Of a stretch of 39,451 nucleotides of DNA, positions 1-39,451 are shown piece by piece. Each line of letters starts with the position of its first letter. The stretch's first letter is position 1. The DNA comes from a virus. The position numbers and the translations under genes are program-made. The stretch is from IMG/VR virus record IMGVR_UViG_3300032288_001434, positions 1-39,451 of that record. One strand, given 5' to 3'. The notes beneath the pieces were generated by a model, which searched no databases, was not told where the DNA came from, and worked only from the letters and a program-made list of their open reading frames with translations.

Positions 1-3000
1 ACAGCAGTTTCTCCTGGAACTATATTTACCTCTTCAACATTAGGTTGTTCAACAATAGCTTCTTCTACTGGCGTAGTCTCTACAACTGGTTGCTCAGTAA
101 CTACTTCCGTCTCCTGGACCCCACCGCCTGCGACAGTGCTATCGCTAATATTTGCTTCTGGCTGCGTGGCTTGCCAGACTGTCCCTTCTCCTTGCCCTGC
201 TTGAGGTTGTCCTTCATTAGTTCCCTCACGTTGTACGACACCGCCTTCTGCTGTGCCTTCTTGCTGCTGTTTTGTGCTTTCTTCAATGGCATTTCTCGAT
301 ATAATTTTTAGTTCATTATTAATCTGCTCTATCCTTTCTCTCTGGCCAGTGGTTAGAGCTTCATCCTTACCAGCTATTTCTTGTTCTAAGTTTTTCTTTT
401 CTAATAATAAATTAAATGAGTTTTTTGCATCCTCTGATGATAAATTATCTGGTACAGTACTAATAATCTGTTGACACTCTTTAACTGAGTTTAATACCTC
501 AAGTGCTTGATCTTCAGTTATACTTCCCTTATCTACTTCAATCTTTATTAAATTCTCTACAGTTTTTAATGTTGTGCCATCCTTTAATAATTTTTCATAC
601 TGATCAAATAACTCTGGAGATTGTTTATTAAACTTTCCCCCTTTTATAATATTATATGAGTTTGTAACAGTGGCAAACATCAAACCTCCAAGTGTTCCCA
701 TGTAAGTTTCTTCACCTGCTTGACTAAGTGCTTTAACAACACCGTCATATGTAGTTATATCTGGTACATTTTTAAATAGTTCTTTTTCATATATTGCATT
801 TACTATACTCTTAACTCCTGTTTCTGTAAGTGATTGAGTTCCCTCAACAACTCCTTCAGCTCCAGCAGATAAAAAATAATCTAATCCTCCAGTTACAAGC
901 ATACTTGATAAATCTTTGTTTATCTCATGCTTTATAGCATCTATAGATGCATTCTTTGGCAACTTAGCCATTGATCTTCCTATGGTATCTATAATTAATT
1001 TATTTGTTAATGATTTATTAGATCCAGATAAAACATTAAATCCAAATTTTTCTAAGCCTCCCATTGCAAGTGCATACGGTATAGATATTAGCTTTTTCTC
1101 CATTTCAGAAAGGCCATCAAATGCTGGATCTAACATCATTTCCTCTACATTTCCATATGATTGAGCATAAAATCCTGTTCCTGATGGAGCTGAAACAGCT
1201 GCCCCAACTGATTCAAGAACAGACCCCAATACAACTTCAAATGTACTTCTATCTTCTGATTGTTGATATTCTTCAGTGGTGTCAAAATAAAATTCACCAA
1301 CTTTATTAATATCTTTTGTAACCATTCTTTTAAGTTCTTTTGAAGCTTTATCAAGTATATCAAAATCTGATAATCCTTGTTTTTTTAATTCTTCGTATTC
1401 ATCCTTTGGCATTAAATTTTCTGCACCAAATATACTGCTCAATACAGGAGTCATTAAATCAGCAGCAACATAAGCTCCTGCCTTAGTTACATCAAGCACA
1501 CCACCCGTAAATTTTGCTGCAACAAATCCTAAGAATGATCCCTGTTTTTCTCTTTCAGCTTGTTGGAGAGGAAGAGATTGAGTTAAAGCAATTGATATAT
1601 CATCTAAACCTTTAACTTGTTTTTCTACTATAGATTTTTTATCTTGAATAATTAATTGCTCATCTTGCAATTTTTTAAGTTCAGCTTCAAAATCATAAGT
1701 TTTTTCAAAATCTTGTATTGATTGATAGTATGCCTTTAGAGCTGCTTCTGCTTCTAAATCTTTTTTTCCAGATTTTTTATACTTATTTAGTAAGTCGTTG
1801 TATGTTGTTACAAGATTATTTCTAAAAGAAAGTTTTGAATTGTAATCTTCATATAATTTATTAAAATTATTTACCTGATCCTCTAAACTCGCTACTTCAT
1901 ATGATGTTTCTTTTGATCTTTTTTGAAGAGTAGCTTGAAATACATCTTGATCAATTAAATTTTTAAATTTATTAATATCTGTCAATGCAAAATCAACAAC
2001 ATCGTCCATATAATTATTAAACCCTTTTTCATCATCTCCATAGTCCTTTTGGCCTATATACCTTATCTCCTTTTCATCTCTCCATGTGTCATATATAAAC
2101 TCTAATAAATCTTTAGCTTGTGACGCACCACCTAAGACACCTGTCTTTAACTGTATTTTTTGTTTTCCTGGAGATGTTATTGTCACCCAATCCTCTCCCC
2201 AAACAGCCTCTTGAACATCATATCCATATCTAGATAATGTACGGTTTAAAAGATCCTTAGCTGTACCTTCTTCACTTCTAAATATTTCATAGTTTATATT
2301 ATTTCTTGCATCTTCAAATATGCTCTCTTCTTCTGATGCATACTTTATGAAATTTTTATAATCTGGATTATTTTTATTTTCTTTTAGCAGCCTAAAGTAT
2401 TCACGCATATTCTTGGATTTCCCTACAGGGTACATATACGTGTAGTAAAACTCTTCAAACTTATCTTTAAATTTTCTCTTTTGTAACTTAGGAGCTTTAA
2501 CTTCAACTTCTCTTCCATATATTACAAATCCAACTGATCCATCAGGATTAGTATACTGATAACCGTCTCCCATATCAGTATTAACTGAACCTCCCTTTAT
2601 GAGGTATTCGTTATATTCTTGCTCCTGTTTTTGTTTTTCCCATTGATAAAAACTTTCATAAGTTTCTTTTAGCAATGCCTCTCCCTTTGCTTTTTCTTCT
2701 TTACTAAGAAATGATTTCTGCTCCTCCTCCTTCTTTTTTTTCTTTTTAGATAGGACACCTGTTTTTTGTGTAGTAGTAATCTCTACAGTTCTTGAAACAG
2801 GAATTTCTTCCATAACATCTACTTCTGGAGCATCTGGATTAGGATTAAATATTTCTGGTTTATTTTCTAAAGACGAGGACTCCAAAGGCTCTTGCGTTCC
2901 CATTTCTGTTGTAGCCAATGAACCACTTGTTTCGCTTACCATTGATGGTGATACCGACTCTTCTTTTTTTTTTAATGGTGTGTATTTAAGATCAAAAGTT

Positions 3001-3155
3001 TCGAAGTCAGTATTTTCAATACCGTCTCTAGTAACAACATTATGAACCTTCTTTCTATATTCTGGATCGTTTAATTGAGACTCAAACTCTCCTAATGATT
3101 TTGTATAGTAACCTCCTTCTGATAACTTCTTGTATAAATCCTCTACTAATGCCAT
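1..3155 (-). CDS. Very large internal virion/cargo-like protein, partial (3' end off window)
   Basis: An open frame runs from an ATG at 3155 to the left edge without a stop, so about 1,051 residues are visible and the C-terminus is missing. I read it codon by codon in several stretches. The N-terminal ~130 residues are Ser/Glu/Pro-rich with a Lys run and look disordered. Residues ~400-510 are coiled-coil-like. A Gly/Ala-rich stretch follows (~550-780) with an EGVVEG-type motif near residue 765, of the sort I associate with large phage polyvalent or ejected proteins. The visible end is Gln/Glu/Thr/Val-rich low complexity. It starts 10 bp after the preceding gene's stop, at the end of the virion operon. 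A role as ejected cargo or virion-associated enzyme is inferred from size and position; no catalytic motif is visible. Confidence 0.85.
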   Translation of the reverse strand, partial: MALVEDLYKKLSEGGYYTKSLGEFESQLNDPEYRKKVHNVVTRDGIENTDFETFDLKYTPLKKKEESVSPSMVSETSGSLATTEMGTQEPLESSSLENKPEIFNPNPDAPEVDVMEEIPVSRTVEITTTQKTGVLSKKKKKKEEEQKSFLSKEEKAKGEALLKETYESFYQWEKQKQEQEYNEYLIKGGSVNTDMGDGYQYTNPDGSVGFVIYGREVEVKAPKLQKRKFKDKFEEFYYTYMYPVGKSKNMREYFRLLKENKNNPDYKNFIKYASEEESIFEDARNNINYEIFRSEEGTAKDLLNRTLSRYGYDVQEAVWGEDWVTITSPGKQKIQLKTGVLGGASQAKDLLEFIYDTWRDEKEIRYIGQKDYGDDEKGFNNYMDDVVDFALTDINKFKNLIDQDVFQATLQKRSKETSYEVASLEDQVNNFNKLYEDYNSKLSFRNNLVTTYNDLLNKYKKSGKKDLEAEAALKAYYQSIQDFEKTYDFEAELKKLQDEQLIIQDKKSIVEKQVKGLDDISIALTQSLPLQQAEREKQGSFLGFVAAKFTGGVLDVTKAGAYVAADLMTPVLSSIFGAENLMPKDEYEELKKQGLSDFDILDKASKELKRMVTKDINKVGEFYFDTTEEYQQSEDRSTFEVVLGSVLESVGAAVSAPSGTGFYAQSYGNVEEMMLDPAFDGLSEMEKKLISIPYALAMGGLEKFGFNVLSGSNKSLTNKLIIDTIGRSMAKLPKNASIDAIKHEINKDLSSMLVTGGLDYFLSAGAEGVVEGTQSLTETGVKSIVNAIYEKELFKNVPDITTYDGVVKALSQAGEETYMGTLGGLMFATVTNSYNIIKGGKFNKQSPELFDQYEKLLKDGTTLKTVENLIKIEVDKGSITEDQALEVLNSVKECQQIISTVPDNLSSEDAKNSFNLLLEKKNLEQEIAGKDEALTTGQRERIEQINNELKIISRNAIEESTKQQQEGTAEGGVVQREGTNEGQPQAGQGEGTVWQATQPEANISDSTVAGGGVQETEVVTEQPVVETTPVEEAIVEQPNVEEVNIVPGETA

Positions 3156-3165
3156 TGTTTTTATT

Positions 3166-4656
3166 TTAATTATCTAACTCTCCACCTATTTTACTTCCTG
3201 TCTTTATTGCGTCTCTTGCTGTACTCCAACTTATATATGGATTAAGAGTACTAAAGTTTTTAAATGTTTTAACGTCAACCCACTCCTTATCAGCAATTAT
3301 TACATTACCAAGTCTATCTTTAGTTATTGCTCCAGAAGCAGATGACCATTTTTGAAGTTTATAACTTCCATCTGTAAGAAGAACAATCTTATATCCAGAA
3401 TCTAAGTAATCATTAATTATATTTGTAGCAGCCACTGTCTTCTTAGTAAATAATGATTTTAATTGAGATGATGCTTGAGTATCAACTATCTCTGACTTAG
3501 TCGCACCCTTTTTAGCTGTAGAAGCTTTTTTAGCTGTAGAAGCAGCAAGTTTTTTACCTTCTAGTTCTATCTGATACTCAAGGCTTTTTGCCTTAGTTAT
3601 CTTATCCTCAGTTCTCATATCTATCTGAGTAGAAATAAAGTCCTTAACAGCTTGTTTCTGTCTATCAGTTAAAACAGGGTTGTACATATTATTGTCATCA
3701 ATCTCCATTTTAATTAATGACGCATCTATATTATCGTAGTCCTCCTCTGTTATTTCTTCACCAAGAGCTGCCTTTTCAGCAGATAGTTCATCAAGCCTTT
3801 GCTGATACTTTTGTTCATACTCATCGTCAGTGTAATAGAAGTCAACATCAAATGCACCATTATCTCCAAGAACACTTACCTGTGCCCTTGGATTTGAGTC
3901 TGGAGCAATAGCGTTAGCTATCTTATCTTTCATTAGAGTATACTCTGGCCTATTTTTAACACTCTCGCTTGTTATCTCAATATTAGGATTATCTGGATCT
4001 TCACTAAACACAGTCATTGGCTCCCAATCAGCTGTATACTTCTCAAGTTCTGATGTTAAATCAATCTTATTAGCAACTATATTGTCTGGCAAGCTAAGCA
4101 GTCTTATATCAGATACATCTCCAGTAGGTTGTCCTGTAGCTCTATCAAACTTAGATGTATACACCCTTCCATCATCACTAACTACAACAGCATTACTCTT
4201 AACATCAGTTGCATCAGTCCAGTTTCTTAATAACTCCTGTTCTAGAACTCCTGCTGTTCCATCTTGCTGCCTTGTTATAGAATCATTAATTCTTTGATCG
4301 TAATTCTTGGCGTTATTTGCTAGAGTTCCCCAGTATTCCTTTAAGTTGTTTTGTCTAGTTATATACTCATTTGGCTTTAATCTTCCAGCTTTTAATTCTT
4401 TATTCCATTCAGTTATCTTGTTTCTAGCATCATCAACACCTCTAAGAATCATTTCGTTAAATGTCTGATCCTTACCTGGAGTATAACTATTAACTAAAGT
4501 TGTATTATCAAGAGCCATCTTATCAAGAAGGTCCCTCTTTGCTTGCTTCTCAGATTCAGCTGTCTTTAGTGTTGTAGAAAACTGACTGCTTAGACCTGCC
4601 CAGTCTACTCCACCTGTAGTAGGTGAAACGTAACCCAAATATGTTTGTTCTGCCAT
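3166..4656 (-). CDS. Virion-associated hypothetical protein, probable internal/cargo protein
   Basis: This encodes 496 residues, Lys/Glu/Asp/Thr-rich and mostly helical in appearance, with an Ala/Lys/Ser tract (AASTAKKASTAKKGA) near residue 390. I do not recognise a family. I place the start at 4656 (MAEQTYLGY) rather than at the in-frame codon seven residues upstream, because the preceding gene's TAG at 4658-4660 lies one base before this ATG, an arrangement typical of translational coupling. It sits between an Ala-rich internal-protein candidate and the very large partial protein. In podovirus-type genomes this region after the tail-ring genes usually encodes proteins carried inside the capsid and ejected with DNA. 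That function is inferred from position only. Confidence 0.8.
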   Translation of the reverse strand: MAEQTYLGYVSPTTGGVDWAGLSSQFSTTLKTAESEKQAKRDLLDKMALDNTTLVNSYTPGKDQTFNEMILRGVDDARNKITEWNKELKAGRLKPNEYITRQNNLKEYWGTLANNAKNYDQRINDSITRQQDGTAGVLEQELLRNWTDATDVKSNAVVVSDDGRVYTSKFDRATGQPTGDVSDIRLLSLPDNIVANKIDLTSELEKYTADWEPMTVFSEDPDNPNIEITSESVKNRPEYTLMKDKIANAIAPDSNPRAQVSVLGDNGAFDVDFYYTDDEYEQKYQQRLDELSAEKAALGEEITEEDYDNIDASLIKMEIDDNNMYNPVLTDRQKQAVKDFISTQIDMRTEDKITKAKSLEYQIELEGKKLAASTAKKASTAKKGATKSEIVDTQASSQLKSLFTKKTVAATNIINDYLDSGYKIVLLTDGSYKLQKWSSASGAITKDRLGNVIIADKEWVDVKTFKNFSTLNPYISWSTARDAIKTGSKIGGELDN

Positions 4657-4657
4657 A

Positions 4658-5317
4658 CTAGAATATTTTTTGACCAAAACGAATTAGTGACTCTGTATCA
4701 ATTCCTAAACCATAAGGGCTATTAGGATTAATAGTTGTAGTAGTTTTAGTTTTTCTGTATAATGGATTTAGTTCACTTGAGTATATATCTCCAGCTAATC
4801 CTATTCCAGTTTGAACAGCACCAGTTATTGCTAAATCCCTCCTAGCTTGTGCATCAGCAGCTGCCTGTTGCGCTCCAGCTAGTTCAGCCGCATACATTTC
4901 TGATTCTCTAATAGCTCTTCTCTCCTCTATACCTGACTTATTTTGTGCTTGATATAGATCCCTCTCGAACTGTGCTTGATTCGCTTGTGCTGCTAGATTA
5001 AGTCCTGCCTCGTTGCTTGCTTGAAGAATTGCTCCAGTAGACCCAATAACTCCCTCTGCTCCAGCTCCTCTTGCTGCCTCCATAGCTCCCTTTGTAGCTC
5101 TATCTGCGCTCTGTTGAGCTAACTCGTATCCAAGAGTAGGCACTTGAACCTGTCCAAATACGTCTTGTTCCTTAACTCCTTTTAATTGAGCCGCAGCTTT
5201 ACTGGCTGCCTGCTGAGCTGACTCCTTAGCTTTTTTAGCTTTTATAGCGTCAGCTACATTCATGCCAAGGCCTGCTACCCCTCCTGCTATCGATAAAGCT
5301 GTTGTTACTGCTGCCAT
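4658..5317 (-). CDS. Ala/Gln-rich internal virion protein candidate
   Basis: This encodes 219 residues. The N-terminus is hydrophobic and Gly/Ala-rich (ALSIAGGVAGLGMNVADAI). A long Ala/Gln/Glu helical region with coiled-coil character follows (~30-165). A second short hydrophobic patch is ITGAVQTGIGLAGDIY. This layout, small with an N-terminal amphipathic/hydrophobic segment and an Ala-rich helix, resembles internal core proteins of podoviruses such as T7 gp14, which form part of the ejection channel. I see no motif that proves homology. It is followed one base later by the 496-residue protein and preceded by the acetyltransferase after a 31-bp AT-rich gap. Internal/cargo role is inferred; coding status is well supported by length and composition. 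Confidence 0.8.
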   Translation of the reverse strand: MAAVTTALSIAGGVAGLGMNVADAIKAKKAKESAQQAASKAAAQLKGVKEQDVFGQVQVPTLGYELAQQSADRATKGAMEAARGAGAEGVIGSTGAILQASNEAGLNLAAQANQAQFERDLYQAQNKSGIEERRAIRESEMYAAELAGAQQAAADAQARRDLAITGAVQTGIGLAGDIYSSELNPLYRKTKTTTTINPNSPYGLGIDTESLIRFGQKIF

Positions 5318-5348
5318 CTTATTTTTTATTATTCAAAGTTATTAAAAA

Positions 5349-5759
5349 TTATTGTAATATCTTAACCATCTCTTGACAATTTTTATCTCCAGATAAAAAT
5401 CCGCACTCTGCGTACCTGTCAATAAGATGCTTGTTCTTTAGTGATGTATATATATACTTATATCCCTTCTGTTCTACATATACAGACAGAACATTTATCA
5501 GCATATTCAGAGCTTCCTTACGATCTGCCCTGTTCTTGTAGTTAGGGTTAGATATGATATACTCTATCCACGCTGTCTTGGAGTTTGTAAAGTATACAAA
5601 CCCAGCACATATATCTTGCCCATCTTTAGATATCATTATACCTCCAGCTCCATCTTGAGGAAGCATATCCCTACTTGGAGCAGTCCATCTCCACTGCTCC
5701 CACCATCCCTTTAGGATGTTGTCGTAGTCGTCTTCTTTTAGGTATCTAACTTGCATCAT
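5349..5759 (-). CDS. GNAT-like N-acetyltransferase
   Basis: This encodes 136 residues with the order of a small GNAT fold: an N-terminal strand and helix (VRYLKEDDYDNILKGWWEQW), a central hairpin (GGIMISKDGQDICAGFVYF), the core strand and following helix (AWIEYIISNPNYKNRADRKEALNM broadly at residues 63-86), and a C-terminal strand-helix (KYIYTSLKNKHLIDRYAECGF). The acetyl-CoA loop, normally R/Q-x-x-G-x-G/A, appears as a degenerate NRADRKEA segment, so activity is uncertain. The ATG overlaps the preceding stop as ATGA. Such small acetyltransferases are found in virion operons of Bacteroidota phages. The substrate is unknown; it may modify a virion protein or glycan made by the nearby glycosyltransferase (inference). 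Confidence 0.6.
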   Translation of the reverse strand: MMQVRYLKEDDYDNILKGWWEQWRWTAPSRDMLPQDGAGGIMISKDGQDICAGFVYFTNSKTAWIEYIISNPNYKNRADRKEALNMLINVLSVYVEQKGYKYIYTSLKNKHLIDRYAECGFLSGDKNCQEMVKILQ

Positions 5760-6508
5760 GGATAACTCTTAAATACTGATGAATCTATTGCAAACAACTC
5801 AAACTCTTGAGTTGACTTTGGTGTATTCATTGTAAGCTCAACCTGCATATAGTACCCCCTAAGTCCATAAGATTCAACCATATTATTCTTGGCAACTAGT
5901 ATATACATACCGTTAAAAAGAGGAGGCCCAACTAATGACGAAAAGCTAATACTACTCGATGCAACACCACTAACCTGTCCTAGATAAACTAGTTGACCTA
6001 ATCCATCTAATGTATAAACTCTATCCGTTACAGAAACCTTAGTTTCAATATTATATGAAGATGGAAAACTCATAGAAAGTGATGTAAAGGATGTTAAAGC
6101 TCCAATTCCCTGTACTGATAACGAAGCTGTGTCAACAGTATTATTGTCAGGCCTTCTAATAAATGCGTACCACTCACCCTCCTTAGCTTTGAAGTATGTA
6201 TCATCTATAATTCCGTTCTCTAGATCTGTAAGTAAAACAGCGTCCCAAGACTTGTCGCTATCAATAGCTAATGTCTTAAACATCTTTATTTCCGTAGGAC
6301 TTTCGTTTAATACAGTAGTTATTGTTGATGGGTACTGAGTACCATAGAAAGTATTTCTTGATTGATTGGTATCGTGCTTATACAAGTTTCCATCACTCCA
6401 TGTGTAAAATGTATTGTTCATACCAATCATCCAGTCTGGAATAAAAGACCACCTAGATGTCCATCCGTTGGACATTGTAGAGTATGTAAGTGTAACAGGA
6501 GGATTCAT
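5756..6508 (-). CDS. Muzzle/stabilization-protein C-terminal-type module as a separate gene
   Basis: This encodes 250 residues of beta-rich sequence. Near the N-terminus it has GWTSRWSFIPDWMIGMNN, then FYTWSDGNLYKHDTN, then RNTFYG, followed by a strand-rich region with KEGEWYAFIRR at ~110. This run of GWTS, SFIP, a tyrosine-rich strand, YKH and FYG is what I associate with the C-terminal part of muzzle/stabilization proteins in crAss-like phages, where it normally follows a segment like the one ending near residue 1180 of the 1304-residue protein here. In this genome it stands alone, four genes downstream. It is coupled to the acetyltransferase by an ATGA overlap. Probably a tail-muzzle component; the homology statement rests on recollection of family patterns. 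Confidence 0.6.
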   Translation of the reverse strand: MNPPVTLTYSTMSNGWTSRWSFIPDWMIGMNNTFYTWSDGNLYKHDTNQSRNTFYGTQYPSTITTVLNESPTEIKMFKTLAIDSDKSWDAVLLTDLENGIIDDTYFKAKEGEWYAFIRRPDNNTVDTASLSVQGIGALTSFTSLSMSFPSSYNIETKVSVTDRVYTLDGLGQLVYLGQVSGVASSSISFSSLVGPPLFNGMYILVAKNNMVESYGLRGYYMQVELTMNTPKSTQEFELFAIDSSVFKSYP

Positions 6509-6527
6509 ATTTACAAAGGTACTAAAA

Positions 6528-7445
6528 TTACACCAAACAACTATCGATAGATTTCATAAAGTTATAGTAGTTGTATGAACACCTACCTTTATTGACGTCA
6601 ATCTCTTCGTTAAATGGGTATGAGTCTATATAGTCTGCCTTAAAGAACATACCCTGTTTCTCATCCTGTACTCCAGCGTTATGGAAGAAGTAGTGCGTGT
6701 CCCAACTAGATATTGGACAAGTAGCCCAGCAAAAATCAAACTCATCTGGAACCCTAACCTCATGACCAAGCTTCCATGCAGTCCATAGCTCAGACCACAT
6801 AGACGCAGTCCAAACCTGTATCCCATAAGGATCACCATCCTTCTTTAGGTTAGACATAGTGACCAACTCGTCATAAAGGTTTCTTGAGTTCTTGTAAACC
6901 TCAGCCCAGTACTCGTGATCAATGTTCTTCATCAGCTTCTGAGCGCCACCAGAGTTATTTTGATTCTCCTCAACTAACTTTCTGTCTATACCAATAACAC
7001 TACACATCCTGTCTAAAACCTCTTCAGACTTACTCTTTATATAGTTAGCTCCTATATAACTAATAGTATCACTGAAGTACCACGTGTCGTCATTAAGGTA
7101 TGGAGTAAAGTCAAAGTATTTTGTAAACAAGAAGTCGCAGTCATGGAAGAATATAGCGTCATCCTTAAGGTATGGATGCTCTCTAAAGTGCTGCTCCAAC
7201 ATATACGACTGTATCGCTGGAGGATAGTTACACTCTCCCATATTGTCTTCATAGAAGAAGAACCTTACGTATGGGAACTTGGCCTGTATCTTTCTCCAAG
7301 ACTCTGGAATCTCTTCCATATAACAGGCCACTACATCTATATCATTACCACTGTATCCTAGAGATAGGAAGTTGTGTAGATAAACCTCAACCTGCCATGC
7401 GTAGTAATCAATAGCTGGTTGAGCAGAAAGAAATCTTAAACGCAT
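6528..7445 (-). CDS. GT-A-like glycosyltransferase
   Basis: This encodes 305 residues. Features fit a GT-A glycosyltransferase: an N-terminal alpha/beta region with a strand-loop DVVACYMEE (~37-45), a DxD-type motif D102-C-D104 inside AIFFHDCDFLF (binding metal and sugar nucleotide in this fold), a Trp-rich acceptor-side segment WTASMWSELWTAW (~212-224), and a C-terminal HYFFHNAG with His255, placed like the late metal-binding His of GT-A enzymes. The likely reaction is transfer of a sugar from a nucleotide donor to an unknown acceptor. The start overlaps the end of the poly-Thr adhesin gene by 10 bp, so the two are probably translated together. Modification of that adhesin is an attractive inference but not shown by sequence. 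Confidence 0.7.
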   Translation of the reverse strand: MRLRFLSAQPAIDYYAWQVEVYLHNFLSLGYSGNDIDVVACYMEEIPESWRKIQAKFPYVRFFFYEDNMGECNYPPAIQSYMLEQHFREHPYLKDDAIFFHDCDFLFTKYFDFTPYLNDDTWYFSDTISYIGANYIKSKSEEVLDRMCSVIGIDRKLVEENQNNSGGAQKLMKNIDHEYWAEVYKNSRNLYDELVTMSNLKKDGDPYGIQVWTASMWSELWTAWKLGHEVRVPDEFDFCWATCPISSWDTHYFFHNAGVQDEKQGMFFKADYIDSYPFNEEIDVNKGRCSYNYYNFMKSIDSCLV

Positions 7446-10303
7446 AAAGTACTATTTCCTGTCCAATTAGTTCCGTCCCACTCGTATGCAACTGTAGTAG
7501 CTAACTGCAAGTAATAATTTGCAGGAGCCAATACATATACTCCACCAATATATTCGTATATACTATTAGTATATACTCCAACAGCTCCATCTATAAAGAA
7601 CTCTGCTATTGGAGACTCGCATATAGTGTCAGCGTCTCCGTATCTAAAGTAAGAACTTACAGGAGGCGCAGCAGTTGTTGTGGTCGTAGTTGTTGTAGTA
7701 GTCGTGCTAGTTGTAGTTGTACTAGTTGTAGTAGTTGTTGTGATACCTGTACAGTCCACACAGTTGTCATACGTAAACAGTACACTAGATACAGCCACCC
7801 CTGGAGATGCTGAGTTAACTATTGTATAACACACATTATTAGCGCACTTAACTACCTCACCTGGAGATAGTGTACTAAACGACTGATGTGAAATCAGTAC
7901 TGTTGCGCCACCAGCACAAGGTGTTGCATCGTAGTATGTTGTAGGAAGTGTTGTAGTTGTAGTAGTTGTAGTAACTCCAGAACAAGCAACAACCATAAGT
8001 ACTTGTCCAGTACTCGCAACCTGCATTACATACGCAGCACCATCAAAGAAGTAGTACCACCCATTGCCTCCATTTAATGGAAAAGTTCCAATAGAGTTTG
8101 TATATACAAAATCATTTACAACTGGATACGGATTAGATCCATTATGATAGTACGTTGAAAGAGGACCAGAAGAGAATGCACAGGCATTATAAGCTGTTAG
8201 CTGTCTATCTGGATCTATGCTGAACGCAGTAAATACTGGAGCAGTAGTTGTTGTGGTAGTTGTGGTAGTTGTTGTAATATTTAAACATGTGGCACAGTCT
8301 CCATACGGACCAACAGTATTATCTATTAAAACATATGGATACGAAGCTGTAGTTGTTGCTGTTATCTCCCAACAGTTTCCATCAGTTGTTTTAACATAGT
8401 CTCCAACAATAAACCCACTAGTTGTAGTGTCAACAAGTGTAGCTATAACTAAACCATCTGGACACAATGTAGCTGTAAACCAGTCACCAGTTGGAAGGGT
8501 AGTAGTTGTTGTTGTAGTTGTAGTTGACGTAGTTGTAGTAGTAGATACTGGACACTCGTTCTTGTCGCATACTGTTCCAGTTTCACATACCTTTATTGAG
8601 TACGTAGAGTGATCAATCTTATACCACTGGCTACCGCCCATAAACTTTGTAGTAGCCTTATAGTCAATATATATATTGTCATTAATATTTGGAACCCTTC
8701 CGTTACCGTCATGATATAATAACGTATATATCGGTGACACAGCACAAGCTGCATCTCCAGTATCCCCAAAGTTTTCTACATCTATAGCGAACGGAGTAAG
8801 TTTTATTCCAGTCTCTACTGTTATATTTATAACCTTTGAATCACCATACCCTAAACAATTTTTAGCCCTTAGTTCAATATTGTAAGAGCATGCCTCCTCT
8901 GGAGTTCCAAATATCTCTCCAGTTGCATAGTTAAATGACAGTCCCTTTGGAAGATAGAAATCTAAGCATGCTTTATTAAAAGTATATGTACCGTTACCAA
9001 GAACAAGAGTAGGTGTAGTGCTAGAGCAGGTTGTTATAATTTCACTGTTTAGTGTTCCAACCGTTATTCTTTTATTATTACCGTAGCAGTCAACAATATC
9101 AAATATAGATCCAGTGTCTCCAGATGTAAATGTACACGAATCACAAGACCCTAACACTCTCCATTCAGTTGGATTGTTACTTGCTTGCATAGGAACATTA
9201 ATAAATCTTCCTTGCGTAATTACAATATCCTCTTGAAATATAAATGGTGGAGCATACTCTAAGCAGTCACATCCTGCAAATGTTTTAATAACTCCGTCTA
9301 ACCCAACAAGTCCGTACAACCCTCCAGAAACTGGAGGTACGGCCATAGACACGTCACTTATAAGATGATACGCATTATTACCGTTATATGGACTAAGTCC
9401 TGTAGAGTCTGTAAATATCTGGTCTCCAGTTACTGGATACATACCTAATCCATTATGATACATAGCAACGTTTGCTGTTTGTGTACAAACATTACTAGGC
9501 TCTCCATCAGTAGTATCTATATAGAACGTCTTAAGGTACGGGTCAATCCTTGATATGTTCCAAGAAGAATTTGTTATAGGAGAGTGTACGTATAGTACAG
9601 ACTCATCATTTGTTGAATCTGATTTAAAGAACTCAATAGATCCAGATCCATTGTTAACAAGTCCGTCATATGGAAATACAAGTTTAATATCAGATGGATC
9701 TATTCCAGCGGATATTAAGTTATTATAATTTGCTAGTGAATTAAGGCCAATATATCCTGTATCTTGAATAATTCTTCCGTTATAGCTAAGTATATACCTA
9801 GATGGTCTTAATACTGTATTATAATTTACTCCAGCTATACCTCTTTCATTTGGTAACTTTATGTCTATATACCTCTCTGTAATTGCGCCAGAATACGAAG
9901 CATATCCAGAACTAAGGCTATCTGTATAGTCCCATATAAGGTACAAGTTTTCGTAGTTATTAGGGTTATTAAACACAAACTTACCCTCATACCTTCCAGC
10001 CACAAGAACCATTGGTATCTCTGTAGCTAGAGATATAATCGTATCCTTCTGAGTTTCGTCATACAATATGTCAGAAACTAGGTAGTAAACCTTATTATTA
10101 AGTGCAGGCTCTAAGTCCTTTATAAATGAAGACTTGTCTACTGGAACGTATACATTTATAGTAGCTCCGTCATAAGGTATATACCCAACGCCACCTTCTC
10201 CAGTAACTTGATTAAATAAAGCAATCTCGTTTGCCTCTATAGATACTCCGTTTATACTAAACTCTAAACTCCCTGTATACTGAAAACTCTGATTTGCATT
10301 CAT
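7436..10303 (-). CDS. Multidomain tail adhesin with four poly-Thr linkers
   Basis: This encodes 955 residues of beta-rich, Cys-containing modules. After an N-terminal region (~1-210) comes a repeated module of about 90 residues seen at ~235-345, ~495-585 and ~690-775 and in a shortened form at ~880-955: an S/T-F-x-I-D start, a Cys, a Y-H-N/D-G-x-G-x-x-P turn, then W/Y-rich strands. A second module with a C..C..CxxC pattern lies at ~600-672 and ~785-853. Residues ~435-492 resemble a putative Ig (He_PIG-like) domain: LPKGLSFNYATGEIFGTP. Tracts of mostly Thr separate modules at ~585-601, ~674-687, ~776-784 and ~855-877. The start codon overlaps the muzzle stop as TAATG. Receptor or glycan binding at the virion surface is inferred; no transmembrane segment is visible. 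Confidence 0.75.
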   Translation of the reverse strand: MNANQSFQYTGSLEFSINGVSIEANEIALFNQVTGEGGVGYIPYDGATINVYVPVDKSSFIKDLEPALNNKVYYLVSDILYDETQKDTIISLATEIPMVLVAGRYEGKFVFNNPNNYENLYLIWDYTDSLSSGYASYSGAITERYIDIKLPNERGIAGVNYNTVLRPSRYILSYNGRIIQDTGYIGLNSLANYNNLISAGIDPSDIKLVFPYDGLVNNGSGSIEFFKSDSTNDESVLYVHSPITNSSWNISRIDPYLKTFYIDTTDGEPSNVCTQTANVAMYHNGLGMYPVTGDQIFTDSTGLSPYNGNNAYHLISDVSMAVPPVSGGLYGLVGLDGVIKTFAGCDCLEYAPPFIFQEDIVITQGRFINVPMQASNNPTEWRVLGSCDSCTFTSGDTGSIFDIVDCYGNNKRITVGTLNSEIITTCSSTTPTLVLGNGTYTFNKACLDFYLPKGLSFNYATGEIFGTPEEACSYNIELRAKNCLGYGDSKVINITVETGIKLTPFAIDVENFGDTGDAACAVSPIYTLLYHDGNGRVPNINDNIYIDYKATTKFMGGSQWYKIDHSTYSIKVCETGTVCDKNECPVSTTTTTSTTTTTTTTTLPTGDWFTATLCPDGLVIATLVDTTTSGFIVGDYVKTTDGNCWEITATTTASYPYVLIDNTVGPYGDCATCLNITTTTTTTTTTTAPVFTAFSIDPDRQLTAYNACAFSSGPLSTYYHNGSNPYPVVNDFVYTNSIGTFPLNGGNGWYYFFDGAAYVMQVASTGQVLMVVACSGVTTTTTTTTLPTTYYDATPCAGGATVLISHQSFSTLSPGEVVKCANNVCYTIVNSASPGVAVSSVLFTYDNCVDCTGITTTTTTSTTTTSTTTTTTTTTTTAAPPVSSYFRYGDADTICESPIAEFFIDGAVGVYTNSIYEYIGGVYVLAPANYYLQLATTVAYEWDGTNWTGNSTLCV

Positions 10304-13300
10304 TATTTATTCAGTTTATTATTTCTTACTACAGTAACCACGTTTAATCCTTTGCTTCTACCCTGTGTTAAGGTAAAGCTTTCAGTCTTTCCACAATAAT
10401 TAACTACTAACATTACACTTCTAACAACGTTTGTTGTGTTTTGAGAAACTTGTCCAGATATAACAGCGTCTCCAGTACCAGATGATATAAATCCACTCAC
10501 CCAGTTAGTCCCGAATCCAAGGTTAGTTACACTTATCGTCCAAGAGATATCTGTACTAATTCTAAAAAACTCTACTAAGTTACCAAAAGTTCCGTTAACA
10601 TTTATAACTATTTCTTTTCTACTTATCGACAATTTACAACCAAGTATATTTATGTTGTTTGATGAAAGTGTATATAGATGATTATGTGGATCATAGCAGC
10701 CTATCTTCTGAGTATCACCGTAGTTCTGCATCATATCAATAAAGTAATCCTTCATTCCATTGGCAGATATCTCTACTATCTGTTCTCCTGTCATTTGAAG
10801 AACAGCACCTCTATTTGAATCTGTAAAGAATATATCTCCACCCCACATTGCAAAAGACTCTGGATTTTTACTTATACCATACTCCCCTGGAAATGCAACC
10901 TGTGTCCCTAATACCTCTGGTATAGAAACGATCTGGCCTCCACCTACAGCATCAGATAAAAGGTTCTTTCCATAAAGAACTGAACTAACCTTGTTCTCTT
11001 GGAATACTACTATATCTGTATCTCTAGCATGAAGCTTTTGAATTGATCCAAACTCTCCATCAAGATATTTGAAGTTTGCTATAGACAGGTTAAACTCATT
11101 TAGTGCGTTTATACCTGTGTTCTCTCCATATATACCGCTATAACATATAGCATTCCTGCTTACCTTCTGCTCATATCCGTCTATAGTTGATGTAACTCTA
11201 GGACTATACTTAAGCGTAGCTGCATTCCAGTCGTCTCTTATTCTATATGTCTCCAACCCATTTGAGTATGACCACGCATTAAAGTCAGAGTTAATAGTAT
11301 ATAGAGGATTATTTATTTTTATAATTGCAACTCCTGTTGTTGTTACTTGATCTTCATCAATCTGGTCATAACTAACTGATCCTGGTGTCACTGGCGCAGC
11401 TCCAGGAAAGTTATAATCAATAATTATATTATATGGATTAATTACCTCAAGTATCTCATATGATCCAGTAAATAATGAACTTGACACATATACAGTCTCT
11501 CCAACAACAAAGGTATGCATCTCGTCTGTTGAAGAAGGAGTCGATCCAGGAATAAGTTGACCCAAGTTTGTTTTACCTGCGTTAGTTCCAGTTGCATATG
11601 TAAAGTCAGCATATCTCCATGTAACTGCATGAAGACCATTCTTTATTTTAAACGTTCTAGATAACTCGTGATATATATCAGTCTCTGATTCCTCTGGAAC
11701 TGTCTCAGTAATGATTTGATTTGTCAAATGCCTAACATATATACTTGCTGACATTCTGTTTGAAATATTATTTAAAGAACTTCCAGATATAATCATATAT
11801 ACTGGATAACTTAAAAAGTTTGCAACGGTTGAATCAAGTTCAATCGTTGAGTAATAAGGAGATGAAGATGATGTTTGAAAATTAGTTCCTCTTCTAAAGG
11901 ACACAGCTTTTGCTCCTAGTTCATTTCCATTAACATCTACATATTTAAAATCAATATAAGCTCCAGATTCAACAAACCACTCCTCTATGTTTTGATATGT
12001 ACTATTACTATAAAATGTTTGTACTATATTACTAGCATTAGGATTTTGATCTTCATTATATCTTATTTCTATAACATCACCTGGATATATTATAGCATCT
12101 AAAGATTCATTTAAAGTAATAGGGCATCTAGGAATAGCATTATTATTAACTCCTTTACCTCCAAAATAATTTAATGTAGATCCATTATTATATATAGATC
12201 TTACACTTGTTTTCCATATGTCACCAACAGATGGTTGAGAGTTCCAAGTAATGTAAAAATTTTGATTTGATGCAGCACCAATGTTTATTGGAAATGGGGT
12301 TCCTAATGATATAGTATAGTTACCATTCCATTGTCCACTAGATGTTATATCTGTAGTCCATCTAAATTCAGTAGCACTTACTACTTGTATAGTTATTCTA
12401 TAATCATTATTTAATTCTATAACATTATTAGGAGGAGTAGATGGATCAGACGGATCTTGAGTTAATGATAATGCATTTGCATTATTTTCTCCATAATATA
12501 TTGGATTTTCTACAAAATTAGTGGGGGCAAATATGGTTACGTATTCTCCTTGCACACCATAACCTTCTCCCCAATAAATCTGAACTCCAGCATTTGAATT
12601 AAGTTCTGTAGGAGAGTCAACCTTTATCTTAAAGTATAATCCTGCCTGTGCTCCAGTAATTCCCTCAAATCCTTCTGGCTGCATATTTAACTCAAGTACC
12701 TTATACCTCTTGTTAGAGTATGTTGGACCAGATGCGTCAGACTTAAATATAACGTACTTACCTACAGGAACTTTATCCCTGTCAGACTCATGTATCAAGA
12801 AGTATCTAAACTGATTCTTAGTATAGAAGTATATAGGAAATAGGTTGTAGTAACTTCCTTTAGACTGCTTTATTACAAGTCTGTAGTTTGTCGCCCATGT
12901 TGGAGGAGTATTGTATATACTAACAACTAAGCTATTTGCCTTGTCAGATTGAGTTGGAGGTATGTATACAGTATTACTATTATTTGAATTTGCAATAGTA
13001 TAATCAGGAGATACAAGAGTTGTGGTAGATCTACCATATTTATCTAAGTATACTAAACCTATCTCGTAATCCCTGTCAGATCTAAATGTTTGTATTGGCT
13101 CTCCAGGATTAGGATTAACTATAGAGTTATATTTAACGCCTAGTCTTACTGGATTAATTATATCATAAAACTGTGTATAGTTTCCATACATAATCCTATT
13201 ACCCACAAACTCTTGAGCCTTTGCAAATAGTGGAACATTATCAAATAATCTTGTTACTTGATCGTATGGTATTATGCTATAAGTCTTGTTGTTACTAAAT

Positions 13301-14217
13301 GTAAATGTTTTAAATACATTATTAGAAATATTTTGAGACTGCTTATCAATTGTTTGTATAACGTACACATTAAGTGCCCTAGTATCAACCATTAATACCT
13401 GTACCTCTTTTACAAATTCATTACCAGAGAATACAGTTATATTAGCCTCGTTATATCTATTTACCATTGACTTATTGTTTCCAATATTATAGTCAAGCAT
13501 ATAGTTCTTAGGTTGGAACGCAACAGATGAGAACGGAGACATTGCGCTGTACTGATTGTCTAAGTATTTATACCTATACGAAAAGTATATAAACTTCTCC
13601 TCAATGTTGTTTGATTGAGTGTTAGTGTTTATGGCTAATTGTATCTTAGGCGAATGTAAAGGTGGAGCCAATATAACGTTTATATCATTATCTATACGTG
13701 GATCGTCTATTGTATATCCACCTATACCATTCGGTCCAGACTTAACTCTAGATATATTTATTCGTCTTGGAGGGTTATAGTTATCTGTCCAATACAAGAA
13801 TCCGTTAATATAGTTAATACCAGTAACAATAAACTCTTGATTAAAGTTTAACTTGCTTGCTGTTGTAGGAGACACCTTCATGCACTGAAGAACTCTTGTG
13901 CTAGACCCATTTGATTGATTATACTCAAATATACCATCAAACTGATCACAAGCAACGAGCCAATAAATCAAGTTATCTCTCTCACTAGCTACAGCCCCAA
14001 TCGTTCTAGCATTAGTTATATTCTGTACACCAGATATTGCAGATATGTCTGCAACATTAGTGTTTCCAAGTTGATTTTTTGCAGCACCAATGTTTCCATT
14101 GTCTGCTGTGTCAACAGTTATGTTTAAAGCATCAATATATACTCCAGTAGGTATTAATCTCTCATCGAGATCTTTATTCATAACCCCTTGGAGGAACGTA
14201 TTGCTAATATCTGGCAT
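10303..14217 (-). CDS. crAss-like muzzle/tail stabilization protein with C-terminal BACON domain
   Basis: This encodes 1304 residues. The N-terminus SNTFLQGVMNKDLDERLIP, followed by an asparagine-rich strand and an LGN motif, is the signature opening of the crAss-like stabilization (muzzle) protein, which caps the tail below the ring stack. The body is a long beta-rich fold. Residues ~1195-1295 look like a BACON domain: a KLSISRKEI strand, SWTISV, an N-and-T-rich turn and a final SFTLTQG strand. BACON domains are linked to carbohydrate/mucin binding in Bacteroidota and their phages. The domain sits where the usual muzzle C-terminal module would follow; that module appears separately at 5756-6508. 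It is 2 bp downstream of a ring-protein gene and its stop overlaps the adhesin start. Confidence 0.8.
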   Translation of the reverse strand: MPDISNTFLQGVMNKDLDERLIPTGVYIDALNITVDTADNGNIGAAKNQLGNTNVADISAISGVQNITNARTIGAVASERDNLIYWLVACDQFDGIFEYNQSNGSSTRVLQCMKVSPTTASKLNFNQEFIVTGINYINGFLYWTDNYNPPRRINISRVKSGPNGIGGYTIDDPRIDNDINVILAPPLHSPKIQLAINTNTQSNNIEEKFIYFSYRYKYLDNQYSAMSPFSSVAFQPKNYMLDYNIGNNKSMVNRYNEANITVFSGNEFVKEVQVLMVDTRALNVYVIQTIDKQSQNISNNVFKTFTFSNNKTYSIIPYDQVTRLFDNVPLFAKAQEFVGNRIMYGNYTQFYDIINPVRLGVKYNSIVNPNPGEPIQTFRSDRDYEIGLVYLDKYGRSTTTLVSPDYTIANSNNSNTVYIPPTQSDKANSLVVSIYNTPPTWATNYRLVIKQSKGSYYNLFPIYFYTKNQFRYFLIHESDRDKVPVGKYVIFKSDASGPTYSNKRYKVLELNMQPEGFEGITGAQAGLYFKIKVDSPTELNSNAGVQIYWGEGYGVQGEYVTIFAPTNFVENPIYYGENNANALSLTQDPSDPSTPPNNVIELNNDYRITIQVVSATEFRWTTDITSSGQWNGNYTISLGTPFPINIGAASNQNFYITWNSQPSVGDIWKTSVRSIYNNGSTLNYFGGKGVNNNAIPRCPITLNESLDAIIYPGDVIEIRYNEDQNPNASNIVQTFYSNSTYQNIEEWFVESGAYIDFKYVDVNGNELGAKAVSFRRGTNFQTSSSSPYYSTIELDSTVANFLSYPVYMIISGSSLNNISNRMSASIYVRHLTNQIITETVPEESETDIYHELSRTFKIKNGLHAVTWRYADFTYATGTNAGKTNLGQLIPGSTPSSTDEMHTFVVGETVYVSSSLFTGSYEILEVINPYNIIIDYNFPGAAPVTPGSVSYDQIDEDQVTTTGVAIIKINNPLYTINSDFNAWSYSNGLETYRIRDDWNAATLKYSPRVTSTIDGYEQKVSRNAICYSGIYGENTGINALNEFNLSIANFKYLDGEFGSIQKLHARDTDIVVFQENKVSSVLYGKNLLSDAVGGGQIVSIPEVLGTQVAFPGEYGISKNPESFAMWGGDIFFTDSNRGAVLQMTGEQIVEISANGMKDYFIDMMQNYGDTQKIGCYDPHNHLYTLSSNNINILGCKLSISRKEIVINVNGTFGNLVEFFRISTDISWTISVTNLGFGTNWVSGFISSGTGDAVISGQVSQNTTNVVRSVMLVVNYCGKTESFTLTQGRSKGLNVVTVVRNNKLNK

Positions 14218-14219
14218 AT

Positions 14220-15122
14220 TTATTTAATTTGTTTTCCTTGACCTCTAAGTGACATAAGAAGTCTAGAAGGATGCATGTTACTTAATCTAAGCTTTGCGTT
14301 TCTTAACTCAGCTTGCTTTTCGCTTCTTGCTAAATTCTTTTCGTATATAGGGACACCATACTTATTATTTAGTAGTGCCCACTTAGTATACCTATATATA
14401 AACTCTTCTGCAAACTTATGAATAGTAACATCTGCATCGTTACCATTCTCCATACCATCAGATATGTACTCAAGTATTACTGTCTGACCAGCTATACCAG
14501 AAGAGAAGTCTATAACACCATTATTAACTCTAAAAGATGGGCCAGCAGAAAGTTCAGATGGATCAACCATAAACTTAGCCCCTACCTCATATCCAAAGTA
14601 CCAGTATCCATCGACACACCACCCGTAGCATCCGCTGTATAGACCTGGGCCTTCATAAAGAGTTTTGTCTAGTCTATCTAAATCTAACTTTGACGTACCT
14701 ATTAACACCTCTCCATTCTGATCGAATAGTATGTTGTTGTTATTGTCCTGTAGATAACCTAGAGCTGTATTAACCTTTCTGTTCTCATACAAAGGTCTAA
14801 GAAATCCATTTTCAAGAACCGATATCCTAACGTAGTTAACGTAGTCAGACGGAAGTATAAACTTCAAGTTATCTCCCACACTCATCTCTATAGACTTTAT
14901 AGACCTAAGCGCATCATAGTTAAGCATCTTGATTGCTTGCTTAATATGAAATATAACTTCGTAACGCTGTACGTTATTAACAGTCTTATCATTACCAACG
15001 TACATAGCCATAAAGTTGTTTACAGCATCCTTTAGAGATATATACTGATACGATCCCCAGTTTTCATCCTGTGGGACTACACCGTTATTTGTGTAGTACT
15101 GATATGGAGTAATATATGGCAT
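14220..15122 (-). CDS. Tail ring protein, crAss-like
   Basis: This encodes 300 residues. It opens with ITPYQYYTNNG, then a helical region (RYEVIFHIKQAIKMLNYDAL), a beta-rich middle with LKFILPSDYVNYVRIS, a Cys-containing insert around residue 165 (GCYGWC), and a helical C-terminus (HKFAEEFIYRYTKWALLNNK) ending in a basic tail. These match what I recall of the ring-forming proteins that stack between portal and muzzle in crAss-like phages. It lies between another ring protein (stop/start overlap at 15122) and the muzzle gene, which fits a portal-ring-ring-muzzle assembly order. Which numbered ring it represents cannot be decided here. Confidence 0.7.
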   Translation of the reverse strand: MPYITPYQYYTNNGVVPQDENWGSYQYISLKDAVNNFMAMYVGNDKTVNNVQRYEVIFHIKQAIKMLNYDALRSIKSIEMSVGDNLKFILPSDYVNYVRISVLENGFLRPLYENRKVNTALGYLQDNNNNILFDQNGEVLIGTSKLDLDRLDKTLYEGPGLYSGCYGWCVDGYWYFGYEVGAKFMVDPSELSAGPSFRVNNGVIDFSSGIAGQTVILEYISDGMENGNDADVTIHKFAEEFIYRYTKWALLNNKYGVPIYEKNLARSEKQAELRNAKLRLSNMHPSRLLMSLRGQGKQIK

Positions 15123-15853
15123 TATTGACCTTTTTCTTGTATATTTTGTAATTCTTCTGTCTTAGCTACCTGCACAACTTCTGTCTCCCTAATCGATACA
15201 CCAGCGTATTGAAGTATCTTTAAAACAAGGTCAGCCTCATAGCTAACTGGCAACTCAAAATCTTGATAAGCAGGAAGAGATGGATTAAATACCGCCTCTC
15301 CACCAGATAAAGATGTATACGTCCAGTTTGGATCCTCTGGGTATCTTATGTACTGAGCTGTTATAAATCCAGTCTGAGATGCTGAATTTAATGTAGTTGG
15401 ATATAACTGTATTCTTGTTGCAGATACAGCATTTGAATCCATTGTATATACTGGATAAGATACTGAAGGTGCTGCGATATTAGACGCAAGTAAGTTATGT
15501 ATCTTACTGTGTGAAACCTTTTCTATCTCTGTTGTATTATTATACAATACCTTATCAAGGTAATAGCATGTATCTGGAATGTCAAACCTCTGTGATATTG
15601 GATTAAATGTTAATACACCATAAGTTGAAAAAGCCTCTATGGCCTCTGTTATTTTTTTAGGAATATCTGTATATCCAGCGTTGTATGATCTAGCATTCTG
15701 TGCGTTTACAGCCATACTGTATCTGCTCATCAAGGCATCAAATATCTCCATCTGAGCTTGTTTAGCGAATAGGTTAAACTCCATCGGAGTAACGTATCCC
15801 CTGTTATCCTTACTAATTATGGATAGTACTGTATTTCTTACGCTATCTATCAT
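15122..15853 (-). CDS. Tail ring protein, crAss-like (proximal)
   Basis: This encodes 243 residues with an N-terminal helical signature (MIDSVRNTVLSIISK, then GYVTPMEFNLFAKQAQMEIF) and near the C-terminus YQDFELPVSYEADLVLKILQ followed by YAGVSIRE. Both are strong family markers I associate with ring/tail-tubular-type proteins of Bacteroidota podoviruses and crAss-like phages. It probably binds the portal or the first ring below it. It is the first gene of a unit: immediately upstream lie an intrinsic terminator (15867-15897) and a TATATTTG element (15858-15865) with exactly four bases between that element and the ATG, so the message may be leaderless. The adjacent ring gene overlaps its stop by one base. 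Confidence 0.75.
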   Translation of the reverse strand: MIDSVRNTVLSIISKDNRGYVTPMEFNLFAKQAQMEIFDALMSRYSMAVNAQNARSYNAGYTDIPKKITEAIEAFSTYGVLTFNPISQRFDIPDTCYYLDKVLYNNTTEIEKVSHSKIHNLLASNIAAPSVSYPVYTMDSNAVSATRIQLYPTTLNSASQTGFITAQYIRYPEDPNWTYTSLSGGEAVFNPSLPAYQDFELPVSYEADLVLKILQYAGVSIRETEVVQVAKTEELQNIQEKGQ

Positions 15854-15857
15854 AGTG

Positions 15858-15865
15858 CAAATATA
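15858..15865 (-). promoter_or_regulatory. TAnnTTTG promoter element, four bases from ATG
   Basis: The minus strand reads TATATTTG, then CACT, then the ATG at 15853. It matches the Bacteroidota -7 element TAnnTTTG. With the usual spacing to the start site, transcription would begin at or within a few bases of the ATG. A clear -33 TTG is not obvious, because the upstream bases are the U-tract of a terminator. Confidence 0.65.
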
Positions 15866-15866
15866 G

Positions 15867-15897
15867 TAAAAAAAAAGAGGTCACAAATTGTGACCCC
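15867..15897 (-). terminator. Intrinsic terminator after the 111-residue gene
   Basis: A near-perfect hairpin GGTCACAA / TTGTGACC (15879-15886 and 15888-15895), followed on the minus strand by nine T residues. It ends the unit containing 15922-16257 and directly abuts the next promoter. Confidence 0.85.
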
Positions 15898-15921
15898 TTC
15901 TCTAATAATAAAAAAATATTA

Positions 15922-16257
15922 TTATGCTGACCACTCTTCCTCGATCTGAGTAATAGCAGTAACAGTGTAAGGTAATCTAGAAGTAATGTCAAGAACTGGT
16001 CTAGTCCAAGATAAAGTTAAAGACTCCTCAATCAAGTTAGCAAATGCTGTCAATTGAGCTTTTGTTTTAGTAGCATCAGATGCAGTTGTAGCAGTTATCT
16101 GAAGACCAATCACCTCAGATGCACCAGTAGCACCATATCCTACAGTATTGTAAAGAACTTGAATGTGAGTGTCAGCACCTACTTCAATGTGTAAAATGTT
16201 TTTAACTGGAATTAAAAACGGAGCATTACTTAAAGTAATTTTTAAAAATTTTTCCAT
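15922..16257 (-). CDS. Small conserved head/neck-region protein, unknown function
   Basis: This encodes 111 residues beginning MEKFLKITLSN at the ATG at 16257. A longer reading from a TTG at 16290 is rejected because it would start inside the TATATTTG promoter. The sequence alternates hydrophobic and polar residues as in a small beta sandwich (LIPVKNILHIEVG, THIQVLYNT, GLQITATT), then a short helix (AQLTAFANLIEESL). It forms its own transcription unit between terminators at 16299-16333 and 15867-15897, suggesting a need for high or separate expression, as for a capsid decoration or neck protein. I do not recognise a named family. Confidence 0.75.
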   Translation of the reverse strand: MEKFLKITLSNAPFLIPVKNILHIEVGADTHIQVLYNTVGYGATGASEVIGLQITATTASDATKTKAQLTAFANLIEESLTLSWTRPVLDITSRLPYTVTAITQIEEEWSA

Positions 16258-16287
16258 TTTGTAAAAAATTAATGGGTTAATAAAGTG

Positions 16288-16295
16288 CAAATATA
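16288..16295 (-). promoter_or_regulatory. TAnnTTTG promoter element for 15922-16257
   Basis: The minus strand reads TATATTTG immediately after the T-tract of the terminator at 16299-16333. About 30 bases separate it from the ATG at 16257, giving a short AT-rich leader. The sequence after it (GCACTT) closely matches the element at 15858. Confidence 0.65.
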
Positions 16296-16298
16296 ATA

Positions 16299-16333
16299 AA
16301 AAATGTCCAGTTTATTTTTACAAAAACTGGACA
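16299..16333 (-). terminator. Intrinsic terminator after the 252-residue gene
   Basis: A perfect 10-bp stem TGTCCAGTTT / AAACTGGACA (16304-16313 and 16324-16333) with a 10-base loop, then a run of T on the minus strand that leads straight into the next promoter. Confidence 0.85.
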
Positions 16334-16341
16334 AATCTATA

Positions 16342-17100
16342 TTAATCAACATACATTTGATTCTCTAGGTACTGATAAAACTCTAAACCTTCATCAGACT
16401 TAAGCCATGTCATAAACACATCTTCTTTTTTCTCTCCAAATGGTACAGTGAGTATCTTCTTTTTATTGTTTTTTAAATTATAATGGATATCCTTTCCAGC
16501 TCTAAACGTAACGTAACCCTCATCGAATGCTCTTGATGAAATATCGTTAACATCAATATCTGGATCTTCTATAGCGTATAAGAAGTCTTCTGGATAGTTT
16601 CTTGCAAACAATAATATGTCATGCTTGATCTCAGCAGCTGTCATCTTATCTACATTAGAATCTAAGTGAACCCTAGCAATAGACTTCATTTTGTCTAAGT
16701 CTAATGACCTTGCTGCAATTAATGCATCAACTTCTAAATTCAAGTTTCTTACTTTATCTTCAGCAATTTTTTGTGGATCAAACTCATAAAATAATGTTCC
16801 TCCATTAGCAAGATTATCTGGATGAATATCCATAAACTGTTGAAGTATTGGGTTATTTTTTAATACAGTAATTTTACCATCTTCCATTACAATTGGCTCA
16901 AGAATAGCTGTACCATCCTGTTCATCTTCAAATACTGATTTTTGATTTTTAGAATACCTAAGAGGTCTATTAATACCTTTATCCTCATCAAAATGAAGAA
17001 GTTGTCTCCTTTTATTACTTCTTGATTGAATAAAAAAACTAACTGGAGTTTTGTCTTGATTTAAGACATAGACCTTGTCTTTTGTTTGATTTGTTTTCAT
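16342..17100 (-). CDS. Conserved auxiliary head protein, crAss-like
   Basis: This encodes 252 residues. The N-terminal half has VYVLNQDKTPVSFFI, NRPLRYSKNQ, VFEDEQDGTAILEPIV and a NNPILQQFMDIHP segment, a pattern I associate with a gene that regularly follows the major capsid gene in crAss-like and related Bacteroidota phages. The second half is helical and acidic (KIAEDKVRNLNLEVDALIAAR, LLFARNYPEDFLYAIED). It sits between the capsid gene's terminator and its own terminator. No TAnnTTTG element is obvious in its 30-bp AT-rich leader. A structural or capsid-accessory function is inferred from location and conservation; no enzymatic motif is seen. Confidence 0.7.
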   Translation of the reverse strand: MKTNQTKDKVYVLNQDKTPVSFFIQSRSNKRRQLLHFDEDKGINRPLRYSKNQKSVFEDEQDGTAILEPIVMEDGKITVLKNNPILQQFMDIHPDNLANGGTLFYEFDPQKIAEDKVRNLNLEVDALIAARSLDLDKMKSIARVHLDSNVDKMTAAEIKHDILLFARNYPEDFLYAIEDPDIDVNDISSRAFDEGYVTFRAGKDIHYNLKNNKKKILTVPFGEKKEDVFMTWLKSDEGLEFYQYLENQMYVD

Positions 17101-17130
17101 TATACTTAATTTAAATTAAAATTATAAAAA

Positions 17131-17155
17131 GAGAGGGACATTATTGTCCCCCTCT
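17131..17155 (-). terminator. Intrinsic terminator after the major capsid gene
   Basis: GGGACA (17135-17140) pairs with TGTCCC (17145-17150), and AGA/TCT extends the stem past a two-C bulge. A TTTTTATAA stretch follows on the minus strand. Confidence 0.75.
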
Positions 17156-17167
17156 AGTTTTTATTTA

Positions 17168-18580
17168 TTAGTCTTTGAACAATACAAAGTTGTTTGCTCC
17201 AAGAGTACAAAGTGCACGCTCAGATAAGAAGTGAACTTGCATTGCATCTAGATCGCTGTTAGAAGCACCTCCAGCAGAACCAGTAACCCAAGTCTTGAAT
17301 TTTCTGTTTTCTGCCTCGTTTGCACGGTAACGAACGTGTAAGAATGGACGCTTCATGTTTTTACCCATTACTTGGTCATATACTGACATAGTACCAGCTG
17401 GAATAAGAACACCATTGATAGCTCCACCTACAATACCTCCACGAAGAGTTGCATCATTCAAGTATTTCCAGTCAGACTTATAGAAGTCATAACCTCTTCT
17501 AAATGAAGTAAACCCTAAGTTAAGAGCCATATCCTTATCGTTATCAAATAATCCGTAAGAAGTACCACCAGCTCCGTAAGAGTTTTGAGCAGCCAACATA
17601 TCATCAATATCGAAAGAGAACTCACGATTAACAAACAATACGTTTTCTGCGATAGCACCTTGCTTGTCAAGACGAGCAACGATATCATCAAATTCTCCTA
17701 ATGTAGATGGATTACCTCCAGACCATACATTTCCACGATCTTCGATAGCTTCAAACATACCTTCTGATCCAGAGTTAGCACCTAATTCAGCAGCAGCTCC
17801 AGAACCAGTTTCAGTAGAAACGTGTTCGATCATCATCATTTCAAGATAATCGTCAAAACGTAGACGAGTTTCATGCTCTGCCTTAACATACCAAAGGTAT
17901 CCTGTAGCACCATTCTCAGTAGTTACTTCAACCCATCCAATTTGTGCCATGTCAGAACCTGCAACTTCAAATTTATCTTTAATGATAACTGGTTTTACTT
18001 CAAAGATGTCGTCAACTGGATCAAGAGATCCTGTCATTCCTCCAACACCTTTTTTGAATTCAGATCCATAAACAAACGCTGTAAATGTAGCTGATGTATC
18101 TCCAGCTGCAATACCACTTGCGTTATAAAATGCTACTTTAAATCTTGTCGCATCTCCAGAAACTGGACACTCAGTAACTAAACCTCTGTATGATGTTGAT
18201 CCAGCATTATTAGATAAGAATACAGTTTGTCCAACTCTAAAGTTACAAGTAGCTGTACCAATATCAAAAGTAACAACATCGTCACCACCTGTAGCAGAAA
18301 CTGGAGTAGCACTTGTATACTTAGTGTGAAGACGACCTTGCTCTGCCCATTTAATTAAGTCAGAAGCTGAAGGAATTTCAGCACTTACGTTACGTAAGAA
18401 AGATGCAATAGAACGATTTCCATATCGCTCAAATTCTTGCTCATAAGTATCAGGAAGATACTGAGTCATAAAGTCAAAAGTACTAATATAGTTACTTGAC
18501 AATGTAGCTTTAACTGAACTTGGAGTTAAAGATACAGCTGGATTTCCCAATCCGTTTAAGATGTCTAATGAACCTGCCAT
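17168..18580 (-). CDS. Major capsid protein, crAss-like HK97 fold
   Basis: This encodes 470 residues. Position after portal and scaffold, length, and sequence pattern fit the HK97-fold major capsid protein of crAss-like phages: a Ser/Thr-rich N-terminus, the helical FDFMTQYLPDTYEQEFERYGNR region (~36-57, cited in part), a beta-rich insertion domain (~85-175), a long spine-helix region around ETRLRFDDYLEMMMIEH (~245) and a C-terminal HVRYRANEAENRKFKTWVTGS strand region near residue 425. Codon use is less AT-biased than in neighbours, as expected of a highly expressed protein. It is 12 bp downstream of the scaffold gene and followed by a strong terminator. The identification rests on synteny and recalled family patterns. 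Confidence 0.85.
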   Translation of the reverse strand: MAGSLDILNGLGNPAVSLTPSSVKATLSSNYISTFDFMTQYLPDTYEQEFERYGNRSIASFLRNVSAEIPSASDLIKWAEQGRLHTKYTSATPVSATGGDDVVTFDIGTATCNFRVGQTVFLSNNAGSTSYRGLVTECPVSGDATRFKVAFYNASGIAAGDTSATFTAFVYGSEFKKGVGGMTGSLDPVDDIFEVKPVIIKDKFEVAGSDMAQIGWVEVTTENGATGYLWYVKAEHETRLRFDDYLEMMMIEHVSTETGSGAAAELGANSGSEGMFEAIEDRGNVWSGGNPSTLGEFDDIVARLDKQGAIAENVLFVNREFSFDIDDMLAAQNSYGAGGTSYGLFDNDKDMALNLGFTSFRRGYDFYKSDWKYLNDATLRGGIVGGAINGVLIPAGTMSVYDQVMGKNMKRPFLHVRYRANEAENRKFKTWVTGSAGGASNSDLDAMQVHFLSERALCTLGANNFVLFKD

Positions 18581-18592
18581 TTTGTTTTAATT

Positions 18593-19666
18593 TTAACGTT
18601 TTTTAATTTTTAGTTTACCGCTATAACCTTCGTCAACAACTCTGATTTGGAATCCAGACTTTGGTGTTGGTGTCGGAGAGTTTCTAGTCATATCTATATT
18701 CTTCGACTCCTTATCAAAGTTTGTAACAGCGTCAGCCTTTCCTTTTTCGTAGAAAAATCTTGCCGTCTTCTCTGGATCCATTGCCATTGCTATTGCCTTA
18801 TGAAACATCTCCGCATCCTTTAAGTATCCGTCCTTATCTAAAAAATTAGATATAAAGTTACTTAGATTCGACTGCTTCGAAAGAATGTCATTGCTCTCTC
18901 CAGGCTTGTAAACAATCTTGGTGCTATCATCTATGTTAAATCCGAAACCTTCGAAATTGTTAGAGAATAGCTCCTCAGTTTTTTGCTTGAAGTACTCTGA
19001 CTTCTTTTGTTGATCATCAAGGTTACTCTTATATGACTTAAAAGACTCATAGGCATCTCTCTCTTCCTGTGGAACAAAACCTTCTCTTGACTCAAGAGGA
19101 GCTTTATACTGTTCCTTCATTTCGTTGAAATACTGCTTCGCCTTTTTAAGCTCTTGTTTTTTAGCTAACTTCCTTTCTTTGATATCTTCATCTGAATCGT
19201 AGTCCTCATCGTACTTTAACTTACTCAGTTTGTACTCAACGTCCTCTTCATCATCTCCGTTATCCTTATAGAAATCAGCCAATAATTTATCTGGATCGAT
19301 AGAGTCAATGTCTCTGTTTAGTTTAACAAAGTCTTCGATTCCTCGTCCAGTTTCCCTCTTGTACTTTCTAAAGGCAGCAACGTCTTCCTCCAAATCATCT
19401 TCAATAGATCTTGGTTGGAATAGATCGTCTATAGAGCTAACCTCCTTATTGTACTTATTCTTGATGTGAGATAAAACAATATCATCATCTATTTCAAATT
19501 GATTAGAGCTCGTTTGCTCTAAACTTGTATCTGGTGTGTTTTGTTCACTAACAGCCTCTTGCTCAGCTAAAGACTTCTCGTGATTCTCAACTAACTCTCT
19601 TTCTACCTCTTGTAGTGACTTCTCTTCAGAGTCAACAAGTCTTACCTTTATCTTTGATTCTTCCAT
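18593..19666 (-). CDS. Capsid scaffolding protein
   Basis: This encodes 357 residues, strongly acidic and charged, dominated by Glu, Asp and Lys with helical, coiled-coil-like stretches (ERKLAKKQELKKAKQYFNE ~ residues 185-203) and a basic C-terminal tail (KLKIKKR). It lies directly before the major capsid gene. An acidic, disordered/helical protein with a basic C-terminal end at this position is the classic layout of a scaffolding protein, which nucleates procapsid assembly by contacting the capsid protein and is lost before DNA fills the head. No protease domain is visible. A TAATTTTG element (19688-19695) lies 21 bases upstream of its ATG. Confidence 0.75.
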   Translation of the reverse strand: MEESKIKVRLVDSEEKSLQEVERELVENHEKSLAEQEAVSEQNTPDTSLEQTSSNQFEIDDDIVLSHIKNKYNKEVSSIDDLFQPRSIEDDLEEDVAAFRKYKRETGRGIEDFVKLNRDIDSIDPDKLLADFYKDNGDDEEDVEYKLSKLKYDEDYDSDEDIKERKLAKKQELKKAKQYFNEMKEQYKAPLESREGFVPQEERDAYESFKSYKSNLDDQQKKSEYFKQKTEELFSNNFEGFGFNIDDSTKIVYKPGESNDILSKQSNLSNFISNFLDKDGYLKDAEMFHKAIAMAMDPEKTARFFYEKGKADAVTNFDKESKNIDMTRNSPTPTPKSGFQIRVVDEGYSGKLKIKKR

Positions 19667-19687
19667 TTTATTTGATTTAAATTGTTA

Positions 19688-19695
19688 CAAAATTA
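19688..19695 (-). promoter_or_regulatory. TAnnTTTG-like element upstream of scaffold and capsid genes
   Basis: The minus strand reads TAATTTTG in the 50-bp gap between 19717 and 19666, leaving a 21-base leader before the scaffold ATG. The gap is otherwise AT-rich, so a chance match is possible. Confidence 0.45.
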
Positions 19696-19716
19696 ATTAA
19701 AAAAATAATATAGCGA

Positions 19717-20022
19717 TTAAGATCCCTTAACCCACTTCTTATTCTTAGGTTGTGCAGTATTTTTTGGACTCCATTTCACCTTGTCTGCCCAGTATGCCGC
19801 TGACATCTTTCCTATAGATATATTCTTAGCATGACGACTTTTAAATGCCTCACGTTGTCCAGCAGTCTGGTTAGTCTTAACTCCTTGTTGTCCAAAACGT
19901 ATAGTCTTTATAGAGTCTCCTTCCTTAGCCACAACAATGTGTGACTTTGTAGGGTGACTTGGAGTTCTTTTAGGTTTGTTATATCCAGTAACTCCTGCAC
20001 GTTCTAGTCTTGAGTCTTTCAT
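19717..20022 (-). CDS. Conserved basic phage protein of the head operon
   Basis: This encodes 101 residues, Lys/Arg-rich. The motifs NKPKRTPSHPTKSHIVVAK, IKTIRFGQQGVK and MSAAYWADKVKW are ones I recall from a small protein widespread in marine and gut phages, encoded beside portal/capsid genes. Its function is not known to me. The sequence suggests a nucleic-acid-binding or virion structural protein, because it is basic and has a well-conserved aromatic C-terminal segment. The ATG overlaps the preceding 48-residue gene's TGA as ATGA, indicating coupled translation. Confidence 0.75.
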   Translation of the reverse strand: MKDSRLERAGVTGYNKPKRTPSHPTKSHIVVAKEGDSIKTIRFGQQGVKTNQTAGQREAFKSRHAKNISIGKMSAAYWADKVKWSPKNTAQPKNKKWVKGS

Positions 20023-20165
20023 TTCTTCTTAGCTGTTTTCTTTGATTCTTTGAATGCTTTTGATGTAGGAGCACCCTTAGTACCAGGTTTTCTCATACTC
20101 TCTCCAGATCCAGCCTCTATACGTGCTCTCTTGGCATGTATGTTTGCATATAGTCCTTTCTTCAT
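20019..20165 (-). CDS. Small basic conserved protein, 48 residues
   Basis: This short gene reads MKKGLYANIHAKRARIEAGS, continues with a GESMRKPGTKGAPTSKAF segment and ends in a Lys-rich tail. I recall near-identical small proteins in many Bacteroidota phages beside head genes, which supports it being real despite its size. It begins four bases after the 210-residue gene's stop and its TGA overlaps the next ATG. The charge suggests binding to nucleic acid or to an acidic assembly partner such as the scaffold; that is inference. Confidence 0.75.
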   Translation of the reverse strand: MKKGLYANIHAKRARIEAGSGESMRKPGTKGAPTSKAFKESKKTAKKK

Positions 20166-20168
20166 AAA

Positions 20169-20801
20169 CTAATTATTATCGTAAAACATATATTCAGAGT
20201 CCTCTGTCTGCCACTTCTCAAAGCCTTCACAGTTGAAGTACTCCTTATTAACCATGTAGTCTGGTTTCTCTGGGAATGGTTTAGTAACAAAGCTAGGCTC
20301 TGACCACTTGATTCTATTATTAGGCTGTAGTGCTATCTGACCATTGTCAAGAAGTATGATGTGGTGAGACTTATGCTCCATAGGATCCTCTGCTAAACTG
20401 ATATCTGTATTAATATCTCCAGAACCCCAGTTAATGGTTGCATAGTATGTTCCATCGTACCACTTTTTGTCTTTCATATAAACTTCTACTGGAGAGTCAT
20501 ACACATAAGACAATTGTGTGAGTGTGAAATTATAGCTAAAACAATTCCAAATTTGTAAAAAATGAAATGGTAAATCGGTTTCTGGTAGATTATCTGTAGT
20601 TAATAATGCATGTGATGGCAACTTATCACGCATCACGCCATTGTTTAACAGAACCTGGAATAATGCCGCTTGTCCTGGAAGACATCTAACAGAGATAATT
20701 GTTCCTTCCGTAAACTCTCCATGACCTTTACTAAACTGATACATGTACTCGTTTCTAACAAATACCTTGAGTGGAAAGAAGTTATGCTCTATATATGCCA
20801 T
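20169..20801 (-). CDS. Conserved phage protein, possible head-tail interface component
   Basis: This encodes 210 residues. It is beta-rich at the start (NFFPLKVFVRNEYMYQF, GTIISVRCLPGQAALFQVLL) with a Met-Arg-Asp-Lys-Leu-Pro motif, a Trp/Cys stretch (LQIWNCFSYNFTL), two VYMKDKKWYDG/DTY-like strands and HKSHHIILLDNGQIALQPNN. I recognise the pattern from a protein conserved across diverse marine phages, always in the head operon, but I know of no assigned function. It lies just after the portal and a 71-residue beta-rich protein; the one-base overlap at 20801 suggests coupling. Confidence 0.75.
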   Translation of the reverse strand: MAYIEHNFFPLKVFVRNEYMYQFSKGHGEFTEGTIISVRCLPGQAALFQVLLNNGVMRDKLPSHALLTTDNLPETDLPFHFLQIWNCFSYNFTLTQLSYVYDSPVEVYMKDKKWYDGTYYATINWGSGDINTDISLAEDPMEHKSHHIILLDNGQIALQPNNRIKWSEPSFVTKPFPEKPDYMVNKEYFNCEGFEKWQTEDSEYMFYDNN

Positions 20802-21016
20802 TATAATTTTTTACGTTTATCCTTTACTCTTTTTGTAATAGGTATATTAGCAGAAAATGTTATATCTGTCTCTGGCTTATATCCTGTTCCAGCACTCTGA
20901 CCAATATCTAATGATATTGGACCCTTTGAAATATTAACACCATAATACGCATCAATTCCAGATTTCTGTACTGACCCACTTAAGTAAGGGTTAAACTTTA
21001 ACTTATTCTTTCTCAT
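20801..21016 (-). CDS. Small beta-rich protein downstream of portal
   Basis: This encodes 71 residues starting MRKNKLKFNPYLSG. The ATG at 21016 is preferred over an upstream in-frame start because it lies one base after the portal stop (21018-21020). The sequence is a series of short amphipathic strands with turns (GIDAYYGVNI, GPISLDIGQS, ITFSANIPIT), resembling hairpins of a small barrel, and ends in a basic tail (KRVKDKRKKL). Function is unknown; the portal context suggests a virion role. Confidence 0.65.
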   Translation of the reverse strand: MRKNKLKFNPYLSGSVQKSGIDAYYGVNISKGPISLDIGQSAGTGYKPETDITFSANIPITKRVKDKRKKL

Positions 21017-21017
21017 G

Positions 21018-23453
21018 TTATCTAGGTTCAAATGATGATAAATCAAACGCATCTAACGAATCTTCCTCTGACTCAAAGTTCATTGGAGGCAGGTTATTCT
21101 TTCTCTGATTAATTAGTTCAGATTGACGTGTAGCCTGTAGGTCAACTCTCTTGTCTTTTGCCTTTTCACGCTCTTTTTCTCTCTTCATTAACCCGTCAGT
21201 CTCTATTCCTTTAAGTTTCATGTTATACTCAAACTCAAGGGCCATAAGTTCTTTCTTAGCTGCAACCTCATACTGCATCTTCTGAATATCGTACTGAGCC
21301 TCAGCCTCTCTAATAGCGATCTTAGACTGTGCCTCAATCTGAGCTGTCTGTTGTTTCTGTTCAGCTGCTGCTTGTTGAGACTGCATATTGATCTGCATCT
21401 GTATCTGAGACTGTTGATCCTCTCTCTGCTGCTGCTTCTCAACTCTTCTTTTTCTCTTAACCTTAAGCATCTCGTTTGCAAGCTTAAGATTCTTTATCAT
21501 CCTTATATCAATAGCATCCTCTAGATCTATCTGACCTGCTTGTAATGCTATCTGTATATTTTGTTCAACCTGCGCCTTCTCTTCCTCATCTGGCTCAAGT
21601 TCTATGAATATACCAAAAGAGTGAAGGTATAGGTTCTGAATATCTTCTAGTATAGCTAAGTTATATTTTCCAACCTGCATAGCGAACTCATCTCTAAAGT
21701 CTGCATAGTTAATTATATCTGCAATCCTTAGAGATAAACACTCAGCAAGTCTCTTAGTTATATTAAGACCTCCGTTTAATATATGTCTTGTAGCAACGTT
21801 ACTATTTAATGCAGCTAACTTTTGAACCCCTACAAGTGTATCTGGATGAGGCATAGATCCATCTCTAGCTTCATTTAACCCAGTTACGTCACGTATCATA
21901 TTTAAGTTATAGTTATATGTACCAATAAGTGCTGTCATTTTAGATTGACCACTATTTGTACTTAACTCTTGAATAGGAACCCTTGCGTTATTAAATTCAC
22001 CGTCACCAGTGTAGCTCCTACCTATAACGGATCCAGTCTGGAAATATAACTTAAGTGCATCCTCTGGATTATACGCAGCACCTGTACCAAGATCAACCTC
22101 GTTAATACCGTCAGCATCAATGAATACACCGTCAGGTATAATTCTTGACATTACCTGCTGTAGTTTTAAGTGAGTAAGCTGAATCTGATCTGCAAAGGGA
22201 ATCATTCTCTTAACTAGAGACTGTATCTGACCCTTGTACATACTAGGCGCATTTATAACATAGTTACATAATGCCTTCTGTGTTGCAGCTTCTGGACGAA
22301 CCATGTTCTTTAACATGTCCCACTTAATAAGTATGTTACTACCCATTACAAGAACACCCTCGTACCACACATCCTTAACAACGTCTATCTTTTCAAACTT
22401 TTCATTTTCTCCCTCTGGATTAAATCCTTCGTCCCTTCTAATTACTCTCTCACCTCCGTTATCTAAGAACTTTTTCTTATATACAAACCTTTTGTCAGAC
22501 TTGTAGTTGAAATACAATAAAGTAACAACCTCTTCATTAAATATGTCATCCTGGAACTGTCTGATAATTGGGAAATAATTATACCATGCAGAACCAGAGT
22601 TCTTGATATCAACTAACTCCTCGTTAGTAAGATTAGGATTAATCTTTCTTAACTCTGTATAGTGTACCTGCTTAACTTCACCTACATAGTATATATCAGA
22701 AAAGTCTGGCTTCTCTGTATAGCTATAAATAAGTGCAGCTGGGTCAACATAGCTAACCTGCACCCCTGCTCCTACTAAGAACTCGTGCTTTGCAGCACCA
22801 ATACCAATCTCAGTAATATCTTTATCGATCATAGGTTTTACAACGTCCCTATAATCGTTCATTTCTAATAGTGTGTTAATCGCAACCTCTTCAGCTATCT
22901 CAATAGACGGCTTGTATTTAAGCTGCATGTATAAAGCAAGTTCTTCATCAGTTTCTGGAATCTCTTCCTGTGGGACATTGAACGCATCTACGCCAAACTG
23001 CTCCTGTGTTTGAACTAAAAGATCTTTTGCCAACATGTCAGCCTCAACCATCTGTTGGAATGAATTCTTTCTTTCTGCTGAATTTATATCCTGTGCTGAT
23101 GCCTTAATAGCATATAACCTATCGTTCATACCGTTAACAACGATATCAACAAACTTAGGTATAATCTGTACTGGCTTCCAATCTAAATTCAAGTAAGATA
23201 GGTCACCATTAATAGCCAACAAGTCTTTATACATCTGCGTAGGTTGTTCACCACGAGCGTATAGCCGCAACTTATGGAACTCTAAGTATTGATCGTAATA
23301 CCTACAACTACCAGAGTTAACTCGCTTAAACCATTCTCCCTCAATTGCTTTTCCTACCCTCAGACCATACTCCTTTGTATTCTTCTCTGAGTCAGTAGCC
23401 ATTTGATTTGGAAAAGGTGTGCTACTTATAATTACAGATGGTTTGCTATCCAT
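21018..23453 (-). CDS. Portal protein, crAss-like
   Basis: This encodes 811 residues. The gene directly follows TerL with a one-base overlap (23453), which is the usual packaging-gene order. The N-terminal region has a clip/wing-like pattern: EGEWFKRVNSGSCRYYDQYLEFHKLRLYARGEQ (in parts) and DWKPVQIIPKFVDIVVNGM, typical of crAss-like portals. The C-terminal ~130 residues are extremely Gln/Lys/Arg/Glu-rich (from about residue 660), predicted to be a long helical barrel or coiled coil extending into the capsid. The dodecameric portal is the DNA entry/exit channel and terminase dock. Identification relies on position, length and recalled family patterns. Confidence 0.85.
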   Translation of the reverse strand: MDSKPSVIISSTPFPNQMATDSEKNTKEYGLRVGKAIEGEWFKRVNSGSCRYYDQYLEFHKLRLYARGEQPTQMYKDLLAINGDLSYLNLDWKPVQIIPKFVDIVVNGMNDRLYAIKASAQDINSAERKNSFQQMVEADMLAKDLLVQTQEQFGVDAFNVPQEEIPETDEELALYMQLKYKPSIEIAEEVAINTLLEMNDYRDVVKPMIDKDITEIGIGAAKHEFLVGAGVQVSYVDPAALIYSYTEKPDFSDIYYVGEVKQVHYTELRKINPNLTNEELVDIKNSGSAWYNYFPIIRQFQDDIFNEEVVTLLYFNYKSDKRFVYKKKFLDNGGERVIRRDEGFNPEGENEKFEKIDVVKDVWYEGVLVMGSNILIKWDMLKNMVRPEAATQKALCNYVINAPSMYKGQIQSLVKRMIPFADQIQLTHLKLQQVMSRIIPDGVFIDADGINEVDLGTGAAYNPEDALKLYFQTGSVIGRSYTGDGEFNNARVPIQELSTNSGQSKMTALIGTYNYNLNMIRDVTGLNEARDGSMPHPDTLVGVQKLAALNSNVATRHILNGGLNITKRLAECLSLRIADIINYADFRDEFAMQVGKYNLAILEDIQNLYLHSFGIFIELEPDEEEKAQVEQNIQIALQAGQIDLEDAIDIRMIKNLKLANEMLKVKRKRRVEKQQQREDQQSQIQMQINMQSQQAAAEQKQQTAQIEAQSKIAIREAEAQYDIQKMQYEVAAKKELMALEFEYNMKLKGIETDGLMKREKEREKAKDKRVDLQATRQSELINQRKNNLPPMNFESEEDSLDAFDLSSFEPR

Positions 23454-25726
23454 TATTTTTTCAATTGACTTTTATTGCCAGTACTATTATCGTATTTTGC
23501 AAATTTAATACTTATTTTTGATTTCTCCTCTTGACGTGCAATCATATTATTTCTTGTAGCCATAATTGCTAGTCCAGAACTAATGGATGCATCGTGTTTT
23601 GTTCTATTATTTATATCGAACCTAGCCCAGTCCTCAAGTGTCTTTGTAAAGTACATACTACCCATCTCATCTGGATCCCTATACGTACCCTCTTGATCGT
23701 ATCCTACGTACTCTTCGATATAAGTGCCTATAGCTGATGCGTGAGCCTGTTTAACATCCTCGGATGAGTTAGGTATACCGCCAAGCTCTAACTCTGTCTT
23801 AGATAGCTTTGATACGTGTTTGTCTGGCCTGTTCATAGAGAATCCTCTATATCCCCTATTTTTTAGGTGATACAGTAGTCTTGTCTTGTTATTCTCTATG
23901 AGTATAGGCATACCGTAAAAAACAATAGCCATTAGCACATCCTCAAAGAATATTTCTGCCGTCTGTGTTCTAGTTACGTACTCCAGAAAGAACTGGTTAG
24001 TTGGAGCACCCTGTTCCATATGGAACTTTGTTTTACCGTGTAGTGATCCGTTTGACCCTCCACCTCCAACTGGACCAGATATGTCATAAGGGTCACATCC
24101 AAAAGCTCCAAGGTGCTCATTACCAGGTCTGAATCTTCCTGCTCTATCTCTTACTACGTTGTTACGTATACCGTTTCCTGGCAACCATGATACCAAGAAT
24201 CTTCCAGATGGGTCTGGTGACCACACTACCTCTGAATCTAACTCTCCGTTTCTCCAGTGGAAGTTCCCCCTTGTTAGTACCCTATCCTTTACTAGGGAAT
24301 CATTATAATCAATCTGCTGATATATCTTAGAAAGGTTATAAAGCGACTGTCTTGACTCATCACGAAAAGCATGAGATTCAGTTCTCGGATACTGTCTATA
24401 AAATTCATTGAGTGCGTCAGGGTCGTTTTTAAGCGCATTAACTTCATTATTCCAATATGTAATTACTCCAGTTTTAATTAGTTCTCCATCTATACCTACA
24501 ACTGGTTTATCTGGATCCTCAAATACTGGGAAACCGTACTCGTCTATAAACCCTTCAAAGTTCCACTCCATAGGTATGAATAGTGAGTATAGTCCAGACT
24601 TTGTTTGTCCATTTGCAGACCTCCTTCTAGGATCAGAGTCCATGTACAACCTCTTGAAGTTGTCTCCACCCTTTGATAGTGCGTTAGATGTTGATCCCAT
24701 CATACACTTTCCAATTACCTTGCTACCAAGACGTAGACAGGTCTTGGTTACCCTCCAGTTATTTAGAATGTTATCTGGCTTCATCCACTTACCACTTTCA
24801 TCGTGTATAAGCATCAGAAGCTTCTCACCATCGTATGAGTTATCAGCAGTGTTCTTCCAGTCTATAGTTGTATCTAGACCCTCCATAACCTCCTGGTTCT
24901 CATCGTTCATACTCCTCTTAGTAATCTTTGATGCAGGAACCCTAAACGATAGCTCAGTCTTTGGGTTATCCATACCATCCTGTATAGGTTTGAAGAAGAA
25001 TGGGTAGTTCTTTACTATTGGAACAACCTTATCTGTAAACATAGTCTTAGCGTCACCACCAGTCTTGGACAGTATACCAAGTCTAGAGTCCTTAGATATT
25101 GTTCCTAGGTTACATATCTCTCCAGAGCTCATAAACGAAAACCCACTACGTCTGTTCTTTAGGTAACACATACCGTATGACCTGCTGTCAGCCTTACATG
25201 CCTCCCAGAATATATAGAACAGTCTGTTTGACTCTCTAAAGTCTGGTAGACCGATATCGATCTTGGACCACTGTAGGTACATATAGTGTGTGCCAGTTAT
25301 GTATGTAGGACTACCGTTATTTATAAACCAGTAGCCGTTATCTCTTCTATCAAACTCACCCTCTATATAGTCTACCCACTGAGCCTTGAATATGTTATCT
25401 CTCCTGGTCCACTCAAAGAACGTCTTTATTTTCTGTAACTCTTTTGGAGCTTCTGTAGGACGCCACCTATTTCCTAGGTTGTCTACCTCTTTGGGTGTGC
25501 TAGGAAGTGCAATATATACTCCATTTATCTCGTATATATCTCCTATGGTTCCGTCCTTTGATATAACTACAACGTCATACTGATCGTCATATCCATACTT
25601 CCAAGACTTGGCCTTATTTCTTACGTTCACAGCGTTCTTGTTAACGTAATCGTTAACGACTCTATGCAGGTCATAGTTACTACTTCTTTCCGCTTGACTT
25701 TGCTCTCCCCTCTGCAAATCCACCAT
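23453..25726 (-). CDS. terL: Terminase large subunit
   Basis: This encodes 757 residues. The ATPase domain has an Arg-rich Walker A-like strand-loop LKNRRSGFSF (~189-198) and Walker B LLMLIHDE with D309-E310. The C-terminal RNase H-like nuclease has Asp545 in GAFGCDPYDIS, Glu611 in ILIEN, and a late acidic residue in HDASISS (~720). The enzyme translocates and cuts DNA at the portal. The reading frame begins at 25726 inside the preceding gene, a 47-bp overlap; the family's conserved opening NYDLHRVVNDYV begins about residue 17 and has no closer in-frame ATG. The DNA is moderately more GC-rich than neighbours. Confidence 0.9.
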   Translation of the reverse strand: MVDLQRGEQSQAERSSNYDLHRVVNDYVNKNAVNVRNKAKSWKYGYDDQYDVVVISKDGTIGDIYEINGVYIALPSTPKEVDNLGNRWRPTEAPKELQKIKTFFEWTRRDNIFKAQWVDYIEGEFDRRDNGYWFINNGSPTYITGTHYMYLQWSKIDIGLPDFRESNRLFYIFWEACKADSRSYGMCYLKNRRSGFSFMSSGEICNLGTISKDSRLGILSKTGGDAKTMFTDKVVPIVKNYPFFFKPIQDGMDNPKTELSFRVPASKITKRSMNDENQEVMEGLDTTIDWKNTADNSYDGEKLLMLIHDESGKWMKPDNILNNWRVTKTCLRLGSKVIGKCMMGSTSNALSKGGDNFKRLYMDSDPRRRSANGQTKSGLYSLFIPMEWNFEGFIDEYGFPVFEDPDKPVVGIDGELIKTGVITYWNNEVNALKNDPDALNEFYRQYPRTESHAFRDESRQSLYNLSKIYQQIDYNDSLVKDRVLTRGNFHWRNGELDSEVVWSPDPSGRFLVSWLPGNGIRNNVVRDRAGRFRPGNEHLGAFGCDPYDISGPVGGGGSNGSLHGKTKFHMEQGAPTNQFFLEYVTRTQTAEIFFEDVLMAIVFYGMPILIENNKTRLLYHLKNRGYRGFSMNRPDKHVSKLSKTELELGGIPNSSEDVKQAHASAIGTYIEEYVGYDQEGTYRDPDEMGSMYFTKTLEDWARFDINNRTKHDASISSGLAIMATRNNMIARQEEKSKISIKFAKYDNSTGNKSQLKK

Positions 25727-25976
25727 TTCCAGTATCTATTATCTTTACTGTCCCTTCCTGGAACTTTGATCTCTCAGAATCTATTCTGTCTAGCATAAAT
25801 AACGCATCCTCAAACGCTAATCTCTTAGCAGCTGCCGCATTCTTCATCTTGTCAGCAGATATATCGTCTTCGCTATTATTTATGATTGGGTCATTAAGTA
25901 CGTTTATAAGCTCATCAACAGCCTTCTCTGCTGCCCTTAATAACCTATCCTTCTTACCCCTTAAATCTTCAGACAT
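25680..25976 (-). CDS. Candidate terminase small subunit or packaging accessory
   Basis: This encodes 98 residues, mostly helical: an N-terminal charged helix (DLRGKKDRLLRAAEKAVDELI), an acidic middle and a second helix (KNAAAAKRLAFEDALFMLDRI), with a Gly/Lys C-terminal tail. It is encoded immediately before terL and overlaps it by 47 bp. That position suits a small terminase subunit, which binds packaging-start DNA and recruits TerL. A helix-turn-helix is not clear, so the call rests on position and helical layout. It overlaps the preceding 184-residue gene by 16 bp. Confidence 0.55.
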   Translation of the reverse strand: MSEDLRGKKDRLLRAAEKAVDELINVLNDPIINNSEDDISADKMKNAAAAKRLAFEDALFMLDRIDSERSKFQEGTVKIIDTGNGGFAEGRAKSSGKK

Positions 25977-26515
25977 AAACTACTTAATTTCATTCTATAT
26001 AACTTCTTACCGTCTATCCTAAATTCATATTCAGACTCTGGCTTGAATGATACTAAGTCTCCAGTTTTAACGTGCTTATTTTCTGGTATATATCTAACGT
26101 ATCCATGGAGGTATTTCTCCACGTCTGTACTTAGTATATAGTCAGAGTTATCGTTCTCTATAGGTTCTATAAAGCAGAAAGGATACGGAGCATTCCACTC
26201 GTTCTTACCATATAGGAATATTTGATCTAACTCAACAATAAAGATATCCTCCTCATAGTGGTTCCAGCTTGATCTCTCGTTACCCTTCATGTCGTAGTAT
26301 ATCCTAAATACGTTATGGTGAACGATAACAAAATCTCCAACAGATATATCTCCGTCATACCCTATTGGAACACTATCCACTACTCCTACCCTGTTTGTTA
26401 CGGTATGATCCTCCTGTGATGATGATATCACAAAATCAATATCTCCATACTTTCGTATAGAGTCGTATCTCTGCCCATTAAATGGACGTATTACAAAGTA
26501 GTGAGGTGACTTCAT
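25961..26515 (-). CDS. Tandem GroES-like fold protein (predicted)
   Basis: This encodes 184 residues. I read two repeats of a GroES-like beta-barrel layout. Unit 1 (~5-103) runs FVIRPFNG..., VGVVDSVP, ISVGDFVIVHHNVFR and ends EDIFIVELDQIFLY. Unit 2 (~113-184) runs FCFIEPIEN, LHGYVRYIP, VKTGDLVSFKPES, then RIDGKKLYRMKLSSLCL. Both have the strand-GD-strand signature (GD at 60-61 and 152-153) and a closing strand that in GroES ends the barrel. A GroES-type mobile loop (GIVL-like) is not evident in either unit, so chaperonin binding is uncertain. It lies next to the packaging genes and far from the groEL/groES pair at 33.6-35.4 kb. The fold call is inference from pattern reading. Confidence 0.45.
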   Translation of the reverse strand: MKSPHYFVIRPFNGQRYDSIRKYGDIDFVISSSQEDHTVTNRVGVVDSVPIGYDGDISVGDFVIVHHNVFRIYYDMKGNERSSWNHYEEDIFIVELDQIFLYGKNEWNAPYPFCFIEPIENDNSDYILSTDVEKYLHGYVRYIPENKHVKTGDLVSFKPESEYEFRIDGKKLYRMKLSSLCLKI

Positions 26516-26733
26516 TAAAAGTTAATGTTATACTCTATTGAAACTGGGACTGTTGATCCGACAGACTTCCACTTTACAGCTTCTCCATCCTTCTCAACCC
26601 ATATATCATATAAACCTTCGTCTGTTCTCTTGATATCAAATACAACGTACTCACCACCCATTACTGGCTTTCCTACCTGGAAATGCATAGCGTTTAGTGG
26701 GTCAGTACCTATTGATATCTTTCTAATTATCAT
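26515..26733 (-). CDS. Small conserved beta-rich protein, unknown function
   Basis: This encodes 72 residues opening MIIRKISIGTDPLNAMHFQVG and closing STVPVSIEYNINF, with four or five short strands between. I recall similar small proteins beside the terminase genes of Bacteroidota phages, but no known function. It shares one base with the next gene (26515) and overlaps the preceding one by four bases (26730-26733), so it is part of a tightly coupled run. Confidence 0.65.
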   Translation of the reverse strand: MIIRKISIGTDPLNAMHFQVGKPVMGGEYVVFDIKRTDEGLYDIWVEKDGEAVKWKSVGSTVPVSIEYNINF

Positions 26734-26975
26734 GAGATTTCTCCTGTTTGGCCGTTTACAACGCCTTCTCCATACTTCTCATAGATCTCTTTCTGAATAA
26801 CAGCAAACTCATTCTGAGCCATATCTACGTTCATAAGTGTAGACTGCTTGTCATTCTTAAGTCTTTCTTCTGTGATGGCGATGTCTGCTAGACGTGATCT
26901 AAGCTCAACGTAACGTGTTCTTGCTGAGTTGAATCTTTCTAGCTCATCCGTAGTTAACATTCTAGTTTCTTCCAT
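26730..26975 (-). CDS. Small helical coiled-coil-like protein
   Basis: This encodes 81 residues starting MEETRMLTTDELERF at the ATG at 26975. A TTG reading from 26999 is rejected because it would start within the promoter. The sequence is a single long charged helix (NSARTRYVELRSRLADIAIT, then EERLKNDKQ...) with coiled-coil character and a short tail. It is the first gene of the unit leading to terL: a TATATTTG promoter (26997-27004) and a terminator (27011-27033) lie directly upstream. Function is not recognised. Confidence 0.7.
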   Translation of the reverse strand: MEETRMLTTDELERFNSARTRYVELRSRLADIAITEERLKNDKQSTLMNVDMAQNEFAVIQKEIYEKYGEGVVNGQTGEIS

Positions 26976-26996
26976 TTTATTTAATTTAATTTGTGA

Positions 26997-27004
26997 CAAA
27001 TATA
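26997..27004 (-). promoter_or_regulatory. TAnnTTTG promoter of the packaging operon
   Basis: The minus strand reads TATATTTG directly after the T-tract of the terminator at 27011-27033, with a 21-base AT-rich leader to the ATG at 26975. It is the only plausible promoter for the run of overlapping genes down to TerL and the portal. Confidence 0.65.
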
Positions 27005-27010
27005 ATAAAA

Positions 27011-27033
27011 AAAATCCTCGTTAGAGGATTTAT
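27011..27033 (-). terminator. Intrinsic terminator before the packaging operon
   Basis: A perfect 8-bp stem AAATCCTC / GAGGATTT (27012-27019 and 27024-27031) with loop GTTA, then T residues on the minus strand. It lies 13 bp after the stop of 27046-27477. Confidence 0.85.
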
Positions 27034-27045
27034 TTTTAGTTTGCG

Positions 27046-27477
27046 TTATAAACTGTGTGTAAATATTTCTATATATAGATTTGATATTGTTCCATTTGCA
27101 GCAGATCCAGAAAGATAACTCTTAAATGAAATTGAATTAGCTCCAGAATTAAACTCAAATGCCTTATCTTTTGAGTTAGGAACAGATATTATACAACCAG
27201 ATTTTCCAGATGCAAATGTCCCAGTAGAAGTAAATAAATAATCACCTACACCAACATATGTCCATGTTCCAGCTATTGTGTTTCCAGGTACTTCAACAGC
27301 AGTTGGTGCTGATGTGGAAACTTGGCTTAGATACGCTCTATATATCTTTTGAGATGTCTGAATATCATATAAAGACTGAGCAGTAATATTCTTAGTATCA
27401 CCAGTTGTTGCATCTGAAGCTAGAATCTTATCTCCAGGACTTGGAGCTGTTACTGTATAGTTATTAATCTTTCCCAT
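27046..27477 (-). CDS. Virion protein candidate with fibre-type N-terminus
   Basis: This encodes 143 residues. The N-terminus MGKINNYTVTAPSPGDKILA with a following DTKNITAQSLYDI resembles the attachment segment of small head or tail fibre proteins. The remainder is Gly/Ser/Thr-rich with strands (TWTYVGVGDYLFTST, SGCIISVPNS, SISFKSYLSG), consistent with a compact beta sandwich or jelly-roll. It is flanked by a promoter four bases from its ATG and a terminator, so it is an independently transcribed single gene, which fits a virion surface protein. Specific function is inferred. Confidence 0.65.
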   Translation of the reverse strand: MGKINNYTVTAPSPGDKILASDATTGDTKNITAQSLYDIQTSQKIYRAYLSQVSTSAPTAVEVPGNTIAGTWTYVGVGDYLFTSTGTFASGKSGCIISVPNSKDKAFEFNSGANSISFKSYLSGSAANGTISNLYIEIFTHSL

Positions 27478-27481
27478 GTTG

Positions 27482-27489
27482 CAAATTTA
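27482..27489 (-). promoter_or_regulatory. TAnnTTTG element, four bases from ATG
   Basis: The minus strand reads TAAATTTG, CAAC, then ATG at 27477. This is the same four-base spacing seen at 15858, 30707 and 39017 and predicts a leaderless or nearly leaderless message. Confidence 0.6.
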
Positions 27490-27495
27490 ATAAAT

Positions 27496-27687
27496 TTATC
27501 TATATCTCTTAACTTCTCTTGATCTACCTATAACAGAACCTGGAGTTCCCTTTGTTTTAGTTACAGTTTTTTTAACAAGTCCGTTCTTTCTGTAGACAGT
27601 TTTGCTTTTCTGAATAGCACCGTACTCCTTTCCGTCAACCTCCAATGTGACAGACTGTTTACCTGTTTTAACTTTATTTTTTCTCAT
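27496..27687 (-). CDS. Small basic conserved protein, 63 residues
   Basis: This encodes MRKNKVKTGKQSVTLEVDGK and continues with a Lys/Arg/Thr/Val-rich sequence that reads as a three-strand sheet (YGAIQKSKTVYRKNGLVKKTVTKT in part) ending in SREVKRYR. It starts two bases after the stop of the 46-residue gene. No family is recognised. It is one of several small, strongly basic proteins coded in this genome. Confidence 0.7.
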   Translation of the reverse strand: MRKNKVKTGKQSVTLEVDGKEYGAIQKSKTVYRKNGLVKKTVTKTKGTPGSVIGRSREVKRYR

Positions 27688-27689
27688 AG

Positions 27690-27830
27690 CTATCTTCCTT
27701 GACCTCTATATGCCTTCTTATAATTCTTACTGCTTTTCAGTCTACTTATCTTAGTCTTAGCATGTACGCCAGGACGTTCAACGTGTTTTACTACTCTAGC
27801 AACTAAATCTTGTACCTTTAACTTAGCCAT
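27690..27830 (-). CDS. Small basic conserved protein, 46 residues
   Basis: This short gene starts MAKLKVQDLVARVVKHVERP, continues GVHAKTKISRLKSSKNYKKA and ends YRGQGR. I recall closely similar 40-50-residue proteins in many Bacteroidota phages, so it is probably real although small. The charge pattern suggests RNA or DNA binding. The ATG at 27830 lies inside the end of the amidase gene (8-bp overlap), indicating coupled translation with the lysis genes. Confidence 0.75.
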   Translation of the reverse strand: MAKLKVQDLVARVVKHVERPGVHAKTKISRLKSSKNYKKAYRGQGR

Positions 27831-28506
27831 TTCTTAATGATTTTAACATTTCTATCATTTTAGGCTGAGGTGTTATGTCAACCTTGTCTTTTCTGTATGA
27901 ATTGTGTGTATAAACACCTTCTGCTCCAGACAGTGCATTCTTTGATACTGTCCACATGTCAGCATCTTTGTACGTTATATCTATACCGTATATCTTGTTC
28001 CAATACTGCAATAGATTCTTAACTGACTCTATCTGCTTGTCTGTATATAAATGAAAGTGCTTGAATCCTTTATATGGATCAGATAGTGTACACACCTGAT
28101 CAGCAGGTATCTCTCTATCTACATAGTTGTAAAACTTGCCCCCGACCTTATCTAGTGCGCCCCAGTTACATATCTCAATACCTATCGACTGCTTATCAAG
28201 ATTTTGATACGAAACCTTGTGTGCAGAGAATACTTCCTGTTTTACACCTAGATGATAAGCCCAATACTTAGAAGAGAACCCTTGTACAATTTCTCCGTCA
28301 TACGAGTTTGTTGATCCCTTTCCAGAAATAGTCACACATGTAGCTATTCTGCCTCTGTCATCGTTGTTCCAGTTAATCATTGTGTTTACACCAGAAGAGT
28401 TTCCTGCTGTGTGGTGAATAACTATCTGGCTTTTGCTTGTCTCCTCTTTAATGTATTGAGTTTCTTTTAGAGGATACTGCTTAATTTTTGATAAAAAATC
28501 TGACAT
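27823..28506 (-). CDS. N-acetylmuramoyl-L-alanine amidase (endolysin)
   Basis: This encodes 227 residues. It has an Amidase_2-type fold: IVIHHTAGN with His31/His32, AYHLG (His85), the QSIGIEICNWG strand with Glu111, and HFHLYTD near residues 150-156. His residues from the first and last motifs are expected to bind zinc, which activates water to cut the amide bond between muramic acid and the peptide stem. No signal peptide is visible, so release to the wall would depend on the holin. It follows the spanin gene by one base, forming holin-spanin-endolysin order. Confidence 0.85.
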   Translation of the reverse strand: MSDFLSKIKQYPLKETQYIKEETSKSQIVIHHTAGNSSGVNTMINWNNDDRGRIATCVTISGKGSTNSYDGEIVQGFSSKYWAYHLGVKQEVFSAHKVSYQNLDKQSIGIEICNWGALDKVGGKFYNYVDREIPADQVCTLSDPYKGFKHFHLYTDKQIESVKNLLQYWNKIYGIDITYKDADMWTVSKNALSGAEGVYTHNSYRKDKVDITPQPKMIEMLKSLRNG

Positions 28507-28507
28507 A

Positions 28508-28996
28508 TTAAGTAAATTTAAGTAGTGCTATTGATGCCAATAGGAGTCCTGCAACAATAACCCATATCCATGGACTCTTTTTATTTTCTTGTCTTGTCTG
28601 AACTATTTCAGCCTTCTTTTCTTGTTTATGCTGTCTGTCATCTGACTTCAGCTGCATCTTTAGGCTGTCGTTCTGTAGCTTCATCATCCTCTCTAGGTGA
28701 TCAAACATATCCTGCATAGCTTTTCTTTCTTGTCTAGTAATACCGCTAGTTATGGTATTTGTAACAGCATAAGGAAAACTATCTCTGATTATGTGCCTTG
28801 TTTCAAATGAGTTTGTAGTGTTATTATATACTGTATCTACCCCATAAACATACTGCCAAACAGTATCTGGCTTGATTACAGCACCCTTTCTTTTTGCTAT
28901 CTCTATATGCTTCTTTGCCTTAGCTAAATGTTTCTCAACTGAACATGAAAAAATAGTTATCGCACAAAAGCAAAAAATAATTATTCTACAGATCAT
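28508..28996 (-). CDS. Unimolecular spanin (u-spanin) candidate
   Basis: This encodes 162 residues. The N-terminus is a hydrophobic signal with a lipobox-like TIFS-C ending at Cys18, predicting lipidation and outer-membrane anchoring. The middle (~100-140) is a long charged, Gln/Lys-rich helix of coiled-coil type. The C-terminus has one transmembrane segment (~142-161, IWVIVAGLLLASIALLKF). A lipoprotein at one end and an inner-membrane anchor at the other is the hallmark of a single-gene spanin, which fuses the two membranes at the final lysis step. It sits between holin and endolysin genes and overlaps the holin by 11 bp. The -2 Phe in the lipobox is atypical. Confidence 0.65.
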   Translation of the reverse strand: MICRIIIFCFCAITIFSCSVEKHLAKAKKHIEIAKRKGAVIKPDTVWQYVYGVDTVYNNTTNSFETRHIIRDSFPYAVTNTITSGITRQERKAMQDMFDHLERMMKLQNDSLKMQLKSDDRQHKQEKKAEIVQTRQENKKSPWIWVIVAGLLLASIALLKFT

Positions 28997-29486
28997 CCTT
29001 TGTCTCTTTTACAAATCCAGTAAAGTATTTTATTACCTCTCTAATCTTTTTGGTCATTTGCCAAACAGCTTTAAGTATGTTGTTCCCAGTTATGTCAAAA
29101 TAATTCTCGTTAATCGAAGATAATTCGATTAAGCAGAAAATAATTAACAAAAAGTTTGTACATATAGCCTTTGTTGGAAGCACTATATCCATTCCAAAGT
29201 ACTTTATAGATCCATCTATAAATGGAGTTAATGCATAGAAATCTATTGGAAATAAAGCTATTGCAAACAATAAGTATCCAGCACCCTTATATATATATCC
29301 CTTCCTAAGCATGTTAGATTTAAATACATCTCTAAACGGTCTCCCTTCTTTATTTGCTAATCTTTTTAGAGATACAAGCTTTACAAGAGTGTCAATAACC
29401 ATCATGAATATAAGAAGTATTACACACAGCTCTATTGGTGTAAAGAAACTAAATATACCTATTATTATTGACGTTAGTTTTTTCAT
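28986..29486 (-). CDS. Phage holin (holin_4-type)
   Basis: This encodes 166 residues from the ATG at 29486 (MKKLTSIII). The longer reading from a TTG is rejected because the ATG overlaps the previous gene's stop. Hydrophobic segments lie at ~5-40 (two close passes), ~72-95 and ~105-125. The C-terminal ELSSINENY...TG pattern is characteristic of this holin family. The protein permeabilises the inner membrane at a set time so the amidase reaches the wall. It begins the lysis cassette holin, spanin, amidase. Confidence 0.8.
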   Translation of the reverse strand: MKKLTSIIIGIFSFFTPIELCVILLIFMMVIDTLVKLVSLKRLANKEGRPFRDVFKSNMLRKGYIYKGAGYLLFAIALFPIDFYALTPFIDGSIKYFGMDIVLPTKAICTNFLLIIFCLIELSSINENYFDITGNNILKAVWQMTKKIREVIKYFTGFVKETKDDL

Positions 29487-29800
29487 CTTACAGTACAATT
29501 ATTAGACGTTCCCCTTCCACATCCATACACGTTACATACACTAACATCACAATATATTACAGATCCAGACCATCCTGATTTTATAAACAAATCTTTAGTG
29601 TTTTCTCCTTCGAGTGCTTCATCATCCTTATACCATGTAAATTTAGGCTGAGATGTACCGTAGTTCCACGTACCTATATAACAGGTAATAGTAGTATTGA
29701 TTGATCCACCTCCTGGTATACTTGGAAGAACAGTATTTACTGGTACTCCAGTAGCCCTTACCTTATTCGTTTGTGATGATGTGAACCCGAATCCGAACAT
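29483..29800 (-). CDS. Small Ig-like virion protein
   Basis: This encodes 105 residues. The core resembles an Ig-like domain: NTTITCYIGTW with one Cys, a FTWYKDDEAL strand-turn, and SVIYCDVSVCNVYGCG with the partner Cys. Such domains are common decorations on phage heads and tails and may bind glycans or host surfaces. It overlaps the holin start by four bases and shares one base with the preceding gene. Its place between fibre and lysis genes supports a virion surface role. Assignment as Ig-like is by pattern. Confidence 0.6.
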   Translation of the reverse strand: MFGFGFTSSQTNKVRATGVPVNTVLPSIPGGGSINTTITCYIGTWNYGTSQPKFTWYKDDEALEGENTKDLFIKSGWSGSVIYCDVSVCNVYGCGRGTSNNCTVR

Positions 29801-30093
29801 TACTTCAATACTAAGACAACGCTTCCAGAAACTAGTTCAACCTTTGAGAATGGACTTCCTATAGACAGAGGAGTTATAATGGCTCCAGCCTTAACCGCTG
29901 TTAATGGATCTGCAATCTGTGAAGGAAGTTCATCCGTAACAACAGTTCCAGTTGGATCAGTTACCTCTAAAACATTAAATATTGTATCCTCTAGAACAGA
30001 TATAAGATATATAGTCCCTTCATATGGATCTGTATTATTAAGAATGTATGTTCCTCCTCTACCTGTTAGTATTTCACTATATGAATTTGGCAT
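29800..30093 (-). CDS. Small virion-associated protein, unknown function
   Basis: This encodes 97 residues, beta-rich, with Thr/Val/Asp content and an Ala-Gly hinge (TAVKAGAIITPLSIG). It ends in alternating hydrophobics (KVELVSGSVVLVLK), a typical final beta strand of trimeric fibre components. Function is not recognised. It shares one base with the Ig-like gene downstream. Confidence 0.6.
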   Translation of the reverse strand: MPNSYSEILTGRGGTYILNNTDPYEGTIYLISVLEDTIFNVLEVTDPTGTVVTDELPSQIADPLTAVKAGAIITPLSIGSPFSKVELVSGSVVLVLK

Positions 30094-30105
30094 AACTATT
30101 AGTTT

Positions 30106-30372
30106 TTATTTTTTTGTACTCTTACCATTTGAGCCGTTTCTTGCTCTATTTTTTTTAAAGTATTCCTTAACAATTCCTCCTCCTTTCGTGTGGCTCATAT
30201 CCATGTTGTCACCATTTCCATATGTCCCAGCACTTCTGTTAGCCTTGTTAAGCTCTACCCTCTTATCCTTCTCTTTCTTTGACTTGTTGTACTCCTTCTG
30301 GTACTCAAGTCTCTTTTTCCTAGCCTCAGCGTTCTCAGCGTAGTACCTCGCTGTCCTCCCCTTTGTTGCCAT
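30106..30372 (-). CDS. Conserved basic phage protein with SHTKGGG motif
   Basis: This encodes 88 residues, Lys/Arg/Asn-rich. It begins MATKGRTARYYAENAEARKK, is helical in the first half, and contains DMSHTKGGGIVKEYFKKNRA and a RNGSNGKSTKK tail. I recall this pattern from a small protein found in many marine and Bacteroidota phages, usually near structural genes; its function is unknown to me. It overlaps the preceding 66-residue gene by 38 bp. Strong positive charge suggests nucleic-acid or virion-core association. Confidence 0.75.
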   Translation of the reverse strand: MATKGRTARYYAENAEARKKRLEYQKEYNKSKKEKDKRVELNKANRSAGTYGNGDNMDMSHTKGGGIVKEYFKKNRARNGSNGKSTKK

Positions 30373-30535
30373 ATGGAAAAATATTATTTAGTTTTTCTTG
30401 TCTCTCCTCACATCCGCAGTCTCCCATGATACCCAACTCCTTTGCCTTCTCAATCGCATACTTTATACCTGTATACGTTGTGACCATTGCAACGGTATCA
30501 CCTAGACCCTTTTGTTTTGAAAGAACCTTTATCAT
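30335..30535 (-). CDS. Small conserved protein with CGC...FPY motif
   Basis: This encodes 66 residues. It has a hydrophobic helical part (GLGDTVAMVTTYTGIKYAIE) and then a short Cys-containing motif GDCGCEERQEKLNNIFPYG. I recall this pairing of a CGC motif and LNxxFPY end in small proteins of many Bacteroidota phages. The Cys pair could bind metal or form a disulfide. The start codon overlaps the previous stop as ATGA, and its end overlaps the next gene by 38 bp. Confidence 0.7.
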   Translation of the reverse strand: MIKVLSKQKGLGDTVAMVTTYTGIKYAIEKAKELGIMGDCGCEERQEKLNNIFPYGNKGEDSEVLR

Positions 30536-30702
30536 TTCATTCTCTTCATTCCGTTGTGCATAGACGACATGATAGCCATCTTCACCATAGCCTCAGAAGC
30601 CTCTTCAGCCAACTCTTTAGCTGCCTTCTGATCTTTCTTTGCTTTAATCAACTTATCGATATAAGTGTCATAAATACCTTCTGGTTTCTTCATATTTTTC
30701 AT
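30532..30702 (-). CDS. Small basic helical protein
   Basis: This encodes 56 residues starting MKNMKKPEGIYDTYIDKLIK at the ATG at 30702. A longer reading from 30732 is rejected because it would start upstream of a TATATTTG promoter that lies four bases before this ATG. The sequence is one amphipathic helix rich in Lys, Ala and Met. Function is unknown. It begins a new transcription unit that continues into the CGC-motif gene and probably the lysis cassette. Confidence 0.65.
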   Translation of the reverse strand: MKNMKKPEGIYDTYIDKLIKAKKDQKAAKELAEEASEAMVKMAIMSSMHNGMKRMK

Positions 30703-30706
30703 AATG

Positions 30707-30714
30707 CAAATATA
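30707..30714 (-). promoter_or_regulatory. TAnnTTTG element, four bases from ATG
   Basis: The minus strand reads TATATTTG, CATT, then ATG at 30702. It is placed just before the stop of 30722-31033 and probably starts the operon leading into the lysis cassette, with a leaderless first message. Confidence 0.65.
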
Positions 30715-30721
30715 AGTATTT

Positions 30722-31033
30722 TTACAATACAATACTAACTAAATATCCCATCTGCTCGTAAGCAATTTTACCATACAGCATTGCAGTATCTATACTCTGC
30801 TCCTCTCCTTGTTGCAACTCAACCGTTAAATTACCTTGTTGAACACTTGTACTAAACACGCTTGCACCACTTTTAAAGGCGTCCTTGCTTGCGTATGTAG
30901 CAATAGCTATCTCTAAAGTTTTACCGTCTGCACGTCCTGCAAACTCAATCCTGCCATACACACTAGGCACTTCGATTTCAGTTCCTGTAATTGTGATTTT
31001 GTTTTCTTCTGTTCCGTTTATTAGTAGTCCCAT
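30722..31033 (-). CDS. Tail-fibre-associated small protein
   Basis: This encodes 103 residues of beta-rich sequence (ITITGTEIEVPSVYGRIEF, KTLEIAIATYAS, FSTSVQQGNLTVELQ) and then a short helical end. It lies 10 bp after the large tail-fibre gene. A role as fibre accessory, assembly factor or baseplate component is inferred from position. No named family is recognised. Confidence 0.6.
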   Translation of the reverse strand: MGLLINGTEENKITITGTEIEVPSVYGRIEFAGRADGKTLEIAIATYASKDAFKSGASVFSTSVQQGNLTVELQQGEEQSIDTAMLYGKIAYEQMGYLVSIVL

Positions 31034-31043
31034 AAATAAATTT

Positions 31044-33062
31044 TTAATTTAGAGCTTGCCACGCTCCACCTAGATATATATAAAGTTTATTGTTTGTACT
31101 ATCTGCCACTAATGGAGCCTTTCCTGTTACTGCTGTAGGAACACCTGTTGGGATTCCAGCACACGTTGGAATATAAGTGAATCCATTAGTTGCATTTGTA
31201 GCCAGAGCTACTTCTCTTCCTAGAATAACATTGTGATTAGCATCCTTCCTTATAGCTTGATTACCCTGCATATCCGCTAGAACTGCGTTATTGCTAACAT
31301 TACCGACAACTATATCAGACCCTATTAGTGTATTATAGTTTCCAGTTGTTACTCCACTTCCTACACTTCTATATCCGAGGTGCATATTAAATGCTCCAGT
31401 AGTCATTCCTAAACCTGCGCTCTGCCCTATAGATAAGTTATGTCCTCCTGTACCAGGACCAGCGTTATATCCTATAGCTATACACCCATTACCAGCAGCA
31501 GCAGATGCAGCAGACGTATATCCTATATATACACCATACTGAGAGTTTACATTAACTCCAGCACTGTATCCTACAAATACATTTCCTGTAGGACTAGTTC
31601 CATTTTGACCAGCACTATATCCTACATATGTGTTATATGTTCCACCAGCATTAATCTGTCCAGCTGCTCTACCAATAGCTGTATTACCAGTTCCTGTGTT
31701 TAGCTGAAGTGATCCCCATCCAATAGCTGTATTTTCTTGTCCAGTTGTATTGGTTATTAAAGCATTAAATCCAAACGCTGTATTCTGTACCCCTGTAGTA
31801 TTTGCTGTTAGCGCATTCTCCCCATATGAGGTGTTAGATGAAACAAATCCAGGTCCGTTAGACCAAACATGACCCTTACCGTTTACACTTAATATATTAA
31901 AAGTATTAGCTGAGTTTCTTACTCTAAATCCTATATCTGTTGTTAGCGCACCCTGTGCCCTTACATCAAGCCTTACAGTTGTTGCAGGTGTTGCACCTAC
32001 ACCTAATCTCTTATTAGTGTTATCCCAGAATAACGCAGAGTCTTGCCCTAGAACATTACCTCCATTTTCAAATAATATCCTTCCGATAGTTCCACTCGCA
32101 ATAGGTGTTGTGCCTACTGTAAGTGTTGATGACACTGTCTTTGCTTTCCACAGTGATGTAGATAACTCATACGTTAAAACTTGTCCATCTGTTGGAGTGG
32201 TAGGTATACTTACGTTGTGTAGCTCTTGAAGCTCGTAACCATTCTGAACCCTAACATACATTCGTCCTGCCGATCCATTATTCGCTGTCGTTACAAACCC
32301 AAGATAAACCAAGTGGTTAGGTGCTGCTGGCTTAACATTCGTTATTGAACCTGCCGTGGCTCCAAGATACACAGCATCTCCATCAGCCCAAGTTGATGTT
32401 GGAAGTATACTTAGTCCGTCTAATAGTCCGTTAACCATTATCAATCCCTTCTGGTTAGCTCCAATAGATGTAGACAATACTAACCCTACAGTCTGTGCAG
32501 AAGTGGCGTCAGATGAGTTGTTTGCCCTCTTAACTGTTAACCTGTCACCCTGTCCACCAAATGCGTATACTGGCTGACCCTTTGTTATTGTTACAGAGTC
32601 AGCATTTGTTACGTATGCAAGTAGTGTGTTTGGTGCAGTACCTATAACCTGGAAGCTAGGAGTTGTTGAGTTGTATATACAGAGCATCTCTGCTCCATCT
32701 ACAATGTCACCACCAATCAATACACCATCGTTGTTCCTATACAACGTTATCGCTCCTAAGCTGTTTATATTTAGCGTACACCCCGTGGTGTTACCGTTAG
32801 TAAACCTAACCAAGAACGCATCACCATCGTTGTATGCTGTTACTCCAGATATTGTAACTGTATACGTATCCGTACCAGACGCAGTACCGTGAGGTATGCT
32901 GCCAGATCCACCAGATGGCGTAGCCCACGTGCCGTCACCCCTTAGAAACGTTGTGTTGTCCGCAGTGCCAGTGCCTAGATTAAACGTTGGAACCTTGTCC
33001 TCCTGTGAGAACGGTATTATCTTATCTAGTACCTTCTTGAGTGGACGTGGGAAAATGCTCAT
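31044..33062 (-). CDS. Tail fibre protein with YadA-head-like repeats
   Basis: This encodes 672 residues. The ATG at 33062 (MSIFPRPLKKVL) is chosen because the longer reading from 33104 would start inside the gene's own promoter. After an N-terminal attachment helix come Thr/Gly-rich repeats. Residues ~395-590 contain many NTAxG / VGYSAG / IGYNAG-type units (for example NTAIGWGSLQLNTGTGNTAIG in part), the signature of left-handed beta-roll trimers seen in trimeric adhesin heads and phage fibres. The C-terminus ends in a short NKLYIYLGGAWQALN strand. It probably forms the trimeric fibre for host binding and is divergent from the wHTH gene. Confidence 0.7.
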   Translation of the reverse strand: MSIFPRPLKKVLDKIIPFSQEDKVPTFNLGTGTADNTTFLRGDGTWATPSGGSGSIPHGTASGTDTYTVTISGVTAYNDGDAFLVRFTNGNTTGCTLNINSLGAITLYRNNDGVLIGGDIVDGAEMLCIYNSTTPSFQVIGTAPNTLLAYVTNADSVTITKGQPVYAFGGQGDRLTVKRANNSSDATSAQTVGLVLSTSIGANQKGLIMVNGLLDGLSILPTSTWADGDAVYLGATAGSITNVKPAAPNHLVYLGFVTTANNGSAGRMYVRVQNGYELQELHNVSIPTTPTDGQVLTYELSTSLWKAKTVSSTLTVGTTPIASGTIGRILFENGGNVLGQDSALFWDNTNKRLGVGATPATTVRLDVRAQGALTTDIGFRVRNSANTFNILSVNGKGHVWSNGPGFVSSNTSYGENALTANTTGVQNTAFGFNALITNTTGQENTAIGWGSLQLNTGTGNTAIGRAAGQINAGGTYNTYVGYSAGQNGTSPTGNVFVGYSAGVNVNSQYGVYIGYTSAASAAAGNGCIAIGYNAGPGTGGHNLSIGQSAGLGMTTGAFNMHLGYRSVGSGVTTGNYNTLIGSDIVVGNVSNNAVLADMQGNQAIRKDANHNVILGREVALATNATNGFTYIPTCAGIPTGVPTAVTGKAPLVADSTNNKLYIYLGGAWQALN

Positions 33063-33075
33063 ATTGTTTGTTCTT

Positions 33076-33102
33076 GTCGCAAATTTAGCATATTTTTGCG
33101 AC
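33076..33102. promoter_or_regulatory. Divergent promoter with perfect 8-bp operator-like palindrome
   Basis: GTCGCAAA (33076-33083) and TTTGCGAC (33095-33102) are perfect inverted repeats separated by 11 bases. On the minus strand TAAATTTG (33080-33087) faces the tail-fibre gene with a 17-base leader. On the plus strand TATTTTTG (33091-33098) faces the winged-helix gene with six bases to its ATG at 33105. Each palindrome arm contains the TTTG of one promoter, so a dimer bound here would cover both -7 elements. Autoregulation by the adjacent gene is a natural inference. Confidence 0.65.
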
Positions 33103-33104
33103 AT

Positions 33105-33620
33105 ATGGTCCCAGTAGTCAAAAGAAAAAAGGTATACGTAAAGAAAAGGAAGCGAAAGGTTCTTATATGCGACAGAACTGAGGTTAAGTTCAACTACATG
33201 AAGTACTACCGTGTTGTACGGTACTGGGCAATGCGTACCTACGATATCACTACACCAGAGCTTGAGATGCTGTTCTTCCTCTATGACGAGAAGCTATTCA
33301 CCATATCTAAGTTCGATAAGTACGACAACATATTCTCTTGGAACACTAGAAGGCTATACAAGCTACAGAATAAAAAACTTGTTCACGTATGGAGACCAGC
33401 AGGTCACCACGAAGCACGACTATACGAGCTTACGTACAAGGCGAAACGAATGATATTCAGTATCTATAAAAAGCTAAATGGGGAAGAACCTATCCCAACA
33501 TCAGAAAGGCGCAACCCCATTTTTAGAAAGAATGCCAGCTATACAGATAAGGTGTATGCCATGGCTATAAAAGACTTCAATAACGAGATCAAAGAATCAA
33601 AGCCACGTCTCTATACATAA
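33105..33620 (+). CDS. Winged-helix-like DNA-binding regulator (only plus-strand gene)
   Basis: This encodes 171 residues from ATG 33105 (MVPVVKRKKVYVKKRKRKV). The first 22 residues are strongly basic. Residues ~47-110 read as a winged helix: an ITTPELEMLFFLYDEKLF helix, an ISKFDKYDNIF turn, a WNTRRLYKLQNKKLVHVW recognition helix/wing and an HEARLYELTYKAKRMI strand-helix, resembling MarR-like phage regulators. It is the sole gene on this strand, transcribed away from the tail fibre through the shared palindrome. Its 3' end overlaps groES tail-to-tail by 32 bp. Control of late genes is inferred. Confidence 0.7.
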   Translation: MVPVVKRKKVYVKKRKRKVLICDRTEVKFNYMKYYRVVRYWAMRTYDITTPELEMLFFLYDEKLFTISKFDKYDNIFSWNTRRLYKLQNKKLVHVWRPAGHHEARLYELTYKAKRMIFSIYKKLNGEEPIPTSERRNPIFRKNASYTDKVYAMAIKDFNNEIKESKPRLYT

Positions 33621-33870
33621 TTATTCTGTAGTTCTTCTCATTCATCCTGTAGTCGTGACCCTGTACAGAGTCATACGCAATGATATCACCAGCCTTCAGT
33701 ACTGGACTTCCGTCCTCGTTATACGGTAGATCCTCGCTCGCTAGTATAACCTCAGCCTGCTGGTATCTCTGTTTCGCTGTCTCCATGCCAGAAAGTAGGA
33801 GCCCTGTACTGGACTCCTGTCTCTCTAACTCCATAGGTAGTACAACGATGAAACTATTCAACGCTTTCAT
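33589..33870 (-). CDS. groES: GroES-like co-chaperonin
   Basis: This encodes 93 residues. It has the GroES barrel order: FIVVLPMELERQ, a mobile-loop segment STGLLLSGMETAK (GLLL instead of the usual GIVL), QQAEVILAS, LKAGDIIAYDSVQG, and a closing YRIIMYRDVALIL. The co-chaperonin caps GroEL to enclose substrate proteins. The ATG overlaps the end of groEL by 17 bp, so the order is groEL then groES, the reverse of most bacterial operons. The gene also overlaps the plus-strand regulator's tail. Likely folds the major capsid or a tail protein (known for other phage chaperonins, inferred here). Confidence 0.8.
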   Translation of the reverse strand: MKALNSFIVVLPMELERQESSTGLLLSGMETAKQRYQQAEVILASEDLPYNEDGSPVLKAGDIIAYDSVQGHDYRMNEKNYRIIMYRDVALIL

Positions 33871-35449
33871 TCTCTCTTACGTTTGTTATTATCGCATTAG
33901 TGCTTAGTATAGTTGTCGCCACAGAAACTGCGTTCTTGATGGCGTTCTTTGTAACCTTGGCTGGATCAATGATACCCATCTTGATCATGTCTCCATACTT
34001 GTCGTTCTTCACATCGTAACCGTATCCGTCCTTGTTGAACACGATGTTGTTGTAGCACTCCTCTGGATCTACTCCAGCGTTTGTACATATCTTGTACAAC
34101 GGAGACTTAACTACACTCGACATGATGTTGTAAGCTATCTCACGCTCTGTTGTTAATCCGTTCTTTACCTTAGACATCGCATTGATAAGTGATATACCAC
34201 CACCTGGAAGAATTCCTTCGTCAATCGCTGCCTTAACAGCCAACACCGCATCGTCAACACGGTCCCTCAACTCCTTCTGCTCTATGTCAGAGTCAGCACC
34301 TACGTATATAATACCTATGCCTCCAGAGATATTGGCGATACGTTCGTTCAAGAAGTTTATATAGCTCTCGTCCTTCTCCTCCTCGATCAGCATCTTAAGG
34401 TCTGCAACGTGTGACTGAACTTCGTTATTGTCTACATACTCCTCATCTGGAATGATTACCGTTGAGTCCTGGCCTACGATAATCTTCTTGGCTTTACCAA
34501 GTCCCTCGAACGTACACAACGCCAAGTTATCTCCAGTTGCCTGGCTGTAGTAGTACCCTCCTAGAGATACTGCGATGTCCTCCATCAGCTCGTCCTTACG
34601 GTATCCCATCGATGGTGGAATGATGTTGCAGAACCTAATCTTCTTCTCGATTACGTTCATATTAATTGTAGCCGCTACCTGTGGTGACAACTGACCAATA
34701 ACCAACAACGGAATACGTTCAGCAACTACACGCTTAAGTATGCCCTCAATGTGTGATAGGTTAACGATCTCGTGATCCGTGATCAGTACGTACGCATCCT
34801 CGAATACACACTCCATCCTCCTTTGATCTGTGATAAAGTGACGTGATGTCCATCCACGCTGTACTCTGATTCCGTTGATAATCTCTGAGTAGGTGTCGTT
34901 AGTCTTGGTGTTGTTCTCAACAGTCACGAACTTAACCTTGTCATACACGTCAGCAATTAGTTTACCAGTCACTGGATCGTTGTTTGATGAGATCGTTGCA
35001 ACGTCTAGTAGCCTGTTTCCCTTAACTGGCTTCGCCATCTTACCAAGATTCGTCACAACCTCATCACATATGGACTGTATTGTTCTTAGTACCTCAGTCT
35101 TGTTGAACTTAGGATACATGCCAGTGATCCAGTCGTACACATCAATCAGCTCTCTAGTCAACACGATGCTCGTTGTTGTACCGTCTCCAGCCATCTTAGC
35201 TGTGTTTGACGCAGCCTCACGTACGAGTTGTACCGCTAAGTTCTCAACTGGGTTGTACAGGTTGATTGATTTGGCTACAGTTACACCATCCTTTGTTACT
35301 GTAACTCCACCGATATGGTGCTCAGACTCTATTAGTACTGTCTGACCTCCTGGGCCTAAAGTTGATGCAACTGCGTCAGATATCTTATTTATACCAGACT
35401 TTAGTTGATTTCGACCCTTTTCGTCTAAAAATATTTGTTTTATTACCAT
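33854..35449 (-). CDS. groEL: Phage-encoded GroEL-like chaperonin
   Basis: This encodes 531 residues with group I chaperonin signatures: STLGPGG (~29-35), VTKDGVTVAK with Asp54, AGDGTTTSIVL with Asp89, and VDDAVLAVKAAIDEGILPGGG (~398-418) with the ATPase Asp399/400. The apical region is divergent: RGWTSRHFITD replaces the usual RGYxSPYF, and PPSMGYRKDEL replaces APGFGDRRKxM. No Gly-Met-rich C-terminal tail is present. It is active-looking rather than degraded. Two 60-base lines sampled here are just over 50% GC, against 22-38% in muzzle-gene lines counted the same way. It likely assists folding of virion proteins. Confidence 0.85.
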   Translation of the reverse strand: MVIKQIFLDEKGRNQLKSGINKISDAVASTLGPGGQTVLIESEHHIGGVTVTKDGVTVAKSINLYNPVENLAVQLVREAASNTAKMAGDGTTTSIVLTRELIDVYDWITGMYPKFNKTEVLRTIQSICDEVVTNLGKMAKPVKGNRLLDVATISSNNDPVTGKLIADVYDKVKFVTVENNTKTNDTYSEIINGIRVQRGWTSRHFITDQRRMECVFEDAYVLITDHEIVNLSHIEGILKRVVAERIPLLVIGQLSPQVAATINMNVIEKKIRFCNIIPPSMGYRKDELMEDIAVSLGGYYYSQATGDNLALCTFEGLGKAKKIIVGQDSTVIIPDEEYVDNNEVQSHVADLKMLIEEEKDESYINFLNERIANISGGIGIIYVGADSDIEQKELRDRVDDAVLAVKAAIDEGILPGGGISLINAMSKVKNGLTTEREIAYNIMSSVVKSPLYKICTNAGVDPEECYNNIVFNKDGYGYDVKNDKYGDMIKMGIIDPAKVTKNAIKNAVSVATTILSTNAIITNVRENESVE

Positions 35450-35469
35450 AGATTTAATTAAATTCTATG
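35447..35469 (-). promoter_or_regulatory. Inverted repeat over the groEL start codon
   Basis: On the minus strand CATAGA and TCTATG flank an AT-rich centre (ATTTAATTAAA), and the 3' arm contains the groEL ATG. In RNA this could hide the start codon in a weak stem, as thermosensor-like elements do. A TATATTCG element (35470-35477, one mismatch from TAnnTTTG) lies directly upstream, so the 5' arm may be only partly transcribed, which would remove the stem. Confidence 0.35.
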
Positions 35470-35488
35470 CGAATATATAAAAAATAAG

Positions 35489-35512
35489 TAAGCCCACAAC
35501 TGTGGGCTCGAT
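35489..35512. terminator. Bidirectional-looking intrinsic terminator upstream of groEL
   Basis: A stem AGCCCACA / TGTGGGCT (35491-35498 and 35501-35508) is flanked by T-rich runs on both strands. It lies 5 bases after the 167-residue gene's stop and would insulate groEL from upstream transcription. Confidence 0.8.
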
Positions 35513-35517
35513 TTTTT

Positions 35518-36021
35518 TTAGTATGCTAACCACTTCTCTACAAGTTCTTCTCCGTATTCTTTTACATATAATTTCTTTGCATACTTAAGAGCTCTTATGT
35601 GCTCCTCTTGAGAGTATTCATCTACATATATATACGCTATCTCTTCACCAATCTCTACTGTTATTGTGTAGTGAGCTCCGTTTTCTTCAATAACCTCCCA
35701 CTCTATCATAGATCCGTTTTCTCTTCTATCATAGTCATAGAATCCACCTCCTATCTCTACAATCATTTGTTCTGCGTATGCTATTATATCTTCCTTTAGT
35801 CCGTACATTCCCTTACCGTATCTTAAATGTGTGTTCCAATTCTCTTGATAGAACCATACATATGGATCAGAGTCTGTGTGTTTGTCTACTATGTATGGAT
35901 TATCAAAAGATCCCTTCTCTGCTGTTGTATCTATATATACCCCTGCTGCATAGAACTCTCTCTGTGCGTTAGTTGTTAAACCTATAACTGCTAATGCTAA
36001 TGTTAAAACTACCTTTTTCAT
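35518..36021 (-). CDS. Secreted protein of unknown function with signal peptide
   Basis: This encodes 167 residues from ATG 36021: MKKVVLTLALAVIGLTTNAQ and then REFYAAGVY. The positively charged start, hydrophobic core and NAQ end form a typical Bacteroidota Sec signal peptide with probable cleavage after the Gln or Ala. The mature part is acidic and Tyr-rich (about 146 residues) with HTDSDPYVWFYQENW, EQMIVEIGGGFYDYDRRENG and beta strands near the end. No family is recognised. It is flanked by terminators, so it is a monocistronic unit between groEL and the 535-residue basic protein. A longer reading from 36108 is rejected because it would bury the signal peptide. Confidence 0.7.
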   Translation of the reverse strand: MKKVVLTLALAVIGLTTNAQREFYAAGVYIDTTAEKGSFDNPYIVDKHTDSDPYVWFYQENWNTHLRYGKGMYGLKEDIIAYAEQMIVEIGGGFYDYDRRENGSMIEWEVIEENGAHYTITVEIGEEIAYIYVDEYSQEEHIRALKYAKKLYVKEYGEELVEKWLAY

Positions 36022-36074
36022 AATACTAGAATTTAATTTGTTTTTACCTATAACTCCAATATATATAAAAAGTA

Positions 36075-36106
36075 ACATCCGCCCAAAAAAAATTTTAAGC
36101 GGATGC
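36075..36106 (-). terminator. Intrinsic terminator after the 535-residue basic protein
   Basis: CATCCGC / GCGGATG (36076-36082 and 36099-36105) form a perfect 7-bp stem with a 16-base AT-rich loop, then TTACTTTTTATA on the minus strand. It separates the basic-protein block from the secreted-protein gene. Confidence 0.75.
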
Positions 36107-36122
36107 ACAAAAAAATTATTAA

Positions 36123-37730
36123 TTATTTACTGTATCGCTTTGTACCAGCCTGTTTTTTGCTAGAACTTGTCTCACTTAAAGGAGTAGTTTTCTTTAGTTC
36201 TGTCATACTGAAGTAGCTTGTTCCCCTCATTGTTCTTCCCTTCTCAGCTTTTCTAGCTTTCTTAGCGTCACTTGTTTTAGCAGCAACTTTTTCAGCTAAC
36301 ATATCTCTCTTCTCCATACGAAGACCCTTTCTGATGTCACCCTTGTAAGATCTAGCCTCTTTTGCTACACCTCTTGTTGCCTTAACTCCAGATCTGATCA
36401 TACTCTTTTCTTCCTTGGTTTTAGTCATACCTCTAGCCTCCTTCATAGCAGACTTCGCAGATGTCTTCATAGCCTTAAGTTCAGCAGCTGTCTTTGTAGA
36501 CTTCATTGCAGCAACGTCCTTAGCAAGGTCCTCCTTACTTGTTCCCTTGCTAAATTTAGCAGGTCTCTTGGCAGCCTTGTACTCAGCCTTCATTTCTTTA
36601 GCCTTTGTAATAGCCTTACCTTTTGCGCTTCCTTCTTTTCTAAGTCCTTTAGCTTGAGCTCTTGATAGTTTACCTATCTCCTTAATATTAGACTTGGCTT
36701 CATTTAATAGAATCTTTCTTTTTTCTGAGCCTCCTTTTCCAGAAGCTGTTGAAGCTTCAACCTTTTCTCCTCTTATAGAATCAGATCCATATAACGCCTT
36801 TAAATCTCTAATTCTCTGTGCTGATCCTTCTATTTTTTCTCCTCTTTTTGTAACTCTTCCAGATTTTGTCATCTGATCCTCTGTAGCAACTCCACTCATA
36901 CCAAGAACTCGCTCCCTTGCTCCTGCAAGTTTCTCCTCCTTCTTGTACTTCATCTTCTCAGATAATCTAGGGCCTTTATACTTGTCTTCAGTTTTTACAA
37001 CTATACCCTTATTTCTATCTAGAGCCTTACCACCAAGTTGTCTTCTATAGTCCCTCTTTGTATTTGGCTTCACATCTATCGCTAGTTTCTTCCTAGAAAC
37101 AGTTCTTCCTTTAGGACCAGATACCTCCTCTGCTACACGTATGTCTTCCTTGGAATTTTTTTCTTTTACAACTAAGTCTCTTGTCGCACCAGGTTCTATC
37201 TTCTTTGTTTTTAATGTAGCAAACTTATCAAGTGGCTTAACCTTCTCAGCTGCCGCTCTTAAATTTGCTGGATCTGGCTTTGCCTTTGGTGCTTTTCCTT
37301 TTCCGTACATCTGAAGAACAAGGTTGTTTCTTCCTACGTCACCCTCATAGTTTGCTTGGAATGGATTTGGCTTTCCTTTAGATATATCTATATTGTATTC
37401 CTCTGGAGATTTTCTTCCACTACTCTTCCATACATCGTAGTCTGCCTTAGGTATAACGTAGTCCTCGTTATCTTTTACTCTAAGATATTTTCTAATTAAC
37501 TTATCGTCCTCTGGAGTGACATCGGCTATTGAGTAATCTACACCATCTTTTCTTGTTGCCCTATAGTCTCCACCATACTCCTTCGGCTTCTCAGTTGAAA
37601 GTTCTTCCTGTTTAACTCCTTTTACGCCTACCTCAGGTAATACTTTTGCACCATTCTTACCCTTAGTTGTTGTCTTCACAACAGTACGACCCCTAGACCG
37701 TGCTGTAGACATTTTAGTTCTTACTGCCAT
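36123..37730 (-). CDS. Large Lys/Arg/Ala-rich basic protein (histone-like, disordered)
   Basis: This encodes 535 residues with very high Lys and Arg. The N-terminal ~150 residues include SRGRTVVKTTTKGKNGAK, a VLPEVGVKGV motif and a moderately ordered part (EDDKLIRKYLRVKDNEDYVIP). The rest is mostly Lys/Ala/Arg-rich helix-forming repeats (RAQAKGLRKEGSAKGKAITK, KEARGMTKTKEEK). There is no signal or transmembrane segment. The likely role is binding the packaged genome or host DNA/RNA; the composition resembles eukaryotic H1-like or phage DNA-condensing proteins. It belongs to a run of small basic proteins and overlaps the 23-residue gene as TAATG. Confidence 0.75.
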   Translation of the reverse strand: MAVRTKMSTARSRGRTVVKTTTKGKNGAKVLPEVGVKGVKQEELSTEKPKEYGGDYRATRKDGVDYSIADVTPEDDKLIRKYLRVKDNEDYVIPKADYDVWKSSGRKSPEEYNIDISKGKPNPFQANYEGDVGRNNLVLQMYGKGKAPKAKPDPANLRAAAEKVKPLDKFATLKTKKIEPGATRDLVVKEKNSKEDIRVAEEVSGPKGRTVSRKKLAIDVKPNTKRDYRRQLGGKALDRNKGIVVKTEDKYKGPRLSEKMKYKKEEKLAGARERVLGMSGVATEDQMTKSGRVTKRGEKIEGSAQRIRDLKALYGSDSIRGEKVEASTASGKGGSEKRKILLNEAKSNIKEIGKLSRAQAKGLRKEGSAKGKAITKAKEMKAEYKAAKRPAKFSKGTSKEDLAKDVAAMKSTKTAAELKAMKTSAKSAMKEARGMTKTKEEKSMIRSGVKATRGVAKEARSYKGDIRKGLRMEKRDMLAEKVAAKTSDAKKARKAEKGRTMRGTSYFSMTELKKTTPLSETSSSKKQAGTKRYSK

Positions 37731-37801
37731 TACTTTTTACTTTTAGATCCGCAGGTGTTCGCCACACCCTGCCCTACTGATTTAGTTCCCTTTGTTTTCA
37801 T
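37730..37801 (-). CDS. Very small basic protein, 23 residues
   Basis: The frame ATG 37801 to TAA 37730-37732 reads MKTKGTKSVGQGVANTCGSK and ends SKK. The TAA overlaps the next gene's ATG as TAATG, and it lies two bases after the preceding gene. The KSxGQGVxN segment recurs in the 88-residue upstream gene. Its small size makes it less certain, but the tight placement and shared motif support it. Confidence 0.5.
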   Translation of the reverse strand: MKTKGTKSVGQGVANTCGSKSKK

Positions 37802-37803
37802 GG

Positions 37804-38070
37804 TTACTTTCTTTTAGAAGTAGTCTTAGATACAAACCTCTTTAACTTACGTAAGTTATTACCAGGTTCAGTTACCTTTACCTCTGGAAGCATTATTGCT
37901 TTAGCTTTAGGTTTCGTACTGCTCATTATTTTTGCAGCTTCTGCTGATTTAAGTTGAGACGAAGTCTTTTGCTTCTTACCAATGTTCTTTACTCCCTGTC
38001 CTAAAGACTTGGATTTAGTCATCGTGCTCATCGGAATCACGGTGCTCATTTTTGTTACTTTTCTGTTCAT
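37804..38070 (-). CDS. Small basic protein with LPEVKV motif
   Basis: This encodes 88 residues: an N-terminus rich in Met/Thr/Ser/Lys (MNRKVTKMSTVIPMSTMTKS), a KSLGQGVKNIGKKQKTSSQ segment, an Ala/Lys helical stretch, an IMLPEVKVTEPG motif and a Lys/Arg tail (FVSKTTSKRK). The LPEV motif also occurs in the N-terminus of the 535-residue protein (VLPEVGV), and KSxGQGVxN in the 23-residue protein. No known family. Confidence 0.65.
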   Translation of the reverse strand: MNRKVTKMSTVIPMSTMTKSKSLGQGVKNIGKKQKTSSQLKSAEAAKIMSSTKPKAKAIMLPEVKVTEPGNNLRKLKRFVSKTTSKRK

Positions 38071-38090
38071 TGTTTTTTGTTTTTTATTTG

Positions 38091-38423
38091 TTATTTTCTA
38101 TTTTTTGAAGGAGCTCTTTTTGCCGCTAATTCTCTGCTAGGATATGTCTTTTGTACAGTTTTTCTTTTGAAACCTTTTCCATATTTGGAAGCGTCCATAA
38201 CCTCACCAGTCATATCTGCTTTACCTATTTCACCTCCTTTCTTTGCTAATCTTTTTGACACCCTGTTGAATTTACCCTCAGATATATCCTTAGATGTATA
38301 CTTCCCATCCTTTGTTTCCTTAAACATCTTGTAGGAAGGATTACCTTTATCTAGTATGCTTTTTCCGCTCTCTAGCTTAGACTTTCTAGGTATAGTACTT
38401 ACCTTGCTAACCATTCTTTTCAT
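38091..38423 (-). CDS. Basic hypothetical protein, 110 residues
   Basis: This encodes MKRMVSKVSTIPRKSKLESG and continues with basic, Gly/Lys/Ser-rich sequence containing KMFKETKDGKYTSKDISEG, a short helix (NRVSKRLAKKGGEIGKADMT) and a YPSRELAAKRAPSKNRK end. No transmembrane segment. It begins a unit after an inverted-repeat promoter (38447-38484). Probably in the same functional group as the neighbouring basic proteins. Confidence 0.65.
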   Translation of the reverse strand: MKRMVSKVSTIPRKSKLESGKSILDKGNPSYKMFKETKDGKYTSKDISEGKFNRVSKRLAKKGGEIGKADMTGEVMDASKYGKGFKRKTVQKTYPSRELAAKRAPSKNRK

Positions 38424-38446
38424 AACATGTTATATTTTTAAAGTTT

Positions 38447-38484
38447 ATCGATATGCAAATGTAATAATATTATCGCATATCGAT
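38447..38484. promoter_or_regulatory. TACATTTG promoter inside a perfect 10-bp inverted repeat
   Basis: ATCGATATGC (38447-38456) and GCATATCGAT (38475-38484) are perfect inverted repeats with an 18-base AT-rich spacer. On the minus strand the TAnnTTTG element TACATTTG (38456-38463) overlaps the left arm and faces the 110-residue gene with a leader of about 32 bases. A repressor or activator dimer binding both arms is plausible; a hairpin in RNA is less so because the right arm is upstream of the expected start. Confidence 0.55.
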
Positions 38485-38502
38485 ATATACGATAATGCAT
38501 AA

Positions 38503-38649
38503 TTATTCCTCACAGTTCATTCTTTGATACCTACAACCAAGAGTGGCGTAGTATCGATCCCAGTCCTTCTGACGCTTCTTAGCCCTCTCAGCGTAGCTTG
38601 TGTTGACTTGTGACGACTTTGTGCTGTGTTTGTGCTGCCTTTTTTTCAT
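38503..38649 (-). CDS. Small basic protein, 48 residues
   Basis: This frame starts at ATG 38649 with MKKRQHKHSTKSSQVNTSYA, then ERAKKRQKDWDRYYATLGCR and YQRMNCEE, ending TAA at 38503-38505. It is Lys/Arg/Gln-rich with an aromatic and Cys-containing second half. No family recognised and no clear TAnnTTTG upstream, but codon use and composition match neighbouring basic genes. Confidence 0.6.
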   Translation of the reverse strand: MKKRQHKHSTKSSQVNTSYAERAKKRQKDWDRYYATLGCRYQRMNCEE

Positions 38650-38898
38650 CTATTATATTGATTATTAGTTAGTTACGTGTTTTTGTGTCGAAATGACGAC
38701 AGGGGGCCCAGAAAAAAAATATTTTTTTTTATTTATTTCTATAGTCTCTTTATATATATATAATTATTTTTTTTTTTAATTTGTAAATATAGTAACATCT
38801 TAACACTAAAATAGCTATAACCCTTATAAATAAAGGGATATAGAGTTTTTCAACTAAGCATTTAGTCAACACTAAATGGCAAATCTTGACACTAATCG
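38650..38898. other. AT-rich intergenic stretch with short CACTAA repeats
   Basis: No gene is seen. It holds an A/T run (38710-38785), a GGGGGCCC patch (38702-38709), and two short direct repeats with ACACTAA (38801-38818 and 38867-38880); a third lies at 38887-38902. A weak CCCTT/AAGGG hairpin lies at ~38821-38837. The composition could suit a regulatory region, but nothing decisive was found. Confidence 0.4.
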
Positions 38899-39012
38899 CT
38901 ATTTCTTGACATTCTTATATGGCAACGACTTCTTTAACCTAGGCTTCTTCAAGATCAAGTTGCGAAGACTCGGCTTCTTCAACTCCTTTATTTTTGGCAT
39001 CAACTTCTTCAT
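38899..39012 (-). CDS. Small basic leucine/lysine-rich protein, 37 residues
   Basis: The frame ATG 39012 to TAG 38899-38901 reads MKKLMPKIKELKKPSLRNLI, LKKPRLKKSLPYKNVKK. Two LKKPxL units follow one another. A TAACTTTG element (39017-39024) sits exactly four bases upstream of the ATG, as in other units, and this supports it being expressed. It is cationic and might bind membrane or nucleic acid. It is the last gene before the low-complexity end. Confidence 0.6.
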   Translation of the reverse strand: MKKLMPKIKELKKPSLRNLILKKPRLKKSLPYKNVKK

Positions 39013-39016
39013 ACAG

Positions 39017-39024
39017 CAAAGTTA
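39017..39024 (-). promoter_or_regulatory. TAnnTTTG element, four bases from ATG
   Basis: The minus strand reads TAACTTTG, CTGT, then ATG at 39012. It lies next to a G-run (39044-39055) and 145 bp from the alternating-base tract. Confidence 0.55.
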
Positions 39025-39169
39025 AAAAATTAGTCGCATATATGGGGGTGGGGGGTAATATATACAATTCACGTGAACAATCAACAAAGGAAAACGACTC
39101 AAAATGAACACGGGGGTATACATTTCTGTAGATTTTCTCCAACTTTTTAGCTTTTTGCCTGCTGTAGGT
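39025..39169. other. Non-coding stretch with G-run and palindrome
   Basis: No gene is seen. It holds GGGGGTGGGGGG (39044-39055), a 10-base palindrome TTCACGTGAA (39068-39077) and an AT-rich tail. It bridges the last gene and the alternating purine-pyrimidine tract. Confidence 0.4.
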
Positions 39170-39431
39170 AGGTAGGCTTGCACACATGCACGTATCACGT
39201 GCACGTTGCACGTACGTACACACGTCACGCATGGACGTACACGCATACGCATACACACATGAGTATGTGCACACAAGCACGCATACATGTACGCATGTAC
39301 ATGAGCGAGCGCACATATGTACGCACATACATACATGCATGTGAGCGTACACACATACACACATACACACATACGTGTAGGCATACACACATCACGTCAT
39401 GCATACACGCATACACGCACACATCACGTGC
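39170..39431. repeat. Low-complexity alternating purine-pyrimidine tract
   Basis: About 260 bases consist mainly of CA, CG, TA and GT steps with few breaks in purine-pyrimidine alternation. Recurrent words are ACACACAT (three exact tandem copies at 39349-39372), GCATACAC, CACGTACG and CACGTG. No stable reading frame is conserved across it. Such sequence favours left-handed (Z) DNA and could stall polymerases. It also raises the question of an assembly or library artefact at the window end, since its base order is unlike anything else here. Confidence 0.75.
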
Positions 39432-39451
39432 GTCCGCTCGGTTCGATTATG

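Follow-up and report, generated by a model that had tools for sequence, protein, structure and literature searches.

The window (the whole stretch of 39,451 nucleotides that was analyzed, IMG/VR record IMGVR_UViG_3300032288_001434) carries on its minus strand a cassette of two genes, one for a poly-Thr, muzzle-associated tail-tip protein of 955 residues (positions 7436 to 10303), the proposed glycan acceptor, and one for a 305-residue protein of the phrog_4417 family (6528 to 7445) that is predicted to be a GT-A-fold glycosyltransferase (GT). The cassette is flanked by the genes for a muzzle N-part of 1304 residues (10303 to 14217, minus strand; phrog_14478, E=3e-184) and a 250-residue protein with the crassvirus muzzle C-terminal domain (5756 to 6508, minus strand; PF25729 crAss_MUZ_C, E=2e-17), and the phrog_14478 profile is common to both. 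The latter gene, which follows that of the 305-residue protein, is itself followed by a gene for a GNAT-like protein of 136 residues (5349 to 5759, minus strand; PF00583, E=0.005, phrog_17252), a neighbour outside the GT/Thr-tract pair. The coordinates given in the preliminary description were all correct, and the two genes of the cassette indeed overlap by exactly 10 bp. The surroundings resemble the muzzle gp44 of phi-crAss001 (PMC10172136) in the MUZ_C domain and the muzzle N-part, but here the muzzle is split into separate genes with the Thr-tract protein and the GT in between. The phi-crAss001 muzzle was reported to vary in length through insertions; the main text of that paper mentions neither glycans nor threonine (PMC10172136).

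The 955-residue protein contains 137 Thr, 27 Cys and four conserved Thr/Ser tracts, encoded on the minus strand: residues 587-602 (STTTTTSTTTTTTTTT; 8498 to 8545), 677-687 (11 Thr; 8243 to 8275), 778-785 (8 Thr; 7949 to 7972) and 855-877 (23 Thr/Ser; 7673 to 7741). The protein matched the He_PIG Ig domain, and its residues 23-129 match the end of the structural protein gp120 of Cellulophaga phage phi13:2. Since it forms one polypeptide with the muzzle N-part in 8 relatives, it can be assigned to the crAss-like tail muzzle. The earlier designation 'adhesin' thus holds as far as a muzzle-associated tail-tip protein is meant, whereas receptor binding is putative only. The AF2 model displays folded beta modules with low confidence exactly at the Thr tracts between them (pLDDT below 50 in the first tract), but the fold of the protein as a whole is not assignable because the model is too unreliable (pTM 0.35).

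The Thr residues themselves appear to be what is maintained. A run of at least 8 Thr occurred in 0 of 2000 shuffles of the protein (the longest shuffled run was 6), and the codons within the actual runs are mixed (ACT 24, ACA 23, ACC 4 and ACG 3). In the comparison with relatives, nonsynonymous changes affected 1-7 of the 58 tract codons versus 83-464 of the ~890 codons elsewhere, at 18-37 synonymous changes within the tracts; the Thr positions stay while the codons drift. This codon comparison confirms the earlier suggestion that the Thr stretches are kept by selection at the protein level, in the form of purifying selection on the Thr residues. The lengths and positions of the tracts are conserved even in relatives whose GT is just 62% identical.

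The 305-residue protein is covered by the profile of phrog_4417 (residues 4-301 on positions 2-292 of 293, E=7.1e-65), which is annotated as 'unknown function'. Neither Pfam nor NCBIfam provided a family for the protein, and no Pfam GT family was recovered among 37 members; this includes Glyco_transf_8 (PF01501), whose sequence profile matched neither the protein nor these relatives. The AF2 model is of high confidence (pLDDT 96, pTM 0.93), and the structures closest to it were those of LgtC (Z 14.8, with a superposition spanning 227-231 residues) and glycogenin (Z 14.7), together with UGGT and LARGE1. Invariant in the 37 enzyme sequences are D102xD104 (the metal-binding DxD), Q210, H255, G258 and K269, in which Q210, H255xxG258 and K269 follow the same order as what we take to be the active-site Gln and H-x2-G...K of LgtC-type enzymes. 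The likeness to LgtC and glycogenin (retaining GT-A enzymes of the GT8 type) and UGGT comprises the fold (Z 13-15), the DxD and, putatively, the Q / H-x2-G / K order; the differences are the low identity (~10%), the missing Glyco_transf_8 match and the fact that the acceptor of the present enzyme is assigned by gene association. A PDB sequence search with the GT, as single sequence and as profile, returned chance matches only (neck protein gp14 and geminin). The structural check against GT-A folds that had been proposed in the preliminary description thus points to a predicted GT8-like (LgtC/glycogenin) GT-A glycosyltransferase. This identity is strongly supported by the predicted fold taken together with the observation that the gene's presence coincides with Thr tracts on virion proteins unrelated to each other, a connection that is new for phrog_4417, which previously had no assigned function.

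A Thr-tract protein was encoded at all but one of 137 enzyme loci (127 by a strict criterion and 9 more on inspection). The tagged ORFs were found on the same strand as the GT in 173 cases and on the opposite strand in none, and at 114 loci a tagged ORF was located directly upstream of the GT, within 600 bp. The sole exception that does not belong to a phage, locus L090 of Chitinophaga, lies in a lanthipeptide cluster with a lantibiotic dehydratase and LanC-like proteins; it represents another setting with Ser/Thr-rich peptide substrates and is counted in favour of the glycosyltransferase reading. Four acceptor contexts could be compared with homologues at loci that lack the GT: the crAss muzzle cassette (Thr tract in 73/73 with GT, i.e. 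72 strict plus L020, versus 0/18 without), the major capsid protein (29/29 versus 0/29) and two major tail proteins of Bacillota phages (A, 17/17 versus 0/63; B, 3/3 versus 0/11). Overall, the tract was present on the adjoining protein at 122 of 122 loci with the GT, counting one Thr-rich TTSP variant, and at 0 of 121 without. As the loci are kin, these figures amount to around 9 supported independent changes and not to 243; the supported independent pairs on the trees all agreed on coupled gain or loss (5/5, 2/2 and 2/2). Highly identical capsid proteins carry the tail KVLVPGKTTTTTTSHG where the GT is present and end without it (KVLIPKP) where it is absent. The Thr residues occupy internal linkers in the 955-residue protein, whereas in the phages of Bacillota it forms a tag at the C-terminus, which the capsid and tail-tube proteins of one phage often both carry. 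The endings of these capsid and tail proteins are then alike within a phage (e.g. ...TTTTTTTSHV twice, ...TTTTTTHHD twice). Considering all this, we regard it as very likely that the two genes of the cassette encode an enzyme and its acceptor, and that phrog_4417 represents an O-glycosyltransferase dedicated to virion proteins, with poly-Thr as its target.

The tracts might alternatively be unmodified flexible linkers or tails, with the enzyme acting on another virion substrate that merely co-occurs. Poly-Thr proteins do occur in phages that lack this GT, but the absence of the tract at the same position in all 121 GT-less homologous loci, and the highly identical capsid proteins that differ in precisely this tail, make such an explanation highly unlikely. 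Phages with a poly-Thr adhesin but no GT nearby, which had been put forward as evidence against the pairing, were not found among the close relatives; they were encountered in L196, a distant crAss-like fragment with Thr-tract proteins in which no GT was found, and in many unrelated poly-Thr phages. The enzyme was present within the examined stretch of 13 of 120 phage loci with poly-Thr (12 or more) and in 2 of 50 further whole records of poly-Thr phages, and at a few GT-negative loci the tagged protein was kept (e.g. L246 and L450). The rule therefore runs from the GT to the tract and not strictly in reverse; the idea that every poly-Thr protein of phages needs this GT was rejected in view of the records without the enzyme, in which the tracts may be unmodified or served by other enzymes. 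Other GTs were recovered in poly-Thr records (PF00535 in 14/37, 13 of these over the cut-off, and PF11397 in 2/37), which is suggestive of such alternatives, bearing in mind that the counts lack a base rate and that several of the genes do not lie close to the tract. GT2-type genes adjoin Thr tracts in L171 and L241, and genes of the PF11397 GlcNAc-transferase type are present in L193 and L130.

The preliminary description had included the GNAT-like protein, encoded two genes downstream, as a partner of the GT, the two together giving the tail protein a glycan that is possibly acetylated. Its match to Pfam Acetyltransf_1 (PF00583) reached 17.5 bits, short of the cut-off at 20.7. Among GT-positive relatives 51 of 60 had the gene, and among GT-negative ones 11 of 14 (p=0.69). 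It was kept in Cellulophaga phage phi13:2, which carries neither a GT nor a tract at its muzzle locus, and was missing at some GT-positive loci (e.g. L006, L017 and L019). Because the gene is equally common without the GT/tract pair, the acetyltransferase partnership was dropped, and an acetylated glycan made by the two enzymes is highly improbable.

There is similarly little to recommend a role of the enzyme in altering a surface polymer of the host, by which superinfection would be excluded or the receptor changed and the link to the Thr tracts would be that of neighbouring cargo. GTs that modify the host envelope are a known kind in phages (cited in PMC12619734), but the predicted structure of the enzyme reveals no evident membrane-spanning segment, and linkage as cargo leaves unexplained why, across four acceptor contexts, the Thr tail shows up precisely where the GT does, and why the GT gene follows directly behind the tagged gene within operons of structural genes. 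Glycosylation of phage DNA, a known role of some phage GTs (cited in PMC12619734), is exceedingly improbable for an enzyme with a GT-A fold near LgtC/glycogenin that is coupled to protein tracts and for which a non-exhaustive look at the stretches examined found no DNA-modification partner.

Under the enzyme-acceptor reading, the GT would take a nucleotide-sugar donor from the host and attach the sugar to Thr (and Ser) within the disordered tracts in the tail-tip protein encoded just upstream. The donor may be guessed to be a UDP-sugar, since the predicted fold is LgtC/glycogenin-like. Once glycosylated, the tracts would resemble mucins and act as stiff spacers that resist proteases and separate the beta modules of the tail tip, and in the Bacillota-phage relatives the same enzyme family would decorate the C-terminal poly-Thr tags of capsid and tail-tube proteins. 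The benefit could lie in spacer stiffness, in shielding from proteases or antibodies, or in the tuning of receptor binding.

To our knowledge, glycosylation of phage virions has been demonstrated in few cases. In mycobacteriophage Che8, phage-encoded GTs were linked to glycans at the C-termini of the capsid and tail-tube subunits (Freeman et al. 2023, as cited in PMC12619734 and PMC11256854). The two proteins and the terminus concerned are those on which the Bacillota-phage relatives carry the poly-Thr tags as putative glycan sites. The Che8 GTs differ in kind, as gp108-110 belong to phrog_8858, 1721 and 854, gave no match to the phrog_4417-family profile and are encoded far from the Che8 structural genes, and the C-terminal residues of the Che8 capsid and tail proteins are NKTGS and QYSDGS, without poly-Thr. 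A literature search on poly-Thr and phage glycosylation returned nothing on such tags.

The fact that relatives of the enzyme adjoin poly-Thr shell and tail proteins in many unrelated phages suggests that these phages probably coat their virions with sugar at a threonine tag that is portable. In the broadest form of this reading, towards which we lean with more reserve, poly-Thr would be a short O-glycosylation tag for nearly every kind of virion protein, be it of the capsid, head, tail tube or tail tip, written by a dedicated family that travels along with the tag between Bacteroidota and Bacillota phages, with unrelated GTs (those of L171 and L241, and of L193 and L130) as convergent solutions. 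If true, a large unnamed phage gene family, with more than 550 relatives among the matches listed, would gain a function, and the combination of Thr tag and enzyme gene would make it possible to recognize glycosylated phages, and the protein concerned, from sequence. Cultured phages with the GT, among them Lactococcus phages 1706 and bIL285, Lacticaseibacillus R9.1 and Enterococcus phiFL1A, offer a direct way of testing this, and a short tag with its own enzyme could serve as a tool to glycosylate proteins in bacteria.

On the minus strand of the window, a ring-type protein (14220-15122) is followed by the 1304-aa muzzle N-part (10303-14217; phrog_14478, 3e-184), the 955-aa poly-Thr protein (7436-10303), the 305-aa enzyme (6528-7445; 10-bp overlap with the poly-Thr gene), a 250-aa muzzle C-terminal protein (5756-6508; crAss_MUZ_C PF25729, 2e-17) and a 136-aa GNAT-like protein (5349-5759). 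The preliminary description had placed the poly-Thr/GT/GNAT-like region correctly and its observation was confirmed. A single phrog profile matches both the 1304-aa and the 250-aa protein, which therefore form one polypeptide elsewhere. The crAss-like structural block of this 39.5-kb virus record is completed by portal, large terminase and further virion proteins. The record also encodes a GroEL-like chaperonin (33854-35449, minus strand; phrog_5725, 4e-120), and a 'ferredoxin' phrog match (phrog_3704; 20169-20801, minus strand) lies on this same chaperonin-encoding phage fragment. Two poly-Val ORFs (8217-8399 and 8427-8612, plus strand) are not genes and represent antisense shadows of the Thr tracts.

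The enzyme matched phrog_4417 (7e-65), a family without assigned function, and none of the Pfam or NCBIfam families. It had been called GT-A-like at the outset, and a GT-A fold was indeed predicted (pLDDT 96, pTM 0.93; 37 sequences), the best matches among solved structures being LgtC (Z 14.8) and glycogenin (14.7), followed by WbbM, UGGT and LARGE1. Residues D102, D104, Q210, H255, G258 and K269 are invariant and their order seems to be that of the LgtC active site (D103, D105, Q189, H244, G247 and K250). The enzyme would presumably use a retaining mechanism and a UDP-sugar donor. In a Bacillaceae prophage (L093, 10001-11098) the 365-residue GT ORF ends in an Arc-like repressor domain (phrog_3673) at residues 308-365, and several other Bacillaceae GT ORFs are of similar length.

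The poly-Thr protein is a tail-tip component. It is fused to the muzzle N-part, as a single polypeptide of 2057-2195 aa, in eight relatives (L071, L073, L074, L077, L078, L082, L083 and L085), and its residues 23-129 match the end of gp120 of Cellulophaga phage phi13:2, an annotated structural protein. In the AlphaFold2 model, of which the local picture alone was used given an overall pTM of only 0.35, the beta modules are folded and confidence falls below 50 at residues 587-601, 676-688, 776-786 and 854-879, coinciding with the four Thr tracts. Compared to seven relatives, the gene shows 1-7 nonsynonymous differences in the 58 tract codons and 18-37 synonymous ones, the latter inflated because Thr codons are fourfold degenerate, versus 83-464 nonsynonymously different codons among the ~890 outside the tracts. 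The nonsynonymous rate per codon within the tracts is still several times below that of the rest of the gene. Tract order is conserved in the relatives and tract lengths closely so. Judged by these codon comparisons, selection maintains the Thr tracts at the protein level, as had been proposed.

Relatives of the enzyme were identified by tblastn in 74 phage records, mainly of Lactobacillaceae, Enterococcus, Staphylococcus and Lactococcus; Chryseobacterium phage MA9V-3 was also among the matches. In annotated genomes, the GT gene lies directly 3' of the major tail protein gene in phiFL1A, of the 'major structural protein' gene in phage 1706 and of the capsid gene in Planchet and bIL285, where the tag resides on the major tail protein or a downstream 202-aa protein. 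The virion proteins adjoining the GT have poly-Thr or Thr-rich C-termini, like ...GTTTTTSTTTTTTSSTTTTTTTQASSK in phiFL1A, ...GVTTTTTTTTTTHHD in phage 1706 and ...GKTTTTTTTSHV in the R9.1 capsid protein, and TTVAP repeats occur in the neighbouring virion protein of ENFP1. Given a strict criterion (an 8-residue segment with 7 or more Thr), 127 of 137 enzyme-containing loci had a nearby Thr-tract protein, and inspection revealed Thr-rich tails or repeats in 9 of the remaining 10. Under a looser tract rule, 173 tagged ORFs were on the GT strand and 0 opposite, with a tagged ORF directly upstream of the GT in 114 loci. The tenth locus (L090), lacking such a tail, comes from the chromosome of a Chitinophaga; here the GT relative (10004-10981) sits inside a lanthipeptide cluster. 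Its neighbours (11002-20960) include a lantibiotic dehydratase, LanC-like proteins, a luciferase-like protein and two similar Ser/Thr/Cys-rich precursor-like ORFs; the cluster suggests a glycosylated lanthipeptide.

The co-occurrence survey proposed in the preliminary description recovered tracts in the acceptor proteins of all loci with the GT and in 0 of their homologues in loci without it, across four acceptor contexts. Acceptor homologues were searched with the tail removed from the query, so that tailed proteins could not be favoured. The tail was present in 17/17 loci with versus 0/63 without the GT for major tail protein A, 3/3 versus 0/11 for major tail protein B and 29/29 versus 0/29 for the Lacticaseibacillus capsid protein, whose homologues 93-98% identical to the query have KVLVPGKTTTTTTSHG with the GT and KVLIPKP without it. 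Among crAss-like phages fetched via the enzyme or the ring protein, and with both muzzle parts present, a Thr-tract protein occurred in 73/73 loci with the GT (as TTSP repeats in L020) versus 0/18 without. In 12 of these 18 the muzzle genes are at most 10 bp apart; tract protein and GT therefore act as a two-gene cassette. The locus counts are not mutually independent. Changes were traced on maximum-likelihood trees, where GT and tail change together. The supported independent pairs all agree for tail protein A (5/5; at least 5 forced changes), the capsid protein (2/2) and the crAss set (2/2), pooling to 9/9 (p about 0.004 in a sign test). Within a single phage, the capsid and tail proteins often share identical last letters (last-two-residue identity 0.82 versus 0.32 shuffled, p=1e-4, 31 phages; the shuffle ignores relatedness). 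The acetyltransferase first suggested as partner of the GT did not hold up: the GNAT-like gene was present in 51/60 with the GT/tract pair versus 11/14 without (p=0.69) and also in phi13:2 (38% identity), and its protein has a sub-threshold Pfam match only. The gene tracks the muzzle C gene rather than glycosylation.

Thr runs of at least 12 residues were found in many phages without a phrog_4417-type enzyme; therefore the enzyme implies the tract, and the tract does not imply this enzyme. A GT2-type (PF00535 type) gene lies directly downstream of a poly-Thr protein in L171 (4240-5067, minus strand) and L241 (11609-12436, minus strand), and a PF11397 GlcNAc-transferase, also present in the record of L130, closely downstream of one in L193 (6244-7125, plus strand). 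These may be convergent enzyme-tag pairs with unrelated GTs. One tagged protein is kept in each of the loci L246, L331, L343, L450 and L477, which lack the GT. The Thr-tagged virion-type proteins without detectable GT in L246 (4492-4809, plus strand) and L450 (8816-9415, plus strand) are possibly relics after enzyme loss. In L329, L330, L371 and L448 the sequence stops before or within the GT position. Within the 34 kb of L196, a distant crAss-like fragment, no GT was found despite its Thr-tract proteins. There are two such proteins (2443-7188, minus strand), one being the muzzle protein and the other 285 aa long, and they have a near-identical C-terminal module in common.

The putative glycosyltransferase very probably O-glycosylates the Thr tracts of the neighbouring protein. 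Virion glycosylation by phage GTs has been described for mycobacteriophages (Freeman et al. 2023, via PMC12619734 and PMC11256854), where capsid and tail-tube subunits bear C-terminal glycans that serve as a shield. The GTs of Che8 are not related to the phrog_4417-type enzyme, and Che8 lacks poly-Thr tails, unlike the GT-adjacent virion proteins described here. A literature search that covered few subscription journals yielded no publication on poly-Thr tags in phages, making their novelty provisional. Phage virion glycosylation as such is already known, and what is new here is most likely the putative enzyme family together with its portable acceptor tag.
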